DNA of 64,000 bases, taken from positions 701,899 to 765,898 of the forward strand of contig DF820463.1 in the NCBI GenBank assembly GCA_000739535.1. The letters run 5' to 3'. The notes under the pieces were generated by a model, which did no database searches, was not told the DNA's origin, and worked only from the letters and a program-made list of their open reading frames with translations. Within the stretch, counting starts at the first letter, position 1; each line of letters opens with the position of its first letter. The position numbers and the translations under genes were made by a program. Positions 1-64,000 of this stretch are shown here, piece after piece. This DNA is from Candidatus Vecturithrix granuli. Lineage in GTDB: Bacteria > Moduliflexota > Moduliflexia > Moduliflexales > Moduliflexaceae.

Positions 1-97
1 AGCTAACACAGTTAAAAACAATGTATAATATCTGACTTTTTTATATGAGTGCGTAATGTGAGTTATTAACATTATCTTCTCATACTATAAACGATCT

Positions 98-745
98 ATG
101 AATCCGTTACTGCAACAATATATCCCGATTATGAAAGCCATTGCCAAAATGTTTGGTGATGACTGCGAAGTAGTTTTGCATGATGCTGCTGATCCAGAGC
201 ATTCGATCATCGCAATTTGCAATGGGCATGTGACAGGGCGTAAAGTTGGAGATGCCTTGAATGAGGTTGGCCGCTATTTGCTCACCTCAGATTTTTTTAC
301 TGATGTGGAATACGTTACGAACTATCAGTATAAAACCATTGCCGGCAAAAAAATTAAATCAAGCGGCATCTTCCTCAGGGATGAGCAGAAAAAGGTCGTC
401 GGACTGATGTGCATCAATTACGATTTAACCTTTATGGAAGAAGCCTTCAAACGGATGGAGCAATTTTGCAACGTCAGCAAACCCACCCCGGAAGATCAGT
501 TGAATGGCAACAAGCATTTTTTTGAAAATTTGGAAACTCTTTTTGATGATGTCTTTAACGACGCTGTAAAACAGACTGGCAGGGCGATCAGTGTCCTCCA
601 AAAAGATGATAAATATAACATCGTGAAATACTTACACCAACAAGGCGTCTTTCTGGTCAGCGGCAATATTGATCTTGTCGCTGAACGGTTAAATGTATCA
701 AAATATACAATCTACAATTACTTAGCAGACATTAAAAAGAAGTAA
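98..745 (+). CDS. YheO/DauR-like PAS and HTH transcriptional regulator
   Basis: A 215-residue protein with the two-part layout of the YheO family. The N-terminal PAS-like domain (about residues 5-125) begins with the typical stretch around FGDDCEVVLHD and continues through KIKSSGIFLRD. The C-terminal helix-turn-helix (about 185-213) reads VAERLNVSKYTIYNYL. Members of this family (for example DauR) regulate amino-acid catabolism, often of D-amino acids. That fits the catabolic block beginning at 2450, but the link is inferred from position only. No strong ribosome binding site precedes the ATG. It is a single gene followed by a repeat element and the convergent dapL. Family assignment is fairly secure; target and ligand are unknown. 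Confidence 0.82.
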   Translation: MNPLLQQYIPIMKAIAKMFGDDCEVVLHDAADPEHSIIAICNGHVTGRKVGDALNEVGRYLLTSDFFTDVEYVTNYQYKTIAGKKIKSSGIFLRDEQKKVVGLMCINYDLTFMEEAFKRMEQFCNVSKPTPEDQLNGNKHFFENLETLFDDVFNDAVKQTGRAISVLQKDDKYNIVKYLHQQGVFLVSGNIDLVAERLNVSKYTIYNYLADIKKK

Positions 746-852
746 GCCTGAGGATCATCAATCCGCCAGGCTTACAACTGAAGTACGCTCACGCACCCTC
801 CAAGCGGGCTTCAGCCTGCTTGAGCTTTGAGCCTTGGCATTGATATCAAGGC
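746..852. repeat. dispersed repeat, family C copy 1
   Basis: An intergenic element of about 105 bases between the convergent yheO-like and dapL genes. It carries a short palindrome at each end and a middle segment with GAAGTACGCT and GCTTCAGCCTGCTTGAG. Related copies lie at about 20991-21098 and 61104-61222 with the same order of blocks, so it is a mobile or amplified intergenic repeat rather than a simple terminator. Confidence 0.55.
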
Positions 853-854
853 GT

Positions 855-2081
855 TCAATCAAACACCAACTTCAGCCGTTTCATGCGTTCTTTCATCTCC
901 TCGATAATAATCTGTTCTTGCGCAACGGTCTCAGCTTCAAACGTTACCGAGAAACGAATATACCGTCCGGTGTCATCCCAGGGTACCGTCGAAATCACAG
1001 CTTCTTTCAGCAAAAATTCCGAAAAATCAGACGCGGTCTGAAAACGCACGCCAGTTTCCGTGCCTTGTGGACACTTTACATAACAATAAAAAGAAGCTTT
1101 TGGCTTTCTGGCTGAAAAGCCAAGATCATTCAAGGCACGGGTGAGCAGGTCGAAGCGCCGTGAATATTTCTCACAAATCCCATTTGTAATCTGAGGATGC
1201 TGGAGGGCAAAAATCGCGGCTTTCTGGATCGCACGAAATTGACCGGAATCGGTATTGTCTTTCACCACGCCATAAGCTTTCACGATCTTTGCATTGCCGG
1301 CCAGAAAGGCCAGACGCCAGCCGGTCATGTTGAAGGCTTTGGATAACGAGTGGATTTCGACCCCCACCTCTTTTGCCCCTTCAACCGTGAGAAAACTGAG
1401 CGGTTGATACCCATCGTATGTGAGCGCGCTGTATGCGGCGTCTTGAATGATGATTACATTGTGTTGCAGGGCAAATTCAATCAGGTCTTGAAAAAATGCT
1501 TTTGTGGCGACCTGCCCGGTCGGGTTATTCGGATAATTCACATACATCAGTTTTGCGCGTTTCAGAACCTCCTGAGGAATGGCGGTTAAGTCAGGCAGAA
1601 AATTGTTTTCTTCTCGCAACGGAAGCGGATACACCTCTCCCCCTAAATATTTGGTATAAGTGCCGATAACAGGATACCCGGGAATGGTCGTCAGGGTAAT
1701 GTCGCCGGGATTAATCAGACATAAGGGCAGCAACGCGAGAATGGGCTTTGATCCGATGCCGTGCAGCAGATGTTCAGCAGGATTCAGTCCATCAACCTGA
1801 TACACTTGTTTTAGATACTGAGCGGCCGCCTCTAAAAACTCAGGAATACCATTGTCAGCGTACCATCGGTTTTCAGGTTTGCCAGCTTCCTGCGCCAACA
1901 CCTGAACGATCTCCGGATCCGCGGGACAATCCGGTTCGCCCACGCCCATATCAATCAAGGGAATATGCGGATATTTTTTTCTGGCTTCTGCTTTGGCACG
2001 TTTGATTTTCTCAAATTTATAAATTTCTGTTGATTTCCCAAACTGTGCTCCCCCTATTCTTTCTGCAACGATGATATCCAT
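855..2081 (-). CDS. dapL: LL-diaminopimelate aminotransferase
   Basis: A 408-residue fold-type-I PLP aminotransferase. It converts tetrahydrodipicolinate plus glutamate to LL-diaminopimelate and 2-oxoglutarate in one step of lysine and peptidoglycan-precursor synthesis, in the cytoplasm. Visible landmarks are GVGEPDCPADPEIV near the N-terminus, the cofactor-binding stretch YVNYPNNPTGQ, and the Schiff-base lysine motif SLSKAFNMTGWRL. Length is normal for the family. The start is preceded by GGGAGAG. It is transcribed away from the Nif3-led block at 2450, sharing an AT-rich intergenic region. Because that block contains a DapF-like protein, a role in a diaminopimelate-related catabolic route is possible, but biosynthesis is the default reading. 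Confidence 0.88.
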   Translation of the reverse strand: MDIIVAERIGGAQFGKSTEIYKFEKIKRAKAEARKKYPHIPLIDMGVGEPDCPADPEIVQVLAQEAGKPENRWYADNGIPEFLEAAAQYLKQVYQVDGLNPAEHLLHGIGSKPILALLPLCLINPGDITLTTIPGYPVIGTYTKYLGGEVYPLPLREENNFLPDLTAIPQEVLKRAKLMYVNYPNNPTGQVATKAFFQDLIEFALQHNVIIIQDAAYSALTYDGYQPLSFLTVEGAKEVGVEIHSLSKAFNMTGWRLAFLAGNAKIVKAYGVVKDNTDSGQFRAIQKAAIFALQHPQITNGICEKYSRRFDLLTRALNDLGFSARKPKASFYCYVKCPQGTETGVRFQTASDFSEFLLKEAVISTVPWDDTGRYIRFSVTFEAETVAQEQIIIEEMKERMKRLKLVFD

Positions 2082-2344
2082 AAATCTCTCCCATAATCTG
2101 TGATGACATGTATTATGATCTCCTATTTTGAACGTATGTACTTGCTCATCATGCCTTGTGCCTATTAACTATTCAGATGTTGTGTCAAGGAAAAATTCGG
2201 AATTGCTCTTTTATATGGAGAAAAAAATGAATGGCAGGTTCGTTTATTATTCGGTCAACTCAGGACGAAAAAAGAGAATTGTTGTTAAAAATTTTAAAAA
2301 AATAACTTTTTTGTTAAAAAATTTTTTTAATTTTACAAAAATTT

Positions 2345-2372
2345 TTGTTGCAAAGTTTTCTTGATATATATT
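2345..2372 (+). promoter_or_regulatory. candidate sigma-70 promoter of the catabolic block
   Basis: TTGTTG (2345-2350) and TATATT (2367-2372) are separated by 16 bases in a very AT-rich stretch about 80 bases upstream of the Nif3-like gene. The rest of the 2082-2449 region is A/T homopolymer-rich DNA with no convincing gene. Confidence 0.4.
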
Positions 2373-2377
2373 AGGGT

Positions 2378-2399
2378 GATCATTTTAGATGAAATGATC
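2378..2399. promoter_or_regulatory. palindromic operator candidate
   Basis: A perfect inverted repeat, GATCATTT-N6-AAATGATC, lies 5 bases downstream of the candidate -10 box and upstream of the first gene of the block. Position and symmetry suit a dimeric repressor. It has too few GC pairs and no T-run to be a good terminator. The binding protein is unknown; the YheO-like regulator nearby is one candidate. Confidence 0.45.
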
Positions 2400-2449
2400 T
2401 TATGTCAACGTGCATTCCCGAAAAAATGGTTGATAAAAGGAGGCGATTG

Positions 2450-3463
2450 ATGAAAGAAAAAATTTTCGTCAGAGATTTAGTAGAGGTTTTGGATAGTATT
2501 ACGGGAGGAAGGGTACTGAAGTCTCCTCAAGATTTCGCAAGCGGAAAAAATCCGTTTGTTGTTACCAAATCCTCGAACATTCCTGGCAAGGCGGTCACTG
2601 AGACGCCGGGACTTGTGTGCGGAAGTCTGGATCAGGAGATCAAAAAAATTGCGGTCTTGATGACGCTGACCGAAAGCGGAATCGAACTGGCCGGAGCAAC
2701 CGGAGTAGATGCCCTGGTTGCACACCATCCGATTGCCGACGCCGCAAACGCAGGCGGCGTCCTGCTAAGGACCTATCTGGGATTGTACAATGTGGCTGCG
2801 CTGGAACTTCACGAAGCCTTTCATGGCTTGCACCCCGGTATTGCCTACCTTCACGGACATAAAGCGTATCATGTTGACATCAGGTACGGCGGAATTCCGG
2901 GGAATATCCTGTATGTTGGCGATGCGCTGCCGGAAGTCAAGACCGTCGGCGACATGTTGTTTCGATTGGATACGCTTATGGGGACTGAGGTGGAAGAAAA
3001 AGTGCTCCAGAGTGAACGGCAAATTCGGGGGTGTCAGGAAATTCAGGAAACAAGCGTAAGCGCAAGAGGCAGCATCCTTGTTGGCAGCCCTGAAAAACCT
3101 GTGACCAAAGTGATTCATATCTTCCCGCACACCGGTTTTACGCCTGAACACCTGGAAAGGGTCGTGAGTGAACATCCAGGAGCAGACACAATGCTGGCAA
3201 CTATCAGCAGAGTGTATCCCGGGAACCCATTGATCGAAAAAGCTCGCGAACTTGGTCTGAACTTTGTCTGTGGGAACTCGCATGCCCTGGAGATCATAGA
3301 AAACGGCCTGCCTCTGGCCAGGGCGATCAAAATGCACCTGCCGGACGTGGACGTGGTCATTTTCCGGGAAAGACTGACCAGCATCCCGCTGGACAAATTC
3401 GGCGCAAAAGATGTGCAGGAATACGCTAGTTACATTGCTCAAAACTTTTTGATGAAAAAATAA
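2450..3463 (+). CDS. Nif3-like (NGG1-interacting factor 3 family) protein
   Basis: A 337-residue protein from the ATG at 2450, chosen because AAAGGAGG lies just upstream; an in-frame ATG at 2402 has no such site. The central segment DALVAHHPIADAANAGG matches the metal-binding HHP motif of the Nif3/YbgI family. A second conserved area near the C-terminus, around NFVCGNSHALEIIENGLP, resembles the GH...E region that completes the dinuclear metal site. Nif3 proteins form hexameric toroids with a di-metal centre, and their biochemical role is poorly defined. It is the first gene of a block of catabolic genes and sits 26 bases before a Gate-domain membrane protein. Function in this locus is unknown; a hydrolase role is speculation. 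Confidence 0.7.
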   Translation: MKEKIFVRDLVEVLDSITGGRVLKSPQDFASGKNPFVVTKSSNIPGKAVTETPGLVCGSLDQEIKKIAVLMTLTESGIELAGATGVDALVAHHPIADAANAGGVLLRTYLGLYNVAALELHEAFHGLHPGIAYLHGHKAYHVDIRYGGIPGNILYVGDALPEVKTVGDMLFRLDTLMGTEVEEKVLQSERQIRGCQEIQETSVSARGSILVGSPEKPVTKVIHIFPHTGFTPEHLERVVSEHPGADTMLATISRVYPGNPLIEKARELGLNFVCGNSHALEIIENGLPLARAIKMHLPDVDVVIFRERLTSIPLDKFGAKDVQEYASYIAQNFLMKK

Positions 3464-3489
3464 ACGTATAAAGAAAGGAGAATCACACA

Positions 3490-4572
3490 ATGAGTCTTGA
3501 AACCAAAACTGAAGCCAGAGAAAAAAAGATGAAGACGATCGAAATCGTCGGTCTGGTTCTTGTCCTTCTATCCCTATTAGGGCTTATTTTTTACCCCGGG
3601 TTTATCGCTGGCATTTTTGACGCCATGGTGAAAAAAGCCCTTCCCATTATTGTCAACGTGACCCTGACAGGTACTCTCGCAACTGCTGTGATTATCAGCG
3701 TCATGATCGGTCGTATTCTGGAACGCTGCGGATTTACTGATGCGCTTATGCGCATTTTCATTCCGCTCGCCAGAGTGATCAAAGTGAATTCCGCCGTTCT
3801 CATCCCGGCCATTTATAACATTTTAGGCGATATCAACGCGGCAGGCAGGATAGGCGGCCCCATCCTGGTGAAAGCTGGGACCACAAAGGATGAGCAAAAA
3901 ATTGCCATCTGTACGATGGTTCAATCCCAGCAGTCCTTTTCGACCTTTATGTTTGGTCTGATGGCTCTAACTGCGGTCGGTGCCAGGGCGTTCCTTGTGA
4001 TTGTGATTGCAGTGTTCGCACCATTAGTTGTGGTGCCGTGGATCATGAGGCTGACCATTTGGCGCGACACCAGGGCTGTATCGCTCGAAGAAATGCCGAG
4101 TTTTACGCCGACCACCGCGCCGCTGGCGACGGTTTTCGGAGCAGCCAGAGAAGGCGCGGAACTGGTGTTCCTGCTCATTATCCCCGCGTTTGCTGTGGTC
4201 TTCTCGATTATCGGCGGTCTTGAATATATTGGCGTCTGGAAACCGATAGAAAGCGGCTTGACGGCTCTGCTCTCAGCCCTGGCGATTGATCCCACGACGG
4301 GGATGGTGAGTATCCTGGCCTCGCCCACGCTCGCCATGTCTCAGTTGAAGGACGTCGCCGCTGGTATGTCGCCAAAGCTTGTCATCGGCTCTTTTGTTCT
4401 GGCAGCCTCAGGTTTCCCATTATCGGTGATTTTCGGACAAATCCCGGTCATCTGGTCCGGCGCGACAGACCTGAATCACCGCGAAGCTATGGGCGCCGCG
4501 GTGATCGGGGCTGTGATGAGGTTGATCACCGCCGGAGTGGTGGCACTGTTACTTACGCCTCTACTGGCGTAA
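3490..4572 (+). CDS. Gate-domain (nucleoside-recognition family) membrane protein
   Basis: A 360-residue polytopic membrane protein with roughly 8-10 hydrophobic segments. Two similar internal halves, one with NVTLTGTLATAVIISVMIGRIL and one around LVFLLIIPAFAVVFSIIGG, suggest the duplicated Gate (nucleoside-recognition) fold. A strong GAAAGGAGA site precedes the ATG. It lies directly behind the Nif3-like gene and ahead of the FAD oxidoreductase. Such proteins are found with transport and sporulation functions and often lack a known substrate. Here it probably handles the substrate or a product of the locus, by context only. Confidence 0.6.
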   Translation: MSLETKTEAREKKMKTIEIVGLVLVLLSLLGLIFYPGFIAGIFDAMVKKALPIIVNVTLTGTLATAVIISVMIGRILERCGFTDALMRIFIPLARVIKVNSAVLIPAIYNILGDINAAGRIGGPILVKAGTTKDEQKIAICTMVQSQQSFSTFMFGLMALTAVGARAFLVIVIAVFAPLVVVPWIMRLTIWRDTRAVSLEEMPSFTPTTAPLATVFGAAREGAELVFLLIIPAFAVVFSIIGGLEYIGVWKPIESGLTALLSALAIDPTTGMVSILASPTLAMSQLKDVAAGMSPKLVIGSFVLAASGFPLSVIFGQIPVIWSGATDLNHREAMGAAVIGAVMRLITAGVVALLLTPLLA

Positions 4573-4627
4573 ATGTCGGCGAGAACGACATGGTTAGTAA
4601 CGCTATTTCCTAAGCGGACCGGTCACA

Positions 4628-4658
4628 ACAACCAGCTTTCTTGAAAAAACCTGGTTGT
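4628..4658. repeat. palindromic repeat, family B copy 1
   Basis: A hairpin with arms ACAACCAG and CTGGTTGT and inner TTTCTT/AAAAAA pairing, between the Gate protein and FAD oxidoreductase genes. It has the same core form (CCxGxTTTCTT/AAGAAACCxGG) as copies at 8506, 9009, 35598, 47572 and 54238. It may act as a weak processing or termination site. Confidence 0.5.
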
Positions 4659-4712
4659 TAGCCGTGTCAATCTTTATGACGAATGCTGCACTATAAAAAG
4701 GAGGAGCATAAA

Positions 4713-5987
4713 ATGGCAAAAGTTGTTATTGTTGGGGGTGGCTGGGCAGGATGTGCATCTGCTGTAGCCGCAGCCAAAAAGCAGGTAGAAGTTGTGGTAT
4801 TAGAGCGAACGGACATGCTCCTGGGAACCGGATTGGTCGGCGGTATTATGCGTAATAATGGACGTTTTACCGCTACCGAAGAAGCTATTGCCCTGGGGTG
4901 CGGCGATCTGTTCCAACTGACAGACCAGGAAGCCCGGCACAAAAACATCGAATTTCCTGGCCATAAACACGCCTCACTTTATGATGTCGCTACCATGGAG
5001 CCTACCGTGAAAAAATACCTCCAGGATCAAGGAGTAGAAATCCATTTTCAAGCCCGGGTCGCCGAGGTTGAAATGGAAGGCAAAACCATCAAAAAGGTGA
5101 TGACTGCCAAAGGTGATGCCTTTAACGGCGATGCCTTTATTGACACCACGGGTACTGCGGGTCCCATGAATAATTGTACGCGTCATGGCAATGGGTGCGC
5201 GTGCTGTATCTTGCGCTGTCCCAGCTTTGGCGGACGGGTGAGTTTGACAGCCGAAGCGGGCGTGGAAGAAATTATTGGCGTCAAAAAAGACGGATCCGTC
5301 GGAGCGATGAGCGGTTCCTGTAAACTGTTCAAAGAATCCCTGGATTCTGCGATTGTGGAGGAATTGAATCGCACTGGCGTTGCAATCATTCCCATTCCTC
5401 CTGATCTGATGGCGAGTGAGGAAAAATTAACAATGAAAGCCTGCCAGCAATATGCGTTAAAAGAATTTGCTGAAAATATCATCCTTTTAGATACTGGACA
5501 CGCCAAGCTGATGACCCCCTATTTCCCTCTGGAACTCCTGCGCAAGATACCCGGGATGGGAAATGCACGCTATGAAGATCCTTACGCTGGCGGCCTGGGA
5601 AATTCCATGCGCTATATGGGCATGGCTCCGCGCAATGATGCGCTTCAGGTCGAGGGGGTTAATAACCTCTTCTGCGCCGGAGAAAAAGCCGGCCTTCTGG
5701 TCGGACATACCGAAGCCATCGTCACAGGCAGCCTCGCCGGATATAATGCCGCTTGCCAGGCCAGGAGCGAAGAACTCCTCATTCTTCCGGATGCTCTTGT
5801 GATCGGCGATGCCATCGCCTTTGTTCGCACCGAGATGCAGACGGAGGAAGGGAAAACCAAAAAATATACATTCTCCGGATCGGTGCTCTTTGAAAGAATG
5901 AAACAGAAAGGGTATTACAGTACAAACCTGGATGAAATCAGAGGTCGGGTTGCAAATGCAGGTTTAATGAACGTGATGCTTGGATAA
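4713..5987 (+). CDS. FAD-dependent oxidoreductase with a Cys-rich motif
   Basis: A 424-residue flavoprotein from the ATG at 4713, which follows AAAGGAGGAG (an in-frame ATG at 4683 lacks a site). The N-terminus VVIVGGGWAGCASAVAAA is a Rossmann dinucleotide-binding motif followed by VVVLER for ribose binding. A second FAD contact region is near NLFCAGEKAGLLVGHTEA. Residues 155-169 contain five cysteines in the pattern C-x6-C-x-CC-x3-C within NGCACCILRCPSFGG, which could bind a metal or Fe-S cluster or form redox disulfides. It probably oxidises an amino acid or intermediate of the locus; substrate unknown. It lies between two membrane-protein genes of the same block. Confidence 0.72.
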   Translation: MAKVVIVGGGWAGCASAVAAAKKQVEVVVLERTDMLLGTGLVGGIMRNNGRFTATEEAIALGCGDLFQLTDQEARHKNIEFPGHKHASLYDVATMEPTVKKYLQDQGVEIHFQARVAEVEMEGKTIKKVMTAKGDAFNGDAFIDTTGTAGPMNNCTRHGNGCACCILRCPSFGGRVSLTAEAGVEEIIGVKKDGSVGAMSGSCKLFKESLDSAIVEELNRTGVAIIPIPPDLMASEEKLTMKACQQYALKEFAENIILLDTGHAKLMTPYFPLELLRKIPGMGNARYEDPYAGGLGNSMRYMGMAPRNDALQVEGVNNLFCAGEKAGLLVGHTEAIVTGSLAGYNAACQARSEELLILPDALVIGDAIAFVRTEMQTEEGKTKKYTFSGSVLFERMKQKGYYSTNLDEIRGRVANAGLMNVMLG

Positions 5988-6028
5988 CTTAGAACGATCA
6001 CAGGTCTTCAAAAAGGAGGGATTGACTT

Positions 6029-7396
6029 ATGGTTCAAATCACTTTATCTCACTGGGTCTTTTTAATTGTCATGCTTGCGGTGATCGTCGCTATGATCATG
6101 CGCAGAGGAGTGGTTCTCATTGCCGTTATCGGCGTTTTTTTCGTGGCTCTGTCTTATCATAAAAACCTTGTTGCTACCATCCAATCAATGTTTAATGCGT
6201 TTATGGAGGCAGGTATAGATCTCTTTGACATCATGCTGGTCATTGCTTTAATGGTCGCTATGTTGAAAACCATGGAAAAGATGGGGGCCGACTATTTAAT
6301 GGTGGCGCCGATTAAAAAAGCACTCAACAAACCAACGGTTGCGTTCTTTACGCTGGGGATCATTATGTATTTAGCGGCTTTGTTCTTCTGGCCTACTCCG
6401 GCGACAGCCCTGGTAGGTACAATCCTGATTCCGGTCGCTGTGAAAGCCGGATTGCCTGCAATCGTAGCGGCAATGAGTGTGAATATTTTGGGACATGGCA
6501 TGGCTCTTTCCGGTGATTTGATTATTCAGGGCGCGCCAGCTATCACTTCGAGCAATGCAGAGGTTCCAATAGAAAGCGTTTTGATAAAAGGCGGCATTCT
6601 TTCGGTCACCGCCGGCCTTGTTGCCATTTTGGTCGCCTTCTTGATGGTGAGAAAGGAAATTGCAAAAGGAGGTTCCGGAGAAAGCGTTCTGGCAGAGGCT
6701 CAACCTCGAGAATCTTATACCCGTGGGGCGCGTTTCATGGCCATTGCTGTTCCCATAACCTATTTAGCCTTACTGATCTATATGATCATTTCTAAGACCC
6801 GAGGAGGAGCTGCTACTGCTCTCTTAGGAGGCACTGCTGCAATCTTTATCACCCTTGGTTCGATTCTGGCCTATGGGGATAAAGCTTTGGAATCCTCCGG
6901 AGATTTAATCCGCGATGGTTTAATGTTCGCAATTAAGATTTTTGCGGTCGTCATTCCGATCGCAGGCTTCTTCTTTACAGGTGCACCGAGTATGGCCCCT
7001 AAAATCTTAGGCGAGGGCGCGCCGGGTTTTCTGTTTGATTTGGGCAATGCCTTTGCCAATATTATGCCGCTTTCTAAAATTCCGGTTGCGATAGGCGTGA
7101 TGATTACCGGAATTATTACCGGCCTTGATGGCTCCGGTTTTTCCGGATTGCCCCTGGTCGGCTCTCTGGCCAATGCACTAGGGACTCCTCTGGGAATTGA
7201 TGTGGCAGCCCTGGCATCCTTAGGACAGGTCGGGGCAGTGTTCTCCGGCGGCGGCACGCTGACAGCCTGGGCTTTTGGTCTGGTCGCTGTGGCTGGCGTC
7301 TCAGGCGTATCGCCTCTGGAATTGGCCCGCAAAAATTTTATCCCGGTAGCCTGCGGTCTTGTCGCCGCAACTATTGTAGGAATTATGATGATGTAA
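6029..7396 (+). CDS. permease, GntP/citrate-transporter-like
   Basis: A 455-residue integral membrane protein with about 11-12 hydrophobic segments and two related halves typical of the ion-transporter superfamily (GntP, DcuC, CitMHS type). Signature-like stretches are FWPTPATALVGTILIPVAVK in the first half and GLDGSGFSGLPLVGSLANAL in the second. AAAAGGAGGG precedes the ATG. It is likely the importer of the organic or amino acid degraded by the surrounding genes. The exact family and substrate cannot be fixed by eye. Confidence 0.62.
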   Translation: MVQITLSHWVFLIVMLAVIVAMIMRRGVVLIAVIGVFFVALSYHKNLVATIQSMFNAFMEAGIDLFDIMLVIALMVAMLKTMEKMGADYLMVAPIKKALNKPTVAFFTLGIIMYLAALFFWPTPATALVGTILIPVAVKAGLPAIVAAMSVNILGHGMALSGDLIIQGAPAITSSNAEVPIESVLIKGGILSVTAGLVAILVAFLMVRKEIAKGGSGESVLAEAQPRESYTRGARFMAIAVPITYLALLIYMIISKTRGGAATALLGGTAAIFITLGSILAYGDKALESSGDLIRDGLMFAIKIFAVVIPIAGFFFTGAPSMAPKILGEGAPGFLFDLGNAFANIMPLSKIPVAIGVMITGIITGLDGSGFSGLPLVGSLANALGTPLGIDVAALASLGQVGAVFSGGGTLTAWAFGLVAVAGVSGVSPLELARKNFIPVACGLVAATIVGIMMM

Positions 7397-7448
7397 TCAG
7401 GAACAGGAGTGTAAAACAGCCTTTGCGGAAGTCGCAATGAAAATCAGA

Positions 7449-7625
7449 TGTAGCGCGAAACTCCAGTTTCGCGCATCGTTAACAGCCGCGAAACTGGAGT
7501 TTCGCGCAACATTTTCACAGGAGTCACCAATGTACCGCGAAGCTCCAGCTTCGGCGGCACGCACGCACGAGATGAAAATCAGGCGTATGCGCGAAACTGG
7601 AGTTTCGCGCTACATTTTCACAGGA
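7449..7625. repeat. cluster of four short palindromes with direct-repeat spacers
   Basis: The gap between the permease and DapF-like genes holds four copies of a self-complementary unit of the form GCGAAACTCCAGTTTCGC (about 7452-7475, 7482-7505, 7532-7556, 7590-7613). Two are followed by ACATTTTCACAGGAG, and ATGAAAATCAG is also repeated. The last copy supplies the ribosome binding site of the DapF-like gene. Related AT-richer palindromes lie at 19861-19945. An open frame across the cluster is just the repeat read through. Confidence 0.7.
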
Positions 7626-7633
7626 GAAACAAC

Positions 7634-8494
7634 ATGATGCGGTTTTGGAAATATCACGGATTAGGGAATGATTATCTGGTCATGCCCCCTGAAGACATCT
7701 CCAAAGAACTGACGCCAGCGCAAATTCGCTTAATCTGCCATCCACACTATGGCATTGGCTCCGATGGGTTGCTGATCGGCCCATTCGACGCTGAAGAACA
7801 AACCTTCAGACTCCGCTTATTTAATCCTGACGGCGGTGAATTTGAAAAAAGCGGCAACGGATTGCGCATTTTCGCCCGATACCTCTGGGATATGGGCTGG
7901 GTCCAGAACAAACCTTTTCATATTCTGACCCCCGGCGGGAAGGTCACTGCGCAGGTGTTTGAAGGCGGACGAAGGGTAACGGTCGAAATGGGGCAGGTGA
8001 GTTTTCACAGCAGCCGTATCCCGGTCGCCGGGCCGCCGCGTGAAGTGTTGCAAGAATCAATCGAGGTGCAGGGCCGGGAGTTTCGTTTTTGCGCAGCAAC
8101 CATCGGGAATCCGCACTGCGTCATCTTGTGCGACGATATTTCCCGCGAACTCGCGTGCAGCATAGGGCCGCACGTTGAAACGGATCCGCGCTTTCCCAAC
8201 CGCACCAACGTGCAATTTTTGAAAGTGCTCGACCGGGCAACCATTCAGATTGAAATCTGGGAACGCGGTGTGGGCTACACGCTTGCTTCGGGCAGCAGCA
8301 GCAGCGCCGCCGCTGCGGTCGCCCATAAATTAGGATTGTGCGATTCCCATATCACGGTCAGAATGCCCGGCGGCGAACTTGACATTCAGATTGATCCCGA
8401 TTATGCCATTACGATGACAGGCGCAGTCACGAAAATTTGCGAGGGACAATTTGATAACGAAGCCTTTGACGCCCTTAACGTAATTGACAATTGA
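7634..8494 (+). CDS. DapF-like epimerase homologue with both catalytic Cys replaced by Ser
   Basis: A 286-residue member of the diaminopimelate epimerase fold. The N-terminus WKYHGLGNDYLV and blocks IGSDGLL, FNPDGGEFEKSGNG, GNPHCV, NVQFL and ERGVGYTLASGSSSSAAA align by eye with DapF. In DapF the two catalytic cysteines lie in the CGNG and ACGTG motifs. Here both are serine (Ser73 and Ser219, counted from the first of two adjacent ATGs), so a normal two-base cysteine epimerisation is unlikely. AGGAGAAAC precedes the start. In related folds, loss of one cysteine accompanies dehydratase activity (trans-3-hydroxyproline dehydratase). Gene context with an aminomutase suggests action on an amino acid. 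It could also be an inactive or binding-only paralogue. Confidence 0.75.
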   Translation: MMRFWKYHGLGNDYLVMPPEDISKELTPAQIRLICHPHYGIGSDGLLIGPFDAEEQTFRLRLFNPDGGEFEKSGNGLRIFARYLWDMGWVQNKPFHILTPGGKVTAQVFEGGRRVTVEMGQVSFHSSRIPVAGPPREVLQESIEVQGREFRFCAATIGNPHCVILCDDISRELACSIGPHVETDPRFPNRTNVQFLKVLDRATIQIEIWERGVGYTLASGSSSSAAAAVAHKLGLCDSHITVRMPGGELDIQIDPDYAITMTGAVTKICEGQFDNEAFDALNVIDN

Positions 8495-8505
8495 GAGCAG
8501 CAAGA

Positions 8506-8536
8506 GAAACCGGGTTTTTTGAAAAAACCCGGTTTC
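8506..8536. repeat. palindromic repeat, family B copy 2
   Basis: A near-perfect hairpin with arms GAAACCGGGTTTTTT and AAAAAACCCGGTTTC in the 59-base gap between the DapF-like and unknown 143-residue genes. Confidence 0.6.
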
Positions 8537-8553
8537 TGAGAGAGGCACATACG

Positions 8554-8985
8554 ATGGATCCTTACGCCAATAAGATGTTTTCCAAAGATCCGTATTATAA
8601 GAAAATCGATCTGGTGAGCCATGTGGTCGCCATTCTGGACGCTACGGTTGAAAAACGCGGACTTGAAATTATCCAGCCTCCCACGCGAGTGGTGAACAAG
8701 GATGAGGTGCATGAATTGATCCTGACCGATCAGACGACGCTATCTGAAGATCGGCGCGTTGATCGTATCGCCTATCTGGCGTTCGTCTGTTTTGAAAACA
8801 GCGGCGTCCTTCAACGCGGGGATAAGTTGATATTCGGTGATGTGGAAATCGGAACAATTTTAGGATTCGATGAAGCGCATCTGCCGAATCATCAAAATAT
8901 CGTCCTGCACACCAATAACTTACAAACCGGGCGTGAATGGGGCCTGAACCTGCACGCCCAATTAGTGTTTCATAAACCTGAGTAA
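8554..8985 (+). CDS. unrecognised 143-residue protein of the catabolic block
   Basis: A soluble protein of 143 residues from the ATG at 8554, preceded by GAGAGAGG; longer readings run through the family B repeat. There is no signal peptide or membrane segment. Notable stretches are KRGLEIIQPPTRVV, a middle DRIAYLAFVCFENSGVL and a C-terminal FGDVEIGTILGFDEAHLPNHQNI. The last looks like a small beta-barrel. I do not recognise the family. The length is close to accessory subunits such as 2-amino-4-ketopentanoate thiolase alpha, but I see no clear match. It sits tightly in the operon between the DapF-like and PLP genes, so it is probably a subunit or an enzyme of the same pathway. Confidence 0.6.
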   Translation: MDPYANKMFSKDPYYKKIDLVSHVVAILDATVEKRGLEIIQPPTRVVNKDEVHELILTDQTTLSEDRRVDRIAYLAFVCFENSGVLQRGDKLIFGDVEIGTILGFDEAHLPNHQNIVLHTNNLQTGREWGLNLHAQLVFHKPE

Positions 8986-9008
8986 GCGGCCATAAATTTT
9001 CAAAGCGA

Positions 9009-9040
9009 AGAACCGGGTTTCTTCGAAGAAACTCGGTTCT
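9009..9040. repeat. palindromic repeat, family B copy 3
   Basis: A hairpin, AGAACCGGGTTTCTT against AAGAAACTCGGTTCT, between the 143-residue protein and the PLP enzyme. One mismatch in the arms. Confidence 0.6.
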
Positions 9041-9094
9041 TGAGGACGTGAAAATTTTTGAGTCCGCACTTATGTCACCACAAGGAGTTATACG

Positions 9095-10558
9095 ATGAAA
9101 AATTATAAATTCAAATACGAAATGTACAAAGCGTTGCAGTTAGCTATTCCCGAAATCTACAAAGAAGCTGCGGAAGCCGCCGATGAAATCGGCATTCCGA
9201 AAGAGGAACGCGGGAAATTCGGGTTGACCGGGGCCATTTCCGGTTGTCATGGCATTCCCCACAAAGAAGTGCGCGAAGCCTTAGAAAAGACCTCGACCCA
9301 GATTATTCCTAACAGCGTGCTGGATGAAGAACTGCGGTACGTGGTCAAGTCCTATTATGGCGATGAATACGATGCGCTCGCGGTCAATACCTGTGAAGCC
9401 GCGCTGTGGGTCTCGTTTGATACCTTAGCCACTCCGCCGATGTGCGGCAGAGGCGACAACTATCGCGCCCGCTACATTATTCCTTATGAAAAACATCTGC
9501 ACCATCACGGCGGCTACGGCAGACCCTTTCCCGGACGCTATAAAGACATCTTTGCCGACCGAGGCAATACCGCCGGCGAATTGGGATTCTACGGCAAGCG
9601 CCAGAACAACCTTGATATGATTATCGCCAAACTGGTCGGCGCCGATTATTCCTGCCATGGGATCAAATATCATCCGGCCGTGCAATTGACCGGCGTGGAT
9701 GCCGAAGCTTCAGCGAAACGTATTCGGAAAATTGCGAAACAGCATGCGACCTTACTCACGGCGATTGCGTCGCTCGGTTACGATACTCCCGGTTACGGGT
9801 ACAAGGAAAAAGCGGCTGACGGCGCGCCGTTGCTGCAAAAACTGTTGGGCGATGTGGCCGCAGATTTCAATGTGCCCTATATTGTGGATAACGCCTGGGG
9901 CGTGCCGTTTATCGGCACGGATATTCGCAAAACCGGCGCGGATGTGATCCTGTACAGCATGGATAAAGCCGCCGGGAGCGTCACCGCCGGACTCATCATC
10001 GGCAAAGAGGAAGCTCTGGTGCAGTTACGGCGGGCTTTAGGCACCCACGGCGACCGTTGGGGCACCGGCACGTCGCACGGTAAAGCTGCGTATGTGACCA
10101 TTGATCCAGGTAAAGAAGGACTGGTCGGAGTCATTGCCGCGCTCAAAGTCTTGCTTGAACACCCGGAACGTGTGACAAAACCGATTGACGAACTGTATCA
10201 GATTGTGGTAGAAGAATTTGGAAAGATCGATCCTAAAATTCGAAAAGATTTCAGCTTTGCCAAATCCTATAACTCCGGCGCAGTAGAAATCAACTATGAA
10301 GCGAGCTGGCAAGAAGGCGGCAATTGCATTCCGATTTTCTCCATCGAGGATATGTACTCCGGCACCAATATTTTCCAGACCGGGACAAGCAAAATGGGAA
10401 TTATCCCCACGATCGCGTATGACGGGAACATCTTCATCTCCCCAGGCTTAGGCACAACAGATTTGGATGGCAACCTGATCGAAGAAAAAATGCGCTGGGC
10501 TGTGAAAGGTATGGTGAAATTAATCGAGATCGTTTGCCGCAAAATTGGCATTATCTAA
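9095..10558 (+). CDS. fold-type-I PLP-dependent enzyme, SelA/lyase-like
   Basis: A 487-residue cytoplasmic enzyme. The central part has the order seen in fold-type-I PLP proteins: a Gly-rich cofactor region (LTGAISGCHGIPH), an Asp contacting the pyridine ring in IVDNAWGVPF, and a probable Schiff-base lysine in YSMDKAAGSVTAGLIIG. The SxDK-x-xG arrangement resembles SelA and D-glucosaminate-6-phosphate ammonia-lyase type proteins. A HLHHHGGYGRPFPGRY stretch is distinctive and may bind substrate or metal. AAGGAG precedes the start. It lies immediately upstream of the aminomutase genes, so an amino-acid lyase or aminotransferase role is plausible. The exact reaction cannot be told. Confidence 0.68.
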   Translation: MKNYKFKYEMYKALQLAIPEIYKEAAEAADEIGIPKEERGKFGLTGAISGCHGIPHKEVREALEKTSTQIIPNSVLDEELRYVVKSYYGDEYDALAVNTCEAALWVSFDTLATPPMCGRGDNYRARYIIPYEKHLHHHGGYGRPFPGRYKDIFADRGNTAGELGFYGKRQNNLDMIIAKLVGADYSCHGIKYHPAVQLTGVDAEASAKRIRKIAKQHATLLTAIASLGYDTPGYGYKEKAADGAPLLQKLLGDVAADFNVPYIVDNAWGVPFIGTDIRKTGADVILYSMDKAAGSVTAGLIIGKEEALVQLRRALGTHGDRWGTGTSHGKAAYVTIDPGKEGLVGVIAALKVLLEHPERVTKPIDELYQIVVEEFGKIDPKIRKDFSFAKSYNSGAVEINYEASWQEGGNCIPIFSIEDMYSGTNIFQTGTSKMGIIPTIAYDGNIFISPGLGTTDLDGNLIEEKMRWAVKGMVKLIEIVCRKIGII

Positions 10559-10565
10559 TCTTTAA

Positions 10566-10629
10566 AACTACAGGAATGGCATATAAGCAGGAATTTCTAC
10601 ATTCTTGCTTATATGCCATTCCTGTAGTT
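10566..10629. repeat. long near-perfect inverted repeat before the mutase genes
   Basis: Two 29-base arms (10566-10594 and 10601-10629) are complementary at 28 positions, with the remaining pair a possible G-U, separated by 6 bases. The structure starts 7 bases after the PLP gene stop and ends 8 bases before the ATG of the small mutase gene. In mRNA it would be a very stable stem. There is no T-run on either side, so simple intrinsic termination is unlikely. mRNA processing or control of translation of the next gene is possible. Confidence 0.85.
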
Positions 10630-10637
10630 CCCCAAGC

Positions 10638-10904
10638 ATGCCGGAAGAACCCAAACTGGCTGAGATTGACCCTTTTGCCCGCATTGTTGATGTCATGGAT
10701 ATCGAAACCTTTTTTGCGTGTTCTAGCCAGGAAGAAGGAGAACAAGTAGCTGCCGCCCTGATGCACAAATTGGGCCTGACAAATTACGATATTGTGTCAT
10801 TCGTTTTCCACAAAATGGGAGCGCGCGTCCGAATTCGCGCCACCTTCAATCGTCCGGGCGAACACTACCCCTGGCTGGGGAGTGAATTGACAATGGAGAA
10901 TTGA
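10638..10904 (+). CDS. small subunit resembling the KamE dimerisation domain
   Basis: A protein of 88 residues from the ATG at 10638; no good ribosome binding site is visible because the inverted repeat abuts the start. The pattern (a beta strand, EEGEQVAAALMHKLGL, then two strands VSFVFHKMG and VRIRATFN) resembles the N-terminal dimerisation domain of the lysine 5,6-aminomutase beta subunit, which there is fused to the B12 domain. Here it stands alone and the B12 domain is on the next gene. It ends 5 bases before the large subunit. The assignment rests on general pattern and context, so confidence is moderate. Confidence 0.5.
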   Translation: MPEEPKLAEIDPFARIVDVMDIETFFACSSQEEGEQVAAALMHKLGLTNYDIVSFVFHKMGARVRIRATFNRPGEHYPWLGSELTMEN

Positions 10905-10909
10905 GAATT

Positions 10910-12748
10910 ATGGAACAAAACTCGACAAAACGCATTCTCTTAGTTCCGCTCGATCCCGTACACGATGTCGCTGTAAAAATTATCAACCGAAAGCTGCGGC
11001 AGCGCAATTTTAACACCTTACTGCTCGAACCGGATTTGCCGATAGAAGAAATTTGTGCAACAGCCGTAAAATATCAGCCTGATTTTCTGTTGGTGAGCCG
11101 TACCATCGGCTATGGCGTGGGAGAATTATTGAGCAAATTTATTGATCAGCTTGAACTGGCAGGCATCCGCCGACGCGCCAAAATCATCCTCGGCGGAAAA
11201 GCCATCAAACCCGAATTGGCAGCGGAACTCGGTTTTGATGCCGGTTTTGGCAGCAATACCGATTACAATGAAGTGGTGGCCTTTATTGAAGGCCATGAAT
11301 TTGTGCGCCCTAATCCGGCTTTGCGCGTCAAAAAAGACATTACGCACGGTTACACCTACAATGTTCATCACACGCTGATTCGCGAATATCTCGAAACCAT
11401 CACAGATCAAATTTTGCAATGGGCGTCCGACTATACATCGCCAGGCGTGGAACGCGCTAATCTTGTGCAGGCCTATTTGCAAAAGTATCGCGACTGTCTT
11501 GAAGATGTTCGCTTAGAAGGCGAAACCTTACGACAATATCTGGAGTTCAGCGATGATGTGATCCAGGCGTACTATCAATCCGGCGCCATCCCCAAAACCG
11601 TTAAAAAAATTGACAAACAAGTGATTCGAGAATTCATCGCCTTACATAAGCGCATGAATGCGGCGATCGATTATTCCTATCGCTCCATGCAGTTCCAGCG
11701 CGAAAAACCCCTGGTGTTCGTTCAATACGGCACCGGCTGCCCGTTGATGGATATTGAGCATATTAAGGCGTGTGAAAACTGGGGGGCCGATGGGATTTTT
11801 CACTTTGATCCTGCCTGGGGGGCGCGTACCGAAGGGTTTATGTCGGGCTATTTAGGGCATGAAGCGGATGGCACGATTCTGACCAAAGAAAATCTGGCCA
11901 GTATCAAAAATGTGATCAACGACTCCACCATCTGGTCGGTGCGTGCACATCGCGGTTTAAACACGCCGGAAACGGTGGTGCTTGCCGGCGAGTTAGGGGC
12001 CGATTTAACCAAAATCAATATTGTCTATGGTTCGTTAAACGGCGGTACGGATCCGGCGCGGCTCACGGTGGACGGAGTCAAAAGCATCAAACTCGCGGCT
12101 GAGTATGGTTTGCCTTTTGATGTCGTTACCAATGAAGAACTTGGCGGCGTTCCGGCGTTTAAGGCTTTTGCCGGCATGTTGATTGTCAGCTATCTGGCCT
12201 TGAAGTGCGGCGCGCGGCCGATTTTGAAGCCGCTGTTCTGCTATTCCCCGGATGTGATGATTCAGGGTTACATGGAAACCAATTACCTCGATTATAATGC
12301 GGCCAAAATCCTGGCCCTGCGCAGCATCATTGACGCGCCGATCTGGCCCGGAGAACCGATTGGTTTTATGACTCATTCCGAAGAACGGGTGCAATCAGCC
12401 ATGGCCACCGCCCTGCACGCGCTGCTCAGTATCAGCCTTGATGTAGATGCGATCACGATCGCTTCAACTGATGAAGCCTATTCGCGCGGTCCCATTTCAG
12501 CCCATGCGCGTCTCGACACCTTAAACGCGGTCAGAGAAGTTTTTCGCTTCTGGGGCAGCAGCAAAATCCAAATCAATGCCGCTATCCTGAGCATGAAAGA
12601 CCAACTGTGCGACGGCATCGAACAGACTTTAAAAGTGGTCTGCGAACATGGCGATTTTGTCTCAGCCCTGAATACCGGATTGTTAGGCACCAGGCAGGAT
12701 GGCGCAAACCCGGGACGAGCCGGGCGCAACACCTTGATCAAACGATGA
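10910..12748 (+). CDS. B12-dependent aminomutase/mutase-like protein, N-terminal B12 domain plus TIM barrel
   Basis: A 612-residue protein from the ATG at 10910. Residues 1-130 form a Rossmann-like cobalamin-binding domain: RILLVPLDPVHDVAVKII carries a His18 in the place of the cobalt-ligating histidine (canonical DxHxxG, here DPVHDVA), followed by FLLVSRTIGYG and IILGGKAIK. Lys28, ten residues after the histidine, is near the place of the PLP lysine of lysine 5,6-aminomutase. From about residue 250 a TIM-barrel follows, with YGTGCPLMDIEH, WGARTEGFMSGYL and the late DEAYSRGPISAHARLDT. WGARTEGF resembles a motif of the KamD alpha subunit, and glutamate mutase MutE is the other relative to consider. 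It overlaps the next gene by ATGA. Substrate unknown. Confidence 0.68.
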   Translation: MEQNSTKRILLVPLDPVHDVAVKIINRKLRQRNFNTLLLEPDLPIEEICATAVKYQPDFLLVSRTIGYGVGELLSKFIDQLELAGIRRRAKIILGGKAIKPELAAELGFDAGFGSNTDYNEVVAFIEGHEFVRPNPALRVKKDITHGYTYNVHHTLIREYLETITDQILQWASDYTSPGVERANLVQAYLQKYRDCLEDVRLEGETLRQYLEFSDDVIQAYYQSGAIPKTVKKIDKQVIREFIALHKRMNAAIDYSYRSMQFQREKPLVFVQYGTGCPLMDIEHIKACENWGADGIFHFDPAWGARTEGFMSGYLGHEADGTILTKENLASIKNVINDSTIWSVRAHRGLNTPETVVLAGELGADLTKINIVYGSLNGGTDPARLTVDGVKSIKLAAEYGLPFDVVTNEELGGVPAFKAFAGMLIVSYLALKCGARPILKPLFCYSPDVMIQGYMETNYLDYNAAKILALRSIIDAPIWPGEPIGFMTHSEERVQSAMATALHALLSISLDVDAITIASTDEAYSRGPISAHARLDTLNAVREVFRFWGSSKIQINAAILSMKDQLCDGIEQTLKVVCEHGDFVSALNTGLLGTRQDGANPGRAGRNTLIKR

Positions 12749-13749
12749 AGACCATCGGAATTGTCGGTATTGCCAAAAACACGGGCAAAACCACGACAAC
12801 GAACGCACTGATCGAGTATCTTTATCAACAGGATGCCAAAATCTGCGTCACTAGCATTGGCTACGACGGTGAAGAAATTGATAATATCACCGCTCTGCCC
12901 AAACCCCGCATCAGTTTGAATCCGGGGACATTGGTGGTGACAGCTTCAGACTGCGTCGCACCTCAGGCTGAAAGCTATCGAATTTTGAGGCAGACGGATA
13001 TTCACACGGTTCTGGGCAATATTCAGATCTGCCAGACGGAAAAACCGGTGAACGCCATTGTCGCAGGGCCCAAAACCGGCGATGATCTGCAACGGGTAAT
13101 GGGGATGCTTCAGGATTTTGCCTGTGACGTCCTGCTGGTAGATGGCGCGTTGAATCGCGTGGCCCCGTTTGCCAAGGTTGAGAACCTGGTAATCGCGGTT
13201 GGGCCGGCCGCCAATCATGATCTTGACGAACTTGCCAGGGAAATCAAACTGATTGTTGATTTGACCAGGCTGACGGTTTGGCAATGTAAGGGCGATCCCT
13301 TCCCTTTTTCGGGGAAAAGCGCGGCCGGCTCGCAGGGCGTGGACGTTGATCCGCAAAATAACGCTGTTTGGGTGCATGGCCCGGTGTATGCGACCACGCT
13401 CCAGAAGAAGATCGCGGAGTTCCGCCAGAGCACGCCTGTTTCTGCGCTGATCATCGCATCGGCTCTACATCTGTTAAGCGGCAGTGAATACCGCGAAATC
13501 CAGCGGTTTATGCAACATCTTCGCCAGGCCAGCATTGATCTGTTTGTGCAAAAACAGATTCGGCTTTTAGGACTCACGATCAACCCGGCCTATCCGGCTC
13601 CCGTGAAAAAAGGGCTGAACATATACCAATTACGCTATGTGGACGAGCAGATCTTCAAAGAAAAATTGCAAGCATTACTCGATCATGAAAGTTTGATGAT
13701 CAACGTCAAAAATGAGAGCGCGGAACCTCTGCTTGAACGGGCCGTGTAA
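12745..13749 (+). CDS. P-loop protein, probable mutase reactivase (KamB-like)
   Basis: A 334-residue cytoplasmic protein starting at 12745 in an ATGA overlap with the mutase stop, implying translational coupling. The Walker A motif is VGIAKNTGKTTTTNALIEYL at the N-terminus. Other landmarks are SIGYDGEEID, the KPRISLNPGTLVVTA stretch and CDVLLVDGALNR as a likely Walker B region. From memory this pattern (AKNxGKT, then DGE, then KPxI...GTL.TA) matches the lysine 5,6-aminomutase reactivase KamB. Such chaperones exchange damaged cobalamin using ATP. The coupling to a B12 mutase supports the role. It is the last gene of the block. Confidence 0.65.
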   Translation: MKTIGIVGIAKNTGKTTTTNALIEYLYQQDAKICVTSIGYDGEEIDNITALPKPRISLNPGTLVVTASDCVAPQAESYRILRQTDIHTVLGNIQICQTEKPVNAIVAGPKTGDDLQRVMGMLQDFACDVLLVDGALNRVAPFAKVENLVIAVGPAANHDLDELAREIKLIVDLTRLTVWQCKGDPFPFSGKSAAGSQGVDVDPQNNAVWVHGPVYATTLQKKIAEFRQSTPVSALIIASALHLLSGSEYREIQRFMQHLRQASIDLFVQKQIRLLGLTINPAYPAPVKKGLNIYQLRYVDEQIFKEKLQALLDHESLMINVKNESAEPLLERAV

Positions 13750-13759
13750 AAAAGGTAGG

Positions 13760-13905
13760 TAATGGTTACATGTAATGACACAGAAGGTTATGGACACGCT
13801 CTCCGGAGTGCGCAAGCTCTGCTTGCGCGGCCAAAGCAGAGCTTTGGCACTCCGAAAAATGTCCATAACCTTTTCTGTCAATACAGTTACATGGTAAGCG
13901 ACGCT
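13760..13905. repeat. nested palindrome: family A unit inside outer inverted repeats
   Basis: The 296-base gap holds a nested structure. Outer arms read GGTTACATG...CATGGTAA, middle arms AAGGTTATGGACA and TGTCCATAACCTT, and the core (13804-13854) is a family A palindrome, CGGAGTGCGCAAGCTCTG against CAGAGCTTTGGCACTCCG. No gene is visible. The middle arm also occurs at 22994-23096 around a different core. Confidence 0.7.
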
Positions 13906-14045
13906 CGTTTGTTGGGCGCGAGGAACGCGCCCGCGTGACCCCAAAACACACACCCGATCGCAGCGCCGTTCGCTCTACGACCGGGTGATCACGTCACGCA
14001 AGAGGCAGCACAGGCGTTTGATGTTACAGCGGTTGGTCACGCCGT

Positions 14046-14594
14046 TTACTCCGGCAGTCTGATGGTATCAAGAATAGCGAGTTGTTCGTCTCTATACTGG
14101 TCCGAACTGGCTTCCTCACAAACAGTGTACACAAGCACCGTCGTCACATCGTTGGGAAAGTAGATCGAAACGATCAGCTCAACGGGCTTACCAGTCTCCT
14201 TGTCTGTGCCTGTCGCATTCTGCTTCCAAAACTCGATGTCGTTGGATGTGCCTTCTTCAGGTTCGTCTAGATATTCCAAATCGCTAAACGCATTTTCCAG
14301 CGGCATATCCACAATCGCATCCCATGCCTCTGGCGTTAGGTTCTCAACTTTTTTCGCTGGAAGGGTCAGGAGGACAATCCCTGCCTCTGCTTTCTTCCCA
14401 ACTATCGTTGTTACCCCTCCATCCGTGCTGGTTTCGACTGTCCAGTCATTGGGAAAGTCAACCAAAAATTGCGGGTTATTCTGGTCCGGATAAACATACG
14501 TCGTCACATCCTGCGCCAACGCAGCACCGGCGATCAACACCAGCCCCAACGCGGCGATGAACACGCTACTCATACAATGTTTCTTTTGTACCAT
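14046..14594 (-). CDS. secreted protein of unknown function
   Basis: A 182-residue protein with a clear signal peptide (basic MVQKKH, hydrophobic FIAALGLVLIAGAALA, cleavage after ALAQ), so the mature form of about 154 residues is periplasmic or secreted. AGGAGAAAATTTT precedes the ATG. The mature part has the alternating pattern of a PsbP-like or DUF1795-type fold (VDFPNDWTVETS..., FWKQNATGTDKETGKPVELIVSIYF). No catalytic motif is seen. It is alone, between a repeat region and the divergently transcribed kinase gene. Confidence 0.65.
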   Translation of the reverse strand: MVQKKHCMSSVFIAALGLVLIAGAALAQDVTTYVYPDQNNPQFLVDFPNDWTVETSTDGGVTTIVGKKAEAGIVLLTLPAKKVENLTPEAWDAIVDMPLENAFSDLEYLDEPEEGTSNDIEFWKQNATGTDKETGKPVELIVSIYFPNDVTTVLVYTVCEEASSDQYRDEQLAILDTIRLPE

Positions 14595-14772
14595 AAAATT
14601 TTCTCCTGTTGTGATGTTTGCTGTCGCAGCCTCTTCTGTGATCTTCGTGTAATCTTATAAGTCCACCGCCGTTTTTTGTCAACGTCGATCTTCGCAAAAA
14701 TCACATCAGACGGCAGGTGGTTCAAAAACTTGCAATGAAAAAGAGGAAAAGCAGTATTTCTTGAAAGATTCT

Positions 14773-14802
14773 TTGACAAAAACTTGTGCTTTTGGCTAAC
14801 AT
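14773..14802 (+). promoter_or_regulatory. candidate promoter of the sensor kinase
   Basis: TTGACA (14773-14778), an 18-base spacer and TAACAT (14797-14802) lie about 140 bases upstream of the kinase start. The gap 14595-14941 shows no gene. Confidence 0.35.
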
Positions 14803-14941
14803 TCTTGCTAATCTCTTTATACAGACGAGCATGAATTGCAGAGGAGTGCAGTGTTGTCGTTGCACTTGCGTAAAGACCATGTTGCGCTCCTGGTGATGAG
14901 AAATTCATGACAGGAATGTTGTTCGTCAAGGAGGTCATAAG

Positions 14942-17644
14942 ATGTCTGCTCACGAAGCTACCCCCCTGGCAAAACAGACAACTGCGCAAACCATCTTGCT
15001 GGTTGAAGATGAGGCCCTGATTGCGCTGAGTGAAAAAGTCATGTTGCAGAAACATGGCTTTACCGTGTTGACCGCCGCGAATGGAATAGAGGCGGTTGAA
15101 ATTGCCCTGCACACGCCGCAGATTGACCTGATTCTGATGGATATCAACCTGGGATCCGGTATGGACGGTACGGAAGCCGCACAACAGATTCTCGCCCAAC
15201 GCGATGTCCCCATTGTCTTTCTCTCCAGCCATACCGAATCGGATGTGGTGGCGAAGACCGAAAAAATCACCTCCTATGGTTATGTGGTAAAGAATTCGGG
15301 TGAAACAGTGTTAGTCGCATCCATCAAGATGGCCTTCAAGTTGTTTGACGCATATCAACGGCTCAAACAGCAGGAAGCAGCGTTACGAAAGACCAAACAA
15401 GAACTCCAGATCATCTTTGATACAGTCCCGGCGTTGATCTGGCAAAAAGATTGCACAGGAACGTACGTGCAGGTCAATAAAGCCTATTGTGATACGATTG
15501 GACTTTCCGAAGAGGACATTCTCGGTAAAACAGATGAGGAACTGTACCCGCCAGAGATTGCCGATCAATACGTCAGTACTGATCAGAAGGTTCTGAACTC
15601 CGGTGTGCCCGCATTTGGAACTGAACAACGGTATCAAAGACTCTCAGGAGAATGTGGCTGGAACCAAACTGATAAATTGCCATACTATGATAGTACCGGA
15701 AATATTGCCGGGACAATAGGGTTTGCCTTGGATATCACCGAGCGCAAGCGGGCCGAGGAGGCGTTGCGAGAGAGCGAGGCCAGGTTTCGGCGGCTGGCTG
15801 AAAATTCCCAGGATATGATCTACCGCATGTCGCTCCCGGACGGTCGCTACGAATATATCAATCCGGCTTGCACCGAATTGACCGGCTACACACCAGAAGA
15901 GTGGTATGCCTCGCCGAAACTGGTCCAAAAAATCATTCATCCGGATTGGCAGGGCTACTTTGAGACGCAGTGGGCCGAACTTTTAGCCGGCAATATGTCC
16001 CCGACCTACAAATTTCAACTGATCCACAAATCCGGAAAGGTGAAGTGGTTACATCAACGAAACGTGTTGATCAGAAATGAGGCCGGATGCCCCATTGCCA
16101 TTGAAGGGATCGTGATTGACATCACCAATCGCAAGCTGGTGGAAGAGGAATTAAACATTACCCTGAAAAAATATCAAGCTCTGTTCGATTCCTTTCCTAT
16201 GGGTATCAGTATCACCGACCGGCACGGCAAGATTATTGAAACGAATCATGAAGCGGAACGACTGCTTGGCATCTCAAGGGAAAAACATACGCAAAGAACG
16301 TATGACGATCCAAGATGGCGGGTTATCAGACCGGATGGGACGCCCATGCCGGCTGAGGAATATGCGAGCGTGAGAGCCATGCACGAGCAGCGGTTGATTG
16401 AGAATGTGGAAATGGGGATCGTGAAGGAACAGAATAACATCATCTGGATTAGCGTCACAGCCGCACCGATTCCATTAGAAAATTATGGAGTAGCGATCGC
16501 GTATGGTGACATCACCGACCGCAAGCGGGCAGAGGAGACATTGCGGGAGAGTGAAGAACGTTTCAACCTGTTCATGCAGCATTTGCCCGGGCTGGCGTTT
16601 ATCAAGGATACTAATGGACGACTGCTCTTCGTGAATGCCTATCATGCCAATCTCTATCCTCTGGATCCAAAAGAGATGATCGGCCAAAATCTCAAGAACT
16701 TTTGGAGTCCTGAGTATATTGCGCAATTTACCGAACAAGATCGGATTATCCTTGATAGTCGCCAACCTTTAACGAGTGAAGAATCATATCCTGATCATGA
16801 AGGTTCAAAATGGTGGTTAACGTGTAAATTTCCCATTTTTCAGCGAGGCAAACCAACTCTGATTGGTGGTATTTCTTTGGATATCACCGCTCGCAAACGA
16901 GCCGAGGAGGCGCTGCAGAAGAGTGAACAGCAATTTCGGGAACTCAACGCGCAGAAAGATAAGTTCTTTTCTATTCTGGCCCATGATTTGAAAAATCCCA
17001 TCGTCGGGTTTATATCCTTTGCCAATCTGTTAGAAGACAATTTTACCAGTATGGACTCGGAGGAGCGTCAGTTGTTAATCCAGTACTTCCGTATGTCGGC
17101 GAAAACGCTTTTTACCCTTTTAGAGAATCTGCTTACCTGGGCGCGCTTACAACAGGGGGAGGTTGAATGCCACTTTGACCAATTTCCGATCGATCAGCTT
17201 GTGGCCCGTGCGGTGGCTCTGCTGACCCCAAACGCCATGTACAAGCATATCACCCTGACCAATACGACGCCGCTGATTAATGTCTATGCGAGTATTGAGA
17301 TGGTGGATGCCGTTGTGCGCAATCTGCTCGCGAATGCAATTAAATTTACGCCGTCCGGCGGCGCAGTGACAATTACAGCGACAGAAACGGCAACTGATGT
17401 GTGCGTCACGGTGGCCGATACCGGGATCGGCATCCCACCGGACAAGCTTGCTCAATTGTTTCGGATTGACGGGAAGACGCAACGCGACGGCACGAGCGGC
17501 GAAAAAGGCACAGGATTAGGTCTGATTCTCTGCAAAGAATTTGTGGAGAAACAAGGCGGCCAAATTTGGGCGGAAAGTGAGCCTGGGAACGGCACAAGGG
17601 TGATGTTTACGCTTCCTACCCAACCATCGGAAAGAGAACATTGA
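14942..17644 (+). CDS. receiver / four-PAS / histidine kinase
   Basis: A 900-residue signalling protein with no membrane segments, so probably cytoplasmic. In order: a receiver domain (about 15-135) with phospho-acceptor Asp67 in ILMDINLG; four PAS/PAC units (about 145-270, 275-400, 405-525, 530-660), each closing with a DIT(E/N/D/A)RK signature; a HisKA domain with His681 in SILAHDLKNP; and an HATPase domain with NLLANAIKFTP, DTGIGIPPDK and GTGLGL boxes. AAGGAGG precedes the ATG. An N-terminal receiver on a kinase suggests it takes part in a phosphorelay as an intermediate. No partner regulator is adjacent. Confidence 0.9.
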   Translation: MSAHEATPLAKQTTAQTILLVEDEALIALSEKVMLQKHGFTVLTAANGIEAVEIALHTPQIDLILMDINLGSGMDGTEAAQQILAQRDVPIVFLSSHTESDVVAKTEKITSYGYVVKNSGETVLVASIKMAFKLFDAYQRLKQQEAALRKTKQELQIIFDTVPALIWQKDCTGTYVQVNKAYCDTIGLSEEDILGKTDEELYPPEIADQYVSTDQKVLNSGVPAFGTEQRYQRLSGECGWNQTDKLPYYDSTGNIAGTIGFALDITERKRAEEALRESEARFRRLAENSQDMIYRMSLPDGRYEYINPACTELTGYTPEEWYASPKLVQKIIHPDWQGYFETQWAELLAGNMSPTYKFQLIHKSGKVKWLHQRNVLIRNEAGCPIAIEGIVIDITNRKLVEEELNITLKKYQALFDSFPMGISITDRHGKIIETNHEAERLLGISREKHTQRTYDDPRWRVIRPDGTPMPAEEYASVRAMHEQRLIENVEMGIVKEQNNIIWISVTAAPIPLENYGVAIAYGDITDRKRAEETLRESEERFNLFMQHLPGLAFIKDTNGRLLFVNAYHANLYPLDPKEMIGQNLKNFWSPEYIAQFTEQDRIILDSRQPLTSEESYPDHEGSKWWLTCKFPIFQRGKPTLIGGISLDITARKRAEEALQKSEQQFRELNAQKDKFFSILAHDLKNPIVGFISFANLLEDNFTSMDSEERQLLIQYFRMSAKTLFTLLENLLTWARLQQGEVECHFDQFPIDQLVARAVALLTPNAMYKHITLTNTTPLINVYASIEMVDAVVRNLLANAIKFTPSGGAVTITATETATDVCVTVADTGIGIPPDKLAQLFRIDGKTQRDGTSGEKGTGLGLILCKEFVEKQGGQIWAESEPGNGTRVMFTLPTQPSEREH

Positions 17645-17724
17645 TCAGGAATTTGTATTGATAAAGAACTCGTCAAAACAATTCAGAATCGGGTGTCTAT
17701 GCTGAATTTATCTTAATAAATGGC

Positions 17725-17752
17725 TTGACATTTTTATATGCACAGCAACAAT
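17725..17752 (+). promoter_or_regulatory. candidate promoter of the por operon
   Basis: TTGACA (17725-17730), a 16-base spacer and AACAAT (17747-17752), about 50 bases upstream of the first subunit gene. Confidence 0.4.
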
Positions 17753-17801
17753 TCACCTGTACTCACGTATTTTTTAACCATTATACTAAGGAGGAGCTAA
17801 T

Positions 17802-18368
17802 ATGATTGAAATTCGCTGGCATGGCCGGGGCGGACAGGGCACCGTGACGGCAGCCAAAATGCTGGCTGATGCGTCGCTGCAAGGCGGCAAATATGTGCAA
17901 GCGTCGCCGGAATACGGCGCGGAACGCATGGGCGCGCCGCTGCGCGCGTTCAACAGAATCAGCGATGAGGAAATTTTTCTGCATTGCAGTATTACCAATC
18001 CGGACATCGTCGTCGTGGTTGATCCCTCGTTGGTCACACAAGCGGCCGTCACGGAAGGCGTGAAAGATTCGACGACCTTTGTAGTGAACAGTCCTTTATC
18101 AGCTCAGGAAGTTCGTAAACTGTTAAAATTTAATGCGGGCAAGGTATTTACCGTTGACGCCACCAAAATTGCCCTGGAAACTTTCGGGCGCAATATTCCC
18201 AATACGCCCATGTTAGGCGCATTGATCCAGGTCACACAGATTCTGGAAAAAGACACACTGGTGACGCAGCTCAAAAAGAGCTTACAAAAAAAGTTTGGCG
18301 ACAAGGTGGTTCAGCAGAACGTTAACGCCGTCGAACGCGCATTTCAGGAGGTAACAAGCGATGAATGA
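17802..18368 (+). CDS. porG: 2-oxoacid:ferredoxin oxidoreductase, gamma subunit
   Basis: A 188-residue gamma subunit of a four-subunit 2-oxoacid:ferredoxin oxidoreductase, which decarboxylates pyruvate or a related acid to acyl-CoA with reduction of ferredoxin. The start IEIRWHGRGGQGTVTAAKML is the hallmark glycine-rich motif, followed by EYGAERMGAPLRAF. TAAGGAGGAG precedes the ATG. The 3' end overlaps the ferredoxin subunit gene by 8 bases. Gene order gamma-delta-alpha-beta is typical of pyruvate- and 2-oxoisovalerate-type enzymes. Pyruvate is the likeliest substrate but is not proven. Confidence 0.88.
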   Translation: MIEIRWHGRGGQGTVTAAKMLADASLQGGKYVQASPEYGAERMGAPLRAFNRISDEEIFLHCSITNPDIVVVVDPSLVTQAAVTEGVKDSTTFVVNSPLSAQEVRKLLKFNAGKVFTVDATKIALETFGRNIPNTPMLGALIQVTQILEKDTLVTQLKKSLQKKFGDKVVQQNVNAVERAFQEVTSDE

Positions 18369-18666
18369 AACCTGGCAAGAACTCCCGATTGGCGGATTGA
18401 TCGTTGAGCCGGGCAACGCCCTGGGCTATCATACGAGCGGATGGCGCGCTATGCGCCCGATTTACCATCCCGAACATTGCATCCAATGTTTCAAGTGTTG
18501 GATCTTCTGTCCTGATGCGGCCATCGTCGTGAAAGATGAACAAGTCGTCGGGATGAATCTGGATTATTGCAAAGGCTGTGGGATTTGCGCGTATGAATGT
18601 CCCGGAAAAAAAGGCAGCAAAGCGATCACAATGGAAGAAGAAGCCAAATTTTTACATGAAGATTGA
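18361..18666 (+). CDS. porD: 2-oxoacid:ferredoxin oxidoreductase, delta (ferredoxin) subunit
   Basis: A 101-residue subunit with two 4Fe-4S clusters: HCIQCFKCWIFCPDAA and YCKGCGICAYECP. It moves electrons from the thiamine-diphosphate site to external ferredoxin. GGAGG precedes the ATG inside the porG reading frame. Length and position match the family. Confidence 0.9.
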   Translation: MNETWQELPIGGLIVEPGNALGYHTSGWRAMRPIYHPEHCIQCFKCWIFCPDAAIVVKDEQVVGMNLDYCKGCGICAYECPGKKGSKAITMEEEAKFLHED

Positions 18667-18677
18667 GGAGATAAATT

Positions 18678-19859
18678 ATGCGTGAAGTGATAGCAATTAC
18701 AGGAAATGGCGCAGCAGCCCAGGCCATGCGGCAAATCAATCCTGATGTGTGCGCGGCGTATCCGATTACGCCTTCGACGCAGGTGATGGAAGATTTTTCG
18801 CAGTTTGTGGCTGATGGGCTGGTGGACACCGAATTAATTACCGTTGAAAGCGAACATAGCGCCCAGAGCGCGTGCGTGGGCGCGGCTGCGGCCGGCGGAC
18901 GGGTGATGAACGCCACATCAGCCAATGGCTTAGCCCTGATGTGGGAAATTCTCTATATCGCCTCGGGTAGCCGCCTGCCGATGGTATTAACCGTCGCGAA
19001 CCGCGCCTTAAGTTCGCCGATTAATATTCATGCGGATCACGGCGATCAGATGGGATGCCGCGACGCCGGCTGGATTCAGTTCTATTCTGAAAACGCCCAG
19101 GAACAGTATGATAATCTGATTCAAGCCATTCCGATTAGCGAGGCGATGAATGTGCGGCTGCCAGTGATGGTGGGCATGGACGGCTTTATTATTTCCCATT
19201 CGATTGAACGCCTGGAAATGCTGGAGGATGCGGAAGTGAAGGAGTTTATCGGCGAGTATAAACCGCATTACCCCTTGTTAGATATTCACAATCCTGTGAC
19301 GTATGGGGCAGTGGCCTTCCACGATTATTATTTTGAATGTAAACGCCAGCAGATTGAAGCCATGCAGTGCGCCAAAGACGTGATTCTGGAGTTTGGCAAA
19401 AAATACGGCAAATTAAGCGGACGGCAGTATGGGTTCTTTGTCCCATACAAACTTGAGGACGCTGAAATTGCGATTGTGGCGATTGGCTCGGCCTGCGGCA
19501 CCACGCGGGTCATGGTGGATCAACTGCGGCAAAAAGGAATCAAAGCCGGACTCTTGAAAATTCGCTGTTTCCGACCTTTCCCGGCGCAGGAAATCGCCGA
19601 GGCGCTGACTTCAGTCAAAGTCGTCGCCGTACTAGATCGTTCCGATACTTTCGGCGGTCAGGGCGGCCCGCTCTTCTCTGAAATTCGCTCTGCCCTGTAT
19701 GATGCTCCTGTCCGACCTCAGATTCTCAATTTCATCTATGGCCTCGGCGGCCGAGAATTAGATCTGGCTCTGGTCGAAAAAGCCTTTGCCAAAGCCCAAA
19801 ATGTTGCGGAAGGCGCTGCAATCGCGCCAGTTGTGGAATATCTTGGTGTCAGAGAGTAA
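18678..19859 (+). CDS. porA: 2-oxoacid:ferredoxin oxidoreductase, alpha subunit
   Basis: A 393-residue alpha subunit. Characteristic stretches are NGAAAQAMRQINPDVCAAYPITPST near the start, VESEHSAQSACVGAAAAGGR and ATSANGLALMWE, and near the C-terminus DRSDTFGGQGGPL. GAGGAG precedes the ATG 11 bases after porD. Together with porG, porD and porB it forms the heterotetramer. Confidence 0.9.
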   Translation: MREVIAITGNGAAAQAMRQINPDVCAAYPITPSTQVMEDFSQFVADGLVDTELITVESEHSAQSACVGAAAAGGRVMNATSANGLALMWEILYIASGSRLPMVLTVANRALSSPINIHADHGDQMGCRDAGWIQFYSENAQEQYDNLIQAIPISEAMNVRLPVMVGMDGFIISHSIERLEMLEDAEVKEFIGEYKPHYPLLDIHNPVTYGAVAFHDYYFECKRQQIEAMQCAKDVILEFGKKYGKLSGRQYGFFVPYKLEDAEIAIVAIGSACGTTRVMVDQLRQKGIKAGLLKIRCFRPFPAQEIAEALTSVKVVAVLDRSDTFGGQGGPLFSEIRSALYDAPVRPQILNFIYGLGGRELDLALVEKAFAKAQNVAEGAAIAPVVEYLGVRE

Positions 19860-19860
19860 G

Positions 19861-19945
19861 ATGTATCGCGAAATTCCATTTCGCGGCCTTGCTCGAAGAG
19901 GGAAAGATGTACAGCGAAATTTTATTTCGCTGCCTTGCTCGAAGA
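19861..19945. repeat. pair of short palindromes inside the por operon
   Basis: Two units, TCGCGAAATTCCATTTCGCG and CAGCGAAATTTTATTTCGCTG, each followed by CCTTGCTCGAAGA, lie between porA and porB. They are an AT-richer relative of the palindromes at 7449-7625. Confidence 0.65.
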
Positions 19946-20006
19946 AACGAATACGTGATGTATGATGCGGTATGAACGCATGACGCATGACGTATTGAGA
20001 AATATT

Positions 20007-20969
20007 ATGGCAATAGATGTGAACAAAGTCACGCTGAAAGACATCAAAAAGATCGCCTCAACCAAAGCGGATCAGTTGACGAGTGGTCACCGACTTTGCC
20101 CTGGCTGCGCGGCAGGCACGATTTTCCGGCAAGTTCTGGCGGCGGCGGAACATCCGCTCGTGGCGGCAGTAGCAACCGGGTGTTTTGAAGTTTCGACCAC
20201 GATTTATCCTTATACGGCCTGGAACATTCCCTATATCCACAATGCCTTTGAAAATGTCTCGGCCACGATTTCCGGGGTTGAAGCCATGTATAAATCCCTC
20301 AAAAAACGCGGTAAACTGCCGGTGGATGAAGAGATCAAATTCCTGGCAATTGGCGGGGATGGCGGTACCTACGACATCGGGCTGCAATCTCTTTCAGGCG
20401 CGATTGAACGCCGCCACAATTTTCTGTACATCTGTTACAATAACGGCGCGTACATGAATACTGGCATTCAACGCTCCAGTGCCACACCCTTCGGGGCCAA
20501 TGCCACCACCAGTCCGTCAGGCAAAGTGATTCCGGGCAAATTACAATTCCCGAAAGACCTGACTGAAATTGTCATCGCCCATGAACCGGTGTATGCGGCG
20601 CAGGCCAGTCCGAGTCACTGGCAGGATTTGATGACCAAAGTCCGCAAAGGGTTGGCGGCCGAAGGTCCGGCGTTTATCAATGTGATCTCCTCCTGTAACC
20701 GCGGCTGGCGCATCCCTGCAGAGCAATCCGTTGAAATCAACCAAAAAGCTGTTGAATGCGGGTTCTGGCCGCTGTACGAGTATGAAGACGGGCAATATAC
20801 CCTGACCTATACTCCCAAAACCAAGCAGCCAGTTGCTGAGTGGATGCAGTTGCAAGGCCGCTTCGGCCACCTCTACAAACGCGAGCCGAACAAAGCGATC
20901 ATTGACCAGGTGCAGGAATACGTTGACCAACGTTGGGAACGCCTGCTCAAACGCTGCGGCAAAGCCTGA
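20007..20969 (+). CDS. porB: 2-oxoacid:ferredoxin oxidoreductase, beta subunit
   Basis: A 320-residue thiamine-diphosphate-binding beta subunit if begun at the ATG at 20007; an in-frame ATG at 19962 is also possible and neither has a strong ribosome binding site. HRLCPGCAAGTIFRQ near the N-terminus carries the first cluster cysteines. GGDGGTYDIGLQ...YNNGAYMNTG is the cofactor-binding motif. A repeat pair separates it from porA, so its expression may be uncoupled from the first three genes. Confidence 0.88.
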   Translation: MAIDVNKVTLKDIKKIASTKADQLTSGHRLCPGCAAGTIFRQVLAAAEHPLVAAVATGCFEVSTTIYPYTAWNIPYIHNAFENVSATISGVEAMYKSLKKRGKLPVDEEIKFLAIGGDGGTYDIGLQSLSGAIERRHNFLYICYNNGAYMNTGIQRSSATPFGANATTSPSGKVIPGKLQFPKDLTEIVIAHEPVYAAQASPSHWQDLMTKVRKGLAAEGPAFINVISSCNRGWRIPAEQSVEINQKAVECGFWPLYEYEDGQYTLTYTPKTKQPVAEWMQLQGRFGHLYKREPNKAIIDQVQEYVDQRWERLLKRCGKA

Positions 20970-20990
20970 GAGAGGTGCTGATTATCATGT

Positions 20991-21098
20991 TGCTTGGCGA
21001 TCAATCGTCAGGCTCAAAACTAAAGTACGCTAAAGCACACTCTAACTGGCTTTAACCTGCTTCAGCCTTGGGCCTGGCGATTGATCGCCAGGCTCAAA
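20991..21098. repeat. dispersed repeat, family C copy 2
   Basis: Downstream of porB. Terminal palindromes TTGGCGATCAATCGTCAGGC and CTGGCGATTGATCGCCAGGC flank a middle with AAAGTACGCT and TTTAACCTGCTTCAGCC. Same block order as copies at 746 and 61104. Confidence 0.65.
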
Positions 21099-21226
21099 AG
21101 TGCATGGATTTTGCCCTGAAAGGGTGGTAGAATAGGAAACTGCTTTTACCAAAAAGTATTTACCGCGCAGGCAAAAGTCTCAAAGGAATATATGAAGAAG
21201 TCTGTGATATATTTCCAGACATGCTA

Positions 21227-21661
21227 TCATGCCTTCTTACGTTTCACAATCGAAATCTCTGATGGGTACTTCTGATATGGTTGCTTTAGCAGAGGGCAAA
21301 GATGATCAAAAGAGTGGTCAGTATGCTCAAGCTGCATATCGCGAGGGGCTTCTAACGCAATGACAGCATCTCCGATGGCTTCACAGAGACGGCAGGAGAA
21401 ATCTTGTTCATCTTGAGCTTCCCTGAGTTGATGGGCAATGTTGATGAAACCTTTGTTTTCTTTTTTGCCTGGATTGGTGATCGCCTCAGCATATTCGAGA
21501 AATGCTTCTACTTGCTTTGGGTAGCGTTTCAAGAAAAATGAAGCCACAGCACAGCGTGACCGATTTTTTCTTGACGTTTTCGCATAATGTGAGGTATGAG
21601 AAAGGCAAGATGGATTCCTCTGTTTTCTATCTCGTTTATCAGCTTGAAGCTGATATTTCAA
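21227..21661 (-). CDS. unrecognised protein, possible C-terminal remnant
   Basis: An open frame of 144 codons. About the last 100 residues look like real protein (FFLKRYPKQVEAFLEYAEAI, then GFINIAHQLREAQDEQDFSCRLCEAIGDAVIALEAP and LEHTDHSFDHLCPLL), while the first 40 are basic and Ser/Arg-rich as in a wrong frame. I suspect a truncated or frameshifted gene whose start is lost near 21540. No family recognised. It is convergent with nothing and divergent from the DUF4269-like gene. Confidence 0.4.
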   Translation of the reverse strand: MKYQLQADKRDRKQRNPSCLSHTSHYAKTSRKNRSRCAVASFFLKRYPKQVEAFLEYAEAITNPGKKENKGFINIAHQLREAQDEQDFSCRLCEAIGDAVIALEAPRDMQLEHTDHSFDHLCPLLKQPYQKYPSEISIVKRKKA

Positions 21662-21716
21662 CTATGAAACATACAACTGATCAACAGAAATCCTGAAGTA
21701 GGAAAGGGTTTTCCTT

Positions 21717-22292
21717 ATGAGAGATTGGCAGGATATTTCGTATCTGAAGCTTATGGGTACTCAGCGTCAGCAGGAGGCGTTTGAGACGACGATGGCGTTA
21801 GGGATTCTCGATAAGTTAGCGCCGTTTCATCCGACGCTGGTGAGCACGGTCTGTGTGGAGTTTGATATTGAGGAGAGTGATCTGGATTTTATCTGTCAAT
21901 TCGATGATCCGGCGGTATTTGAAGCGGCTGTCAGATCGAATTTTGGGGACTATGAAAATTTCTCGTTTTGGCAGCGCCAACCGGACAAATCTGAAATAGC
22001 GGCGGCCTTTCATTTTATGACCTTTCCCATTCAAATATTTGGCAGCACCGTGTCGGTCAAAGAGCAGAACGCCTATCGTCATTTGAACGTGATGGCTCGT
22101 TTAGCCATGATCGGCGGCAAGGAATTCAGGTATAACGTGCGCGAACTCAAGGGTGAGGGATTCAAAACCGAACCTGCACTGGCAAAATTGTTGGGGCTGC
22201 GCGGCGACCCGTATCAAGCGATTCTCGAACTTGAAGAATTGGATGATTTTGAATTGGAGGAACTGATCGAGGAGGCGCTGATGCCTTTTTGA
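21717..22292 (+). CDS. DUF4269-like protein
   Basis: A 191-residue soluble protein. The early YLKLMGTQRQQEAFETT, the acidic VEFDIEESDLDFICQF and the later AYRHLNVMARLA match my recollection of DUF4269, a nucleotidyltransferase-like fold of unknown function in which the D-x-D type acidic pair (ESDLDF) may be the metal site. The C-terminus is very acidic (LEELDDFELEELIEEAL). It is followed 20 bases later by a thioesterase gene. Confidence 0.65.
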   Translation: MRDWQDISYLKLMGTQRQQEAFETTMALGILDKLAPFHPTLVSTVCVEFDIEESDLDFICQFDDPAVFEAAVRSNFGDYENFSFWQRQPDKSEIAAAFHFMTFPIQIFGSTVSVKEQNAYRHLNVMARLAMIGGKEFRYNVRELKGEGFKTEPALAKLLGLRGDPYQAILELEELDDFELEELIEEALMPF

Positions 22293-22312
22293 ACACTGAT
22301 TAGGTATTGATC

Positions 22313-22783
22313 ATGAAAAAACAACCCTGTTCTCGATCCTGTTTTGTGTGCGGACGGCAGAATGATATTGGCTTGAAAATGACCTGGTATGAAGACCACG
22401 AGGCGCAGCAGATTCGCGCCACAGTGACCGTGCCCGAACATTTTAACGGTTATCCGGGCATTGTGCATGGAGGGATTTTAGCCACGATTCTCGATGAAAC
22501 ATCCGGCCGGGCGGTAATGCTCAAGGGCGGGCCAGATATGCTCATGGTCACGATGAAACTCGAAATGACGTATCGCCGGCCAACCCCGACCAATACCCCA
22601 TTAACCTCAATCGGTTGGGTTGTGAAACAGAGCCAAAGCCGGGCCCAGGTCGCCGGAGAAATACGTTTGCCAGATGGAACTGTCACCGCAGAATGTCAGG
22701 CGATTGTCGTGCGTCCGCCGCGAGAAATTGTTGAACGCTGGGAAGCGGAAAAATCCCACTGGCATGTCTATGACGATGAATAA
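22313..22783 (+). CDS. PaaI-type hotdog thioesterase
   Basis: A 156-residue single hotdog-fold protein from the ATG at 22313 (a TTG two codons earlier is possible). GIVHGGILATILDE is the catalytic HGG motif region of PaaI-like acyl-CoA thioesterases. An N-terminal SCFVCGRQNDIGL resembles the leader seen in many such proteins. It hydrolyses an acyl-CoA of unknown chain; no pathway partner is adjacent. Confidence 0.75.
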   Translation: MKKQPCSRSCFVCGRQNDIGLKMTWYEDHEAQQIRATVTVPEHFNGYPGIVHGGILATILDETSGRAVMLKGGPDMLMVTMKLEMTYRRPTPTNTPLTSIGWVVKQSQSRAQVAGEIRLPDGTVTAECQAIVVRPPREIVERWEAEKSHWHVYDDE

Positions 22784-22788
22784 TGCTC

Positions 22789-22839
22789 AGGAGTGTCAAA
22801 GCTCTGCTTTGACAGCGAAAGCAGAGCTTTCGCACTCCT
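22789..22839. repeat. palindromic repeat, family A copy 2
   Basis: AGGAGTGTCAAAGCTCTG against CAGAGCTTTCGCACTCCT just after the thioesterase gene. The inner half GCTTTGACAGCGAAAGC is itself self-complementary. Confidence 0.7.
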
Positions 22840-22889
22840 ACAAACAAAATTTCCATTGACACTAAAGCAAGAGATGTTATGATAGAATT

Positions 22890-23060
22890 GATGAATTATC
22901 TGGAAACGAGCATTGCATAACTATGAAGGAAAGGCTGCGCTATATCTACTTGAGTCAGAAGATGCTTTGCTGAATAAAAATATAGATCACATCTGTATTG
23001 ACACGTCAGATTATGGTCAAATTTTCAAGAACCATTTTGTGCAAAATCAGACGAATTGAC
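22890..23060 (+). pseudogene. possible small frameshifted gene remnant
   Basis: An ATG at 22890 (MNYLETSIA then stop) is followed in the next frame by about 47 codons of protein-like sequence (HNYEGKAALYLLESEDALLN, then KNIDHICIDTSDYG). A sigma-70-like promoter (TTGACA 22856-22861, 16 bases, TATGAT 22878-22883) lies directly upstream. It may be a decayed small gene before the toxin-antitoxin pair. Weak evidence. Confidence 0.25.
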
Positions 23061-23096
23061 CATGAGAATCTGACCATAACCTTGCTGGTCAATACA
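22994..23096. repeat. nested inverted repeat upstream of the toxin gene
   Basis: Outer arms TGTATTGAC and GTCAATACA enclose CAGATTATGGTCA/TGACCATAACCTTG and an inner ATGGTCAA/TTGACCAT pair. The arms resemble the middle arms of the nested element at 13760-13905. Confidence 0.55.
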
Positions 23097-23144
23097 CGCA
23101 TCAAATATACCAACGATCCAGATATGTCATGAGAAAAATTAGTC

Positions 23145-23444
23145 ATGGTCATGTATGAAATTGAGTTTACACCAGAAGCAAAAGACGACTTGAAAACCTT
23201 AAGGAAATTTGAGCAACACACCATCATTGCAGGCATCGAAACACATCTCACGTATGAACCAACGGTCGAAACTCGTAATCGGAAAAGATTACGCCCTAAT
23301 GACGTCGCGGAATGGGAACTTCGTCTTGGGAAATATCGCATCTTTTATAATGTTGAAGAGCACATCCTGATTGTCAGTATTGAAGCCGTAGGGTTCAAAG
23401 TGGGAAATCTGTTGTTCATTCGAGGCAAACGGAGGGAGTTATGA
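23145..23444 (+). CDS. RelE/ParE-family toxin
   Basis: A 99-residue protein with the fold pattern of RelE/ParE toxins: YEIEFTPEAKDDLKTLRKF, then NRKRLRPNDVAEWELRLGKYRIFYNVEE. In this family the basic and aromatic residues either cleave ribosome-bound mRNA or act on gyrase. The stop overlaps the next gene's ATG (ATGA). Toxin-first order is seen in HigBA-type modules. Confidence 0.78.
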   Translation: MVMYEIEFTPEAKDDLKTLRKFEQHTIIAGIETHLTYEPTVETRNRKRLRPNDVAEWELRLGKYRIFYNVEEHILIVSIEAVGFKVGNLLFIRGKRREL

Positions 23445-23725
23445 AAGTCATTACCGTTCCAACAGAAGACACATTTTTTTATCATCTTCTCACCGCTGGT
23501 GTTGATAATGGGTTGATTTTACAGACCACCGACGGACACCGGTTTATGCTGTGGTCTCTTGAAGACTGGGAAGGGTTTGATGTCGGAGAGAGCGATGACT
23601 TTGGGCAGGAAGTTGAAGCAACAAGCCGGAATACTCAGTTAATGACTTTGCTGGCGGAGCGACGACGCCATGGAAGGCGGATTCCCCTTGAAACCCTTAA
23701 AGAGGAGTTAGGGCTTGATTCATAA
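23441..23725 (+). CDS. probable antitoxin of the RelE/ParE pair
   Basis: A 94-residue acidic protein overlapping the toxin gene by 4 bases. The N-terminal part, HRFMLWSLEDWEGFDVGESDDFG, suits a toxin-binding region. The C-terminal LAERRRHGRRIPLETLKEELG is basic and helical. No helix-turn-helix is obvious. Role assigned from overlap and size. Confidence 0.6.
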   Translation: MKVITVPTEDTFFYHLLTAGVDNGLILQTTDGHRFMLWSLEDWEGFDVGESDDFGQEVEATSRNTQLMTLLAERRRHGRRIPLETLKEELGLDS

Positions 23726-23759
23726 TGAATATTACCCTTTACCAGAAAGGTCTATACTG

Positions 23760-24530
23760 GTGAAAAAACGTGGTGTTTTTCTTTTGATCTCTCTTTTCTT
23801 TTTTCTGTCCTTCCAATCTGAGGGGATGGCGGCGGTGAAACGTTATACAGTTCAGATTCTCAACACGCTTCCGCACAGCACTGAAAGCTTTACGCAGGGG
23901 TTGGTGTATCATGAGGGCGTGTTGTATGAAAGCACCGGTCTGTACGGGCAGTCAACGCTCCAAAAACTGGACGCTGCAACCGGAAAACTGCTGAAAAAAA
24001 TCTCGGTACCCAATGTATTTGCTGAGGGCTTAGCCCGCTGGCAAGACCGGTTAATCCAGATCACCTGGAAAAATCGCATAGCCTTGATCTATGCGCTGGC
24101 AGATTTTTCACCTCTGGGGATGTTTCAATACGATACCGAAGGCTGGGGCCTGACCAATGATGATCAGTCGTTGATCATGAGCGATGGGACGAATGTGCTG
24201 ACCTTCCGCAATCCTGACACCTTTGCGGCTGAACGACGGATTGAAGTGACGGTGCAAGGCGAACCTGTGCCGTATCTGAATGAATTGGAATATGTTGACG
24301 GCCTGATTTACGCCAATGTCTGGTATCAAAATTTTATTGTTCAGATCGATCCGGCCGATGGCGAGGTGGTCGGCGTGATTGACGCCGCGCCCTTATTTCA
24401 TCAGTTACCGCCGTTGAGCGACGACAGCGTTCTGAACGGCATCGCCTATAATAACGATCGCAGCACCTTGTATCTCACCGGCAAAAACTGGCCGAAAATC
24501 TTTGGAGTCACGCTGTATCCCCTGCCATAA
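23760..24530 (+). CDS. glutaminyl-peptide cyclotransferase (glutamine cyclotransferase family)
   Basis: A 256-residue secreted protein. A GTG at 23760 is chosen because it places the signal peptide (KKRGVFLLISLFFFLSFQ) at the N-terminus and follows AGAAAGG; a TTG at 23715 would add 15 polar residues. The mature part is a five-bladed beta-propeller of the bacterial/plant glutamine cyclotransferase type: FTQGLVYHEGVLYESTGLYG, then EGWGLTNDDQSLIMSDGT, ELEYVDGLIYANVW and NGIAYNNDRSTLYLTGKNWP. It forms N-terminal pyroglutamate on exported peptides. Confidence 0.85.
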   Translation: MKKRGVFLLISLFFFLSFQSEGMAAVKRYTVQILNTLPHSTESFTQGLVYHEGVLYESTGLYGQSTLQKLDAATGKLLKKISVPNVFAEGLARWQDRLIQITWKNRIALIYALADFSPLGMFQYDTEGWGLTNDDQSLIMSDGTNVLTFRNPDTFAAERRIEVTVQGEPVPYLNELEYVDGLIYANVWYQNFIVQIDPADGEVVGVIDAAPLFHQLPPLSDDSVLNGIAYNNDRSTLYLTGKNWPKIFGVTLYPLP

Positions 24531-24549
24531 GTAGTTGGACAAAATTATC

Positions 24550-24640
24550 TACTTTTTTCGCCACAGAGGCACAGAGAACCCAGAGAAAGCCCTTCTTTGA
24601 GTGTCCTTTGTGTCCTCTGTGTCCTTTGTGTCCTCTGTGA
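24550..24640. repeat. CACAGAGG-type intergenic repeat with an 18-base tandem duplication
   Basis: The 304-base gap before glgB has CACAGAGGCACAGAGAACCC followed by the complementary-sense unit GTGTCCTTTGTGTCCTCT present twice in exact tandem (24601-24618 and 24619-24636). No gene or clear promoter is seen in the gap. Confidence 0.6.
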
Positions 24641-24834
24641 TAAACATGAGACGGAAAATTTACGCGAACCTTCAAAGTTTTTCGTGAAATTGAGTTGACA
24701 AAAGAAAACAGTTCATCCACAACATAAATATAAATCACTCATAATGATATTACCAGCATTTAACATCTCATGCTGGGGATGATGAGCGGCAGATTTTTGC
24801 CGAGAACTTCTCACCTCATCACGAGATCCGCGAT

Positions 24835-27042
24835 ATGAAACCCACAGTCAAACCTCAAGATATAAGCGCAATCGGAAATTCTGAACATCGCGATCCCTTT
24901 GACGTGCTTGGTATGCATCCCGTCAAAGTGAAAAACAAAAAAGCGATTGCTGTCAGAGCTTATTTTTACGATGTCAAAGAGAGTTACGTGTATGTTCCGG
25001 AAGAAGATACCCTGTATCCGATGGAACAGACGCCCGGCACCGGATTTTTTGAAGCCATTTTCCCAGAGCGGCAGGAACCGTTTCGCTATCAATTGGAAAC
25101 CCTTGATGACAACGGGCAGCGTACACGTTTCCACGATGTGTATTCCTTTTGGCCGATTCTGACCGAAGATGATCTGTATTTATTTGGCGAGGGCCGGCAC
25201 TATAAAATCTACGAAAAACTCGGCTGCCATTTAATGAATCATCAGGGAGTTGACGGGGCCTTGTTTGCGGTCTGGGCACCCAGTGCAAAACGAGTGAGCG
25301 TGGTCGGCGATTTTAACCACTGGGATGGCCGCCGCCATCCGATGCGGATGCGAGGCGCGTCTGGCGTCTGGGAACTGTTCATTCCTGATCTCAAAGAGGG
25401 GGATTTGTATAAATTTGAGATCAAAACCCAATTAGGCCATCTGTATCTGAAAACTGATCCGTATGCGTTTTACTGCCAACGCCGTCCGGAAACCTCGAGT
25501 ATTATTGCCAATATCAATAAATTCCAGTGGGAGGATCAGGAGTGGCTCATCAAACGCGAGCATGAAAATCCACTGAACAGACCTGTTTCGATTTATGAAG
25601 TCCATCTGGGATCATGGAAGCGCGTGACTGAAGAAAACAACCGCTTTTTAACGTATCGTGAACTGGCAGACCAACTTATTCCTTATGTCAAGGAGATGGG
25701 TTACACCCACATCGAACTCCTGCCGGTCGCAGAACATCCCTTTGATGAATCCTGGGGCTATCAGGTGACGGGCTATTACGCCCCGACCAGCCGTTTTGGA
25801 CAGCCAGAAGATTTGATGTATTTGATTAACGCCAGCCATAACGCCGGCATTGGCGTGATTGTGGACTGGGTGCCGGCGCATTTTCCGCGCGATTCCTTCG
25901 GACTGCCCTACTTTGATGGCACCTTTTTGTATGAACACGCCGACCCCCGCCGGGGTGAGCACAAGGATTGGGGCACCCTGATTTTTAATTATGGCCGCAA
26001 TGAAGTGCGCAACTTTTTAGTTGCCAACGCGCTGTTCTGGTTCGATAAATACCATATTGACGGTATTCGCGTGGATGCGGTGGCCTCAATGTTGTATCTG
26101 GATTACTCCAAAAAAGAGGGCGAATGGATTCCGAATCGCTTCGGTGGGCGTGAAAATCTGGAAGCAATTGACTTTATCAAGGAGATGAATGCGAAAGCCT
26201 ATGAATACTTTCCGGGAGTCATGACGATTGCGGAAGAATCCACCGCCTGGCCCGGGGTTTCCCACCCGGTCCATCTAGGTGGGTTAGGGTTCATGTTCAA
26301 ATGGAACATGGGTTGGATGAATGACATGTTGACCTACATGTCGAAAGACCCGCTCTATCGTCGCTATCATCATGGCATGATCACGTTTGCGCTGCTCTAT
26401 GCCTTCCATGAAAATTTTGTACTGGTCTTGTCCCACGATGAAGTCGTGCATGGCAAACGTTCCTTATTGGATAAAATGCCAGGAGATATGTGGCAGAAAT
26501 TCGCCAATTTACGGGCATTCTATGGCTTTATGATGGGACATCCGGGCAAAAAACTGTTGTTTATGGGCAGCGAGTTCGGGCAATGGATTGAATGGGACAG
26601 CAACAAAGGTTTAGATTGGAATCTGTTAGACTATGAACCCCATCAAAAACTGCAGCGCTATGTGCGCGATCTCAATCATGTCTATAAGACAGAGCCTGCT
26701 CTCTATCGCCATGATTCCAAATATCAGAGTTTTGAATGGATTGATTTTTATGATTCTGATAACAGCGTGATTTCCTTTATGCGCAAAAGCCTGGAACGCG
26801 ATCAGGACACGCTGGTCTTTGTGTGTAATTTTACGCCGGTACCGCGCCATAATTACCGCATCGGCGCGCCCTTACCCGGGTTTTATAAGGAAATCATCAA
26901 TAGCGATTGGCATATTTATGGCGGCAGCGGGATTGATAACGGCGGCGGGTGCACGGCAGATTCCCTCCCCTGGCAAGGGCAGCCCTATTCCCTGGATATT
27001 TCTCTTCCTCCGCTCGGAACCGTGATTTTGAAAATCAGTTAA
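24835..27042 (+). CDS. glgB: 1,4-alpha-glucan branching enzyme
   Basis: A 735-residue GH13 branching enzyme that introduces alpha-1,6 branches in glycogen. An N1 domain begins at DPFDVLGMHPV. CBM48 follows around DGALFAVWAPSAKRVSVVGDF. The catalytic (beta/alpha)8 barrel has DGIRVDAVASMLYLDY (nucleophile Asp), MTIAEESTAWPGVS (acid/base Glu) and LSHDEVVHGKRSL (third Asp). The C-terminal beta domain closes with PPLGTVIL. Length is typical of two-N-domain GlgB proteins. No other glycogen gene is adjacent. The ATG has no strong ribosome binding site. Confidence 0.93.
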   Translation: MKPTVKPQDISAIGNSEHRDPFDVLGMHPVKVKNKKAIAVRAYFYDVKESYVYVPEEDTLYPMEQTPGTGFFEAIFPERQEPFRYQLETLDDNGQRTRFHDVYSFWPILTEDDLYLFGEGRHYKIYEKLGCHLMNHQGVDGALFAVWAPSAKRVSVVGDFNHWDGRRHPMRMRGASGVWELFIPDLKEGDLYKFEIKTQLGHLYLKTDPYAFYCQRRPETSSIIANINKFQWEDQEWLIKREHENPLNRPVSIYEVHLGSWKRVTEENNRFLTYRELADQLIPYVKEMGYTHIELLPVAEHPFDESWGYQVTGYYAPTSRFGQPEDLMYLINASHNAGIGVIVDWVPAHFPRDSFGLPYFDGTFLYEHADPRRGEHKDWGTLIFNYGRNEVRNFLVANALFWFDKYHIDGIRVDAVASMLYLDYSKKEGEWIPNRFGGRENLEAIDFIKEMNAKAYEYFPGVMTIAEESTAWPGVSHPVHLGGLGFMFKWNMGWMNDMLTYMSKDPLYRRYHHGMITFALLYAFHENFVLVLSHDEVVHGKRSLLDKMPGDMWQKFANLRAFYGFMMGHPGKKLLFMGSEFGQWIEWDSNKGLDWNLLDYEPHQKLQRYVRDLNHVYKTEPALYRHDSKYQSFEWIDFYDSDNSVISFMRKSLERDQDTLVFVCNFTPVPRHNYRIGAPLPGFYKEIINSDWHIYGGSGIDNGGGCTADSLPWQGQPYSLDISLPPLGTVILKIS

Positions 27043-27055
27043 ACCAGTTAAACCA

Positions 27056-27104
27056 GGAGTGCGAAAGCTCTGCTTTCGCGGCAAAAGCAGAGCTTTTGCA
27101 CTCC
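27056..27104. repeat. palindromic repeat, family A copy 3
   Basis: GGAGTGCGAAAGCTCTG against CAGAGCTTTTGCACTCC between convergent glgB and the ABC permease gene. Confidence 0.7.
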
Positions 27105-27111
27105 GCTGACG

Positions 27112-27942
27112 CTACAGGCGAGGGTCCAGGGCGTCGCGCAAGCCGTCGCCGAGGAGATTATAGCCGAGCACGGTGATCATGATCGCCAGCCCCGGAAAAA
27201 TGACGATCCAGGGCGCGTTGAAGACTTCAGTGCGACCGTCGGCGATCATCTGCCCCCAACTCGGCGTGGGTGGACGCACGCCTAATCCCAGAAAACTCAG
27301 AGCGGATTCGGTGATAATCGCAGTGGCTATCGAAAGCGAGGTTTCCACAGTCAAAGGTGCGATGCAGTTGGGCAAAATATGCTGGGTCATAATGCCAAAA
27401 TCGCTTTTGCTCAGTGCCCGGGCGGCTTCCACAAACTCCTGGGCCTTGAGCGTCAGCACCGAGGCGCGGAGAATCCGCGCAAAACGTGGTACGCCAATTA
27501 ACGCCGTGACAAGAATAATATTGCGCACACTCGGTCCGGTCACGGCAATCAAAGCCATCGCCAACAGTAAGGCGGGAAAGGCAAAAATCATATCCATGAA
27601 ACGCATGAGCACTTCATCGAGTAAGCCGCCATAATAGCCTGAAACCATGCCAATGCTCAGGCCGATAACCATTGACGCGCCAACAGCCAGCGATCCGATG
27701 AGTAACGAGACGCGCGCGCCCCAAATCATGCGGCTCAAAATATCGCGGCCTAAACGATCGGTTCCCAGTAAAAATTGCGAACTCGGCCATTCCCGACGGT
27801 TGCGCGGATACATTTGCGAGGGGTCATGCGGCGAAAGATAAGGCGCAAAAACGCCAATCAGCATTACTAACACAATAATGCTTGCCCCGATCAACAGAGC
27901 CGGGTTTTTAGTCAGGCCGCGTCCCTTCCGGGGATTTTTCAC
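27112..27942 (-). CDS. ABC transporter permease, DppC/OppC type
   Basis: A 276-residue inner-membrane permease with about six segments. LLGTDRLGRDILSRMIWGARVSL is the family signature near the N-terminus. EAARALSKSDFGIMTQHILPN is the EAA loop that contacts the ATPase. It starts at GTG without an obvious binding site, just after a large inverted repeat. With the DppB-like and binding-protein genes upstream it forms a peptide- or nickel-type importer. The ATPase genes are not in the window, so they must be elsewhere or shared. Confidence 0.88.
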   Translation of the reverse strand: MKNPRKGRGLTKNPALLIGASIIVLVMLIGVFAPYLSPHDPSQMYPRNRREWPSSQFLLGTDRLGRDILSRMIWGARVSLLIGSLAVGASMVIGLSIGMVSGYYGGLLDEVLMRFMDMIFAFPALLLAMALIAVTGPSVRNIILVTALIGVPRFARILRASVLTLKAQEFVEAARALSKSDFGIMTQHILPNCIAPLTVETSLSIATAIITESALSFLGLGVRPPTPSWGQMIADGRTEVFNAPWIVIFPGLAIMITVLGYNLLGDGLRDALDPRL

Positions 27943-27954
27943 GATTCAGAAGCC

Positions 27955-28042
27955 TTTGTCGCCACAGATTCTCACAGATTTGCACAGATTCGGCAGGTCA
28001 CGCTGAAATTTGTGTCAATGTGTGAGAATCTGTGGCGACAAA
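27955..28042. repeat. 22-base inverted repeat between the permease genes
   Basis: Perfect arms TTTGTCGCCACAGATTCTCA (plus CA) at 27955-27976 and their complement at 28021-28042, with CACAGATT repeated inside. It separates the two permease genes of one operon. Confidence 0.75.
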
Positions 28043-28061
28043 AGCTTATCTCGAACTCACA

Positions 28062-28997
28062 TTATTTATACTCGATGCGCGGGTCTAAATACACATACAA
28101 CAGGTCAACCAGCAGATGAATCAACACAAAGATTACAGCGACAAACAAAATTGCACCCTGGATCAAAGGAATGTCACGTTCATTGATGGCCTGGACGATC
28201 AGGCGTCCCAATCCGGGCCAGCTAAACACGGTTTCCGTCAGAATCGCCCCGGTTCCAATCAGATACCCCATTTGTAAGCCAACCACGGTCACAACCGGAA
28301 TCATGGCGTTTTTCAACGCATGTTTATACAATACTTTGACTTCAGCAAGTCCTTTGGCGCGGGCGGTCATGATATACTCCTGGCGCAAGACATCCAACAG
28401 GCTTGAGCGCGTCATACGCATGACAATTGCGGCCAGATAGATTCCTAAAGACAGCGACGGCAGTATAATGGCAATTGCGCCTTTTTCCGAGATGGATCCG
28501 CCTGACGGAAATATTCTGAGATACCAGGAAAAGATCAACATCAGGATCAGTCCGCGCCAGAACGCTGGCATGGATAACCCCAGGAGCGCAAGCACTCCGC
28601 CAAGGTTATCAATCCAGGTGCTATGATACACAGCGGTCACAATCCCGACCGGAATGGCAACGCTTAACGCGAAAACCATCGCCAGGCCGGCTAACATCAA
28701 GGTCTGAGGAAGCCGTTCTATAATGAGATCAAGAACCGGGCGCTTTCGGATCAGCGAACGTCCCAATTCTCCTCTGACAACCCGGCTCAACCAGTGGACA
28801 TATTGCAGCAGCACAGGCTGATCCAATCCTAATTCATGCCGCCGCTGCTCATAGATTTCCTGGTCAAAATACGTTTCTCCGAGCATATTCGCGACCGGAT
28901 CGCCAGGAGCGAAGCGCATGATCAGAAACACTGCCAGAGTAATCCCAATTAGTACAGGAATTAAGGCAATACATCGGCGCAGAATATATTGATACAG
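28062..28997 (-). CDS. ABC transporter permease, DppB/OppB type, start uncertain
   Basis: The reading frame encodes the full DppB fold, but the usual start region (YQYILRRCIALIPVLIGITLA) has no ATG, GTG or TTG. The first such codon is a GTG at 28931, inside the first membrane segment. Taking the CTG at 28997 gives 311 residues, the normal family size. APGDPVANMLGETYFDQEIYE, QTLMLAGLAMVFAL and the EAA-like YKHALKNAMIPVVTVVGLQ are visible. The repeat element at 29006-29180 ends about where the true start codon should be, so the 5' end may have been altered by insertion. Confidence 0.8.
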   Translation of the reverse strand: MYQYILRRCIALIPVLIGITLAVFLIMRFAPGDPVANMLGETYFDQEIYEQRRHELGLDQPVLLQYVHWLSRVVRGELGRSLIRKRPVLDLIIERLPQTLMLAGLAMVFALSVAIPVGIVTAVYHSTWIDNLGGVLALLGLSMPAFWRGLILMLIFSWYLRIFPSGGSISEKGAIAIILPSLSLGIYLAAIVMRMTRSSLLDVLRQEYIMTARAKGLAEVKVLYKHALKNAMIPVVTVVGLQMGYLIGTGAILTETVFSWPGLGRLIVQAINERDIPLIQGAILFVAVIFVLIHLLVDLLYVYLDPRIEYK

Positions 28998-29005
28998 CTT
29001 AAGAA

Positions 29006-29180
29006 AATGTTGAATGTTGGATGTTGGGTAGTGGTTACATGGTACGTGATGCGTTCCCTGAGCGAAGTCGAAGGGAACAATGAGCGGCTCGTTTCGACTT
29101 CGCTCAACAAGCGGACATCGCTTACTATTTAACCACTACCCAACATTCAACATCCAACATTTAACATTTAACATTCAAAC
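29006..29180. repeat. three-level nested palindrome, family D copy 1
   Basis: Between the binding-protein gene and the DppB-like gene. Outermost are TGAATGTTGGATGTTGG and CCAACATTCAACATCCAAC runs. Inside are GGTAGTGGTTACATGGTACGTGATG and CATCGCTTACTATTTAACCACTACC (shown in parts). The core is TTCCCTGAGCGAAGTCGAAG against CGTTTCGACTTCGCTCAAC. Copy 2 at 32639 has the same layers. Confidence 0.75.
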
Positions 29181-29182
29181 AA

Positions 29183-30766
29183 TTAGTTCTCCCCCTCTTC
29201 CAACCACACGGTTGCCAATGGCAGGCGATAGCGGGCATCAGGATAAAAACCTTGCACTTTGTTACTATACGCAACGGCGTCTTTGGGGTTACAAATCCAG
29301 ATGGTCGGTGAATCTTTGGCGATCAGTTCTTCGGTTTGATAATACAAGGTTTTTTGCTCGTCCAGGGTTTTGGCGGATTTAATAGCCTGAAACAAGCGAT
29401 CAACTTCAGGGTTGTTGTAAAAACCTTTATTGGCCCCGGAATTCGATAAAAACACGCGTTCCGCAGAATTTTCAGGATCATCCACGCTTGCGCCCCAATC
29501 TTCCAGCGCGGCGGCAAACATTTCAGGTTGTCCCTGATAGGCGTTACGGACATAAACCCGATCAAACAGCACATTCTTGTCAAGCGGCAACACATCTATC
29601 TGCACCCCAATCTGTTTAAGCTGCTCCTGAACAATAAGCGACTGATCCACAAACAGATCCTGATTCGTCGCCATCAATTCAAATTTCAAGGGATTCTGCG
29701 GGTTGTACCCGGCTTCTGCTAAGAGTTGTCTGGCTTTTTCAGGATTGTAGGGATAGGGTTGAGACCAGTTCGGGTTATGAATCCAGGACCAGGAATGATA
29801 AGGGCCGACCGATTCAAGAGCATGACCGTCAAACACGACGTCAATAATCATCTGGCGATCAAGGGCGTAGGCCAGGGCTTGTCGCACGCGCAGATCATTG
29901 AACGGCGGATGAGCATTGTTCAGATAAATCTGTTCATGCTGAATGCCGAGGAGTAATTGGATAGTGAGATTCGGGGCCTCCATAATCAGCTTGTTAATGT
30001 CTTTGCGCGGCACGTCTTCGAGAATATGAATTTCTTCCAGGCGTAATTGCATTAAAGCTGCCGCTTCTTCGGGAATAATCTTGAACACGACCTGGTCTAA
30101 ATATGGCAATTCCGCTTGCCAATAGCCATCAAAGCGTTCAAGCACAATGCGATCCCCTGGCGTCCATTCCACAAAGCGAAACGGTCCCGTTCCAATGGCT
30201 GTGGTTGTCCCGTAATCCTGCCCGGCTTGTTCCACTGCCTGCCGGGACACGGGCGACACTTCGGGTCCGGCGAGTTTTGCCAAAAAAACATGATCACGAG
30301 TTTTGAGGCGAATCTGCAAGGTATAATCATCAAGCGCCTCAACCTTATCAATCACATCCGCATATTTTCGATAGATATATGACTTATTTTCAGGGTTCAA
30401 GATGCGCTGAATGGAATACACCATGGCATGGGCGTCAAACGTCGTACCATCGTGAAATTTTACGCCCTGACGCAAAGGGATGCGATAGGTGAGGCCGTCT
30501 TCTGAAATTTCCGGGAGCGCAGTTGCTAACCAGGGCAGGTATTCCTCATCTTCAACCGACCAGCGATAGAGAGTTTCTCCGATGCCGGCATCCAGATACA
30601 CGCGCATACATGTTGTGGTTTGGATATGGATCGGGTCAAAACTCCAGGCGTCCGTCAACATGCCGACATATAAGGTGCCTCCATATTGAGGTTGCTGAGC
30701 GCACACGGGTAGGGCGATCCACAACCACAAGACACTTGCGATGATGCTGCGATAAAGGTTTTTCAT
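29183..30766 (-). CDS. ABC transporter substrate-binding protein, family 5 (dipeptide/oligopeptide type)
   Basis: A 527-residue periplasmic binding protein. Signal peptide MKNLYRSIIASVLWLWIALP with cleavage near VCAQ. Family-5 landmarks: YGGTLYVGMLTDAWSFDPIH, LRQGVKFHDGTTFDAHAMVYS, the GTGPFRFVEW segment and VRQALAYALDRQMI. First gene of the leftward importer set. Substrate not inferable; these bind peptides, nickel, haem or glutathione. No lipobox, so the protein is probably soluble. Confidence 0.9.
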   Translation of the reverse strand: MKNLYRSIIASVLWLWIALPVCAQQPQYGGTLYVGMLTDAWSFDPIHIQTTTCMRVYLDAGIGETLYRWSVEDEEYLPWLATALPEISEDGLTYRIPLRQGVKFHDGTTFDAHAMVYSIQRILNPENKSYIYRKYADVIDKVEALDDYTLQIRLKTRDHVFLAKLAGPEVSPVSRQAVEQAGQDYGTTTAIGTGPFRFVEWTPGDRIVLERFDGYWQAELPYLDQVVFKIIPEEAAALMQLRLEEIHILEDVPRKDINKLIMEAPNLTIQLLLGIQHEQIYLNNAHPPFNDLRVRQALAYALDRQMIIDVVFDGHALESVGPYHSWSWIHNPNWSQPYPYNPEKARQLLAEAGYNPQNPLKFELMATNQDLFVDQSLIVQEQLKQIGVQIDVLPLDKNVLFDRVYVRNAYQGQPEMFAAALEDWGASVDDPENSAERVFLSNSGANKGFYNNPEVDRLFQAIKSAKTLDEQKTLYYQTEELIAKDSPTIWICNPKDAVAYSNKVQGFYPDARYRLPLATVWLEEGEN

Positions 30767-31065
30767 AGCAAGAAAAAACGAGCGGCGTCAAATAGTGAGC
30801 TTCTGGGCAACCAGCACTTCTTCCCCGTTCGCCTTTTAAAAAAGTTGATTCATGTAGCCAAATGATCTAATCGAAAAATATTGTGGAGCATGAAAATTTT
30901 TTGTCAATAGAAATTCATCATCGTTCTGGGAATTGCTAATTTTCTTGACACCGCTTTCATAAATACACATAAAGGAAACGAGAAAGAAATGAAGCAATTC
31001 GTGAACTCTTATAATAGAAACGTACCACGCACCAGAAAAGTGTGCAGCGCGTTTTTATAGCGATT

Positions 31066-32619
31066 ATGGTGTTCAAAGGAATTCTGAAACAAGGAGAATA
31101 TTTTGATTCGGTCAGTTTGATGATTGTCGCCCGCCAACTGACTGAAATGGAAGTTGTACTGGACGCTGCGGTGGTTATGGGAACCAGCGAAAATAAAGCC
31201 ATTCTTCAAAACTCTGGAATGCTCCTGCCAGAGTTTGAAGCGGCTGGCGACACCGATCTGCTGATTAGCGTCAAGGCCCAGGATGAAAGCGGAGTTGAAC
31301 AAGCTTTCCAACAGGTTGACAAGCTGCTTGATACCGTCCGTCATCATGTTGAAGACACTGAGGAATTTTTGCCGAAAAGTCTCGATGGGGCTTTAAAAAT
31401 TATGCCTGCGGCCAATATTGCCTTGATCTCCGTTCCTGGAAAATATGCGGCAAAAGAAGCGATGAAAGCCCTTGAACAGGGGTTACACGTCATGGTGTTT
31501 TCTGATCATGTCCCAATTGAAAAGGAAGTTGAACTCAAACAATATGCCCGCGAGCATAGATTATTAGTCATGGGACCTGATTGTGGAACCGCCATCATCA
31601 ATGGAGTGCCGCTGGCTTTTGCTAATGTCGTCAAGCGCGGCAATATCGGCATTGTCGCAGCTTCCGGGACCGGTTTACAAGAGGTGAGCTGCGTGATCAG
31701 CAGGCAGGGGGCAGGTATTTCCCAGGCCATCGGCACAGGCGGACGCGATGTCAGTCAGCAAGTCGGCGGCGTGATGTTCCTGGAAGGGCTGAAAGCCCTG
31801 AAAGACGATCCTCTGACCCAAATTATTGTACTCGTCTCTAAACCGCCGCATCAAGACGTGTTCCAGAAAATCGCCACAGAACTCAAGACCATTGCCAAAC
31901 CTGTTGTGGCTTGTTTAATCGGAGAAGATCTCGAACTTATCAAAGCATCTGGAGCTATTCCGGCCAGAACTCTGGAAGAAGCCGGAATGCTCGCTGCGGC
32001 GTTGTCGCAAGGTAAAACGCAAGAAGACGTTAAAATGATGCTCGAACAGCGCACCCAGGAGCTTAAAGCGCTGGCAGCGCAAGAAGCGGAGAAACGCCAG
32101 GAAACGCAAAAATACCTGAGCGGCCTCTTCAGCGGAGGCACCCTGTGCGATGAAGCGCAGTTGATTTTGCGCGATATTCTTGGCAAGGTCTATTCCAATA
32201 CGCCGATTTCGCCGGATTGCAAGTTGGAGGATTCCTGGAAAAATCGTGAACATACGGTGATTGATTTCGGCGATGATGAATTTACCGTAGGCCGTCCGCA
32301 CCCGATGATTGATTATTCCTTGCGTAACGGCCGTATTCTCGAAGAAGCCCAGGATCCCGAGGTTGCAGTGCTGTTGCTTGATGTCGTGCTTGGCTATGGC
32401 GCACATCCTCATCCCGAAGAAGAACTGGCGCCGTTTATTCGGGAAGCGAAAGCCGCCGCAGAAGAAGCAGGAAGGTATCTATCAGTGGTATGCTCTGTGA
32501 CGGGAACAGATGCGGATCCCCAGGATAAAACGCGGGTGGAACAGACTCTCACAGCGGCAGGCGCATTGGTTATGCCCTCAAACGCTGCCGCCTGTGAATT
32601 GGCAGGATATATTTGTTAA
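31066..32619 (+). CDS. fdrA: FdrA-family acyl-CoA-synthetase-like protein
   Basis: A 517-residue protein from the ATG at 31066, which gives the usual FdrA opening (KQGEYFDSVSLMIVARQL). It contains a succinyl-CoA-synthetase-like CoA-binding Rossmann region (GNIGIVAASGTGLQEVSCVI, QAIGTGGRDVSQQVGG) and a ligase-like C-terminal region (VAVLLLDVVLGYGAHPHPEE). In E. coli FdrA acts with two partners as oxamate carbamoyltransferase at the end of anaerobic allantoin breakdown. Here it is followed by a DUF1116 gene, matching one partner. The 299-base upstream region is AT-rich with TTGACA at about 30950 but no clear -10. Confidence 0.85.
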   Translation: MVFKGILKQGEYFDSVSLMIVARQLTEMEVVLDAAVVMGTSENKAILQNSGMLLPEFEAAGDTDLLISVKAQDESGVEQAFQQVDKLLDTVRHHVEDTEEFLPKSLDGALKIMPAANIALISVPGKYAAKEAMKALEQGLHVMVFSDHVPIEKEVELKQYAREHRLLVMGPDCGTAIINGVPLAFANVVKRGNIGIVAASGTGLQEVSCVISRQGAGISQAIGTGGRDVSQQVGGVMFLEGLKALKDDPLTQIIVLVSKPPHQDVFQKIATELKTIAKPVVACLIGEDLELIKASGAIPARTLEEAGMLAAALSQGKTQEDVKMMLEQRTQELKALAAQEAEKRQETQKYLSGLFSGGTLCDEAQLILRDILGKVYSNTPISPDCKLEDSWKNREHTVIDFGDDEFTVGRPHPMIDYSLRNGRILEEAQDPEVAVLLLDVVLGYGAHPHPEEELAPFIREAKAAAEEAGRYLSVVCSVTGTDADPQDKTRVEQTLTAAGALVMPSNAAACELAGYIC

Positions 32620-32638
32620 ATGCGATCAGTTTAAAAAT

Positions 32639-32807
32639 GGATAGTGGTTCAATAGTAAGTGATATGTTCCCTGAGCGGAGTCGAAGGGAACTACGGGCAG
32701 ATCGTTTCGACTTCGCTCAACGAGCGGGCATCACTTATTATTGAACCACTACCTAAAAATGTTGGATGTTGAATGTTGGATTCAGCATTCAACATCCAAC
32801 ATCCAAA
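32639..32807. repeat. nested palindrome, family D copy 2
   Basis: Between FdrA and DUF1116 genes. ATAGTGGTTCAATAGTAAGT and ACTTATTATTGAACCACTA arms enclose GTTCCCTGAGCGGAGTCGAA and TTCGACTTCGCTCAACGAGC. It is followed by its own TGTTGGATGTTGAATGTTGG palindrome with a partner to 32807. Confidence 0.75.
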
Positions 32808-32810
32808 CTT

Positions 32811-34223
32811 ATGGCTATCAAAGATCTCTTTACTCAGGAATTACAGGTTGTCAATATCGGACTGAGTTCATTTAAAGACAATCTGGATGCTGTGAATACA
32901 AAAGCCATTCAGGTTGATTGGCGTCCCGGGGCTGACGGCGTCAATGAACAGGCGCTCAACACGTTACGCGCGAAAAAGGCCGAGATTGACCAGGCGAATG
33001 CGGAAGCATTAACGCGGATTTTGACCAGTAAGCCCGTTGTGATCAGTTTGGATACGGCTCTCAATGTGATTCCCGGTATGAAAAAACATCTGATTCTCCA
33101 TGCGGGGCCACCGATTGGTTGGGAACGTATGTGCGGCCCTATGCGTGGGGCGATTATGGGAGCCTTGCTGTATGAAGGTCTGGCGCGATCTGCGGAAGAA
33201 GCGCAACAATTAGCCGCTTCCGGCGAAATAGAGTATGCGCCCTGTCATGAACATGCTGCTGTCGGCCCGATGGCGGGGATTGTATCGGCTTCGATGCCGG
33301 TCTGGGTGCTAAAAAATGAAGCGCATGGTAATTATGGTTATTGCACTCTGAATGAAGGACTCGGCAAAGTCTTACGCTACGGCGCGTACAGCGCGGAAGT
33401 CATCGAACGATTGAAATGGATGGAACATGCATTGTATCCAACCTTGAAAAAGGCGGTTGAATATCTGGGCAAAATTGATTTAAAGAATCTGATTGCTCAA
33501 GCCCTGCACATGGGAGATGAAGTCCACAACCGCAATCGCGCCGGAACGTCGCTGTTGTATCGCCTTCTGGCTCCCGCCATTGTCAGAACGTGCGACGACA
33601 ACGAAGCGGCGGCAAAGGTGTTGGAGTTTATCCACAGCAACGACCATTTTTTCCTCAATCTTTCCATGCCGGCCTGTAAAGTCGCGCTAGATGCGGCCAG
33701 AAACATTGAGAACAGCAGCGTTTTGACCGTTATGGCGCGCAACGGTACGGATTTTGGAATTCAGCTTTCAGGCACGGGCAACGAGTGGTTTACCGGTCCC
33801 GCCTTAGTGCCTGACGCGCTTTTTTTCCCGGGTTTTACCAAAGAGGATGCCAACCCGGATATCGGCGACAGCGCGATTACCGAAACCGGCGGACTGGGCG
33901 GATTTGCAATTGCGGCGGCTCCGGCCATTGTACAGTTCGTCGGCGGAACCGCCAGAGATGCGTTGAATTATACCCTGGAAATGTACGAAATCACCGCGGG
34001 CGAAAATACGGTCTATCAAATTCCGTCGCTGAATTTCCGCGGAACGCCGACTGGCATTGATGTGATTAAAGTTGTTGAAAAAAACATCCTGCCGTTTATT
34101 GATACGGGCGTTGCTCATAAAGAAGCCGGAGTCGGACAGGTTGGCGCAGGGGTGTTAAGCGCTCCGATGGAGCCGTTCCGCAAGGCGATTATCGGCCTGG
34201 CAAAAAAGCTGGCAACAGCATAA
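32811..34223 (+). CDS. DUF1116 (YahG/YlbE) protein
   Basis: A 470-residue protein from the ATG at 32811. The order of motifs fits DUF1116: LHAGPPIGWERMCGPMRGA, CHEHAAVGPMAGIVSASMPV, NEGLGKVLRYGAYS, HMGDEVHNRNRAGTSLL, NGTDFGIQLSG and PDIGDSAITETGGLGGFA. In E. coli the YlbE paralogue is a subunit of the FdrA-linked oxamate carbamoyltransferase. The third subunit (YlbF type) and a carbamate kinase are absent from the window. The following gene is an unrelated channel. Confidence 0.85.
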   Translation: MAIKDLFTQELQVVNIGLSSFKDNLDAVNTKAIQVDWRPGADGVNEQALNTLRAKKAEIDQANAEALTRILTSKPVVISLDTALNVIPGMKKHLILHAGPPIGWERMCGPMRGAIMGALLYEGLARSAEEAQQLAASGEIEYAPCHEHAAVGPMAGIVSASMPVWVLKNEAHGNYGYCTLNEGLGKVLRYGAYSAEVIERLKWMEHALYPTLKKAVEYLGKIDLKNLIAQALHMGDEVHNRNRAGTSLLYRLLAPAIVRTCDDNEAAAKVLEFIHSNDHFFLNLSMPACKVALDAARNIENSSVLTVMARNGTDFGIQLSGTGNEWFTGPALVPDALFFPGFTKEDANPDIGDSAITETGGLGGFAIAAAPAIVQFVGGTARDALNYTLEMYEITAGENTVYQIPSLNFRGTPTGIDVIKVVEKNILPFIDTGVAHKEAGVGQVGAGVLSAPMEPFRKAIIGLAKKLATA

Positions 34224-34240
34224 GAGGGGTACTCTGAACC

Positions 34241-34289
34241 GGAGTGTCAAAGCTCTGCTTTGACAGCGAAAGTAGAGCTTTCGCACTCC
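34241..34289. repeat. palindromic repeat, family A copy 4
   Basis: GGAGTGTCAAAGCTCTG against TAGAGCTTTCGCACTCC, ending 10 bases before the channel gene start, so it occupies that gene's leader. Confidence 0.7.
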
Positions 34290-34299
34290 TTTTCCCTCT

Positions 34300-35316
34300 A
34301 TGAATGCTCTTTCCTCACGTTCACACATCATGTATGCCATTGCTATCATCTTCGTGGTAATCTGGATCGGCACCCTGGGTTATACGATCCTGGAAGGCTG
34401 GACGCCAGCGGATTCGCTGTATATGACGATCATCACCATGACTACCGTCGGATATACTGAAGTCCATCCATTAACTGAAGCTGGCAGGCTATTCACAATG
34501 GGGCTGATTATTATTTCCATCGGGATTGCCGGATATGCCTTTTCCGCCCTAACGGCTTTTATTGTGGAAGGAGAAATCAGGCTTATTCTGCGAGGTCGCA
34601 AAATGGATAAACAAATTACCAATTTACACCAGCATATTATTCTTTGTGGGATGGGACGCACCGGGCTGTACATCGCTGAGGAATTTGTACGTACCCATAC
34701 CCCTTTTGTGGTCATTGAACAAGACAAGGAAGCCTTAAAAGAAGCTGAACACATTGCGAACCTGCTCTATTTGCAGCAAGACGCCACCCGGGATGAAACC
34801 TTGCTGGCTGCGGGCATTAAACAGGCGCGGGGTCTGGTCACAACCCTGGGCGAAGATAAGGATAATGTGTTTGTCGTGTTGTGCGCCCGGTCGCTCAATC
34901 CGAAACTGCGTATTATTTCGCGGCTGGTAGAAGAAAAGAATGCTGACTTGTTACGCAAAGCCGGGGCCGATCACACGGTATCGCCGGATGCGATTGGCGG
35001 CATGCGCATGGCCTCGGTGATGCTGCGCCCGACGGTAGTCTCGTTTTTGGATGAGATGCTGCGCGTTACCGGACAATCCTTACGCATGGAAGAGATGCAA
35101 GTTGACGATTTTCCCGTGCTGCTTGACCGCTCGCTCGGCGAAATCAACATCAGAAAGCGGACGGGCACGCTGGTTGTGGCGATCAAATCGCAAAAGCAAG
35201 GTTATCAATTTAATCCTGGAGCTCAAACCATACTGCGCAGCGGAGATGTATTGATCGTCATGGGTACTGAAGAACAGCTTGATCCCAAACGCTGGTGGGA
35301 AGGATGTCAGACGTAG
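34300..35316 (+). CDS. two-TM potassium-channel-like protein with RCK domains
   Basis: A 338-residue protein: two membrane helices (about 11-32 and 62-85) around a pore loop, then an RCK-N Rossmann domain (HIILCGMGRTGLYIAEEF, GxGxxG) and a C-terminal TrkA-C domain (GTLVVAIKSQKQGYQFNPG). This is the MthK-type architecture. The selectivity filter reads TTVGYTEV (residues 48-55), with Thr53 in place of the second Gly of the usual TVGYGD, so K+ selectivity is uncertain. A start at 34330 (second ATG) is also possible. No ribosome binding site is clear because a repeat precedes the gene. Confidence 0.82.
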   Translation: MNALSSRSHIMYAIAIIFVVIWIGTLGYTILEGWTPADSLYMTIITMTTVGYTEVHPLTEAGRLFTMGLIIISIGIAGYAFSALTAFIVEGEIRLILRGRKMDKQITNLHQHIILCGMGRTGLYIAEEFVRTHTPFVVIEQDKEALKEAEHIANLLYLQQDATRDETLLAAGIKQARGLVTTLGEDKDNVFVVLCARSLNPKLRIISRLVEEKNADLLRKAGADHTVSPDAIGGMRMASVMLRPTVVSFLDEMLRVTGQSLRMEEMQVDDFPVLLDRSLGEINIRKRTGTLVVAIKSQKQGYQFNPGAQTILRSGDVLIVMGTEEQLDPKRWWEGCQT

Positions 35317-35354
35317 TGTGAATCAAATCGCTCTTGATGAAGGTTAAGTTGACG

Positions 35355-35410
35355 GGTTCGTAGTTCGCGCTTTAGCGCGTTTTTCCGCCTGAAGGCGGGA
35401 CTACAAACTC
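35355..35410. repeat. double-hairpin intergenic repeat
   Basis: CGCGCTTTAGCGCG and CCGCCTGAAGGCGG hairpins are enclosed by GTAGT and ACTAC. They lie downstream of the channel gene in the 343-base gap 35317-35659, and could terminate its transcript. Confidence 0.6.
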
Positions 35411-35597
35411 ATCACTTAAACCTTGAAAGAACAGTAGTTACTTATACATATTTTCTTGACAGTTTGATTAAGCGGCAACACGTATAAAAAGAAACGCTTT
35501 GTCCCCGTTGTTTCGGAATCTGTTTGCATGCGGACCCATCCAGGCAGATTCTCTAAACAACTCAAGGAATTTTACAGCGTAACCATCTGCCAAAACA

Positions 35598-35623
35598 ATC
35601 GGGTTTCGTGAAGAAACCCGAAT
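35598..35623. repeat. palindromic repeat, family B copy 4
   Basis: ATCGGGTTTCGTGAAGAAACCCGAAT (given in two parts: ATCGGGTTTC and GAAACCCGAAT arms), about 36 bases upstream of the GAF/HD-GYP start. Confidence 0.55.
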
Positions 35624-35659
35624 TTGAAGATAACATCCATTAGTACAAGAGGTCATGTT

Positions 35660-36889
35660 ATGTCGAATGAAAACGGGAAACTTCAACAGCTTTTTGAAAT
35701 GACCAAGGAGATTGAACAGGTTAAAGATGTTGATGTCTTATTGGAAAAAATTTTAAGCGTTGCCAGAAAGCTTGCGAACGCTGAGGCAGGCTCGCTTTAT
35801 GTCACTGAGGGGAAATGCTTAAAATTCAGCCATACCCAAAACGAGACCTTACCGCGACAACTTGCGCCTGGCAAAAAGTTGATTTACAACACCTTCACTA
35901 TCCCGATCAATCATTATTCGATTTCCGGCTATGTCGCCAGCACAGGGGAAATGCTCAATATTTCGGATGTGTACCAGCTTTCTTCAGAGGTACCGTATCA
36001 TTTTGATCCCTCCTTTGATCAGAAATCGCAGTATCGCTCGCAGTCGATGTTGACCATTCCGCTCAAAAATAATCAGAGCAAAGTGATCGGGGTGATGCAA
36101 TTAATTAACGCTCGAAGTGATGGAGGTTCTGTGATCCCCTTTTCTCAGGATGATATTCCTCTGATTCGGATTTTTGCCAGTAACGCTGCGATGGCGATTG
36201 AACGCGCTCAAATGACGCGCGCCCTGTTATTGCGCATGATCAGTATGGCAGAACTACGGGATCCGGAAGAAACCGGCCCGCATGTGAACCGGGTAGGCGC
36301 GTATTCGTCAGAAATCTACGAAGCCTGGGCGCGTAAAAAAGGCTTTGAGCAAGAAGTGATTGAAAACCACAAAGATATTTTACGCATGGCAGCGATGCTA
36401 CACGATGTCGGTAAAGTCGGGATTAGCGACAAAATTCTCCGAAAACCAGGGCGACTGAGTGAGGATGAATATAATACGATGAAGCAGCACGTGGTGATGG
36501 GCGCCAATTTGTTTATGAATCCACAATCAGAATTTGATGAAATTGCGTGCCAGATTGCGTTAAATCATCATGAACGCTGGGATGGCAGCGGATACCCAGG
36601 GCATGTGGATCCGATTACAGGCAAACCCTTACCTGGCTATGAAGATGAAACCGGGAAAGCGCGCGGAAAACGCGGAGAAGAGATTCCGTTGTTTGGCAGG
36701 GTCGTTGCAATAGCCGATGTGTATGACGCCCTCTCCAATAAACGCGCCTATAAAAACGCCTGGAAAGAAGAGGATGTCATTCATGAATTGCAAAAGGGGG
36801 CTGGCAAACATTTCGATCCCGATATGGTTGAAGCGCTTCTTTCCAGTCTTGATATGCTTCGGTCTATTGCGCAACGCTATGCAGGCTGA
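35660..36889 (+). CDS. GAF / HD-GYP phosphodiesterase
   Basis: A 409-residue cytoplasmic signalling protein from the ATG at 35660 (AAGAGG upstream). A GAF domain (about 15-185) senses an unknown ligand. The HD-GYP domain (about 200-395) has MLHDVGKVGISDKIL with the HD metal ligands and LNHHERWDGSGYPGHV with the GYP motif. Such proteins hydrolyse cyclic di-GMP. IADVYDALSNKRAYK completes the site. No transmembrane segment. It is convergent with the PBP1A gene, whose stop is adjacent. Confidence 0.9.
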   Translation: MSNENGKLQQLFEMTKEIEQVKDVDVLLEKILSVARKLANAEAGSLYVTEGKCLKFSHTQNETLPRQLAPGKKLIYNTFTIPINHYSISGYVASTGEMLNISDVYQLSSEVPYHFDPSFDQKSQYRSQSMLTIPLKNNQSKVIGVMQLINARSDGGSVIPFSQDDIPLIRIFASNAAMAIERAQMTRALLLRMISMAELRDPEETGPHVNRVGAYSSEIYEAWARKKGFEQEVIENHKDILRMAAMLHDVGKVGISDKILRKPGRLSEDEYNTMKQHVVMGANLFMNPQSEFDEIACQIALNHHERWDGSGYPGHVDPITGKPLPGYEDETGKARGKRGEEIPLFGRVVAIADVYDALSNKRAYKNAWKEEDVIHELQKGAGKHFDPDMVEALLSSLDMLRSIAQRYAG

Positions 36890-39280
36890 TTAGAAGCGAG
36901 ACGCTCCCCGCCGAAACTGATAGCAATATTCCCGGGGTTCCGTACCTTTTTTAAAGACTTCTGTAAAAGGCTCGCCGCATTGAGGGGCGGTTAACAGACC
37001 TGTTTCAGGGTCAATCTGCACAAAACTGACTCCTGCAGGCACCGGAAAATCTTCAATTGGCGTATCCTTCAAGGCGTCCTCCATAAAGTCGATCCAGATC
37101 GGTAACGCAGCGCGGCCTCCGGTTTCACGAGAGCCAATGGGTTTGCGATTTTCATCGTAGCCTACCCAGACTCCGCTGACAAGCGAAGGAGAAAACCCCA
37201 CAAACAGGGCGTCCGTACTATCATTGGTGGTGCCGGTTTTGCCTGCCAGGGGACGCCCTAACTTTTTCGCCGCCGCCGCCGTGCCACGCTGCACTACGCC
37301 TTCCATCATAGAAACCAGGATATAGGTATCTTCTTCTGCCACAACCTGCCGGGCGCGCGGCACATTGGCTTCAAGCACATTCCCATCGCGATCGAGCACT
37401 TTGGTCACAAATACCGGTTCAACCAGATAGCCTCGATTGGCAAAAGCTCCATAGGCGGAAACCAAATCAAGCAGATAGACTTCTGATCCGCCCAACGCAA
37501 GCGACGGATACGGATTCAGATAGGTATGAATCCCTAAACGCCTAGCCGTTTCAATGACCGCATGTGGGCCGACCTGATCAATCAATTTTGCCGCAATCAC
37601 ATTGGTTGAATCTTCCAATGCCTGGCGTAAAGTCATTGGGCCTTTATGATTCCCACTGAAATTTTTCGGACTCCAGGTTTTACCAGTCTGTCGATCAATC
37701 AGAAATTCCACCGGTTCATCAACAATGATAGTCCCTGGAGTAAACCCATGCTCCAGAGCGGTTAAATAAACAAAGGGTTTGAACGATGATCCTGGCTGCC
37801 GTAAGGCCTGGACCGCTCGATTGAATTTGCTGCGTTTAAAATCATAACCTCCGACCATCGCTAAAATATGCCCGTTTTTCGGATCGATTGCGAGAAAAGC
37901 GCCTTCTAACAACGGTTCTATGTTGAGAGTGAGGGTAAGAGTTTTTTTCTCCTCATCAATATGATCAATGTCCACCAGGATAATATTTCCGGGTTTAAAC
38001 ATGGTTGTCGGGTTTTTTTGAGTCCATTCAAACCCTTTTGCAGGAATAACCCCTGTATAGTCGCCGAGTCGCACGTTAATTTGTTTAGAACTGACTTCTG
38101 TGACGACCGCGTGGAGCACATCGTCCACCTGGGGTGGATTTTTCCACTCGTCCTCGGTAATATACTGGAGTTTCTCTTGCAATTCTTCCGGGGTTTTCTC
38201 GGCGTCAATCAGTTTAAACCCATGCCGCCGTTGGATCGTCCGTAACCCTTTTTGTAAATCTTTTTCAGCCATTTCGTTGAGGTGAAGATCTAAAGTCGTA
38301 TAGACTTGCAGCCCATCCTGATAGACGCTACGCCCATATCTTTCCTCTAAATATTGGCGAACATGTTCCACAAAATATGGCGCCTTATTCACCTGGCGTT
38401 CTGGCAATTCTTTTTTCTCAAAGGGCTGTTGATACGCTTGGTCAGCCTCTTCAGGCGTAATAAACCCCTCTGCTACCATACGAGTGAGCACGATTTTCTG
38501 TCGTTTTTTGGCTAATTCAGGATGATCAATCGGAGAAAATGCAGAAGGACGTTGGATCAAGCCAGCTAGCATAGCACACTCACTCAGGTTCAACTCTTCC
38601 ACCTCTTTGCCAAAATAAATTTTGGTGGCTGTTCTCAGGCCATAGGCCCCATGTCCCCAGTAATACTGGTTGGCATAGAGTTCCAGGATTTTTTGTTTGG
38701 CTTTTTCTTTACTCTGTTCGAGCGTACGGTATTTTTGTTCAATTTGAATCGCCAGCATCATTTCTTTAATTTTGCGCACCACTTTCTTTTCTCGACTCAG
38801 AAACAACAAGCGCGTCAACTGCTGCGTAATGGTACTGGCCCCTTCAGCAAACCTCATCTCCTGAATATTGGTCAGAACGGCTTTTCCGAATCGGATCAGA
38901 TCAAGACCAAAGTGATCAAAGAAGCGTTTATCCTCAATTGCCAATAACGCGTTGACAAAATTCTGAGGTAACTCTTCATACGCAATTAAGGCTCGTTTCT
39001 CAATAAAAAATTCACCAATCAGTTCATTGTGGCGGTCATATACTTTAGTGACTAAACTTGGCCGGAATTTTTTCAAACGGGCTATATCGGGGAGTTCGGT
39101 GTAAATGGGATAAAGGAATCCACCCCCCCCCCCCCCCGAAATTGCCCGAACGACTAAAGAAGCTATACACATTCCCCATACAAGCCGCAGCAGTTTCCTT
39201 ACCAGAGATCTCCGAGGAGGGGGAGTTGAAGCAGATGGCTGTAGGTGAGCATGTTCTGAAAAATCATCTTTTGTTTTCAT
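36890..39280 (-). CDS. penicillin-binding protein 1A (bifunctional)
   Basis: A 796-residue class A PBP. After a short cytoplasmic tail and one membrane anchor (about 29-60) come the glycosyltransferase 51 domain (EDKRFFDHFGLDLIRFGKA with the catalytic Glu, then EGASTITQQLTR), an OB-like insert, and the transpeptidase with SSFK (RQPGSSFKPFVYLTALEHG), STN (EDSTNVIAAKL) and KTGTT motifs. It polymerises and cross-links peptidoglycan at the inner membrane. A run of 15 G in the coding strand (39123-39137) encodes six glycines at 49-54 within the membrane anchor. This is unusual and could make expression phase-variable. Confidence 0.92.
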   Translation of the reverse strand: MKTKDDFSEHAHLQPSASTPPPRRSLVRKLLRLVWGMCIASLVVRAISGGGGGGFLYPIYTELPDIARLKKFRPSLVTKVYDRHNELIGEFFIEKRALIAYEELPQNFVNALLAIEDKRFFDHFGLDLIRFGKAVLTNIQEMRFAEGASTITQQLTRLLFLSREKKVVRKIKEMMLAIQIEQKYRTLEQSKEKAKQKILELYANQYYWGHGAYGLRTATKIYFGKEVEELNLSECAMLAGLIQRPSAFSPIDHPELAKKRQKIVLTRMVAEGFITPEEADQAYQQPFEKKELPERQVNKAPYFVEHVRQYLEERYGRSVYQDGLQVYTTLDLHLNEMAEKDLQKGLRTIQRRHGFKLIDAEKTPEELQEKLQYITEDEWKNPPQVDDVLHAVVTEVSSKQINVRLGDYTGVIPAKGFEWTQKNPTTMFKPGNIILVDIDHIDEEKKTLTLTLNIEPLLEGAFLAIDPKNGHILAMVGGYDFKRSKFNRAVQALRQPGSSFKPFVYLTALEHGFTPGTIIVDEPVEFLIDRQTGKTWSPKNFSGNHKGPMTLRQALEDSTNVIAAKLIDQVGPHAVIETARRLGIHTYLNPYPSLALGGSEVYLLDLVSAYGAFANRGYLVEPVFVTKVLDRDGNVLEANVPRARQVVAEEDTYILVSMMEGVVQRGTAAAAKKLGRPLAGKTGTTNDSTDALFVGFSPSLVSGVWVGYDENRKPIGSRETGGRAALPIWIDFMEDALKDTPIEDFPVPAGVSFVQIDPETGLLTAPQCGEPFTEVFKKGTEPREYCYQFRRGASRF
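39123..39137. repeat. 15-base homopolymer (C) within the PBP1A gene
   Basis: Fifteen consecutive C on the plus strand (G in the coding strand), near codons 48-53 of 796. At this length the frame is open. A one-base change would shift the frame near codon 50. It may be a contingency tract or an assembly error. Confidence 0.9.
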
Positions 39281-39355
39281 AATATCATTAAAATGCGTTG
39301 AATAGACGTTTCATGCACAAATTTTTTATACACACGTTCTTTCACATTTTTCTTC

Positions 39356-39384
39356 TTGACAGAATTGCTTACAATAATTAGTAC
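39356..39384 (+). promoter_or_regulatory. candidate tRNA promoter
   Basis: TTGACA (39356-39361), 17 bases, TAGTAC (39379-39384), 14 bases before the tRNA 5' end. Confidence 0.45.
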
Positions 39385-39398
39385 TGTCTTTTAGACAT

Positions 39399-39473
39399 CG
39401 GGGCGTAGCGCAGACTGGTTAGCGCACTGGCATGGGGGGCCAGGGGTCGGAGGTTCAAATCCTCTCGCCCCGA
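39399..39473 (+). tRNA. tRNA-Pro (anticodon GGG)
   Basis: A cloverleaf can be drawn. Acceptor CGGGGCG/CGCCCCG with discriminator A; D stem GCGC/GCGC; anticodon stem CTGGC/GCCAG with loop ATGGGGG, giving U33, anticodon GGG and G37 as usual for tRNA-Pro; T arm GGAGG-TTCAAAT-CCTCT. CCA is not encoded. A T-run (TTTTTTT) follows at once and would terminate the transcript. Confidence 0.95.
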
Positions 39474-39508
39474 TTTTTTTCTCTCCTGTTTTCTCGTGTG
39501 TTTTCCCA

Positions 39509-40288
39509 TTACACTTTCAAAGGAAGATATACTTTTTGCGTCACCTGTTCGAATCTTTTGGTCCCGCCCGCTTCACTGACGATTTGTAATATTTTGTCTG
39601 CATCAAGAATGCGGCGTCCGGCCAGGAGTGTGATTCTGCGCTCTCGAAATACCTCCGGCAGAAGCGGCGTTGACGGCCCCATGACGCAGATTTCCCGGGT
39701 ATTCAATGCCATCTCCAATAACGAATCAAAGGTCTTGTTCAATAAACTTGTAGCTGAAAGAATCACTACATCACAGTGGGGAAATATCTGTGCTTCCTGT
39801 TCTGTCGGCGTAATACCCTTCATCATGGTTTTGGCTTCATCAAATACAATGACCTCATGCGCACATTGTTGCAGTTCTTTCACAATCGGGCCAATATAGC
39901 CTACCATGCCTACACGATCTTTCGAAGTGATCCCAAGGAATTTAGAGAGCGGAGCGTCCGCCGTACTCGCTGATTGAGGAAGGGCAGGAGCAGCAATGGC
40001 GTTAATCGTCGCTAATCCTACTGCGGCTTCAAGCATATTTTGAGAACGTAATAGAGGGATCGCCTCAACAACCTCAAGGCCTGCCATTGTTCCGGCATGA
40101 GGCAACAATGAACAGGTATCATCCTCTAAGCGATGGCGCAATGTACACGCTACGCCGCACTCTCCTGAATTGAGTTTGACCGCAGTATATCCGAGTCCAA
40201 TTCTGATATCAGTCACTCGCTTCTGGTCATGACATGGCAAAACAGCGTCAATTAACGCGTCAATTGTCGGTTTCTTCTGTTGTGTCAT
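39509..40288 (-). CDS. DUF364/DUF4213 protein (putative heavy-metal chelation)
   Basis: A 259-residue soluble protein. The N-terminal DUF4213-like part has RIGLGYTAVKLNSGECGVACTL. The C-terminal DUF364 Rossmann-like part has KDRVGMVGYIGPIVKELQQ, FPHCDVVILSATSLLNKTFD and VMGPSTPLLPEVF. The family is described as putative chelation or maturation proteins with enolase-like N-terminal folding; function unproven. The 5' end overlaps the 3' end of tatC by 29 bases. Confidence 0.8.
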   Translation of the reverse strand: MTQQKKPTIDALIDAVLPCHDQKRVTDIRIGLGYTAVKLNSGECGVACTLRHRLEDDTCSLLPHAGTMAGLEVVEAIPLLRSQNMLEAAVGLATINAIAAPALPQSASTADAPLSKFLGITSKDRVGMVGYIGPIVKELQQCAHEVIVFDEAKTMMKGITPTEQEAQIFPHCDVVILSATSLLNKTFDSLLEMALNTREICVMGPSTPLLPEVFRERRITLLAGRRILDADKILQIVSEAGGTKRFEQVTQKVYLPLKV

Positions 40289-41048
40289 TCGTCTGTTCCA
40301 TGTTTTGTTTTGTAAGAAAATGACAAACCCAGATGCTCATCTCATACAAAATGATTAACGGTCCCGCCATTAGGATTTGACTGAATACATCCGGCGGCGT
40401 CAGAATGGCTCCTACCACAAACGCACCGACAATCGCATATTTGCGATAAACTTTCAGTGTGGCAGGCGTCACCATACCCAATTTTGTCAGAAACACTATA
40501 ATAATTGGAAGTTCAAAAATGGCGCCAAAGGCCAGGATCATCCGCGTAATAAAGGTCACATAATTCGCCGCCGAAATAATGGGAATAATCATAGCCCCGC
40601 CATACCCCAATAAAAATTTCAGTCCAAAGGGTAACATCACTTTATAGGCAAAATAACCCCCAAGTCCAAAAAAAATGGTCGCGGAAATGACAAAGGGGAT
40701 CACATATTTCTTCTCGCGCGCGTATAACCCTGGCGCGACAAAGGCCCAGGCCTGATAAAAGGTCATCGGAATTGAGATGACAATCGCCGCAAAAATTGAG
40801 AGTTTCAAATGAACGATAAAGGCCTCGGCCGGTGCCAGCATGTGCAGTTGTACTCCCTGCATCGGAGCGATCAGGATGGTTAATAAACTTTCAGAAAACG
40901 GATATAAGGCCGCAAAACACCCTCCGATTGTTACAAAGACGACAATGAAACGATATCGCAATTCCTCAAGATGACCAGTGAGCGGAAGATTTTTTTCTTC
41001 ACTGTCTCGCAACCATCCTTGCGTAATGCTCTCGCGAATAGATCGCAT
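40260..41048 (-). CDS. tatC: Sec-independent protein translocase subunit TatC
   Basis: A 262-residue protein from the ATG at 41048 (AAGGGG upstream). Reading further upstream runs through a tandem repeat and is rejected. Six membrane segments. The conserved N-terminal LTGHLEELRYRF motif and the periplasmic loop around PAEAFIVHLKLSIFAAIVIS are clear, and ILTPPDVFSQILMAGPL is the conserved fifth-sixth segment. It is the twin-arginine signal receptor of the inner membrane. TatA/TatB are not in the window. Confidence 0.93.
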   Translation of the reverse strand: MRSIRESITQGWLRDSEEKNLPLTGHLEELRYRFIVVFVTIGGCFAALYPFSESLLTILIAPMQGVQLHMLAPAEAFIVHLKLSIFAAIVISIPMTFYQAWAFVAPGLYAREKKYVIPFVISATIFFGLGGYFAYKVMLPFGLKFLLGYGGAMIIPIISAANYVTFITRMILAFGAIFELPIIIVFLTKLGMVTPATLKVYRKYAIVGAFVVGAILTPPDVFSQILMAGPLIILYEMSIWVCHFLTKQNMEQTNDTTEETDN

Positions 41049-41067
41049 AACCCCTTTTTTACCCATC

Positions 41068-41103
41068 TGACAATTGACAATTGACAATTGACAATTGACA
41101 ATT
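41068..41103. repeat. short tandem repeat TGACAAT
   Basis: About five tandem copies of TGACAAT(T) between the TPR lipoprotein and tatC. It touches the stop codon of the former and lies in the leader of the latter. Copy number could vary by slippage. Confidence 0.8.
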
Positions 41104-41959
41104 ATTTTCGGCTCCAATCAACCTCTGAAGGGCTTTTTTTGCTTTCCGCAATACTTTCCTGCACCCGTTCAATTTTTCGCATGAGTACGTCGATGTCAAT
41201 GACCGTGGAATGAGAAACAACATCCTGAAGTTCCACATATAATTCTAATGCGTCTTCGAATTGCTGCTGGTGCTCATAACAAAACGCAAGCTCGAGTTTG
41301 GTTTCAATCAACAATTGTTCTGAGAGCGACTCTGAAAGGAGCAGTTCTTCATATAACGTAATCGCCCGTTCCCAGTCCTCACGCAAAGCATAACTATTCG
41401 CGATCTGAAATTTTGAGCGCGGAACGTAACGGCTCTCAGGATATTGTTCAAGCAGAGCCTCATATTCAAGACATGCCTGGTCATAATCGTGCAGTTTAAA
41501 GTAACACTCCGCAATCGCCTGTTGATATTCGCCAGGGTCGATTTCTGACGGATAATCTCGAATCAACATGCGATACACATCAACCCCTTTTAAGCAATCA
41601 TTGAGAGATTTATCGTAAATATAACCGAGCAATTTCAAGGCTTCAAAGGAATATTTTCCAGGTTGACTCTGAGCATAGAGGTCTTGTAAGTGTTTCAACG
41701 CTTTGTGCGGCTGTTTGAGTTTATAGAAATAAATATTTCCTAATTCATAACGGGCTTTACGACTCAGATCATGGGCAGGATATTTTTCGAGAATCACCTC
41801 AAACAGTTCGGCTGCTTTCTCATAATCTTCAGCGCGATAGGTTTTCATAGCCTTTTCGTAGAGATCACGCATATCTTCTTTACACCCAGGCAACACCAGG
41901 ATAAAAAACAAGACAAAACAGAGCACGTTCTGCCTGCCGAAATGTATGTTTCTCATCAT
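41102..41959 (-). CDS. TPR lipoprotein, BamD/YbgF-like
   Basis: A 285-residue protein with a lipoprotein signal peptide (hydrophobic LCFVLFFILVLPGC, lipobox LPGC) and about six tetratricopeptide repeats (for example AEDYEKAAELFEVILEKYPAH and HDYDQACLEYEALLEQYPES). Such proteins act as outer-membrane-lipoprotein scaffolds, BamD in outer-membrane protein assembly and CpoB in wall coordination. Which one applies is not decidable. It lies directly upstream of tatC and downstream of gyrA. Confidence 0.8.
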   Translation of the reverse strand: MMRNIHFGRQNVLCFVLFFILVLPGCKEDMRDLYEKAMKTYRAEDYEKAAELFEVILEKYPAHDLSRKARYELGNIYFYKLKQPHKALKHLQDLYAQSQPGKYSFEALKLLGYIYDKSLNDCLKGVDVYRMLIRDYPSEIDPGEYQQAIAECYFKLHDYDQACLEYEALLEQYPESRYVPRSKFQIANSYALREDWERAITLYEELLLSESLSEQLLIETKLELAFCYEHQQQFEDALELYVELQDVVSHSTVIDIDVLMRKIERVQESIAESKKSPSEVDWSRK

Positions 41960-42004
41960 TCTCTTATGAAAAACCTGAAAGGTGTTTCATAACTTTTCAG
42001 ATTT

Positions 42005-44458
42005 TCACTCATTTTCAGGTTCCTCATCACTTTCAACGACACGTGCAACGGCGACAACTTTATCATCATCGCTTAACCATTGAAGGGCAACACCCTGAGT
42101 ATTTCGGCCAATGACACTGATATTTGACACTCCCATTCGAATAATTTTTCCGGAAGCCGTAATCATTAGAATATCATCGTTGTCATTCACTTGAAGCACT
42201 CCGACCACATTCCCGCGTTTAGGGGTACATTTCATGTTGATCAAGCCTTTTCCGCCTCGTCCTTGAGGTCGGTACTGATCAACCGCCGAACGTTTGCCAT
42301 AACCTTTTTCAGTGACCGAGAGAATTGTGAATTCATTGTGAACCACATCCATTCCAATCACAACGTCACCTTTACTGAGCGAAATTCCTTTCACCCCGGT
42401 TGCGGTTCGTCCCATCGCACGCACGTTTGTTTCAGAAAAACGGATCGCCTTCCCTTTAAAGGTTGAGAGTAAGAGATCTTGCTTGCCATCGGTGAGCACA
42501 ACAGACACCAGCGCATCATCTTCATTAATATTCAGGGCAATAATCCCGGTCGAGCGCGGATTGCCGTATTCTGTCAGTTCAGTCTTCTTGACCAGACCCT
42601 TTTGGGTCGCCATCACCAGATATTTTCCTGATTCAAAATTCTGCACCGGCAAAATGGCAGATACCTTTTCAGTAGGTTCAATGTTTAACAGATTAATGAT
42701 CGCTTTGCCTCTTGCCTGTCTTCCGGCTTCAGGAATTTCATAGACTTTCAACCAATAGACTTTGCCTTTATCAGTAAACACCAGAATATAATCGTGAGTT
42801 GACGCCACGAACAGATGTTCCACAAAATCGTCTTCCTTGGCGACAATGCCTGTCACGCCTTTGCCTCTGCGCATCTGGCTGCGATACATGGTGACCGGAT
42901 TGCGTTTCACATACCCGGCATGGGTTACCATGACCATCATATCCTCTTCCACGATCATATCTTCAAGGGTAATTTCAGAAGAATCCGCCACAATCTCTGT
43001 ACGACGCTTATCCCCATATTCCGCTTTAACCGCCAACAATTCTTCTTGAATAAGCGCGGTCACCAGGGCGGGATCGGCTAATAAGGCTTTGAGATGTTGA
43101 ATTTCTGCCAGTAAGTCCTGATGTTCCTGCTCCAATTTTTCGCGTTCCAGCCCGGTGAGGCGCTGCAAGCGCATATCCAGGATCGCCTGAGCCTGTACTT
43201 CCGTGAGGGAAAAATTTTCCATCAGGTCAGCACGGGCAATTTGGGGCGTTTGCGAGGCGCGAATCAGGCTGACAACCGCATCAATATTGTCTAAGGCGAT
43301 TAATAGTCCCTGTAAAATATGATCGCGAGCTTCAGCTTTATTTAAGAGAAATCTGGTGCGGCGTGTAATAACGTTGCGGCGATGCTGAAGAAATAACTCC
43401 ATCATCTGTTTCAAATTGAGGTATTGCGGACGCTGGTCAACCAGGGCCAGCATAATCGCTCCGAAGGTCACTTGCATTTGCGTATGCTTGTACAACTGAT
43501 TCAAAATGACTTCGGCGTATTCATTTTTCTTGAGTTCGATCATGATCCGCATCCCATCACGATCGGATTCGTCACGTAAATCGGCGATCCCTTCGATCTT
43601 CTTTTCACGGACCAGTTCGGCAATTTTTTCAATAAGTTTGGCCTTATTGACCTGATAGGGGATTTCCGTGACGATAATACGTTCTTTTTCCGAACGTTTT
43701 TCTTTTTCGACAAAGACCCGGGCGCGGAGTTGGATATGCCCTCGACCGGTTTTATACATATCAACAATGCCCTGGTAACCGTGAATAATGCCACCTGTTG
43801 GAAAATCGGGTCCTTTCACGTAATGACACAGTTCGTCAATCGTGATCTGCGGCTGTTTAATCAGAGCTACTAACCCATCAATAATTTCACCTAAATTGTG
43901 GGGTGGAATATTGGTCGCCATGCCCACCGCAATTCCAGACGCTCCATTGACCAGGAGGTTCGGCAGTTTTGTTGGCAAGACTTCAGGTTCAACCAGTGTT
44001 TCATCGTAGTTCGGAAGATAGTTGACTGTGTTTTTCTCAATGTCAGCCAGCAATTCCACAGTGATTTTGGCGCGCCGTGCCTCGGTATAACGCATGGCTG
44101 CCGCGGGGTCGCCGTCAACGGATCCGAAGTTGCCCTGACCATCAACAAGGGGATAGCGCAGCGAGAAATCCTGCGCCATGCGCACAAGCGTATCGTAAAT
44201 CGCCGCATCGCCATGGGGGTGATATTTTCCCATGCAGTCACCGACGATCCGGGCTGCTTTTTTGTAGGGTTTGTTCCAATCAAGCCCCATTTCGTGCATA
44301 GTATAAAGTACGCGGCGGTGTACGGGCTTCAGTCCATCTCTCACATCAGGTAACGCCCGTCCGATGATTACGCTCATCGCGTAATCCATGTAGGAATTTT
44401 GCATTTCGTCTTCAATGAAGACCGGTGTTGGGGCAAGAGTTTGTTCTAAAAGATTCAT
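42005..44458 (-). CDS. gyrA: DNA gyrase subunit A
   Basis: An 817-residue subunit. The N-terminal breakage-reunion domain has [21 protein letters not shown] and the catalytic tyrosine in AMRYTEARR. The quinolone-resistance region [19 protein letters not shown] shows the wild-type-like pattern with Ala rather than Ser at the usual resistance position, so intrinsic quinolone response cannot be predicted. Six C-terminal beta-pinwheel blades follow, with the GyrA-box QGRGGKG. Cytoplasmic; introduces negative supercoils with GyrB. Confidence 0.97.
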
Positions 44459-44530
44459 TATAAAATTGAAGCTTGACTATTGAAAATTGATGATTTCAAC
44501 ATTCAACATTCAATCTTCAATTTTTGATTG

Positions 44531-46972
<2,442 letters not shown>

Positions 46973-47067
46973 TCAGTGAAGGTTACGTCTCTTCCTTCGA
47001 TATTGTGATGTTTGCTGTTCCTTATGACAGCATAGGGTTTCAATGCCTCAAGCTCTTGTCAAGTAAA

Positions 47068-47122
47068 TTTACCAGGAAGGTCACTTTCTGTACCATATTT
47101 CTTCTGTGACCTTCCTGGTAAA
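47068..47122. repeat. perfect 17-base inverted repeat upstream of gyrB
   Basis: TTTACCAGGAAGGTCAC (47068-47084) and its complement (47106-47122), loop 21 bases, in the 368-base gap between gyrB and the RemB-like gene. It may be a transcription terminator-like structure or regulator site; no T-run. Confidence 0.7.
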
Positions 47123-47160
47123 GAATGTGTTACTGTAAATCATTCTGTGTTGATTGGCGA

Positions 47161-47237
47161 TGGAGTGCGAAAGTTCTATTTTCGCAAGTAAGTGTTTGGC
47201 GAAAAATTGACGCGCAAAAGTAGAACTTTTGCACTCC
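47161..47237. repeat. palindromic repeat, family A copy 5 (diverged)
   Basis: TGGAGTGCGAAAGTTCTA and TAGAACTTTTGCACTCCA arms, with a longer, less regular middle than the other copies. Confidence 0.65.
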
Positions 47238-47307
47238 AGTTTAATTTTTTTATAGAATAACACGTTGTTTTTCTTTGCGCAAGAAATTCTTTGTGTGTTG
47301 AGAAAAA

Positions 47308-47544
47308 TCAGGCATCTGTCCTCCAACGTTTTTTTAATGTTCGGCAATGAACATTTGAACAGTGAATTTCCTGAGATGTTGTCAAAACATAAGATTTGAC
47401 AGCATTGGCTTCATGTTCATGGTCAACGCGCGTGACGTGCTGCAAAAACTCCGGAGATATCATTGACTGAAACTGCGAGGCTTCAAAAATGCCAATAATT
47501 CGCTCAGATAGAAGATACACATTCATACCGATATGAAGATACAT
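47308..47544 (-). CDS. remB: RemB-like (DUF370) regulatory protein
   Basis: A 78-residue protein. The opening MYLHIGMNVYLLSERIIGIF and the end KSYVLTTSQEIHCS...TLKKRW match the DUF370/RemB family, whose Bacillus member YaaB lies between recF and gyrB, as here. RemA/RemB are small DNA-binding proteins that influence matrix genes and osmoprotection in Bacillus. TAGGAAAATCA precedes the ATG. Context and end motifs together make the call good despite its small size. Confidence 0.8.
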   Translation of the reverse strand: MYLHIGMNVYLLSERIIGIFEASQFQSMISPEFLQHVTRVDHEHEANAVKSYVLTTSQEIHCSNVHCRTLKKRWRTDA

Positions 47545-47571
47545 TGATTTTCCTATCTATTGAAATTTGTC

Positions 47572-47604
47572 AGAAATCGGGTTTTTGGCAAAAACCCGAT
47601 TTCT
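47572..47604. repeat. palindromic repeat, family B copy 5
   Basis: AGAAATCGGGTTTTT against AAAAACCCGATTTCT, in the 87-base gap between recF and the RemB-like gene. Confidence 0.6.
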
Positions 47605-47631
47605 ACATTGTATTCCTCTTTGAACATGGCG

Positions 47632-48813
47632 TTATTCCTGTTGAGGAAGTTGAATATATGAACAGGGGATATTGTGAACCGAGGCGACATCCGGTTTCTC
47701 GGTGGCGCTGATAAACACCTGCATCCCCTGCTGCAAACATTCCAAAAAACGCGCATTGCGGTACATATCGAGTTCAGAGGTCACATCATCCAAAAGGAGC
47801 ACGGGATATTCAGCGTATTGGTCATAATACACATACGATTCTGCAAGTTTGACTGCTAAGATGGCTGTTCGCTGCTGCCCCTGGGACCCATAAGCTTTCA
47901 ACGATTTCTCTGAAATTTCAAGATCAAGGTCATCGCGATGCGGCCCGACCAGTGTTGTGCCGTATTGATATTCACGTTTCTGATGACGTTGCAATGCCTG
48001 TCCGTAGAGTTCAAAAATATGTTGATACGCCTCTGCATGAGCCAATTCCTGTCCTTCATGTGACAATGCTTCAACGGAACCAATACTTGATGTGTAGCGA
48101 ATCTGAATTGATTCTGCACCATTCATCCACTGTAGATACATTTGCTTGACGAATTGTTGAAGAACCCTGGTGAATCGGATTCTCTGAAGAATAATTTTGC
48201 TTCCAAGCATTTGTAATTGAGATTCCCAGACCTCAAGTGAACTTCTCTCAGACGCCTCCAGCCGTCGTTTTGCCTGCACCTCCCGCAATAATGAATTTCT
48301 TTGTTTTAACGCGCGATTATATTCTGTCAGAAGCGACCAATACGGGGGATAAAAATGAAACGTTGCCCGATCCAGGAAATAACGACGAGACGCAGGAGAG
48401 CCTTTCACAAACGTCAAATCATCCGGATGAAACGCCACTGACGGAAAGATTTGCAAATACTCTTTTGAAGATGTGCATGGTTTGGCATTGATCAACACTT
48501 CCCTGGTATTCGGTTTGAGCCTGATCGCAAGAGTTTTCGTTCTCGGCAAGGAACTCTCATCCTCTTTTTCTTCACAAATAACGCCGCGCAGGAAACTTTC
48601 TCTCACATTCCAGGTCATTAATTCACGAATCGAATGGGTTCGAAACGACCGCAAATTCGAAAGCAGGCAGATCGCTTCAAGCAGGTTAGTTTTTCCAGCA
48701 GCATTCTGGCCAAAAAGGATGTTAAGTCCCGGGCTAAATTCGAATTGGGCAGAGGCAAAATTCCGGAATCCCTGTAAATCAATTGATTTTAAGTACACAG
48801 CCGCATAGAGCAT
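47632..48813 (-). CDS. recF: DNA repair and replication protein RecF
   Basis: A 393-residue ABC-type ATPase if begun at the ATG at 48813, where the usual YLKSIDLQGFRNF opening follows; ATGs further upstream (48825, 48858) are possible. Walker A LFGQNAAGKTNLLEA, signature-like SQGQQRTAILAVKLAE and Walker B VLLLDDVTSELD are clear. It loads RecA at gaps with RecO/RecR. It is 54 bases downstream of dnaN in the same orientation. Confidence 0.93.
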   Translation of the reverse strand: MLYAAVYLKSIDLQGFRNFASAQFEFSPGLNILFGQNAAGKTNLLEAICLLSNLRSFRTHSIRELMTWNVRESFLRGVICEEKEDESSLPRTKTLAIRLKPNTREVLINAKPCTSSKEYLQIFPSVAFHPDDLTFVKGSPASRRYFLDRATFHFYPPYWSLLTEYNRALKQRNSLLREVQAKRRLEASERSSLEVWESQLQMLGSKIILQRIRFTRVLQQFVKQMYLQWMNGAESIQIRYTSSIGSVEALSHEGQELAHAEAYQHIFELYGQALQRHQKREYQYGTTLVGPHRDDLDLEISEKSLKAYGSQGQQRTAILAVKLAESYVYYDQYAEYPVLLLDDVTSELDMYRNARFLECLQQGMQVFISATEKPDVASVHNIPCSYIQLPQQE

Positions 48814-48867
48814 GATGGAGACCATCTTGGATAAGGTGGCCTCCATCTCAACAATCACTCAGCTACG

Positions 48868-49977
48868 TTATACTCTCATTGGCATAATCACGCAGGAGAA
48901 ACCGGAATCTTCTTCGGCATCTGAGGAGAACAAGCCAGGACTGAGAGAATCATTGAGCCCGAGCAGCACGTTTTCGCCATTCACCACGGAAAGAAAGTCC
49001 TGAACGTACCGCGCGTTAAATCCTATAGTCAGGTCTTCGCCGTCATACGCGATCGGGAGGGATTCCTCGGCTTCGCCGAGATTAGGGTCACTTGATGAAA
49101 GACTTAACTGTCCAGCAGTCGCGCTAAACTTGATCAGGCGCGTATCACTGCACAATAACGCCACACGCCGGATCGCTCGATTGAGTTGTTCCCGTTCTAT
49201 TGTGAGCATCACACGCGAGGATTCAGGAATAACCTGCCGGTAATCCGGGAACTGCGCGTCAATCAACCGCGAGACTAACATTGTACCATTCTTCCGAAAA
49301 GCAATTTGGCTCTCGCCCAGGTTCACGGACATCTGCTCGTCAGCGTCACACAATTTTTTGACTTCATTCATGGCTTTGACAGGGATAATCACCTCACGGG
49401 TTTCATTCTCTGCCCATTCTATATTGTGAGGCTTTTTAATCACCGCCAGACGGTGTCCATCGGTTGCGACCATTGAAAATTCTTGCGGTGTAATGGAAAA
49501 AAGAATGCCAGTCAACGCGTATCTGGATTCATCATGAGACACAGCAAAAGCGGTTTTGGTAATCATCTCTCTCAGCACAGATTGCTGAAGGCTGATCATA
49601 TCCTGCGAAGGGAGGACTGGCAAATCCGGAAAGTCCGTTTTCGGCAACCCGGCAAGTTTGAAACTGGCTTTTGAACATTCCAGGGTAATCCAGTTATTCT
49701 CATTGACCTCTAAAGAAAGAGACGCTTCCGGGAGTTCGCGTAGAATTTCGAATAACTTTTGCGCTGGAATGGTAATGCTCCCTGCTGTGGCCTCACTAAC
49801 AGGAAGTATTGTGGACATCCCGACCTCGAGATTTGTCGCAACAAGCTTAACCTGATTTTCTCCTTCTGTTTCCAGAAGAATATTTGACAGTACAGGAATT
49901 GTATTTTTCTTGTCAACGACACTTTGAACACGTTGAACACCTTCAAAAAAATTATTCTTTTCGATCATTATTTTCAT
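48868..49977 (-). CDS. dnaN: DNA polymerase III sliding clamp (beta subunit)
   Basis: A 369-residue beta clamp with three repeated domains. Conserved stretches include VVDKKNTIPVLSNILLE, LTGILFSITPQEFSMVATDG, MLVSRLIDAQFPDYRQVIP and the C-terminal SCVIMPMRV. AAGGGAAGG precedes the ATG. It forms the ring that tethers polymerase III. Downstream of dnaA across the 592-base putative origin segment. Confidence 0.96.
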   Translation of the reverse strand: MKIMIEKNNFFEGVQRVQSVVDKKNTIPVLSNILLETEGENQVKLVATNLEVGMSTILPVSEATAGSITIPAQKLFEILRELPEASLSLEVNENNWITLECSKASFKLAGLPKTDFPDLPVLPSQDMISLQQSVLREMITKTAFAVSHDESRYALTGILFSITPQEFSMVATDGHRLAVIKKPHNIEWAENETREVIIPVKAMNEVKKLCDADEQMSVNLGESQIAFRKNGTMLVSRLIDAQFPDYRQVIPESSRVMLTIEREQLNRAIRRVALLCSDTRLIKFSATAGQLSLSSSDPNLGEAEESLPIAYDGEDLTIGFNARYVQDFLSVVNGENVLLGLNDSLSPGLFSSDAEEDSGFSCVIMPMRV

Positions 49978-50569
49978 AACTGTTTTCCCTTCCCTTATCC
50001 CTTATAGCTCGATTATTATATTTTTGCTGCAAAGTAGAGAATTCCTCTCCATTTCTTGTTTTTTTGTCAAATAAAAAAACCATGAACGCTTTTATTGAAC
50101 CACATATCTAAATACACACATTGGCACAATTTGTTCATGATGTCAAACTCCTTTTTGAACAAAATATAAAATTTCATGAATTCATGCGGTGATTTAAGCG
50201 GTGATTTAATCAGAATGTTATCCACAGAATCTTTCTCTACTAAAAGAAAAATTTTATTTCTTTATTTGGATCGTAGTCGTAGTAGAGCTTCTGGATATTG
50301 TGAAAATAGCTGGAAATCTTTTGCTATTCAAGGAAAGATATCCTTGAGCCGGTTGTGAATAAATAGAGAAGATTTTGTGAATAGACGTGGACTGTTAGAG
50401 CCTGATCCTTTTTCGTCAGTGATCCATTCACATCTTTCCACACAATATTCACAGACTGTTCACATATTTGTTCACAAATACTCGAATGATCATGCGAACG
50501 TTTATCCCCAGTGAAACACATCGAATTCACAAGAAATCTACAGGTTTTCCACAAATTTATCCACAGCTA
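49978..50569. other. putative oriC, downstream part (dnaA-dnaN gap)
   Basis: DnaA boxes: TTATCCACA at 50218-50226 and 50557-50565; TGTGAATAA (reverse TTATTCACA) at 50354-50362; TTTTCCACA at 50545-50553; several near matches (TATTCACA, GTTCACA) between 50420 and 50480. An AT-rich stretch lies at 50227-50268, then TAGTCGTAGTAG at 50274-50285, which resembles a DnaA-trio. No gene is visible in the segment. Confidence 0.7.
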
Positions 50570-51952
50570 TTATGTGTGCAATGCTTGTTCCAACGTTTCG
50601 ACTTCTTTGGCTAAGGTCACATCTTCCTGCGTCATTGCCTGGACTTTCTGGCAGGCGTACATAATTGTGGTATGGTCTTTTCCTCCAAAAAATTGTCCGA
50701 TTGCAGGCAATGACAGATCGGTCAGTTTTCTGGCGAGAAACATGGCAATTTGTCGGGGAAAGGCCACATTTCTCAACCGACTGGCCGAGCGCATGTCTTC
50801 AACTTTGATTTTATAATGGTTGGCGACGACTTCTTGAATAAGTGTAACGGTAATTGACCGCGCTGAACCGGGGTCTTTGACATCAAGAATGTCATCGAGC
50901 ACGCGTTTTGCCAAATCCAACGTAATCTCTTCTTTCACGATGGTGGAGTGCGCTGCGATTTTGATTAAACACCCCTCAAGCGCCCGGATATTCGATTTGA
51001 TTTGCGTGGCAATAAACATGGCGACATCGTTTGGAAGTTCAATTTGTTCTGTTTCGGCTTTTTTCTTTAAAATGGCGACCTTGGTTTCAAAATCCGGCGG
51101 CTGAATATCAACAATCAAACCCCATTCGAAGCGTGAACGCAACCGTTCCTCCAGAGTCGGAATTTTTTTGGGCGGACAGTCACTCGAAATGACAATCTGC
51201 TTTTGGGTATCGTAAAGGGCGTTAAAGGTGTGGAAAAACTCTTCTTGCGTGCGTTCCTTGCCAGCGATAAACTGAATATCGTCAATCAGCAGCAGATCGA
51301 TGTTGCGATATTTTTCGCGGAATTGCTGCATCGTATCGAAACGAATTGCGTTGATGAGTTCATTCATGAAGCGTTCGAAAGAGAGATAATAGATGCGAAC
51401 TTTCCCCTGGGTATCTTGTGTTTTGACCGCATGACCAATAGCATGCATCAGATGGGTTTTGCCGAGTCCGACGCCTCCATAAATAAAGAGCGGATTATAC
51501 GCCCGTGAGGGTTGTTTAGCTACGGCAAGCGACGCGGCATGGGCCAACTGGTTACTTCCGCCGACAACATAGGTTTCGAAGGTATATTTGGGGTTCAGAC
51601 CAATCGGTTCTTCAATCACCTGAATAGCATTGCTCTCTTTGATTTCAGCCCGACGTGATTCAGTAGATTCTGCATGAAGGTCTTCCGGTTCGTAGGAGGT
51701 TCTGCTGGTCAGGTTTGGATCAATCGTAAAAATGACCCTGACGTCACTTTGGGTGAATGAGCGTAAAATCTCGAGAATCACATCCATATAGTGCTCTTTC
51801 AGCCAATTGACAAAGTATTGATCCGGCACCGCAACTTCAAGGACGCCATCTTGAAATGAACGCTGTTGAGTCGGAGAAAACCAGGCATCAAAGCTTGAGG
51901 GGTTCATCCGTGCCGCAACAAGTTCTAATACTTTATTCCAAAGGGTATTCAT
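50570..51952 (-). CDS. dnaA: chromosomal replication initiator DnaA
   Basis: A 460-residue initiator from the ATG at 51952. Domain I at the N-terminus (LWNKVLELVAARMNPSSFDAWF), a variable acidic linker, the AAA+ domain with Walker A YGGVGLGKTHLMHAIGHA and Walker B LLLIDDIQFIAGKERTQEEF, and domain IV with the DnaA signature FGGKDHTTIMYACQKV. DnaA boxes flank the gene on both sides. Confidence 0.97.
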   Translation of the reverse strand: MNTLWNKVLELVAARMNPSSFDAWFSPTQQRSFQDGVLEVAVPDQYFVNWLKEHYMDVILEILRSFTQSDVRVIFTIDPNLTSRTSYEPEDLHAESTESRRAEIKESNAIQVIEEPIGLNPKYTFETYVVGGSNQLAHAASLAVAKQPSRAYNPLFIYGGVGLGKTHLMHAIGHAVKTQDTQGKVRIYYLSFERFMNELINAIRFDTMQQFREKYRNIDLLLIDDIQFIAGKERTQEEFFHTFNALYDTQKQIVISSDCPPKKIPTLEERLRSRFEWGLIVDIQPPDFETKVAILKKKAETEQIELPNDVAMFIATQIKSNIRALEGCLIKIAAHSTIVKEEITLDLAKRVLDDILDVKDPGSARSITVTLIQEVVANHYKIKVEDMRSASRLRNVAFPRQIAMFLARKLTDLSLPAIGQFFGGKDHTTIMYACQKVQAMTQEDVTLAKEVETLEQALHT

Positions 51953-52445
51953 AGTATTTTCTCTTTTTATATTACAACTAAATTTTTGTGGCAAATCCTA
52001 AGTTTTCAGGCAATAGTCAGAAATCCCTTTCTTATAAGGAATCCATGCAATAGTTACTTATAATGCAGTGCAAATGAAAATTATTCACAAAGTTTTTACG
52101 GGTTATTTCGGGAATGACTCTTCGATTTCCCGAAACAAAAGAAGTCAAGTAAATTTATCTGTGCTTACTTCATAACGTAGTGCAGATTAAAATTATTCAC
52201 AAAGTTATCCACAGATGTGGATAACTTTGTGAATTTTCAGAAGATAGCACACATTGCCTGAATACGCATTGCAAAATCTCAGTATGGCGTATATCCTGAA
52301 AAAGTCTTATTTATAGGAAAAGTCCGAATTTTGACAGTATATTTGCGAAAGAATGTGTTTTCCACAAAAAGAATATTTCTGTGTATATTGTTTATCAAAA
52401 GGCTTTTTGTCAAGGAATGAATTGTGGATAACTCGAAAGATCTTT
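51953..52445. other. putative oriC, upstream part (DnaA-box cluster)
   Basis: DnaA boxes TTATTCACA (52081-52089, 52194-52202), TTATCCACA (52205-52213), TGTGGATAA (52216-52224, 52423-52431) and TTTTCCACA (52358-52366). Those at 52192-52235 form one near-perfect palindrome of about 44 bases. No gene is visible from 51953 to 52645. A GAGCGAAGTCGAGGTGAG fragment related to the family D core lies near 52518. Confidence 0.7.
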
Positions 52446-52645
52446 CGTGCTTATGCTTTTTCCCAGAGGGCTATTGCCATCTCAACTTCGTTCGATGTCC
52501 GGCCTTGCGTTCACCGAGCGAAGTCGAGGTGAGTTGACAGGGGTTGTCATGTTGTGGTATATGTCACGCTCAGGCTTCTATTTCCTGCGGAACAGGCGAG
52601 AATAACTCGCCGTTTCAACGATGAAGAGCCATTGTGTGACAGCAG

Positions 52646-53356
52646 TTATTCACAGGTCTGTGTTGCAAAATGGCGATCATACTCCTGCGCGTTTTTGACG
52701 ACGTTGTATTCAGTCGGTTTGATTTGGACGTTTGCAGCCGCATATTGGAGACGCACCTGGTCCCCTTGCTCTTCGAGCAGCGGCAATACGCGTTGATACA
52801 ACTCATCCATCTCGGCATAGCGCTCAAGAGCAGCATACAAATTTGCCAATTGTAACATCGTATGCAAACGGTTGTCATGCGAAGCGTTCGAATTGGCATC
52901 CAAAATCCTGAGCGCGCGGGTCAGGAGTGGTTCCGCCGCGGCAAATTTACTCTGGACGCGATAGAAATCCCCTAAACTGTTTAACGCTTGCACCACGCGG
53001 ACATCCTCAGGACCAAAGGCCGTTTCGTTGATCTGCAGCGTTCGCTGCAACAGTCCTTCAGCTTCCTTCAGCTTGCCTGTCTGGCGTAAAATCGTTGCTA
53101 AAATGTCTAAGGAATCCGTAATTCCAGGATCGTTTACGCCAATGTTTTTTTCCCCATAGTCCACCGCCTGGCGTGCAGCTTGCTCGGCCTCTGCAAACTT
53201 TCGCTGCTGATAGAGCATGATCGTGTGCGTATTCAACGTGTTCAACATGGTTTCGTGAACTTTTCCCCTGTTTCCCGTCTGACTTTCCTGAGCATAACCC
53301 CAGACAGCCATGCCACCCAGACAGATGACAACACATATACTCACCAAATATTTCAT
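52646..53356 (-). CDS. secreted TPR protein
   Basis: A 236-residue protein from the ATG at 53356 (AAGGAATG upstream). Signal peptide MKYLVSICVVICLGGMAVWG with cleavage near YAQ. Four or five kinesin-light-chain-type TPRs follow (QQRKFAEAEQAARQAVDYGE, LKEAEGLLQRTLQINETAFG, RVVQALNSLGDFYRVQSKFA). Exported scaffold of unknown partner. It lies on the origin-proximal side of the RHS locus and is read in the same direction. Confidence 0.75.
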   Translation of the reverse strand: MKYLVSICVVICLGGMAVWGYAQESQTGNRGKVHETMLNTLNTHTIMLYQQRKFAEAEQAARQAVDYGEKNIGVNDPGITDSLDILATILRQTGKLKEAEGLLQRTLQINETAFGPEDVRVVQALNSLGDFYRVQSKFAAAEPLLTRALRILDANSNASHDNRLHTMLQLANLYAALERYAEMDELYQRVLPLLEEQGDQVRLQYAAANVQIKPTEYNVVKNAQEYDRHFATQTCE

Positions 53357-53566
53357 AGAGATGGCATTCCTTGATGGTCTGGCTGACAAGCTCTTGGCCA
53401 TTCTCTCGTCAATCAGACGTAAGAAATTTCTTTTTTTAAGTAACGAGAAGGGTTTTTTATAAGCAAGGATTTCCTGAGTTTCACTTGATAGTCAAGCTTT
53501 TTTTCAAGTAAAAGTTCAAGAAATTTCTATTATCCCCAGTCGAAATAATAGGCCGAAACGCATTCG

Positions 53567-54178
53567 TCACTTTGTCCACAGCAGATACGAATTGCCGGTC
53601 GGGGCCGTCGCGCCTGTGCCGCTGAGGTTGATCAGGTATGAACTCTCGTCGCTGTCGTTATTGGCAATCGTGATCGTCGCGCTGCGTGCGCCGGTCGCGC
53701 CGGGTGTGAACTTGACCGTAAACGTCGTGGAACCGCCGGCCGCGACGGGCGACGCCGGCTGCGTCACGGTGAAGTCGGTCGGATGGCTGCCGCCTTTGGT
53801 GATGCCGCTCAGCGTCAGCGTGGCGTCGCCGAGATTCTGAATCGTGAACGTGATCGCCGCGCTGCTGCTGCCGACATTGACCGATCCGAACGAGTAGCTG
53901 CCGCCGCTCGGAAGATCGGTTGATCCTTGTTTGACGTGAATCTCCGGGACAGGGATGGTCGTCACCCGCTGCGTCACATTGCCGTTCGCGTCATAGGTGT
54001 AGGCGATGGCTTTCCCGCTGCTGTAACTTGCGCCGGTCAACCGCCCTGCCGTATCATAGGTGTAGGTGATGGTCACCTGGGCGGCATCAACCGTTACAAT
54101 AGCCATCAGACAGGTTAGCGCCAACCATGTCAACAGAGAACAATATTTCCACAATTTTGTCATTGGTTGCATTTTCAT
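53567..54178 (-). CDS. secreted protein with YD repeats and an Ig-like (ASH/choice-of-anchor D) domain
   Basis: A 203-residue protein from the ATG at 54178 after AAGGAGG. Signal peptide (YCSLLTWLALTCLMAIVTVDA), then two YD-type repeats (YTYDTAGRLTGASY, YTYDANGNVTQRV) and one beta-sandwich domain (EIHVKQGSTDLPSGGSYSFG, then FTIQNLGDATLTLSGI, TFTVKFTPGATGARSATI). It looks like the head of a longer RHS protein joined to an Ig-like module. It is a likely paralogue fragment next to the big RHS gene; the C-terminus SYLLWTK may be natural. Confidence 0.7.
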   Translation of the reverse strand: MKMQPMTKLWKYCSLLTWLALTCLMAIVTVDAAQVTITYTYDTAGRLTGASYSSGKAIAYTYDANGNVTQRVTTIPVPEIHVKQGSTDLPSGGSYSFGSVNVGSSSAAITFTIQNLGDATLTLSGITKGGSHPTDFTVTQPASPVAAGGSTTFTVKFTPGATGARSATITIANNDSDESSYLINLSGTGATAPTGNSYLLWTK

Positions 54179-54237
54179 AATGTTTTTCCTCCTTGATGAT
54201 ATCTCAGGTTCTTGACTAAACACTTTCAGGGATTCCC

Positions 54238-54270
54238 AAAACCAGGTTTCTTCAAGAAACCTGGTTTTTT
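54238..54270. terminator. hairpin, family B copy 6, with a T-run
   Basis: AAAACCAGGTTTCTT against AAGAAACCTGGTTTT. Six T follow on the plus strand. It stands just after the RHS C-terminal frame and could terminate transcription. Confidence 0.5.
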
Positions 54271-54326
54271 GTCTTATGGCATCTCCGAAAATCGATGCGC
54301 GTGGGCGTCTTTCGAATCAGAGATCA

Positions 54327-55025
54327 TCACCTGTAATTGATGTTTCCCTTGTGATTGTATGACCACCCGCGGCCGCCCAAACGTGGAAAACGATGAAGGA
54401 GTTCATCCATGGCCTCCCCTTTTTTGCCATACAGCGCCGCGGCCGCCACATGCCCGAGATCCGCGCTGAAGTTGCCGACTTTCCGAGACGGCCAGGCGAC
54501 AATGCTCGCAAGCGTCGAATAAACGGAATTCGCCCCTAAATTTGCCGAATCAAGCAGCATCAACTGGGTTTCCAGCCCGGCTTTCGTGAGCAGCCCTTCT
54601 CCGATCAACAAGCCCCCGGCTGGCCGGCTTTCATTGAACGGATCAACGGGGCCATTCCAGACCTGGATGGGGGTAAAATCGGTTTTGCGGGTGACGATGG
54701 CAAACAAATGGGGCGCGGTTTGTTTGAGAAATTTCGAATACGCTTCTCGCTCCGCCGGGGTCAGACGGCGCAGTTCAGCTTCGATATTTCCCAATACCCG
54801 TAGAATCAGGGTCTCATGCACCTCTTCCTTATCCGGCCGCAGCTGGCGTCGCAAAATATTACCGAGCATTTCTGTCGGAATCGCGACGGCATCGGTAAAT
54901 GCGCCGATCGTAACGGCCGCCATGGCGCCGCCGGCAGTATTGGCGACGGTATCGGCGGCAGAAAGTTTTCGCGCGCGCATCTTTCCATTCAGCGCCGCCT
55001 GGAATGAAATTTTCGGGACGTCCAT
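54327..55025 (-). pseudogene. C-terminal domain of the RHS protein, in a shifted frame
   Basis: A 232-codon frame overlapping the 3' end of the RHS gene. Its N-terminal 15-20 codons overlap the RHS frame, then the RHS frame turns Arg/Cys-rich (TFCRRYRRQYCRRR) while this one reads as protein (LSAADTVANTAGGAMAAVTI, then EELRRLTPAEREAYSKFLKQ-like helices and a C-terminal GGRGWSYNHKGNINYR). A single shift near 54960-55020 would join the two. The domain is unrecognised. In RHS systems such tips are usually toxins. No immunity gene is evident downstream. Confidence 0.55.
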
Positions 55026-58000
55026 TCACCGTATTGCCCACTAACTGCGTCTTTGTCGGTTTGACCAGCCCCCATAAATCGCCTAATTCCTTCCAGAGGG
55101 TTTTCAGCATTTCAGACCGCGGACTGGTTCCGGCGGGATCGCTGAATCCTACCGGATTGAGCAGGGCGTAGGCGTATGGGTTCAGTTCCAGCGGACTGAG
55201 CAGATCGGGCCAGGCCGCGTCGCGGCTCGAAAATCGCCCGGTTTCAGCATCGTAATAGCGGGAACGCATGTGATACGATGCGCCGCTGTCGCCTTCCTGC
55301 CGCACGCCGAATTTGCCGACAAAGGTGAACGGTTGTTTACTGGAGCCGGTATGCCCAAGCACTTGCCCATACGGCGTATAGGTGTAGGCATCTGTCATCG
55401 TTCCAGCCGCATTGGTCAACGCCAGCGTGTTGCCGTCGCGATCAAAATGATAGAAGACGACCTGGTTGCCAACGGCCGCATCAATCGCGTACAACAACAT
55501 GCCGGATGGCGACCAGACATAATAGCGCGTGAACGCCCCACCCTGTGTCCGTTCGGCGACCAACGGCGTCAGGTCAATTGCATGGTGATAGTAATAATGC
55601 GTCGTGACGCCGTCGGCTTCGCGCGTGATGACATCATCTACGCCATTATACGTCAAGACCGCATCCGGGGTTTGGATGAGCCGGCCCGCGCCGTCCCACG
55701 CAAATGCGCCGCGCGGCGATGCCGTCAGGCGTCCGTTGGCGTCGTAGGCGTATCCGGCGGTCGCAATTTGAGACGCTGCGTCGTGCGTCCAGATTTGCTG
55801 CGCGCCAGTCAGAAATGCCGACGGATCGAGCGGCAGCGTCAATTCGGCTTGCGTCACCCGCCCAACCGCATCCAGGGTGTAGCGCAAATCCGCAAACGCG
55901 CCTTCGGTCAGCCGGGTGAGCCGTGACGCCGCATCCCATTCCAGCGTGGTATGAACGTTGTTGGGGCGTCTGATCGCCGTGAGACGGCTATCCTGGTCAT
56001 ATTCGAATTGCACGGTCGCGCCGGTGAGATCGTCCGTCACCGCTGTCAGGCGGCCGGTCTGATCGTAGGCATACGACACCGTAAACAGGTTGTTATTGTA
56101 GCTGACCGTATTCAGTCGTCCGGCGGCATTATACGTCGCGCCAAACGTCACTGGCGATAAGGGGTCGGAAGTATCGGTTGTCGTGAGCATCCGTCCTTCG
56201 GCGTCGTAGCCGAATTGCAGCGCATTGGTCGTCAACAGACGATTGGAGGCGTCGTAGGTATTGGTGAATTGCAGGCCGCTGCTATACTGCTTCTGGAGTA
56301 TATTGCCGGCCAGATCATAGGTCATTTGCACGATTTCGCCGGTCGGATAGGTGACGGTGATTAAGCGCCCCATCGTATCGTAGGCATACGTAATCTGATG
56401 CGCCAGGGGATCGGTCATGGACGTGAGGTTTCCCATCACAGAATATCCGGCGTTCCAGGTGTTGCCGTTGAAATCCGTCAGTCCGGTCACATTGCCCAAC
56501 ACATCCCGTTGGACGCTGACCTGGCCAGCCGTTGGCACCGTTACCGTGTTCAGCAGCCCGCCTTGATTATACGTGTAGGCGATTTGCATCCCGGCGGCGT
56601 CCGTGACGCTGAGAACACGGCCAGCCGCGTCATACGTCGTGACGGTCTGGTGGCTCGAATCGTCTGCGGCTGACACCAGTCGTCCCAAAGCATCGTAGGT
56701 ATAGGTCATCCGGTGTCCGAGCGGTGATTCGATACTCGTCAGCATGCCTTCGGCGTCATATTGGCGCGTCACTTCACGTCCGGCTGCGTCGCGGGTTTTT
56801 TCCATCCAGCCTTGCGGCGTATAAAAAAACGTGGTGACATTGCCGTCGGCCTGCGTCACCGTGTTCACGCGATGCAGGCTATCATACGTATAGGTAACGC
56901 TATTTCCCGCGGCGTCCATGCTTCGAATCAGGCGATCATTGTCATCGTAAGTAAAGAGCGTCGCGTGTCCGTCCGGATCGGTGATTGACGTCACGTTGCC
57001 GTTGGCATCGTACGCATAGTGCGTGGTATGCCCACGCTGGTCCCTGAGCGACAGCACCCAGTTGTTGAGATTATAGGCATATTCGATATACCTGCCGTCT
57101 TCGGCGGTGACGCGCGTACGCTGGTTATAGGCGTTATACGTATAGGTGATGGGACTGGCGTCCGAGGTCTGGAAGCTCGCCAAATTCCCGTTGGCCGCAT
57201 AACTGTAAGTGGTGGCGCCGCCGGCCGGATTGACGACGGTGAGCGTCTGTCCGCGTGCATTGTATGTCGAAGTCCAGAGATTCCCCTGCCGGTCTCTGCG
57301 GGTCAACACGTTGCCGCTGTTATCACAGGTCAAGGTTTCGAATGTCCCGTCAGGATAATCTACCCGGCTTAAATCGCTGAAAAAGAACGATACCGCGCCG
57401 AACGAGGTGCTGTGCTGCGCGTAAGAAAATTGGATGTGATCGCCCTGCGAGTTCGTGACGGCAGTTTCTTTGCCCGTCCCGGCGTCGTAGGCGATCTGCG
57501 TCTCTCCGCCCAGCCGGTCGGTGACGCCGGTGCGCCGGCCGGCTGCGTCATACGTCAAAGCCACATTTTGGTTGGTTTGATCCGTGTAGCCGGTCAGGAG
57601 TTCCTGGTTGACGTGCGTATGCGCCACGCTGGTCGCATCCGGGTAATTGACGGTTGACACGCCGTTGGCGTCGAAACTCAAGGTGGTGGCATTGTCGTCG
57701 GCGTCGGTTTGGGCGATGACGCGGCCTTCGGCGTCGTACGTCTGCGTATAAGGTCTGTTGCCTTTGGGCAGAATCATGCGCGTCATCAATCCTGCGTAAG
57801 TGTTCTCCTGGTCATATTCATACTGCGTGACCTGCCCCATCGGATCGGTCAGGCTGGTCAACAGATTGCCTGAATATCCGAACGTCACGCAGCGGCTCTG
57901 CCCGTCGCACACCTGATTGAGTCGCCCGCCGGTATAGCTGAAATGCAGCGCCCGCCCCAATCCGTCGGACACCTGCGTTAACAGGCCGTCGCCGTCATAG

Positions 58001-60126
58001 GCACAGGTCAGGGTGTTGCCGTTGCGATCCATGATCCGGTCTAAGCGCAAATCCGCGTTGAAGACATAGACCAATTCCGTGATCGGGTTCAGCAGGTAGT
58101 AATTGCCGGACGCGTCGTTTTTCAGTTGATACGGAATGTCGCCAAAGGTCAACAATTCCCACCCATCAACTTCCGAGCCGGTAAAGGTTAATATTTCGCC
58201 GTCGTAAAAGATGATGGCGGTCTGGTTCGCGCCCTGATCCAGTCGCCGCAACGCGAAGTTGTGCAGCCAGTTATAGCCCAAACTTGCGCCGAAGGCGGCT
58301 GCGATGTCCGCTTTGCGGTACGTCATGCTGCCGTAATACAGGGACAACGATAAGGGCAGCGGCCCGCCGAGGTCGAACACCGGCAAATCGAAGTAATACT
58401 CGCCGGTGGCGGTGTTTACTGGGTCGTCGAGTTTGCCGGTTTTCAACGTCGTCGGCGGCGGAAGTTGTTTGAAGATCACCTTGACCGCTTTATCCCCATT
58501 CATCTTCACGGTCACGTTGCTGCTTTTGCCAGAAACCGCGCCCTGCCAGCCATCCAGCGCGTAGCCGTCCGCGGCGGTCGCCGTCAGCGTCACATCCGCA
58601 GTCGTATCATAAGTTTCCGCGCAATCGTCGGGGCAGTTGATGCCGAGACCAGTCACCGTTCCCGCACCGGCCGGCTCCACACTGACGGTCAAGGTCGGTT
58701 TGGGAATAAAATACGCGGTCGCCGCGTAATCCTTATTCATCGTCAACGGCGGCAGCGTGTAACTGTTGCCGCTGACGGAGCCGCCCCAGCGCTTCAGGAG
58801 GTAGCCCTCAGCCGGGGTGGCCGTCAACGTGACCTCTGTGACCGCGCTAAAATTTTCGCTACAGTCATCGGGGCAATTGATGTAGGGGGAGGCCGTAATA
58901 CTTCCGCCGCCTGCTGGTTCGACGGCAGTGGTCAAATGATACTCTGTCGGGAGATTGACCTGACAGGCTTCGCCAGGAGGAACGACGGTGAGTTGCCCGC
59001 CAGATTCGATGGTGAGCTTGGCGTAGCGTAGTTTTCCCGTTCCTCCTACATTTACGCGACCATTTGTAGGAATATACAGATCATGCACATAGAGAACTTC
59101 ATCTATTTGCAGGTAGGGATTTCCACCCTGAACGCTGATTTTGCCAAGCGCATTGTTATTCACGAATCCTTCGGGTGCACATCCTTTGTCCTGAACTGCG
59201 TCATTGTACAGAATCCGTCCCCATGTCGAAGAGGGGATGTCAAAATTCAGATGGGTATTTTCCAATCCGGTACCCTGCGCAAGCTTATTCGCAAAACTTA
59301 AGCCGCTTCCTATCGTAAAGGTTGTTTGGGGCGGAGCATCATATTGAACGTTTGCGCTGCTCATCCCTAAGGTAAGAGACCCGCTTTTGAACTGCACCGC
59401 ACTATCTTCGATCTTAAATATCCCACCCATTTGACCCGCCCAACCGAGGTCACGAAATTCGACTTCAGCTTTGTCAGCGATTCGAAATGTTCCGGTCTCT
59501 CGATTATTCGGTTGGTAGTCAAATGACACCTGCGCGTCGCCGCTAATTGAGACTTCGCCCTGATTGACAAGGAGATTTCCTCCTGTCGCAAAATTTGCGC
59601 TGCCGCCTGTAATGAGCAAACGTCCAGTTGAGAAAATGTAAGGCGCGTAGAACGATCCTTGAATTGTCAATGTTCCGCCCTTTTGCGTAAATGTCGCATA
59701 CTCATAGATCCGAAAATATTTTTCTGCATTCACTGTTACTGACCCATTATTCAAGATGAATTCGCTATTCTGCGCCGTGTTTTGATAAATGTGAAGTCCT
59801 TCAGTCAGATTAAGAACCCCGCCATTCATAATGAAGGTTGCGTTATTGGAATTGTAAGTAGAGCCTAACTTTATCCCTCCATCGAAAGAACCACCGTTAA
59901 AACTCACGATGCCGTTCACGATGTACGCAATGGATCCATTCGGAATTGTCGTATAGCCGACGGTATCGCAATTTATGCCATCAAGGCACCAATTAGGTGA
60001 ATGGAAACTCCCAGTGACGCCATTTTTCCACCGGTATGTTGCCGCATGTGCCTGAGGCGTTGCGCAGCACAAGCTGCTGATCACAATACCGAGCAGGATG
60101 AACCGAGCCTGTTGTACTATTTTCAT
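54859..60126 (-). CDS. large secreted RHS/YD-repeat protein
   Basis: A 1755-residue open frame. Signal peptide (IVQQARFILLGIVISSLCC...AHA, residues about 1-29); a beta-helix-like N-terminal region of about 370 residues (repeated NNGSVTVNAEKYF-type units); two InlB-type Cys-containing modules (for example INCPDDCAETYDTTADVTLT); a DUF6531-like segment (VNTATGEYYFDLPVFDLGGP); about 20 YD repeats (TYNARGQTLTVVNPAGG, YAYDANGNVTSITDPDGH); and the RHS core (RYYDAETGRFSSRDA...NPYAYALLNPVGFSDPAG). AGGAAGCG precedes the ATG. The last 40 residues are probably out of frame; the true tip continues in the frame ending at 54327. It is probably an exported polymorphic toxin or adhesin. Confidence 0.85.
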   Translation of the reverse strand: MKIVQQARFILLGIVISSLCCATPQAHAATYRWKNGVTGSFHSPNWCLDGINCDTVGYTTIPNGSIAYIVNGIVSFNGGSFDGGIKLGSTYNSNNATFIMNGGVLNLTEGLHIYQNTAQNSEFILNNGSVTVNAEKYFRIYEYATFTQKGGTLTIQGSFYAPYIFSTGRLLITGGSANFATGGNLLVNQGEVSISGDAQVSFDYQPNNRETGTFRIADKAEVEFRDLGWAGQMGGIFKIEDSAVQFKSGSLTLGMSSANVQYDAPPQTTFTIGSGLSFANKLAQGTGLENTHLNFDIPSSTWGRILYNDAVQDKGCAPEGFVNNNALGKISVQGGNPYLQIDEVLYVHDLYIPTNGRVNVGGTGKLRYAKLTIESGGQLTVVPPGEACQVNLPTEYHLTTAVEPAGGGSITASPYINCPDDCSENFSAVTEVTLTATPAEGYLLKRWGGSVSGNSYTLPPLTMNKDYAATAYFIPKPTLTVSVEPAGAGTVTGLGINCPDDCAETYDTTADVTLTATAADGYALDGWQGAVSGKSSNVTVKMNGDKAVKVIFKQLPPPTTLKTGKLDDPVNTATGEYYFDLPVFDLGGPLPLSLSLYYGSMTYRKADIAAAFGASLGYNWLHNFALRRLDQGANQTAIIFYDGEILTFTGSEVDGWELLTFGDIPYQLKNDASGNYYLLNPITELVYVFNADLRLDRIMDRNGNTLTCAYDGDGLLTQVSDGLGRALHFSYTGGRLNQVCDGQSRCVTFGYSGNLLTSLTDPMGQVTQYEYDQENTYAGLMTRMILPKGNRPYTQTYDAEGRVIAQTDADDNATTLSFDANGVSTVNYPDATSVAHTHVNQELLTGYTDQTNQNVALTYDAAGRRTGVTDRLGGETQIAYDAGTGKETAVTNSQGDHIQFSYAQHSTSFGAVSFFFSDLSRVDYPDGTFETLTCDNSGNVLTRRDRQGNLWTSTYNARGQTLTVVNPAGGATTYSYAANGNLASFQTSDASPITYTYNAYNQRTRVTAEDGRYIEYAYNLNNWVLSLRDQRGHTTHYAYDANGNVTSITDPDGHATLFTYDDNDRLIRSMDAAGNSVTYTYDSLHRVNTVTQADGNVTTFFYTPQGWMEKTRDAAGREVTRQYDAEGMLTSIESPLGHRMTYTYDALGRLVSAADDSSHQTVTTYDAAGRVLSVTDAAGMQIAYTYNQGGLLNTVTVPTAGQVSVQRDVLGNVTGLTDFNGNTWNAGYSVMGNLTSMTDPLAHQITYAYDTMGRLITVTYPTGEIVQMTYDLAGNILQKQYSSGLQFTNTYDASNRLLTTNALQFGYDAEGRMLTTTDTSDPLSPVTFGATYNAAGRLNTVSYNNNLFTVSYAYDQTGRLTAVTDDLTGATVQFEYDQDSRLTAIRRPNNVHTTLEWDAASRLTRLTEGAFADLRYTLDAVGRVTQAELTLPLDPSAFLTGAQQIWTHDAASQIATAGYAYDANGRLTASPRGAFAWDGAGRLIQTPDAVLTYNGVDDVITREADGVTTHYYYHHAIDLTPLVAERTQGGAFTRYYVWSPSGMLLYAIDAAVGNQVVFYHFDRDGNTLALTNAAGTMTDAYTYTPYGQVLGHTGSSKQPFTFVGKFGVRQEGDSGASYHMRSRYYDAETGRFSSRDAAWPDLLSPLELNPYAYALLNPVGFSDPAGTSPRSEMLKTLWKELGDLWGLVKPTKTQLVGNTVNGRPENFIPGGAEWKDARAKTFCRRYRRQYCRRRHGGRYDRRIYRCRRDSDRNAR

Positions 60127-60161
60127 AATTTACGCTTCCTTTTCTGATACTCCGTTGCGGT

Positions 60162-60197
60162 CGGGCGGCAGCGTTTCTCACGAGGAACTGCCGCCCG
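60162..60197. repeat. GC-rich hairpin upstream of the RHS gene
   Basis: CGGGCGGCAG and CTGCCGCCCG, loop 16 bases, about 36 bases upstream of the RHS start, in its leader. Confidence 0.55.
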
Positions 60198-60290
60198 AGT
60201 GCAACAGAAGCCATGTTCAGGTGTTTCGGACATGAAGCATCGAAATTCCTGAAACAGAGGGCATGTTCAGGTTTCAGGAGATCGCTCCGT

Positions 60291-60679
60291 TTATTCTCGA
60301 AACAACCGGTTACGCAGGTGGAAAGAGCGAAAGCTCTGCTTTCGCTGCCAAAGCAGAGCTTTGACACTTCTGTTTACTCTGACGACCACGCCCTGAGCAT
60401 TGACATACCCCCATTGTCCATCCAGTTTGACCCTGGCGCATCCCTCAAAAAACCAGAGCGCACTCTCAAAACGCGGAGCGATGACCATCTGCCCGGCGGG
60501 GTTGATACACCCCCATTGTTCATCGCGTTTCACGGCCGCCAGCCCCTCGGCAAACCAGCGAGCGTCATCGAATTGCGGTGCAATCACCAGTTCGCCGGCG
60601 CAGCGTCAGCCTGAGCGATGATCAAGGTCGTTATCAGCATCATCTTGATAACTAATTGGGTGATGAGTATCTGTTTCAT
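60291..60679 (-). pseudogene. secreted WG-repeat protein, frameshifted and truncated
   Basis: An ATG at 60679 (CGGAGAGA upstream) begins a signal peptide (MKQILITQLVIKMMLITTLI, then IAQADAAP) but stops after 31 codons. The next frame carries two WG repeats (FDDARWFAEGLAAVKRDEQW, FESALWFFEGCARVKLDGQW). Adding one base near 60596 would join them. The 3' end reads into a family A palindrome (60319-60370), which supplies the last 25 or so codons, so the gene is probably truncated by that element. WG proteins usually have many more repeats. Confidence 0.6.
60319..60370. repeat. palindromic repeat, family A copy 6 (diverged)
   Basis: AGAGCGAAAGCTCTGCTTTC against CAAAGCAGAGCTTTGACAC, overlapping the 3' end of the WG-repeat frame. 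Confidence 0.6.
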
Positions 60680-61014
60680 TCTCTCCGAGGCGAAAACCTC
60701 ATCCCGAACTCACGTTATTGTATCTTCTCAGCAAAAGTTATGCCACGGCTATGTAACAGGATCGAGATGCTGTGTTTTCTGAGGAAAGGGGTCTCCCGAG
60801 GGACGCAGTTTGGGCATCAAAGAAGAAAAAAATGGGGTCAAATATGCTCATATCAACCGTCAAGATGTTTGAAAAATCGTCAGAATACCCTGAAAAATAG
60901 GAGAAAAACGGAATTGAGGTCAATGCTGCTCAAAATGGGGTTGTTCCACCCTATTTTGTGAAACCTCTCCTGGTCTGGATCTATGATTTTTATTTTGCAA
61001 GGACAGAAAAAAAA

Positions 61015-61047
61015 GGAGTCTGAGGCTGAACCCCCAGACTCTTTTTT
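61015..61047. terminator. bidirectional intrinsic terminator
   Basis: GAGTCTGAGG and CCCCAGACTC form a stem, with TTTTTT after it on the plus strand and an A-run (T on minus) before it. The gap 60680-61234 otherwise holds no gene I trust. Near 60828 are GGGGTCAAATATG-like sequences that may be a relic of a transposon end. Confidence 0.7.
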
Positions 61048-61103
61048 GATTGACCAAGAGGGGGATAGCTGACAAGGGTAGGTATGTTACGCGTGCGCCC
61101 TGT

Positions 61104-61222
61104 CTCCTGGCGATCAATCGCCAGTCTCAAAGCGAAAGGACGCTGAAGTGCCCTGCGGAGGGCAACAGCGAGCTTCAACCTGCTTCAGCTCTGAGCCCGG
61201 CCATTGATGGCCGGGCCTGAGG
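61104..61222. repeat. dispersed repeat, family C copy 3
   Basis: CTGGCGATCAATCGCCAG at one end, GCCCGGCCATTGATGGCCGG at the other, and AGCTTCAACCTGCTTCAGC in the middle. Same block order as copies at 746 and 20991. Confidence 0.65.
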
Positions 61223-61234
61223 GGTGGGTCGTGT

Positions 61235-62053
61235 TCAGACATCCCACTCAAAGCTCTGTACGACGATTATTCCGGCCTGTTCTGCCTGCTCGCGTAAAGC
61301 AGGGCGGGCATAATGTGTGACGATCAGGGGGATCACGGGCAGATGATACAGTTCATGCACCAGGTCAACCTGTGCCTGGAGATGCCCCAGTTTGGAAGGA
61401 TCATCCAGACGCAGAACCGATTCACCGACTACGATGACCGCTTCGCCGTTGCGGGCAGCACTCGCAAACAGGTTGATTTCCTGGCCGCCAATCTCAGTGC
61501 GAATCAACCGTTCTTGCAATATCAATTGATGACGCGCCTGAAGGTAGGCCGGCAATTTCCGGTACGCTTCATTTTCCAGAGCATACGACACGCTTCGCGC
61601 TAAACCTCCGATCTGACTTCTGGTATTGTCTAAGCCTCGCGATAGCTTTTCCACTTCCTGAACTAACATTCGCACGGTTTCTTCAGTGCGTTTTTGCGCC
61701 TGCGCCAATTCCTCAACGCGTTCCTCGGTGCGTTTTTGCGCCTGCGCCAATTCCTCAACGCGTTCCTCGGTGCGCTTCTGCGCCTGCGCCAATTCCTCAA
61801 CGCGTTCCTCGGTGCGCTTCTGCGCCTGCGCCAATTCCTGAACCTGAAAAGTTAAGGCGTCAAGGCGTTCCTCCGTGCGCTTCTGCGCCTGTGCCAGTTC
61901 ACTTACCACATCGCGTAAGTCCTGCACTTCCTGTTTGGTGGCGGTATTTTGCAAGTCTTCATACACAAGCGTGATCACTTCCGTAATCTTCCGCGCGGCC
62001 GCCACATCCATCGTGGTCGTTAATTCATCATAAATTTTAAATGTATTTAACAT
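61235..62053 (-). CDS. coiled-coil protein with tandem 14-residue repeats
   Basis: A 272-residue protein. The middle (about 50-120) is a long coiled coil with near-identical units [14 protein letters not shown]. In DNA these are 42-base tandem copies (about 61675-61890). The C-terminal third ([49 protein letters not shown]) resembles the DUF3782-like PD-(D/E)xK domain found in many cyanobacteria and filamentous bacteria, function unknown. GGAGAAAATAAAC precedes the ATG. Confidence 0.7.
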
Positions 62054-62146
62054 GTTTATTTTCTCCAGCGTTATCGTTTTCTCTCGCTTATTTTATATGT
62101 AATGTGGCTTGTACAATTTGTCAAGCGATTTTACGAAGCTCCGCAT

Positions 62147-63460
62147 TTATTCCCCCAGCAGGCCGTATTTTTTCATTTTCTGGTACAGGGTTTTGCGATT
62201 AATGCCGAGTTTTTCGGCTGTTCTGGCTTTCTGCCATTGATAACGCTGCAACGTATGCAGAATGAACTGCTTTTCAAATTGCTCGACGGCGAGTTCCAGA
62301 GGCAGGTCAGGCGGTTCTTCTGTATTGCCAGCATCAGGCGCTAGCTGTCGAATTGATGGTAAGGTGAGATGATGGGTGACGGCAAAGCGCTGCAATTCAT
62401 TGAACAGCTCGCGCACATTGCCGGGCCAATCGTATTGGCGCAACATCTCCACAATCTTCATTGGCACATTCGGGCGCGTTGCCCCCTGCCAGTGGCGTTC
62501 GAAAAAATGGTCGATCAACAACGGAATATCCTCTTTGCGTTCACGCAGGGGAGGGATGTGAATGGTCAACACGCTCAGGCGGTAAAAAAAATCCTCGCGG
62601 ATTTGGCCTTGTTTGACGAGTGCAGGCAATTGACGGTTCGTGGCGGCAATGATGCGAATATTGGCATGTTTGGGGGAGTTGCTGCCGACCGGCGTATATT
62701 CGTGGCGTTCAATGGCGCGTAACAAAACCGCTTGCATGGTCTGGCTCAATTCGCCGATTTCATCTAAAAACAGCGTGCCCTTGTGGGCCGCATCGAAAAA
62801 TCCGGGCGCATCGCGATCGGCTCCGGTAAACGCGCCTTTACGGTGTCCAAAAAATTCGCGTTCAAACACTGAGGCCGCGATTGAAGCGCAGTTGACAACC
62901 ACAAAAGGGGATTGCTGACGCTGGCTCTGGTTGTGAATGGTCTGTGCCGCCAGTTCTTTGCCGCTGCCGGTTTCCCCTGAAATCAAGACATTAGCGTCGC
63001 TGGCGGCCGCATGAGCGATTATTTCGTACAATGCCTGCATGACCGGGCTTTTACCGATCATTGCGCCGAATTTGTACCGATCGTGCAACGTGGCTTTGAG
63101 CGCAAGGTTTTCCTGTTCTAATTCCCTGCGCCAGGTGATATCGTGGATCGCGGTGACGAACAGCGGATGATCTTGCCAGAGAAAGGGTCTGGTCTGGATA
63201 ACCGCCGGAAAACGGGAACGATCTTTGCGCATGAGATCAATTTCAAAGGGCTTGTATGCGGTTTGCTGCTGGTGAAAATCGGAAAGCACATCCGGGGCAA
63301 TGAACATCTCAAACGGATAGCCAATTAGTTCCTCGGGCGCGTAGCCGAAAAGCGTTGTCATTGTCTGATTGATCTCGATGATTCGCGCGCCGTCATGGAT
63401 CACAATGCCTTCGAACGCAGCTTCCGACAGACTGCGGTAGCGGGCGTTTTCACATTCCAA
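62147..63460 (-). CDS. PAS / sigma-54-activating AAA / Fis regulator (3' part of a split receiver protein)
   Basis: A 437-codon frame. PAS domain (about 5-115, ending DITWRRELEQEN); AAA domain with Walker A GETGSGKELAAQ, the GAFTGA loop RKGAFTGADRDAPGFF and Walker B GTLFLDEIGEL, then the R-finger region REDFFYRLSVLTIHIPPLRER; a C-terminal Fis-type helix-turn-helix (KARTAEKLGINRKTLYQKMK). It activates sigma-54 promoters. The frame stays open upstream to about 63500, reading RAHLKIRRLQQELECENARY, which continues the adjacent receiver domain, so both are probably one protein broken by a one-base deletion. Confidence 0.85.
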   Translation of the reverse strand: MECENARYRSLSEAAFEGIVIHDGARIIEINQTMTTLFGYAPEELIGYPFEMFIAPDVLSDFHQQQTAYKPFEIDLMRKDRSRFPAVIQTRPFLWQDHPLFVTAIHDITWRRELEQENLALKATLHDRYKFGAMIGKSPVMQALYEIIAHAAASDANVLISGETGSGKELAAQTIHNQSQRQQSPFVVVNCASIAASVFEREFFGHRKGAFTGADRDAPGFFDAAHKGTLFLDEIGELSQTMQAVLLRAIERHEYTPVGSNSPKHANIRIIAATNRQLPALVKQGQIREDFFYRLSVLTIHIPPLRERKEDIPLLIDHFFERHWQGATRPNVPMKIVEMLRQYDWPGNVRELFNELQRFAVTHHLTLPSIRQLAPDAGNTEEPPDLPLELAVEQFEKQFILHTLQRYQWQKARTAEKLGINRKTLYQKMKKYGLLGE

Positions 63461-63483
63461 TTCCTGTTGTAGCCGTCGGATTT

Positions 63484-63852
63484 TCAGATGGGCGCGAATA
63501 GCGCCAGCACTTCTTCGTGTTGCAGGGGCTTGGTCAGATAATCCACGCCGCCGATCTCAAAACCTCGCATTTTATCCGGCACATCATCCAACACCGTCAG
63601 AAAAATGACCGGAATCTCACGGGTAGCTGGCTGCGCTTTGAGGCGGCGGCAGGTTTCAAAGCCGTCTATGCCCTCGGGCATCATCACGTCCAATAAGATC
63701 ACATCCGGCGGAAAGACCGTCGCCTGTTCCAGCGCAGCCTCGCCGCTTTGCGCCACCATCACGCTGAAATCAAAAGCTTCCAGTGTGTGAATGAGCACAT
63801 GGAGATTTTGAGGCTGATCGTCAACAATGAGAATCGTAGCTGATTCGGTCAT
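63484..63852 (-). CDS. response regulator receiver domain (5' part of the split regulator)
   Basis: A 122-codon receiver: TILIVDDQPQNLHVLI (acidic pocket), phospho-acceptor Asp in PDVILLDVMMPEGIDGFETC, conserved Thr in IPVIFLTVLDD and Lys in VDYLTKPLQHEEVLAL. The end ALFAPI-stop is abnormal. Adding one base at about 63500 changes it to LARIRAHLKIRRLQQ and joins the PAS-AAA-Fis frame, a common receiver-to-linker form. The gene follows another regulator-type gene end by about 40 bases. Confidence 0.85.
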   Translation of the reverse strand: MTESATILIVDDQPQNLHVLIHTLEAFDFSVMVAQSGEAALEQATVFPPDVILLDVMMPEGIDGFETCRRLKAQPATREIPVIFLTVLDDVPDKMRGFEIGGVDYLTKPLQHEEVLALFAPI

Positions 63853-63893
63853 ACTTCAGAGTTATTCAAGTTATACTCGCATAGCGCGAACGT

Positions 63894-64000
63894 TCATATT
63901 TCTCGCTCACGTTTACGAAGATAGCTGCTGATGTCTTGAAACCGGAACTGGTCGAGCAACTGCCGGACGTGCTGCACAAAGGGCAGATACATGCTCTCAT
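63894..64000 (-). CDS. partial CDS, 3' end only, unknown
   Basis: The last 34 codons of a leftward gene running off the right edge (YLPFVQHVRQLLDQFRFQDI, then SSYLRKREREI and stop at 63894). It is upstream of and co-directional with the receiver gene, and may be the end of a sensor kinase. Not identifiable. Confidence 0.4.
   Translation of the reverse strand, partial: ESMYLPFVQHVRQLLDQFRFQDISSYLRKREREI

Follow-up and report, generated by a model that had tools for sequence, protein, structure and literature searches.

Which reaction is encoded by a block of ten genes in Candidatus Vecturithrix granuli that sets a B12-type mutase, its small subunit and its reactivase beside a separate PLP enzyme? 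The block occupies positions 2450-13749 of the window, the whole 64,000-nucleotide stretch of DNA that was analysed, and every feature given coordinates below lies on its plus strand. All ten genes, running in one direction, were found as the sequence-only reading had described them. Of the overlaps that it claimed, one is that of the reactivase gene with the mutase gene, by 4 bp; its mostly strong ribosome binding sites are seen at six of the ten starts (AGGAGG-like, 5-6 of 6 matches, spacing 6-9 nt); those of the DUF6917 gene and the mutase are weaker, and no AGGAGG-like site was found at the small-subunit or reactivase starts. A 237-bp gap between the permease and DapF genes divides the block into a leading group of four genes and a trailing one of six, and contains a perfect 9-bp hairpin (7589..7610, from a pattern scan only), which is a possible terminator or processing site; the block may therefore form two transcription units. 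Dozens of genomes from several phyla carry the core of the block with its genes on a single strand, so that the arrangement is far beyond chance.

The mutase (10910..12748; residues numbered from the ATG at 10910) has a KamE-type B12 domain at its N-terminus, continuous with a barrel of the KamD type, and is accompanied by a small subunit (about 10638..10904, start uncertain) that resembles the KamE/OraE dimerisation domain (hhalign against KamE, E about 1e-5) and is encoded at 77 of 81 loci. The predicted barrel is nearest to KamD of lysine 5,6-aminomutase (8t0v_A, Z 33.0, 386 aligned, 3.0 A), which hhalign matches over 317 columns (E 7e-5), and the B12 domain is nearest to KamE (PDB profile match, E 5e-18). 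Downstream, the P-loop reactivase (12745..13749) is a KamB homologue, 37% identical across 168 aa to the KamB protein from a standard kam cluster, with an hhalign match of 100% (E 2.9e-46, 307 columns); neither for it nor for the small subunit were clear PDB relatives found. A KamB-type protein is likewise encoded alongside the mutase in KamDE loci. The earlier proposal of a B12-dependent amino-acid locus with a reactivase is upheld. The barrel, B12 domain and dimer domain are thus those of KamDE, but they are split and fused otherwise: the B12 domain precedes the barrel in one chain, and the small subunit is a protein of its own.

The second difference from KamDE concerns its PLP site. PLP in KamDE is contacted by R184, G187, Q188, S189, Y236, S238, Y263, R268, N299 and K144beta (PMC3958899), where the mutase has, in the same order, D300, W303, G304, A305, A346, R348, Y373, G378, no residue and no Lys. 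In this alignment, which is a remote one at 21% identity and an hhalign probability of 63%, nine of the ten contacts, the PLP lysine included, are absent from the mutase family alignment, and Tyr263 alone is kept, as Tyr373. All 81 mutase sequences share D300, R345, H347, R348, Y373, R384, E410, D521 and E522. The DxHxxG motif of KamDE is also altered, with Pro at the Asp position; each of the 80 sequences that have letters in this region reads D-P-V-H-D-x-G instead, in a few cases with A for G. With PLP-site residues lost from the family alignment, the PLP lysine among them, the mutase is read, from sequence, as a putative PLP-independent adenosylcobalamin isomerase, and not as the B12/PLP aminomutase that was first proposed.

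The strongest alternative, though we consider it unlikely, is that the mutase does depend on PLP as well as B12 and is an aminomutase acting on a short diamino acid, with new PLP binding or with PLP chemistry shared with the separate PLP enzyme. The KamD-type barrel, KamE-type B12 domain and KamB reactivase speak for it, as does the retention of Tyr263 of KamD as Tyr373; the other nine contacts are nevertheless missing in the alignment, where mostly invariant residues of different character replace them, and the K144beta position is without Lys. That PLP could bind the mutase in a new way is a point against the PLP-free reading.

The mutase family was found on 88 contigs of the genome collection at 46-58% identity, in at least seven phyla. 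Its recurring core comprises DUF6917, RidA, the fold-type-I PLP enzyme, the FAD/Cys-cluster protein, a regulator, the small subunit, the mutase and the KamB-like reactivase. The synteny check proposed for all ten genes accordingly gave a mixed answer: some eight core families are broadly retained, but not all ten genes. Relatives of the Nif3 protein occur in two other loci and those of the gate protein in two (three loci altogether), while five or six of the other loci have a relative of DapF. RidA is present in 34 of 81 mutase loci; none was identified within the window. Many anaerobes carry the gene set, among them the culturable Heliobacterium, Thermosediminibacter, Fervidicola and Tepidanaerobacter. 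A scan of 19 sources for riboswitches as a clue to the effector gave only two, both cobalamin and both downstream of the core. In the open-access literature, no published description of the system and no match for DUF6917 were found, and the widely conserved gene set is apparently undescribed.

The core PLP enzyme (9095..10558; PLP Lys291, Asp265), a proposed lyase, belongs to a family with 54-72% identity and its own length of about 487 aa. It shares fold type I with SelA/DgaE-like enzymes and shows a weak signature of the DgaE family around its PLP lysine, but it is far from that family itself (TIGR01437, 29.6 bits versus a cut-off of 385). Its AlphaFold2 model (pLDDT 82.7) matches many fold-type-I families that tie at Z 21-23, with threonine aldolase at the top, and the fold search was set aside as a functional guide, as the tied families do not discriminate. 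The gene is present in 15 of 16 mutase genomes, including away from the mutase, and a distant relative in Variovorax, from a plasmid search, occurs alone beside RidA and an ABC importer. In other phyla the PLP gene is accompanied by that of DUF6917 (8554..8985; PF21891, 152 bits versus a gathering score of 27), a core member with no solved structural relatives found; this Pfam match gives a family to what had been listed as an unknown protein.

Three Verrucomicrobia have a dedicated 2-oxo-acid dehydrogenase E1 gene directly ahead of the PLP gene (81-83% identity to the copy at locus L089), and a generic AceE of about 28% identity lies elsewhere in the genome. At L089, prpB, prpC and prpD, all over cut-off, precede the E1-PLP genes; true prpD is found in only this one of 16 genomes. 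The position of E1 before the PLP gene, once within prpBCD, suggests 2-oxobutyrate and then propionyl-CoA as the pathway product; the evidence for propionyl-CoA comes from a single prpBCD neighbourhood and three of E1, every one in Verrucomicrobia. A POR operon was rejected as a member of the system, POR genes (37-57% identity) lying near the mutase in only two of 82 loci.

These neighbours can be arranged into a route. The small subunit and mutase would form a B12 radical isomerase performing a 1,2-rearrangement of an amino acid without PLP, and the KamB-like protein, by homology, would repair it. The rearranged product would pass to the separate PLP enzyme, whose elimination would yield an enamine or imine, a step proposed because of the distant SelA/DgaE-like signature and the link to RidA. 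A Rid deaminase would hydrolyse this to a 2-oxo acid, most likely 2-oxobutyrate, whose oxidation would give propionyl-CoA. A fitting reaction would be conversion of 2-amino-4-X-butanoate to 2-amino-3-X-butanoate by the mutase, the PLP enzyme then removing X; X might, as a guess, be NH2, which would make the substrate 2,4-diaminobutyrate. Accessory or supply roles would fall to the FAD protein, permease, DUF6917 and regulators.

A biosynthetic or housekeeping role instead of catabolism seems quite unlikely. The mutase tree does largely track phyla, and in many Bacillota the cluster sits in a fixed housekeeping setting (scpAB ... rluB or rex ... maf-radC-mreB). Against this, the cluster is found with importers of the permease, TRAP and ABC kinds and with FCD and YheO regulators of catabolic type, and prpBCD and E1 accompany it in a Verrucomicrobium.

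The YheO-like regulator (98..745; PAS_6 and HTH_22, Pfam PF08348/PF13309) has relatives of 39-46% identity beside RidA-DUF6917-PLP genes in Thermotogota and Atribacterota; it is probably part of the system, as the earlier linking of a YheO-type regulator to the locus had supposed. The permease (6029..7396, no Pfam match), with relatives of 41-56% identity at 14 loci, is the probable substrate importer. The GidA-like FAD oxidoreductase (4713..5987; PF01134, 5e-33) is encoded at 35 of 81 mutase loci, its family aligning at 56-66% identity; its invariant Cys motif (C165, C172, C175 and C179, numbered from the ATG at 4683) possibly holds an Fe-S cluster. Two accessory proteins precede it: a Nif3/DUF34-like protein (2450..3463; PF01784, 29.9 bits, over cut-off), with relatives of 58-63% identity adjoining the mutase at loci L075 and L080, and a gate-type membrane protein (3490..4572, no Pfam match), probably with a transport role, with relatives of 62-63% identity at L075 and L077.

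The sequence-only reading had taken the DapF fold and the neighbouring dapL as clues to the substrate, and had suggested that this is perhaps of a D- or diaminopimelate type. Neither clue is supported. The window dapL is a true lysine-pathway gene (666 bits versus an LL-DAP aminotransferase cut-off of 585), and the DapF homologue (7634..8494; TIGR00652, 228 bits, over cut-off) is of a Ser/Ser subfamily, with SGNG and ASGS motifs versus the catalytic CGNG and ACGT, Ser replacing both catalytic Cys. Its closest relative (63%) adjoins a lysA-like gene in a genome without a mutase match, and the window protein probably belongs to the lysine pathway and is only a neighbour of the system. Elsewhere the idea finds more: in Thermotogota and Atribacterota the mutase is immediately preceded by DapF and Ddh (TIGR01921, 290 bits), and DAO-type dehydrogenase and Asp/Glu-racemase family genes also occur there; Ddh adjoins DUF6917 in a Chloroflexi genome, and lysA follows the mutase in Verrucomicrobia. 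Yet genes of the DapF, Ddh, lysA, DAO and racemase types are missing from most loci, dapL and the DapF subfamily of the window resemble lysine-pathway neighbours, and prpBCD with the dedicated E1 indicates a C3 acyl-CoA product instead. The diaminopimelate idea is weakened, and we regard this route as very unlikely.

An ordinary KamDE, OraSE or MutSE locus is extremely improbable and is ruled out by sequence, the homology being distant only, the mutase scoring far under NCBIfam cut-offs (KamE, 51 versus 280 bits; OraE, 28 versus 800 bits) and PF09043 (KamD/OraE-type) and PF06368 (GlmE) being absent from its own genome in searches that detect both in other genomes. The profile searches thus returned no ordinary KamDE or MutSE, and the earlier view that the locus differs from all three known systems stands. 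Its partners, unlike those of KamDE, are a separate PLP enzyme, RidA and DUF6917, and none of kamA, kdd, kce and kal was recognised among the ten genes. D-ornithine 4,5-aminomutase OraSE shares the superfamily (Z 26.5), a B12 domain and a small partner, but here the PLP site is lost, the B12 domain is N-terminal and OrtAB was not recognised beside the mutase. Glutamate mutase MutSE/GlmES (Z 26.9) is likewise free of PLP and uses AdoCbl on a free amino acid, as proposed here, and both have arginines at the barrel mouth, presumably at equivalent positions; it differs in subunit make-up, in its PF06368 domain, which the mutase does not match, and in the KamB-type reactivase found here, and hhalign against the MutE family gives a probability of 0.2%.

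Taken together, we give an even chance to the view that the locus encodes an AdoCbl enzyme from a new branch within the KamDE/OraSE class, and also the steps that follow it in the pathway. More tentatively, it may represent a new class of PLP-independent AdoCbl amino-acid isomerase, derived from a KamDE-like aminomutase and starting a so far undescribed route from an amino acid to 2-oxobutyrate in at least seven phyla; as part of that joint and equally tentative reading, the class would have evolved by losing the PLP site and rearranging its domains. Few AdoCbl isomerases are, to our knowledge, known to use free amino acids, namely glutamate mutase and lysine 5,6- and ornithine 4,5-aminomutase. 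If the reading is true, a KamDE scaffold minus PLP would be a natural test of the role of PLP in radical 1,2-shifts, B6 chemistry would be shown to have shifted to a second enzyme, and DUF6917 and several proteins without a family name would gain a function; with culturable hosts among the carriers, the substrate should be findable at the bench.

All ten genes of the block at 2450-13749 (+) are present as the sequence-only reading described them. Family scans named five, namely DUF34/NIF3, a GidA-like FAD protein, the DapF homologue, DUF6917 (8554-8985) and the mutase (10910-12748), the last recognised only in its B12-binding domain; they gave weak SelA/DgaE-like scores and nothing else for the PLP enzyme (9095-10558), and no match for either membrane protein or for the small protein. 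The reactivase (12745-13749) was identified as KamB-like by comparison with a standard kam cluster (locus L146: kce, kdd, kamA, kal, kamB, kamD, kamE), sharing 37% identity with its KamB (hhalign probability 100%, 307 columns).

Scanning genome contigs with the mutase returned relatives on 88 contigs, of which 80 were kept (46-58% identity over nearly full length). These relatives come from Atribacterota, Thermotogota, Bacillota, Spirochaetota, Verrucomicrobiota, Chloroflexota, Sumerlaeota and UBP4, and their tree mostly tracks phyla, the window lying on a long branch near Atribacterota and Thermotogota. Gene order was compared over 81 loci, as the earlier reading had called for: within 10 kb and on the strand of the mutase, profile searches detected the small subunit (77/81), PLP enzyme (60/81), reactivase (57/81), an FCD regulator (56/81), DUF6917 (46/81), the FAD protein (35/81) and RidA (34/81), commonly ordered DUF6917-RidA-PLP-FAD-regulator-small-mutase-reactivase. 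Where the PLP gene does not adjoin the mutase, it usually lies elsewhere in the same genome, mostly again with DUF6917. Of 16 genomes with the mutase, 15 have the PLP gene; in the remaining one the mutase is near a contig end. DUF6917 itself occurred in 9 of 385 genomes searched, and the PLP gene adjoins it in four of these other than the window's genome. The gene set is a real, conserved system and apparently undescribed, no published description having been found among open-access full texts.

POR genes lie near the cluster only in the window (a four-subunit operon for a pyruvate-type 2-oxoacid:ferredoxin oxidoreductase, 17802-20969) and at two other loci; at L108, a similar operon is directly 3′ of the reactivase. 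TRAP-TAXI transporter, DAO-type dehydrogenase, SoxA-like, BFD and Asp/Glu-racemase family genes adjoin the core in Atribacterota and Thermotogota (L033 2507-9736; L026/L038), and in L033 the PLP gene is preceded by a member of the DHDPS family. A second FAD-protein copy adjoins a PRK05802-like electron-transfer flavoprotein (L041 12901-15971; L046 12986-15270; L050 9162-11454) in Thermosediminibacteraceae and related genomes. Elsewhere in the window are FdrA-like and AllG-like genes (31042-34223), suggesting an oxamate carbamoyltransferase cluster, and a DUF364/DUF4213 putative heavy-metal chelation protein (39509-40288) adjoining a tRNA (39399-39473). The window's assembly (8.4 Mb, reported contamination 10.75%) carries it on a 1.15-Mb contig.

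A D- or diaminopimelate-type substrate had been suggested as a possibility from the DapF fold, a YheO-type regulator and dapL. We take dapL and DapF instead as lysine-pathway neighbours, because dapL (855-2081) is a real LL-DAP aminotransferase, the DapF homologue (7634-8494), with Ser at both catalytic positions, belongs to a subfamily also found in genomes without the mutase, and its nearest relative, at 63% and in the family to which the window's genome belongs, adjoins a lysA-like gene. A second DapF in the genome retains both Cys. The Ser/Ser subfamily is widespread (also L237-L250). The mutase of Thermotogota and Atribacterota is associated with Ddh and canonical DapF, that of Verrucomicrobia with lysA.

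The PLP enzyme carries the fold-type-I PLP lysine and aspartate, and its usual partners are DUF6917 and a Rid-family protein, a family that hydrolyses enamines/imines released by PLP enzymes (PMC4433059). One relative, from Variovorax, is accompanied just by RidA and an ABC importer, so the PLP step can work independently on a compound taken up from outside. In three Verrucomicrobia genomes, a divergent AceE-like E1 of a 2-oxo-acid dehydrogenase directly precedes the PLP gene (L089 4351-6723; L087 275-2647; G389 C70 20748-23096). These genomes also carry a generic AceE at another place, to which this E1 has about 28% identity. In one of the three, prpB, prpC and prpD, each above its curated cut-off, precede E1 in the same gene run; this was the only one of 16 genomes tested with true prpD. 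The dedicated E1 and prpBCD suggest that the 2-oxo acid is 2-oxobutyrate, ending as propionyl-CoA. The mechanism put forward for the system is a proposed type of reaction.

An AlphaFold2 model of the mutase (36 sequences, pLDDT 88.7) best matched KamD of lysine 5,6-aminomutase (KamDE; Z 33.0), followed by glutamate mutase (26.9), ornithine aminomutase (26.5) and methylmalonyl-CoA mutase (about 19). When the PLP contacts of KamDE (PMC3958899) were carried over through the KamD alignment, only Tyr263 was kept: the phosphate loop R184-TTGQS189 becomes DP[S/A]WGA, Ser238 an invariant Arg, and the K144beta position holds no lysine. These replacements hold throughout the 81 sequences. We infer from sequence that the mutase is an AdoCbl enzyme having lost PLP binding. 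An invariant acidic pair, D521-E522, lies near the KamD Glu411 position (alignment by eye). The N-terminal domain groups with KamE in profile searches, and over a short alignment the small subunit (about 10638-10904) matches the dimerisation domain of KamE (hhalign E about 1e-5). With its KamD-like barrel and KamE-like N-terminal domain and small subunit, the system holds the same parts as KamDE in a different arrangement. Within the B12 aminomutase superfamily it is a new variant.

Follow-up and report, generated by a model that had tools for sequence, protein, structure and literature searches.

A DapF-like gene with two active-site serines

The window (the whole stretch of DNA that we analyzed, 64,000 nucleotides) contains a gene for a DapF-like protein of 286 amino acids at positions 7634..8494 of the forward strand. 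The protein scores 228.6 bits against TIGR00652, the equivalog model for DapF, whose cut-off is 114.65, and it matches PF01678 with E = 3.5e-56; an AlphaFold model and a phylogenetic tree place it in the same family. DapF is a textbook two-cysteine, cofactor-independent epimerase. In the phmmer alignments listed, however, the catalytic cysteines of the solved DapF chains lie opposite Ser73 and Ser219 of the window's protein. The codons for Lys72 and Ser73 (AGC, within EKSGNG) are at 7847..7852, and those for Ser219 (TCG, within LASGSSSS), Gly220, Ser221, and Ser222, which cover the second catalytic position and the start of a helix, are at 8288..8299, both on the forward strand. So the serines that a preliminary description had reported in KSGNG and ASGSS are confirmed by both the codons and the alignments. 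Because canonical DapF is defined by a pair of cysteines (Cys73 and Cys217 in Haemophilus influenzae) and this protein has Ser73 and Ser219 instead, we consider it to be a Ser/Ser variant and not a canonical DapF.

The rest of the protein looks like DapF, as the preliminary description had supposed. The AlphaFold model has the two-domain DapF fold (pLDDT 92.6, pTM 0.88), and its best match in the PDB by Foldseek is DapF from Pseudomonas aeruginosa (8qzy, TM 0.88). The laboratory mutants C73S and C217S (2q9h and 2q9j) are also among the Foldseek matches, and no natural Ser/Ser DapF was seen among the solved structures in the five alignments listed (17 sequences matched). When we mapped the ligand positions for diaminopimelate (DAP) from the portion of PMC12039745 that we drew on, Asn12, Asn64, Asn159, Asn192, Glu210, and Arg211 were all present, as was the active-site His161. 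Thus the protein resembles canonical DapF (TIGR00652/PF01678; structures 8qzy, 9mro, and 1gqz) in its fold, in scoring at twice the cut-off, in all of the DAP-binding side chains along with His161 and Glu210, and, for some of its Ser/Ser relatives, in having dap or ddl genes as neighbors. The Ser/Ser clade described below differs from canonical DapF in that both cysteines are replaced by serine, Lys72 replaces methionine, Gln194 replaces glutamate, and Ser221-Ser222 replaces Thr-Gly.

The gene is not in any dap operon. Another DAP gene in the window is 5.5 kb away and on the reverse strand: an LL-diaminopimelate aminotransferase, DapL (855..2081; NF004937, 665.8 bits against a cut-off of 585), which is a possible supplier or consumer of LL-DAP. 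In the gap upstream of the Ser/Ser gene (7448-7626), a 37-nt repeat that contains a palindrome and has the core GCGCGAAACTGGAGTTTCGCGC occurs three times, and a perfect 16-nt hairpin, which could be a terminator or a repeat element, lies directly 3' of the stop codon (8505..8537, forward strand; inverted repeat I6).

The Ser/Ser gene is flanked by a permease-like gene on one side and by genes of a B12-aminomutase cluster on the other, the latter on the forward strand. The next gene downstream encodes a DUF6917 protein (8554..8985; PF21891, 152.6 bits). It is followed by a PLP protein with a distant likeness to SelA/DgaE (9095..10558; TIGR01437, E = 3e-7, below the model's cut-off), by an OraE/KamE-like protein of the B12-binding aminomutase type (10901..12748; NF052385, E = 1.4e-13, also below the cut-off, with a B12-binding domain), and by a KamB-like reactivase (12607..13749; NF052386, 183.6 bits against a cut-off of 210). 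The true start of the KamB-like gene is probably further in, since the match begins at residue 50. The stretch from 2402 to 13749 of the window and positions 8378-17095 of another locus, L040, both contain DUF34/NIF3-like, permease-like, FAD, DUF6917, SelA/DgaE-like PLP, OraE/KamE-like B12, and KamB-like genes. Clusters of this type are rare and are candidates for a pathway of diamino-acid fermentation, perhaps of DAP. In L040, a sodium:dicarboxylate symporter is present as two open reading frames (12152-13406), whose matches to the same Pfam family lie next to each other; this could be a frameshift or a real split.

A clade of Ser/Ser proteins

An 11-row alignment of DapF matched 337 of 385 spread genomes. 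Among 132 distinct proteins from these genomes, chosen from loci in a way that favors better-scoring matches, 108 were Cys/Cys, 16 were Ser/Ser, 7 were Cys/Ser, and 1 was Ser/Cys. We then scanned named genomes with an alignment of 14 Ser/Ser proteins, using two patterns that span neither of the catalytic positions. This confirmed at least 583 stretches, of which we kept the best 80; their residues were checked on all six frames, and their neighbors by tblastn. All of these best 80 loci have serine at both catalytic positions, as established by script for 78 and by eye for the other 2, so the pair of serines is neither a sequencing slip nor a matter of chance. Going by the titles of the records, the best 80 of at least 583 are mostly from Verrucomicrobiota, and many are metagenome-assembled genomes. 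The other titles include Westiellopsis and Aphanothece (Cyanobacteria), Desulfobacteraceae, Planctomycetes, Chloroflexi/Anaerolineae, Armatimonadota, and SAR324. We considered whether the serines might provide an oxidation-proof enzyme for aerobes, and this distribution gives the idea no support, as Desulfobacteraceae and Anaerolineae are among the titles in the clade. Both of these groups are largely anaerobic.

Altogether we collected 217 distinct DapF-like proteins: 96 Ser/Ser, 113 Cys/Cys, 7 Cys/Ser, and 1 Ser/Cys. (These are ranked relatives that are enriched for kin of the Ser/Ser proteins, so the numbers are not a census.) For a tree of 94 rows, we sampled 39 of the 96 Ser/Ser and 47 of the 113 Cys/Cys proteins and took all of the Cys/Ser and Ser/Cys proteins. 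A single group with SH-aLRT support of 99 holds 37 of the 39 Ser/Ser rows, and these 37 rows regroup, again at 99, if 21 motif columns are removed and nine long rows are left out (L003, L031, L033, L163, L028, L181, L161, L168, and L174); the other three of the 12 rows that were flagged as long (L178, L180, and L019) were kept. Both trees are of the "quick" type, with SH-aLRT as their only measure of support. The preliminary description had suggested aligning these proteins to see whether the Ser/Ser type forms a clade, and it does. Judging from these alignments and trees, the window's gene belongs to a large and overlooked bacterial branch of DapF that has serine in place of each catalytic cysteine. 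Within the open-licence literature in PMC, we found no report of a natural Ser/Ser DapF.

The two Ser/Ser proteins outside the main clade are L178 (from genome G299) and L180 (from G101). Both have Thr-Gly after the second Ser-Gly, and neither genome has a match to LysA at E ≤ 1e-20. There are also seven Cys/Ser proteins that keep Cys73 and have serine at the second position (L008, L010, L081, L093, L108, L119, and L174), and these require three changes on the 94-row tree. Given these changes and the placement of L178 and L180, the replacement of cysteine by serine in DapF probably happened more than once. The Cys/Ser and Ser/Cys homologs (7 and 1 of the 217) are like the Ser/Ser proteins in that a catalytic cysteine has become serine, but they lie elsewhere in the tree, and the Cys/Ser proteins keep one cysteine, Gly222, and Glu194. 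In all seven of the Cys/Ser genomes, the Cys/Ser copy is the only match to DapF.

Within the 217 proteins, the Ser/Ser active site is nearly invariant. Ser73 and Ser219 are found in 96 of 96 Ser/Ser proteins, as compared to Cys73 and Cys219 in 113 of 113 Cys/Cys proteins, and the DAP ligands Asn12, Asn64, Asn159, Asn192, Glu210, and Arg211 are kept in all 96 (His161 in 95). Four other positions change along with the catalytic pair: Lys72 in 93 of 96 (Met72 in 92 of 113 Cys/Cys proteins), Gln194 in 94 of 96 (Glu194 in 87 of 113), Ser221 in 94 of 96 (threonine in 98 of 113), and Ser222 in 94 of 96 (Gly222 in all 113). These additional clade-specific changes were not part of the preliminary description. 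For four gene pairs, dN/dS was 0.15, 0.16, 0.07, and 0.21; the first of these is the window's gene with its relative from genome G001 and is near saturation (dS of 2.1). On the evidence of these alignments and rates, the Ser/Ser active site is rebuilt rather than decayed and is under purifying selection across the clade. The preliminary description had inferred altered chemistry or a binding role, and the active site is indeed altered: the clade has conserved residues of its own, and neither its conserved core nor its dN/dS (0.07-0.21) is that of a dead copy. We also asked if another cysteine might have taken over. Cys35 is found in 96 of 96 Ser/Ser proteins and Cys162 in 94 of 96, yet they are also common in Cys/Cys proteins (73 and 56 of 113, respectively), so there is no case for a takeover of the catalytic role.

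The genomic setting

We searched 39 whole genomes: 30 from the Ser/Ser clade, 2 with other Ser/Ser proteins, and 7 with Cys/Ser proteins. In 25 of the 30 clade genomes, the Ser/Ser copy is the sole match to DapF. The other five (G000, which is the genome of the window, and G386, G387, G396, and G398) have a Cys/Cys homolog as well, and in G396 it is this homolog, not the Ser/Ser copy, that adjoins lysA. As for DAP dehydrogenase (Ddh), an alternative source of meso-DAP, we rejected it, as there was no match at E ≤ 1e-5 in any of the 39 genomes, including the 30 from the clade.

Among the 25 sole-copy genomes, 24 have a LysA at E ≤ 1e-20, and in 19 it exceeds the curated cut-off; there is no match to LysA in G378, and the one in G397 is weak and partial. 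For MurE, 20 of the 25 genomes exceed the cut-off, and in 19 of these the protein has the motif DNPR, the mark of a DAP-type MurE. Fifteen of the 25, among them Verrucomicrobia bacterium IMCC26134 (L225/G385), whose genome is complete, combine LysA over the cut-off and a DNPR-type MurE with no Ddh and only a Ser/Ser DapF. DapL-like matches at E ≤ 1e-40 are present in 19 of the 30 clade genomes, although this is a looser measure because other aminotransferases may match.

Unlike the window's gene, some of its relatives are near dapA, dapB, lysA, or ddl. In G001, which is from the same family as the window's genome, the Ser/Ser gene is 63% identical to the window's, encodes the only PF01678 protein, and adjoins lysA (288.8 bits, which just misses the 297.9 cut-off); dapB and dapA lie further on. 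In loci L193, L199, and L212, the Ser/Ser gene is followed by dapA and dapB, both over their cut-offs, and in L182, a dapA that has an in-frame stop is beside the Ser/Ser gene, and dapB is present too. (This dapA, at 2450-3400 of L182, is on a contig from a metagenome-assembled genome; the stop is either an assembly error or a sign of a broken gene.) Among the best 80 of at least 583 loci, which extend over 3.2-16.9 kb each, dapA and dapB lie within the flanks in just 4. A gene for D-Ala-D-Ala ligase (ddl) adjoins the Ser/Ser gene in G350 and G079.

The window's own genome is 8.38 Mb, with 93.8% completeness and 10.75% contamination. Its LysA is on contig C18. Its second DapF homolog, on contig C5, is Cys/Cys, but it has glutamate where the window's protein has Asn64 and Asn159, and it is on a very long branch, features that make it an improbable housekeeping DapF. 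The preliminary description had proposed that a true Cys/Cys DapF elsewhere in the genome, together with random core changes in relatives of the window's gene, would mark a dead paralog. This is not what we found: the Cys/Cys homolog has glutamate at two DAP-binding positions, and the relatives of the window's gene keep their core. In two other genomes from the same order, G002 and G003, DapF is Cys/Cys. There is no match to MurE at E ≤ 1e-30 in either G000 or G001, although MurE is over the cut-off in 20 of the remaining 24 Ser/Ser genomes that we searched. So in the window's family DAP may be used for lysine only, or else MurE may have diverged or be absent from the assemblies.

The link to aminomutase genes that was suspected for the Ser/Ser clade does not hold up. 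An OraE-like protein is present in just 5 of the 385 genomes, and of these, only the window's has a Ser/Ser DapF; three have a Cys/Cys DapF, and in G082 none was found. Similarly, among the 14 genomes of the 385-genome survey in which we read a member of the Ser/Ser clade, OraE was found only in G000. None of the window's OraE, PLP, DUF6917, or KamB proteins has a match in the 80 Ser/Ser loci (again the best 80 of at least 583, at 3.2-16.9 kb each). We therefore reject aminomutase linkage as a property of the clade; it looks to be local to the window's genome. A single-protein scan of genome contigs with the OraE-like protein found no relative.

Related clusters are found without a Ser/Ser DapF. 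Relative to the window, the cluster in G195 has an FAD protein (58%), a permease (41%), an OraE-like protein (57%), and a KamB-like protein, and it adds a Cys/Cys DapF and a DAP dehydrogenase (289.6 bits). The Cys/Cys DapF is in a slot that is comparable to that of the window's Ser/Ser DapF and is next to the DAP enzyme, which hints that both clusters handle DAP. In G131 and G268, two genes come after those for DUF6917 and PLP: one that by eye resembles RidA, and an OraE-like gene (L041, 3421-8191, and L043, 6586-11051); a RidA would fit with an enamine or imine intermediate.

Function, mechanism, and implications

Our preferred explanation, to which we assign a probability of about two in three, is that the proteins of the Ser/Ser clade are functional DAP epimerases, variants of DapF that use a pair of serines. 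It builds on what the sequences show: one conserved clade, a DAP pocket that is kept, purifying selection, a Ser/Ser gene as the sole DapF match in most member genomes, and dap or ddl genes near several relatives. In this proposal, Ser73 (with Lys72 and His161) and Ser219 (with Glu210 and Ser222) would form the acid/base pair. Lys72 is just before Ser73, and Ser222, which occurs together with Ser219 in the clade, is three places past it, so these changes might tune both hydroxyls for proton transfer. The clade would then supply meso-DAP, and the window's copy would keep its epimerase activity and serve the synthesis of lysine or else provide the B12-aminomutase cluster with stereoisomers of DAP. 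A broader claim is that this is a thiol-free and cofactor-free epimerase, in which two serine hydroxyls at the N-termini of helices, tuned by Lys72/His161 and Glu210/Ser222, act as base and acid on an unactivated alpha C-H, and also that many Verrucomicrobiota, along with scattered lineages of other phyla, rely on it alone for the meso-DAP that goes into lysine and peptidoglycan. As read from conserved residues and gene content, we lean only slightly towards this claim as a whole.

Known systems give arguments in both directions. Two enzymes that passages in PMC4113996 describe are precedents for a natural serine at a catalytic position, both of them in the proline racemase superfamily: a 4-hydroxyproline epimerase of the Ser/Cys type and a 3-hydroxyproline dehydratase of the Ser/Thr type. 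The serine of the dehydratase is held in place by a residue three positions further along, comparable to Ser219 and Ser222. On the other hand, the Ser/Cys epimerase has a single serine in its pair, and the solved hydroxyproline enzymes act on other substrates and are just 13-16% identical to the window's protein. Also, the turnover of the C67S and C209S mutants of HisR is described as "greatly reduced" in an excerpt of PMC11602996, and C83A and C221A of CgDapF are almost inactive according to part of PMC5296763; both argue against catalysis by serine. Several genomic findings also count against our preferred explanation: the Cys/Cys homologs in 5 of the 30 clade genomes, the presence of dapA and dapB at just 4 of the best 80 loci, the contamination of G000, the lack of a MurE match in G000 and G001, the missing or weak LysA in G378 and G397, and the position of the window's copy outside a dap operon. 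DapF from Chlamydia, a DAP epimerase and glutamate racemase, shares the DapF fold, but as described in sections of PMC5885031, it keeps both cysteines and requires them for its racemase activity. The same sections propose a dual function for DapF from the PVC group, which includes the Verrucomicrobiota, and their discussion of DapF in this superphylum does not mention Ser/Ser members.

The loss of both textbook catalytic residues could instead mean that the Ser/Ser proteins are not epimerases: with DAP or a similar amino acid as their ligand, they might have a structural or regulatory part or catalyze something else, and meso-DAP would come from an unrecognized enzyme. DapF from E. coli is reported to have a second role as a partner of RppH, and a Cys/Cys homolog is also present in 5 of the 30 clade genomes. 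But then one unknown epimerase would have to be present in many phyla, given that 25 of the 30 genomes have no other DapF and none has Ddh; moreover, 15 of those 25 have both LysA over the cut-off and a DNPR-type MurE, and some relatives are in operons with dapA and dapB. We think this explanation is unlikely. It seems more doubtful still that, in a clade that otherwise makes DAP, the window's copy epimerizes another diamino acid for fermentation, such as lysine, ornithine, or the substrate of the aminomutase. Its position between the permease-like gene and the DUF6917, PLP, and OraE-like genes fits with this, as does the Cys/Cys DapF with DAP dehydrogenase in the equivalent cluster of G195. 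Yet that DAP enzyme points to DAP itself, and the window's protein keeps the residues for the distal carboxylate of DAP, which lysine and ornithine lack.

An eliminating enzyme such as a dehydratase is suggested by the Ser/Thr member of the proline racemase superfamily, which is a 3-hydroxyproline dehydratase (PMC4113996, in the passages cited above). However, DAP has no beta leaving group, the pocket is of the DAP type, and the same passages describe the Ser/Cys epimerase. The preliminary description had assumed that homologs with one changed cysteine are dehydratases, and this natural epimerase makes that rule too simple. Trans-3-hydroxyproline dehydratases are recognized by a Cys/Thr or Ser/Thr pair and a proline-type pocket; here we find a Ser/Ser pair and a DAP pocket, so we consider a dehydratase to be very improbable. 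Finally, the loss of both thiols and the Cys/Cys homolog elsewhere in G000 might be taken to indicate a dead paralog. We give this next to no credence and reject it on the strictly conserved core and the dN/dS of 0.07-0.21; furthermore, the Ser/Ser gene is the sole copy in 25 of 30 genomes, and the Cys/Cys homolog in G000 has glutamate in place of Asn64 and Asn159.

We return to the serine-pair epimerase and what it would mean. Because the curated model for DapF scores the window's protein at twice its cut-off despite the missing cysteines, the Ser/Ser trait would not be visible in automatic annotation. Inhibitors that capture cysteine, such as aziDAP, which binds the cysteines of DapF covalently (PMC12039745, in part), should not act that way on a Ser/Ser enzyme, and neither should the redox switch by a disulfide between the cysteines that has been proposed for DapF (in part of PMC5296763). 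The catalytic thiolate is described as abstracting a proton with a pKa of about 29 (abstract of PMC12039745). If the Ser/Ser enzyme works, then the two-thiol mechanism would not be universal in the DapF family. And because there is a large natural clade with two serines, whose members are the sole DapF in most of the genomes that we examined, whether a thiol is needed at all becomes directly testable.

Follow-up and report, generated by a model that had tools for sequence, protein, structure and literature searches.

The stretch of DNA analysed here (the window) comprises 64,000 nucleotides of Candidatus Vecturithrix granuli and contains two adjacent genes, coding for a small and a large subunit, followed by a gene for a KamB-like P-loop protein (Table 1). 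The open reading frames of the two subunits are separated by a gap of 5 bases, the start of the KamB-like gene overlaps the large-subunit stop by 4 bases, and the three genes are spaced as in an operon. An Rfam scan of the window gave one tRNA only and no cobalamin riboswitch near the operon, and a search for plasmid copies found none.

Table 1. Genes, domains and cofactor-site codons of the mutase locus, in coordinates of the window; residue counts are for the window protein and 79 relatives
Feature	Positions	Strand	Basis
LL-diaminopimelate aminotransferase DapL, possible partner	855..2081	-	NF004937 1.9e-200
FAD enzyme, GidA/FAD-oxidoreductase type	4683..5987	+	PF01134 5.3e-33
Permease without Pfam family	6029..7396	+	relatives near at least 20 of 79 mutase loci
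Diaminopimelate epimerase DapF	7634..8494	+	TIGR00652 8.7e-68
DUF6917 protein, conserved neighbour	8554..8985	+	PF21891 5.8e-45
Fold-type-I PLP enzyme, remote SelA/DgaE-like, putative lyase	9095..10558	+	TIGR01437 3.2e-7
Small subunit gene, 88 aa	10638..10904	+	ORF list
Large subunit gene, 612 aa from ATG	10910..12748	+	ORF list; alternative TTG start at 10901
B12-binding Rossmann domain with DPVHD motif, N-terminal part of large subunit	10910..11299	+	PF02310 5.4e-10
His18 codon, predicted cobalt ligand	10961..10963	+	80/80; aligns with His of KamE DxHxxG
Lys23 codon, helix after His18	10976..10978	+	invariant, 80/80
Lys28 codon, not conserved	10991..10993	+	Lys 18/80, Gly 36/80
KamD-type TIM barrel with N-terminal helices, C-terminal part of large subunit	11327..12745	+	profile and structure match to KamD
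Asp300 codon, KamD Arg184 position (PLP phosphate ligand)	11807..11809	+	Asp 78, Asn 2 of 80
Arg348 codon, KamD Ser238 position (PLP pyridine N ligand)	11951..11953	+	80/80
Lys368 codon, OAM His182 position (substrate carboxylate contact)	12011..12013	+	80/80
Tyr373 codon, retained stacking tyrosine (KamD Tyr263, OAM Tyr187)	12026..12028	+	80/80
Glu522 codon, OAM Glu338 position (Co-C bond homolysis)	12473..12475	+	80/80
KamB-like P-loop reactivase	12745..13749	+	NF052386 2.5e-54
2-oxoacid:ferredoxin oxidoreductase subunits	17802..20969	+	TIGR02175 3.8e-66, NF040682 1.3e-147, NF008819 1.3e-101

The predicted structure of the small subunit (AlphaFold2, pLDDT 88) resembles a stand-alone KamE/OraE-type dimerisation domain. 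Specifically, the top six rows of a VIA structure search are all KamE/OraE dimerisation domains, with modest Z scores of 6.9–6.3, followed by a row at Z 5.8 and by dodecins at Z about 5.5; the best Foldseek match has an E value of 0.024, and the small-subunit profile aligns with KamE at 8.1e-5 over 31 columns. The Pfam model of the domain, PF16554 (OAM_dimer), shares the fold but scores below its cut-off (E = 0.078, 13.8 bits against 25), and the domain is here a free protein. The first-pass annotation, which had proposed a separate KamE-like dimerisation protein, is thus borne out, the fold being related to that of KamE.

Residues 1–130 of the large subunit match the B12-binding domain family of Pfam. 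The top NCBIfam match of the whole protein is KamE (NF052385, 1.4e-13), at 51.1 bits against a cut-off of 280; the D-ornithine 4,5-aminomutase model NF040743 gives 28.4 bits against a cut-off of 800, and the profile of the Rossmann domain aligns with that of KamE at 3.6e-19 over 99 columns. In the barrel, no Pfam or NCBIfam model gives a match at E < 1, and the barrel profile aligns with KamD at E = 1.3e-6 over 409 columns, compared with E = 0.08 over 12 columns for an unrelated PLP-enzyme profile used as a negative control. The AlphaFold2 model of Rossmann domain and barrel (pLDDT 89.5) matches the KamD structure 1xrs_A with a VIA Z of 33.1 over 387 residues at 18% identity and a Foldseek E value of 1.1e-18, KamD being the closest of the solved structures compared by either method. 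The fusion of a B12 Rossmann domain to the N-terminus of a TIM barrel, also noticed in the first pass, therefore holds. We also considered glutamate mutase E (GlmE) as the nearest sequence family and rejected it, since its hhalign E value of 0.079 is no better than that of the negative control; PF06368 (GlmE) has no match in the Candidatus Vecturithrix granuli genome.

A pattern search yielded 242 matches, 113 of them relatives; retaining the 80 best gave 79 distinct loci, all of which were examined. All 79 relatives examined, from many phyla and the best of the 113, have the Rossmann-then-barrel order, and in 78 of them the small gene lies immediately upstream of the large-subunit gene by direct BLAST. 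The mutase occurs in uncultured as well as cultured anaerobes, including Sporomusa, Heliobacterium, Tepidanaerobacter, Pseudothermotoga and Levilinea. The resemblance of the B12 domain to KamE could be taken to mean that the locus holds an ordinary KamDE or OraSE ortholog whose genes were re-cut by assembly or annotation. This is refuted, with next to no probability left to it, by the 79 full-length relatives of identical order, by PF09043 having no match at E ≤ 1e-3 in the whole Candidatus Vecturithrix granuli genome, and by a genome (G082) that carries KamD, OraE and OrtA together with the new mutase; this coexistence suggests in addition that the role of the new mutase is probably different.

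The product of the two genes is very probably a B12 mutase and a third branch of the KamD/OraE superfamily. Like lysine 5,6-aminomutase KamDE (PDB 1xrs, 8t0v, 9q1a), it has a KamD-type TIM barrel with N-terminal helices, a B12 Rossmann domain nearest to KamE, the same dimerisation fold and a KamB-type reactivase gene, and it retains Tyr263 and the glutamate corresponding to OAM Glu338. Unlike KamDE, in which dimerisation and B12 domains are fused in KamE and the barrel is separate, the new mutase has a free dimerisation protein and a B12 domain fused before the barrel, lacks the loop of the PLP lysine (Lys144), has replacements at Arg184, Ser189, Ser238, Arg268 and Asn299, and scores far below the family cut-offs. 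In D-ornithine 4,5-aminomutase OraSE (PDB 3kow-3kp1), the homologous domains are ordered barrel-dimer-Rossmann in one chain; Glu338 and Tyr187 are common to both, whereas in the new mutase Lys629 is absent, His182 is replaced by Lys368 and Arg297 by Gly485, and the OrtA/OrtB pathway is not seen adjoining it. The arrangement is therefore a third one, as the first-pass annotation had suggested, and its further suggestion of a separate mutase subfamily is supported: no curated Pfam or NCBIfam family fits the barrel, we found no known family with this architecture, and a search of open-access papers, which does not prove absence, found no description of this mutase family.

We examined the cofactor sites using conservation in 80 sequences (the window protein and 79 relatives, the best of 113) and three MAFFT alignments of the 80 new proteins with 8 KamD and 3 OraE, at about 18% identity. 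In the B12 domain, D15, P16, V17, H18 and D19 are each present in all 80 sequences. The glutamate corresponding to OAM Glu338 is shared by all 8 KamD sequences and by the OraE sequence compared. In contrast, the KamE/OraE loop bearing the PLP lysine is deleted, with no Lys at that place, and of the KamD PLP ligands Arg184, Ser189, Ser238, Tyr263, Arg268 and Asn299 only Tyr263 is kept, the other five being replaced in all three alignments (by Asp, Ala, Arg, Gly/Ala and Glu/Asp, respectively). Of the two residues singled out in the first pass, His18 in DPVHDVA and Lys28 ten residues on, both are present and His18 is invariant, but Lys28 is unconserved and is ruled out as the implied PLP lysine; the spacing in KamE and OraE is moreover 11 residues (His133-Lys144, His618-Lys629). 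Lys23 is invariant yet aligns with KamE Asp138, and we keep it merely as an unlikely PLP lysine. Judging from these alignments, the canonical PLP site has probably been lost. With the AdoCbl machinery retained and the PLP ligands and lysine loop gone, the protein is most likely an AdoCbl mutase without a canonical PLP site, and PLP most likely does not take its known part in the radical rearrangement; whether it works without any PLP is an even call. For the same reasons the first-pass label of aminomutase subunits is doubtful, the proteins being members of the fold family with a putative reaction.

It is possible, though we consider it unlikely, that the enzyme has remained an aminomutase dependent on PLP and AdoCbl, in which PLP is reoriented on Tyr373, with Lys368 as the aldimine lysine and Arg345, His347 and Arg348 as new phosphate ligands, and which, like KamDE and OraE, moves an amino group. 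The invariance of Tyr373 and of Lys368, the latter at the OAM His182 position, fits such a re-siting, as do a barrel nearest to KamD and a KamB-type reactivase gene near at least 57 of the 79 relatives, KamB being known from PLP-dependent aminomutases; the deleted lysine loop and the five replaced ligands argue against it.

In the reading that we prefer, the Rossmann domain would hold AdoCbl base-off/His-on through His18 and close over the barrel, with the dimerisation domain as a separate subunit and the B12 domain ahead of the barrel in one chain; Glu522 would assist Co-C bond breakage, and KamB would serve as the reactivase of the mutase. As in glutamate mutase, the reaction would move a carbon group by a 1,2-shift, with Arg345, His347, Arg348, Arg306 and Lys368 holding the group. 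Arg345 and Arg348 are invariant and Arg306 is found in 72 of the 80 sequences; these arginines may correspond to the claw that holds the substrate in glutamate mutase. Glutamate mutase GlmES (PDB 6h9e, 1cb7) has a similar barrel fold (Z 27), uses no PLP, has an arginine-rich site and shifts a carbon group; unlike the new mutase, it has its B12 domain in a separate subunit, and a sequence-profile signal is absent. The companion of glutamate mutase is MutL, and it is not known to go with KamB.

The conserved neighbours, together with enzymes of diaminopimelate, an amino acid and cell-wall building block, suggest that the cluster breaks down diaminopimelate, or an amino acid resembling it, to 2-oxobutyrate. 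Since only 44 of the 79 loci span at least 21 kb, the rest being truncated at contig ends, the neighbour counts are minimum values. By direct BLAST, the SelA/DgaE-like PLP enzyme lies near at least 62 relatives, DUF6917 near at least 56, the FAD enzyme near at least 42 and RidA in at least 32 loci (30 by clustering); all-against-all BLAST clustering gives lower counts for some families (small subunit 63, PLP enzyme 61, DUF6917 55). The KamB-like protein of the window scores 184.4 bits against a cut-off of 210 over residues 4–179, and the PLP enzyme matches the PDB profile of DgaE (7lc0) at 4.9e-5 over a short stretch. Meso-DAP dehydrogenase (DDH) is encoded in at least nine of the 79 loci, on the same strand, 1.1–2.5 kb from the mutase and in five phylum-level groups, compared with 5 of 192 background genomes over the cut-off, one of which (G082) itself carries the mutase. 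The small number of loci with DDH and the absence of both DDH and RidA from the window count against the preferred reading. LdcA follows kamB in two loci (L088 and L098). DapF adjoins the mutase in four loci and in the window, and BLAST finds LysA in seven loci, two of them weak (33%).

We downgraded LysA and DapF as evidence for diaminopimelate, since the LysA beside the Verrucomicrobia loci is the best-scoring and only one over the cut-off in those genomes, and the neighbouring DapF is the sole one in Thermotogota genomes, so that both are possibly housekeeping neighbours. The window DapF is the better scoring of two in its genome and the window DapL the only gene over the cut-off. Main or only copies of LysA, DapF and DapL in several genomes would also suit a glutamate-mutase-like carbon-skeleton mutase acting on another amino acid, with the diaminopimelate enzymes as housekeeping neighbours. 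This reading, which is less likely than not, is also favoured by the structural comparison, in which glutamate mutase E ranks second among the barrel families (6h9e_B, Z 27.2), and by the invariant Arg and His that stand where KamD has PLP ligands; the missing GlmE profile signal and the DDH genes within 2.5 kb in nine loci of five phylum-level groups speak against it. On balance, a substrate of the diaminopimelate type is a tentative assignment, likewise less likely than not, though somewhat better favoured than that alternative.

As a chemical inference, the carbon shift would act on the diaminopimelate skeleton: diaminopimelate or its 2-amino-6-oxo derivative, the likeliest substrate, would be converted into a methyl-branched skeleton for cleavage by the SelA/DgaE-like PLP enzyme, and RidA would hydrolyse the enamine, giving 2-oxobutyrate and pyruvate. 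The whole account, of a third-branch AdoCbl mutase with non-canonical PLP use, a carbon shift and a diaminopimelate-type cluster route, is about evenly balanced between right and wrong. Considerably less probable is its most specific form, in which the B12 mutase is PLP-free, is either an offshoot or a forerunner of the PLP-using aminomutases, and opens an undescribed anaerobic diaminopimelate route. There, DDH, DapL or the FAD enzyme would make 2-amino-6-oxopimelate, and the mutase would move the oxalyl group of this compound, or the glycyl group where diaminopimelate itself is the substrate. The resulting 2-amino-4-methyl-5-oxoadipate, or the corresponding amino compound, would be split by the SelA/DgaE-like enzyme into 2-oxobutyrate and 2-aminoacrylate, the latter going to pyruvate through RidA.

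The same two neighbours would suit a β-elimination in the pathway of a 2,4-diaminobutyrate 3,4-mutase, one step further down the homologous series of lysine 5,6- and ornithine 4,5-aminomutase. The product of this enzyme, 2,3-diaminobutyrate, would lose ammonia on the SelA/DgaE-like enzyme and reach 2-oxobutyrate through RidA. Such an enzyme would extend the series Lys, Orn, DAB, one genome (G082) has KamD, OraE and the new mutase, propionyl-CoA genes are found in one locus (L083), and a glycyl shift would yield the same product without PLP. We nevertheless think it improbable, more so than the other readings of the active site: DDH, DapF and LdcA near the mutase are left unexplained, the search of open-access papers found no anaerobic 2,4-diaminobutyrate route, and a passage of PMC4413051 describes 2,4-diaminobutyrate as an inhibitor of OAM.

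A third branch that combines the same domains in another order and lacks most of the PLP site would show how the superfamily gained or lost PLP. To our knowledge, AdoCbl rearrangement enzymes fall into few classes, and among those with this barrel only two use PLP. The cluster points to an unassigned amino-acid pathway in many anaerobes and supplies a testable setting for DUF6917 and the PLP enzyme; the use by anaerobes of diaminopimelate from dead cell walls would become directly testable.

DUF6917 looks by eye like the OrtA-like thiolase subunit and was rejected as such at an hhalign E value of 0.091 over 14 columns. SpmA/SpmB and DacF-like neighbours in Firmicutes, which we take to be sporulation synteny, were left out of the evidence. 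In L083, prpB, prpC, prpD and an AceE-like E1 sit between DUF6917 and the PLP enzyme, a link to propionyl-CoA that also counts in favour of the preferred reading; methylcitrate genes occur in this one locus (PrpC by BLAST) and the E1 in three related loci. In the window, a sensor kinase stands between the mutase cluster and the genes of the 2-oxoacid:ferredoxin oxidoreductase, a possible outlet for 2-oxoacids.

The mutase gene pair of the window is followed by a third gene, which overlaps the large gene by four bases and encodes a KamB-like protein (NF052386, 184.4 bits; cut-off 210). The first 130 residues of the large protein form a B12-binding domain (PF02310, 5.4e-10), and the barrel that follows has no Pfam or NCBIfam match at E<1. 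The AlphaFold2 model of the large protein (80-row alignment A2; pLDDT 89.5, pTM 0.85) has KamD of lysine 5,6-aminomutase as its top Foldseek match (1xrs_A, 1.1e-18), with VIA-align Z scores of 33.1 for KamD, 27.2 for glutamate mutase E (GlmE) and 26.8 for OraE of D-ornithine 4,5-aminomutase (OAM). In profile comparisons the barrel matches KamD at E=1.3e-6 over 409 columns, OraE at E=1.6e-3 and GlmE at E=0.079, whereas KamD matches OraE at E=4.9e-32, and the new barrel therefore looks, by these sequence profiles, like an outgroup to both. For the B12 part, KamE is the best-aligning profile (3.6e-19).

The small protein (model pLDDT 88) was taken in the first-pass annotation for a separate KamE-like dimerisation domain, in accordance with its top structural matches, the KamE and OraE dimerisation domains (Z 6.9 to 6.3; next row 5.8, dodecins ~5.5; Foldseek E 0.024 at best). 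The structural match is modest by itself and agrees with gene order and with an in-register profile match to KamE (8.1e-5 over 31 columns; control 0.098). The domain order is barrel / dimer-Rossmann in KamDE and barrel-dimer-Rossmann in OraE; PMC3958899 describes the domains, and the OraE order is visible in our profile and structure alignments. In contrast, the new family has dimer / Rossmann-barrel, an order that would result from splitting the OraE chain between its dimer and Rossmann domains and placing the barrel last. This bears out the third arrangement proposed earlier, with its Rossmann domain N-terminal to the barrel.

A search of 385 genomes gave full-length barrel matches in five, including the window's own. 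Scanning the five-member alignment A1 against 84,980 species genomes yielded 113 relatives, and 79 loci were fetched from the best 80. Going by record titles, they represent Bacillota, Thermotogota, Atribacteria, Chloroflexota, Verrucomicrobia, Treponema, Bacteroidetes, Ignavibacteriales and Delongbacteria. All 79 matches start at residue 9 or earlier and extend to residue 609 or beyond, which means that the Rossmann domain precedes the barrel in every member of this set. The small gene lies directly upstream in 78 loci (76 by BLAST, plus L050 and L081, where the contig starts inside it); the sole exception, L080, has no small gene next to the mutase. Searches of open PMC papers listed none on the family, and by sequence the barrel corresponds to no entry in Pfam, NCBIfam or the PDB, consistent with the suggested new subfamily. 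Within the KamD/OraE superfamily, the family is set apart by its new architecture and altered cofactor site.

The PLP ligands of KamD and OAM are given in PMC3958899. They were mapped with three MAFFT alignments, which combine 80 sequences of the new family with 8 of KamD and 3 of OraE. The position of KamD Arg184 is occupied by Asp300 (78/80), Ser189 by Ala305 (79/80), Ser238 by Arg348 (80/80), Arg268 by Gly or Ala, and Asn299 by Glu or Asp (79/80), although the last column may be off by one because the OraE rows lack Asn there. Tyr263 is the sole PLP ligand retained (Tyr373, 80/80). An hhalign alignment agrees at Arg184, Ser238, Tyr263 and Arg268. Lys28, the candidate PLP lysine of the first-pass annotation, is not supported in that role: it is Lys in only 18/80, and the loop bearing KamE Lys144 / OraE Lys629 is deleted. 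In contrast to these losses, the residues predicted to serve AdoCbl are retained, namely His18 (80/80) and Glu522 (80/80), the latter at the position of OAM Glu338, to which PMC4413051 assigns a role in Co-C homolysis. Lys368 (80/80) occupies the position of OAM His182, a carboxylate contact. Because most of the PLP-ligand positions are replaced, the known mode of PLP use probably does not apply to the new enzyme. Glutamate mutase works without PLP. Its substrate is held by three arginines (PMC9545868); the new family has Arg345 and Arg348 in every sequence and Arg306 in 72/80.

Many loci are cut by contig ends, and the neighbour counts are lower bounds: at least 62 of 79 loci have a PLP enzyme resembling SelA and DgaE, 57 KamB, 56 DUF6917, 44 an FCD-type regulator, 42 an FAD enzyme, 32 RidA and 20 a permease. 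KamB is encoded elsewhere in 6/8 genomes without it beside the mutase. Meso-diaminopimelate dehydrogenase (DDH, TIGR01921) occurs in nine loci from five phylum-level groups, on the same strand and 1.1-2.5 kb from the mutase; by our own arithmetic ~0.01-0.02 loci are expected by chance. It exceeds the cut-off in 5/192 background genomes, one of which, G082, bears the mutase. L021 and L024-L026 have DapF immediately in front of the small gene, and LD-carboxypeptidase (LdcA) follows kamB in L088 and L098. In L083, DUF6917 is separated from the PLP enzyme by prpB, prpC, prpD and an AceE-like E1. The window has neither DDH nor RidA; it holds DapL and, upstream, DapF, and 4 kb downstream, beyond a sensor kinase, there is a 2-oxoacid oxidoreductase.

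The analysis shows how the genes and domains are ordered, how the proteins fold, which residues are kept or lost, and what the neighbours are. The proposed mechanism is inferred: His18 would hold AdoCbl, the B12 domain would close over the barrel, Glu522 would help Co-C homolysis, the Arg/His/Lys set would hold the substrate, and a carbon group would shift. The pathway may lead from diaminopimelate to 2-oxobutyrate and pyruvate, which would account jointly for DDH, DapF, LdcA, the putative PLP lyase, RidA and the propionyl-CoA genes. 2,4-Diaminobutyrate as substrate would fit the Lys, Orn series but accounts for fewer of these neighbours than the diaminopimelate pathway. KamD, OraE, OrtA and the new enzyme coexist in G082, which argues for a third role, apart from KamD and OraE.

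A D-cysteine-desulfhydrase-like PALP enzyme neighbours the mutase in L021, L041 and L077. DUF6917 also occurs in G097, G114 and G251, genomes with no barrel match listed in the 385-genome search. GC skew changes near the gyrA-, gyrB-, recF-, dnaN- and dnaA-like genes of window 42005-51994, possibly the replication origin.

Coordinates of the mutase genes and of other features
Feature	Sequence	Positions	Remark
Small gene	window	10638-10904	88 residues; 5 bases from large gene
Large gene	window	10910-12748	612 residues counted from ATG
Nif3-like and membrane protein	window	2402-4572	pair also downstream of kamB in L069 (56% and 62% identity)
Two genes	window	31042-34223	look like an FdrA and DUF1116 pair
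Gene cluster	window	42005-51994	translations resemble gyrA, gyrB, recF, dnaN, dnaA
1755-residue protein	window	54859-60126	rich in YD-like repeats; by eye of the RHS type
DUF6917 without detected mutase	L136	3521-3958	
DUF6917 without detected mutase	L137	6739-7311	
DUF6917 without detected mutase	L138	8773-9243	adjoining gene threonine-synthase-like (TIGR00260 1.6e-62)
Second cluster, Pseudothermotoga	L140	4072-8252	~15 kb from mutase; YheO-like regulator, RidA-like ORF (by eye), DUF6917, PLP enzyme, DAO-type oxidase
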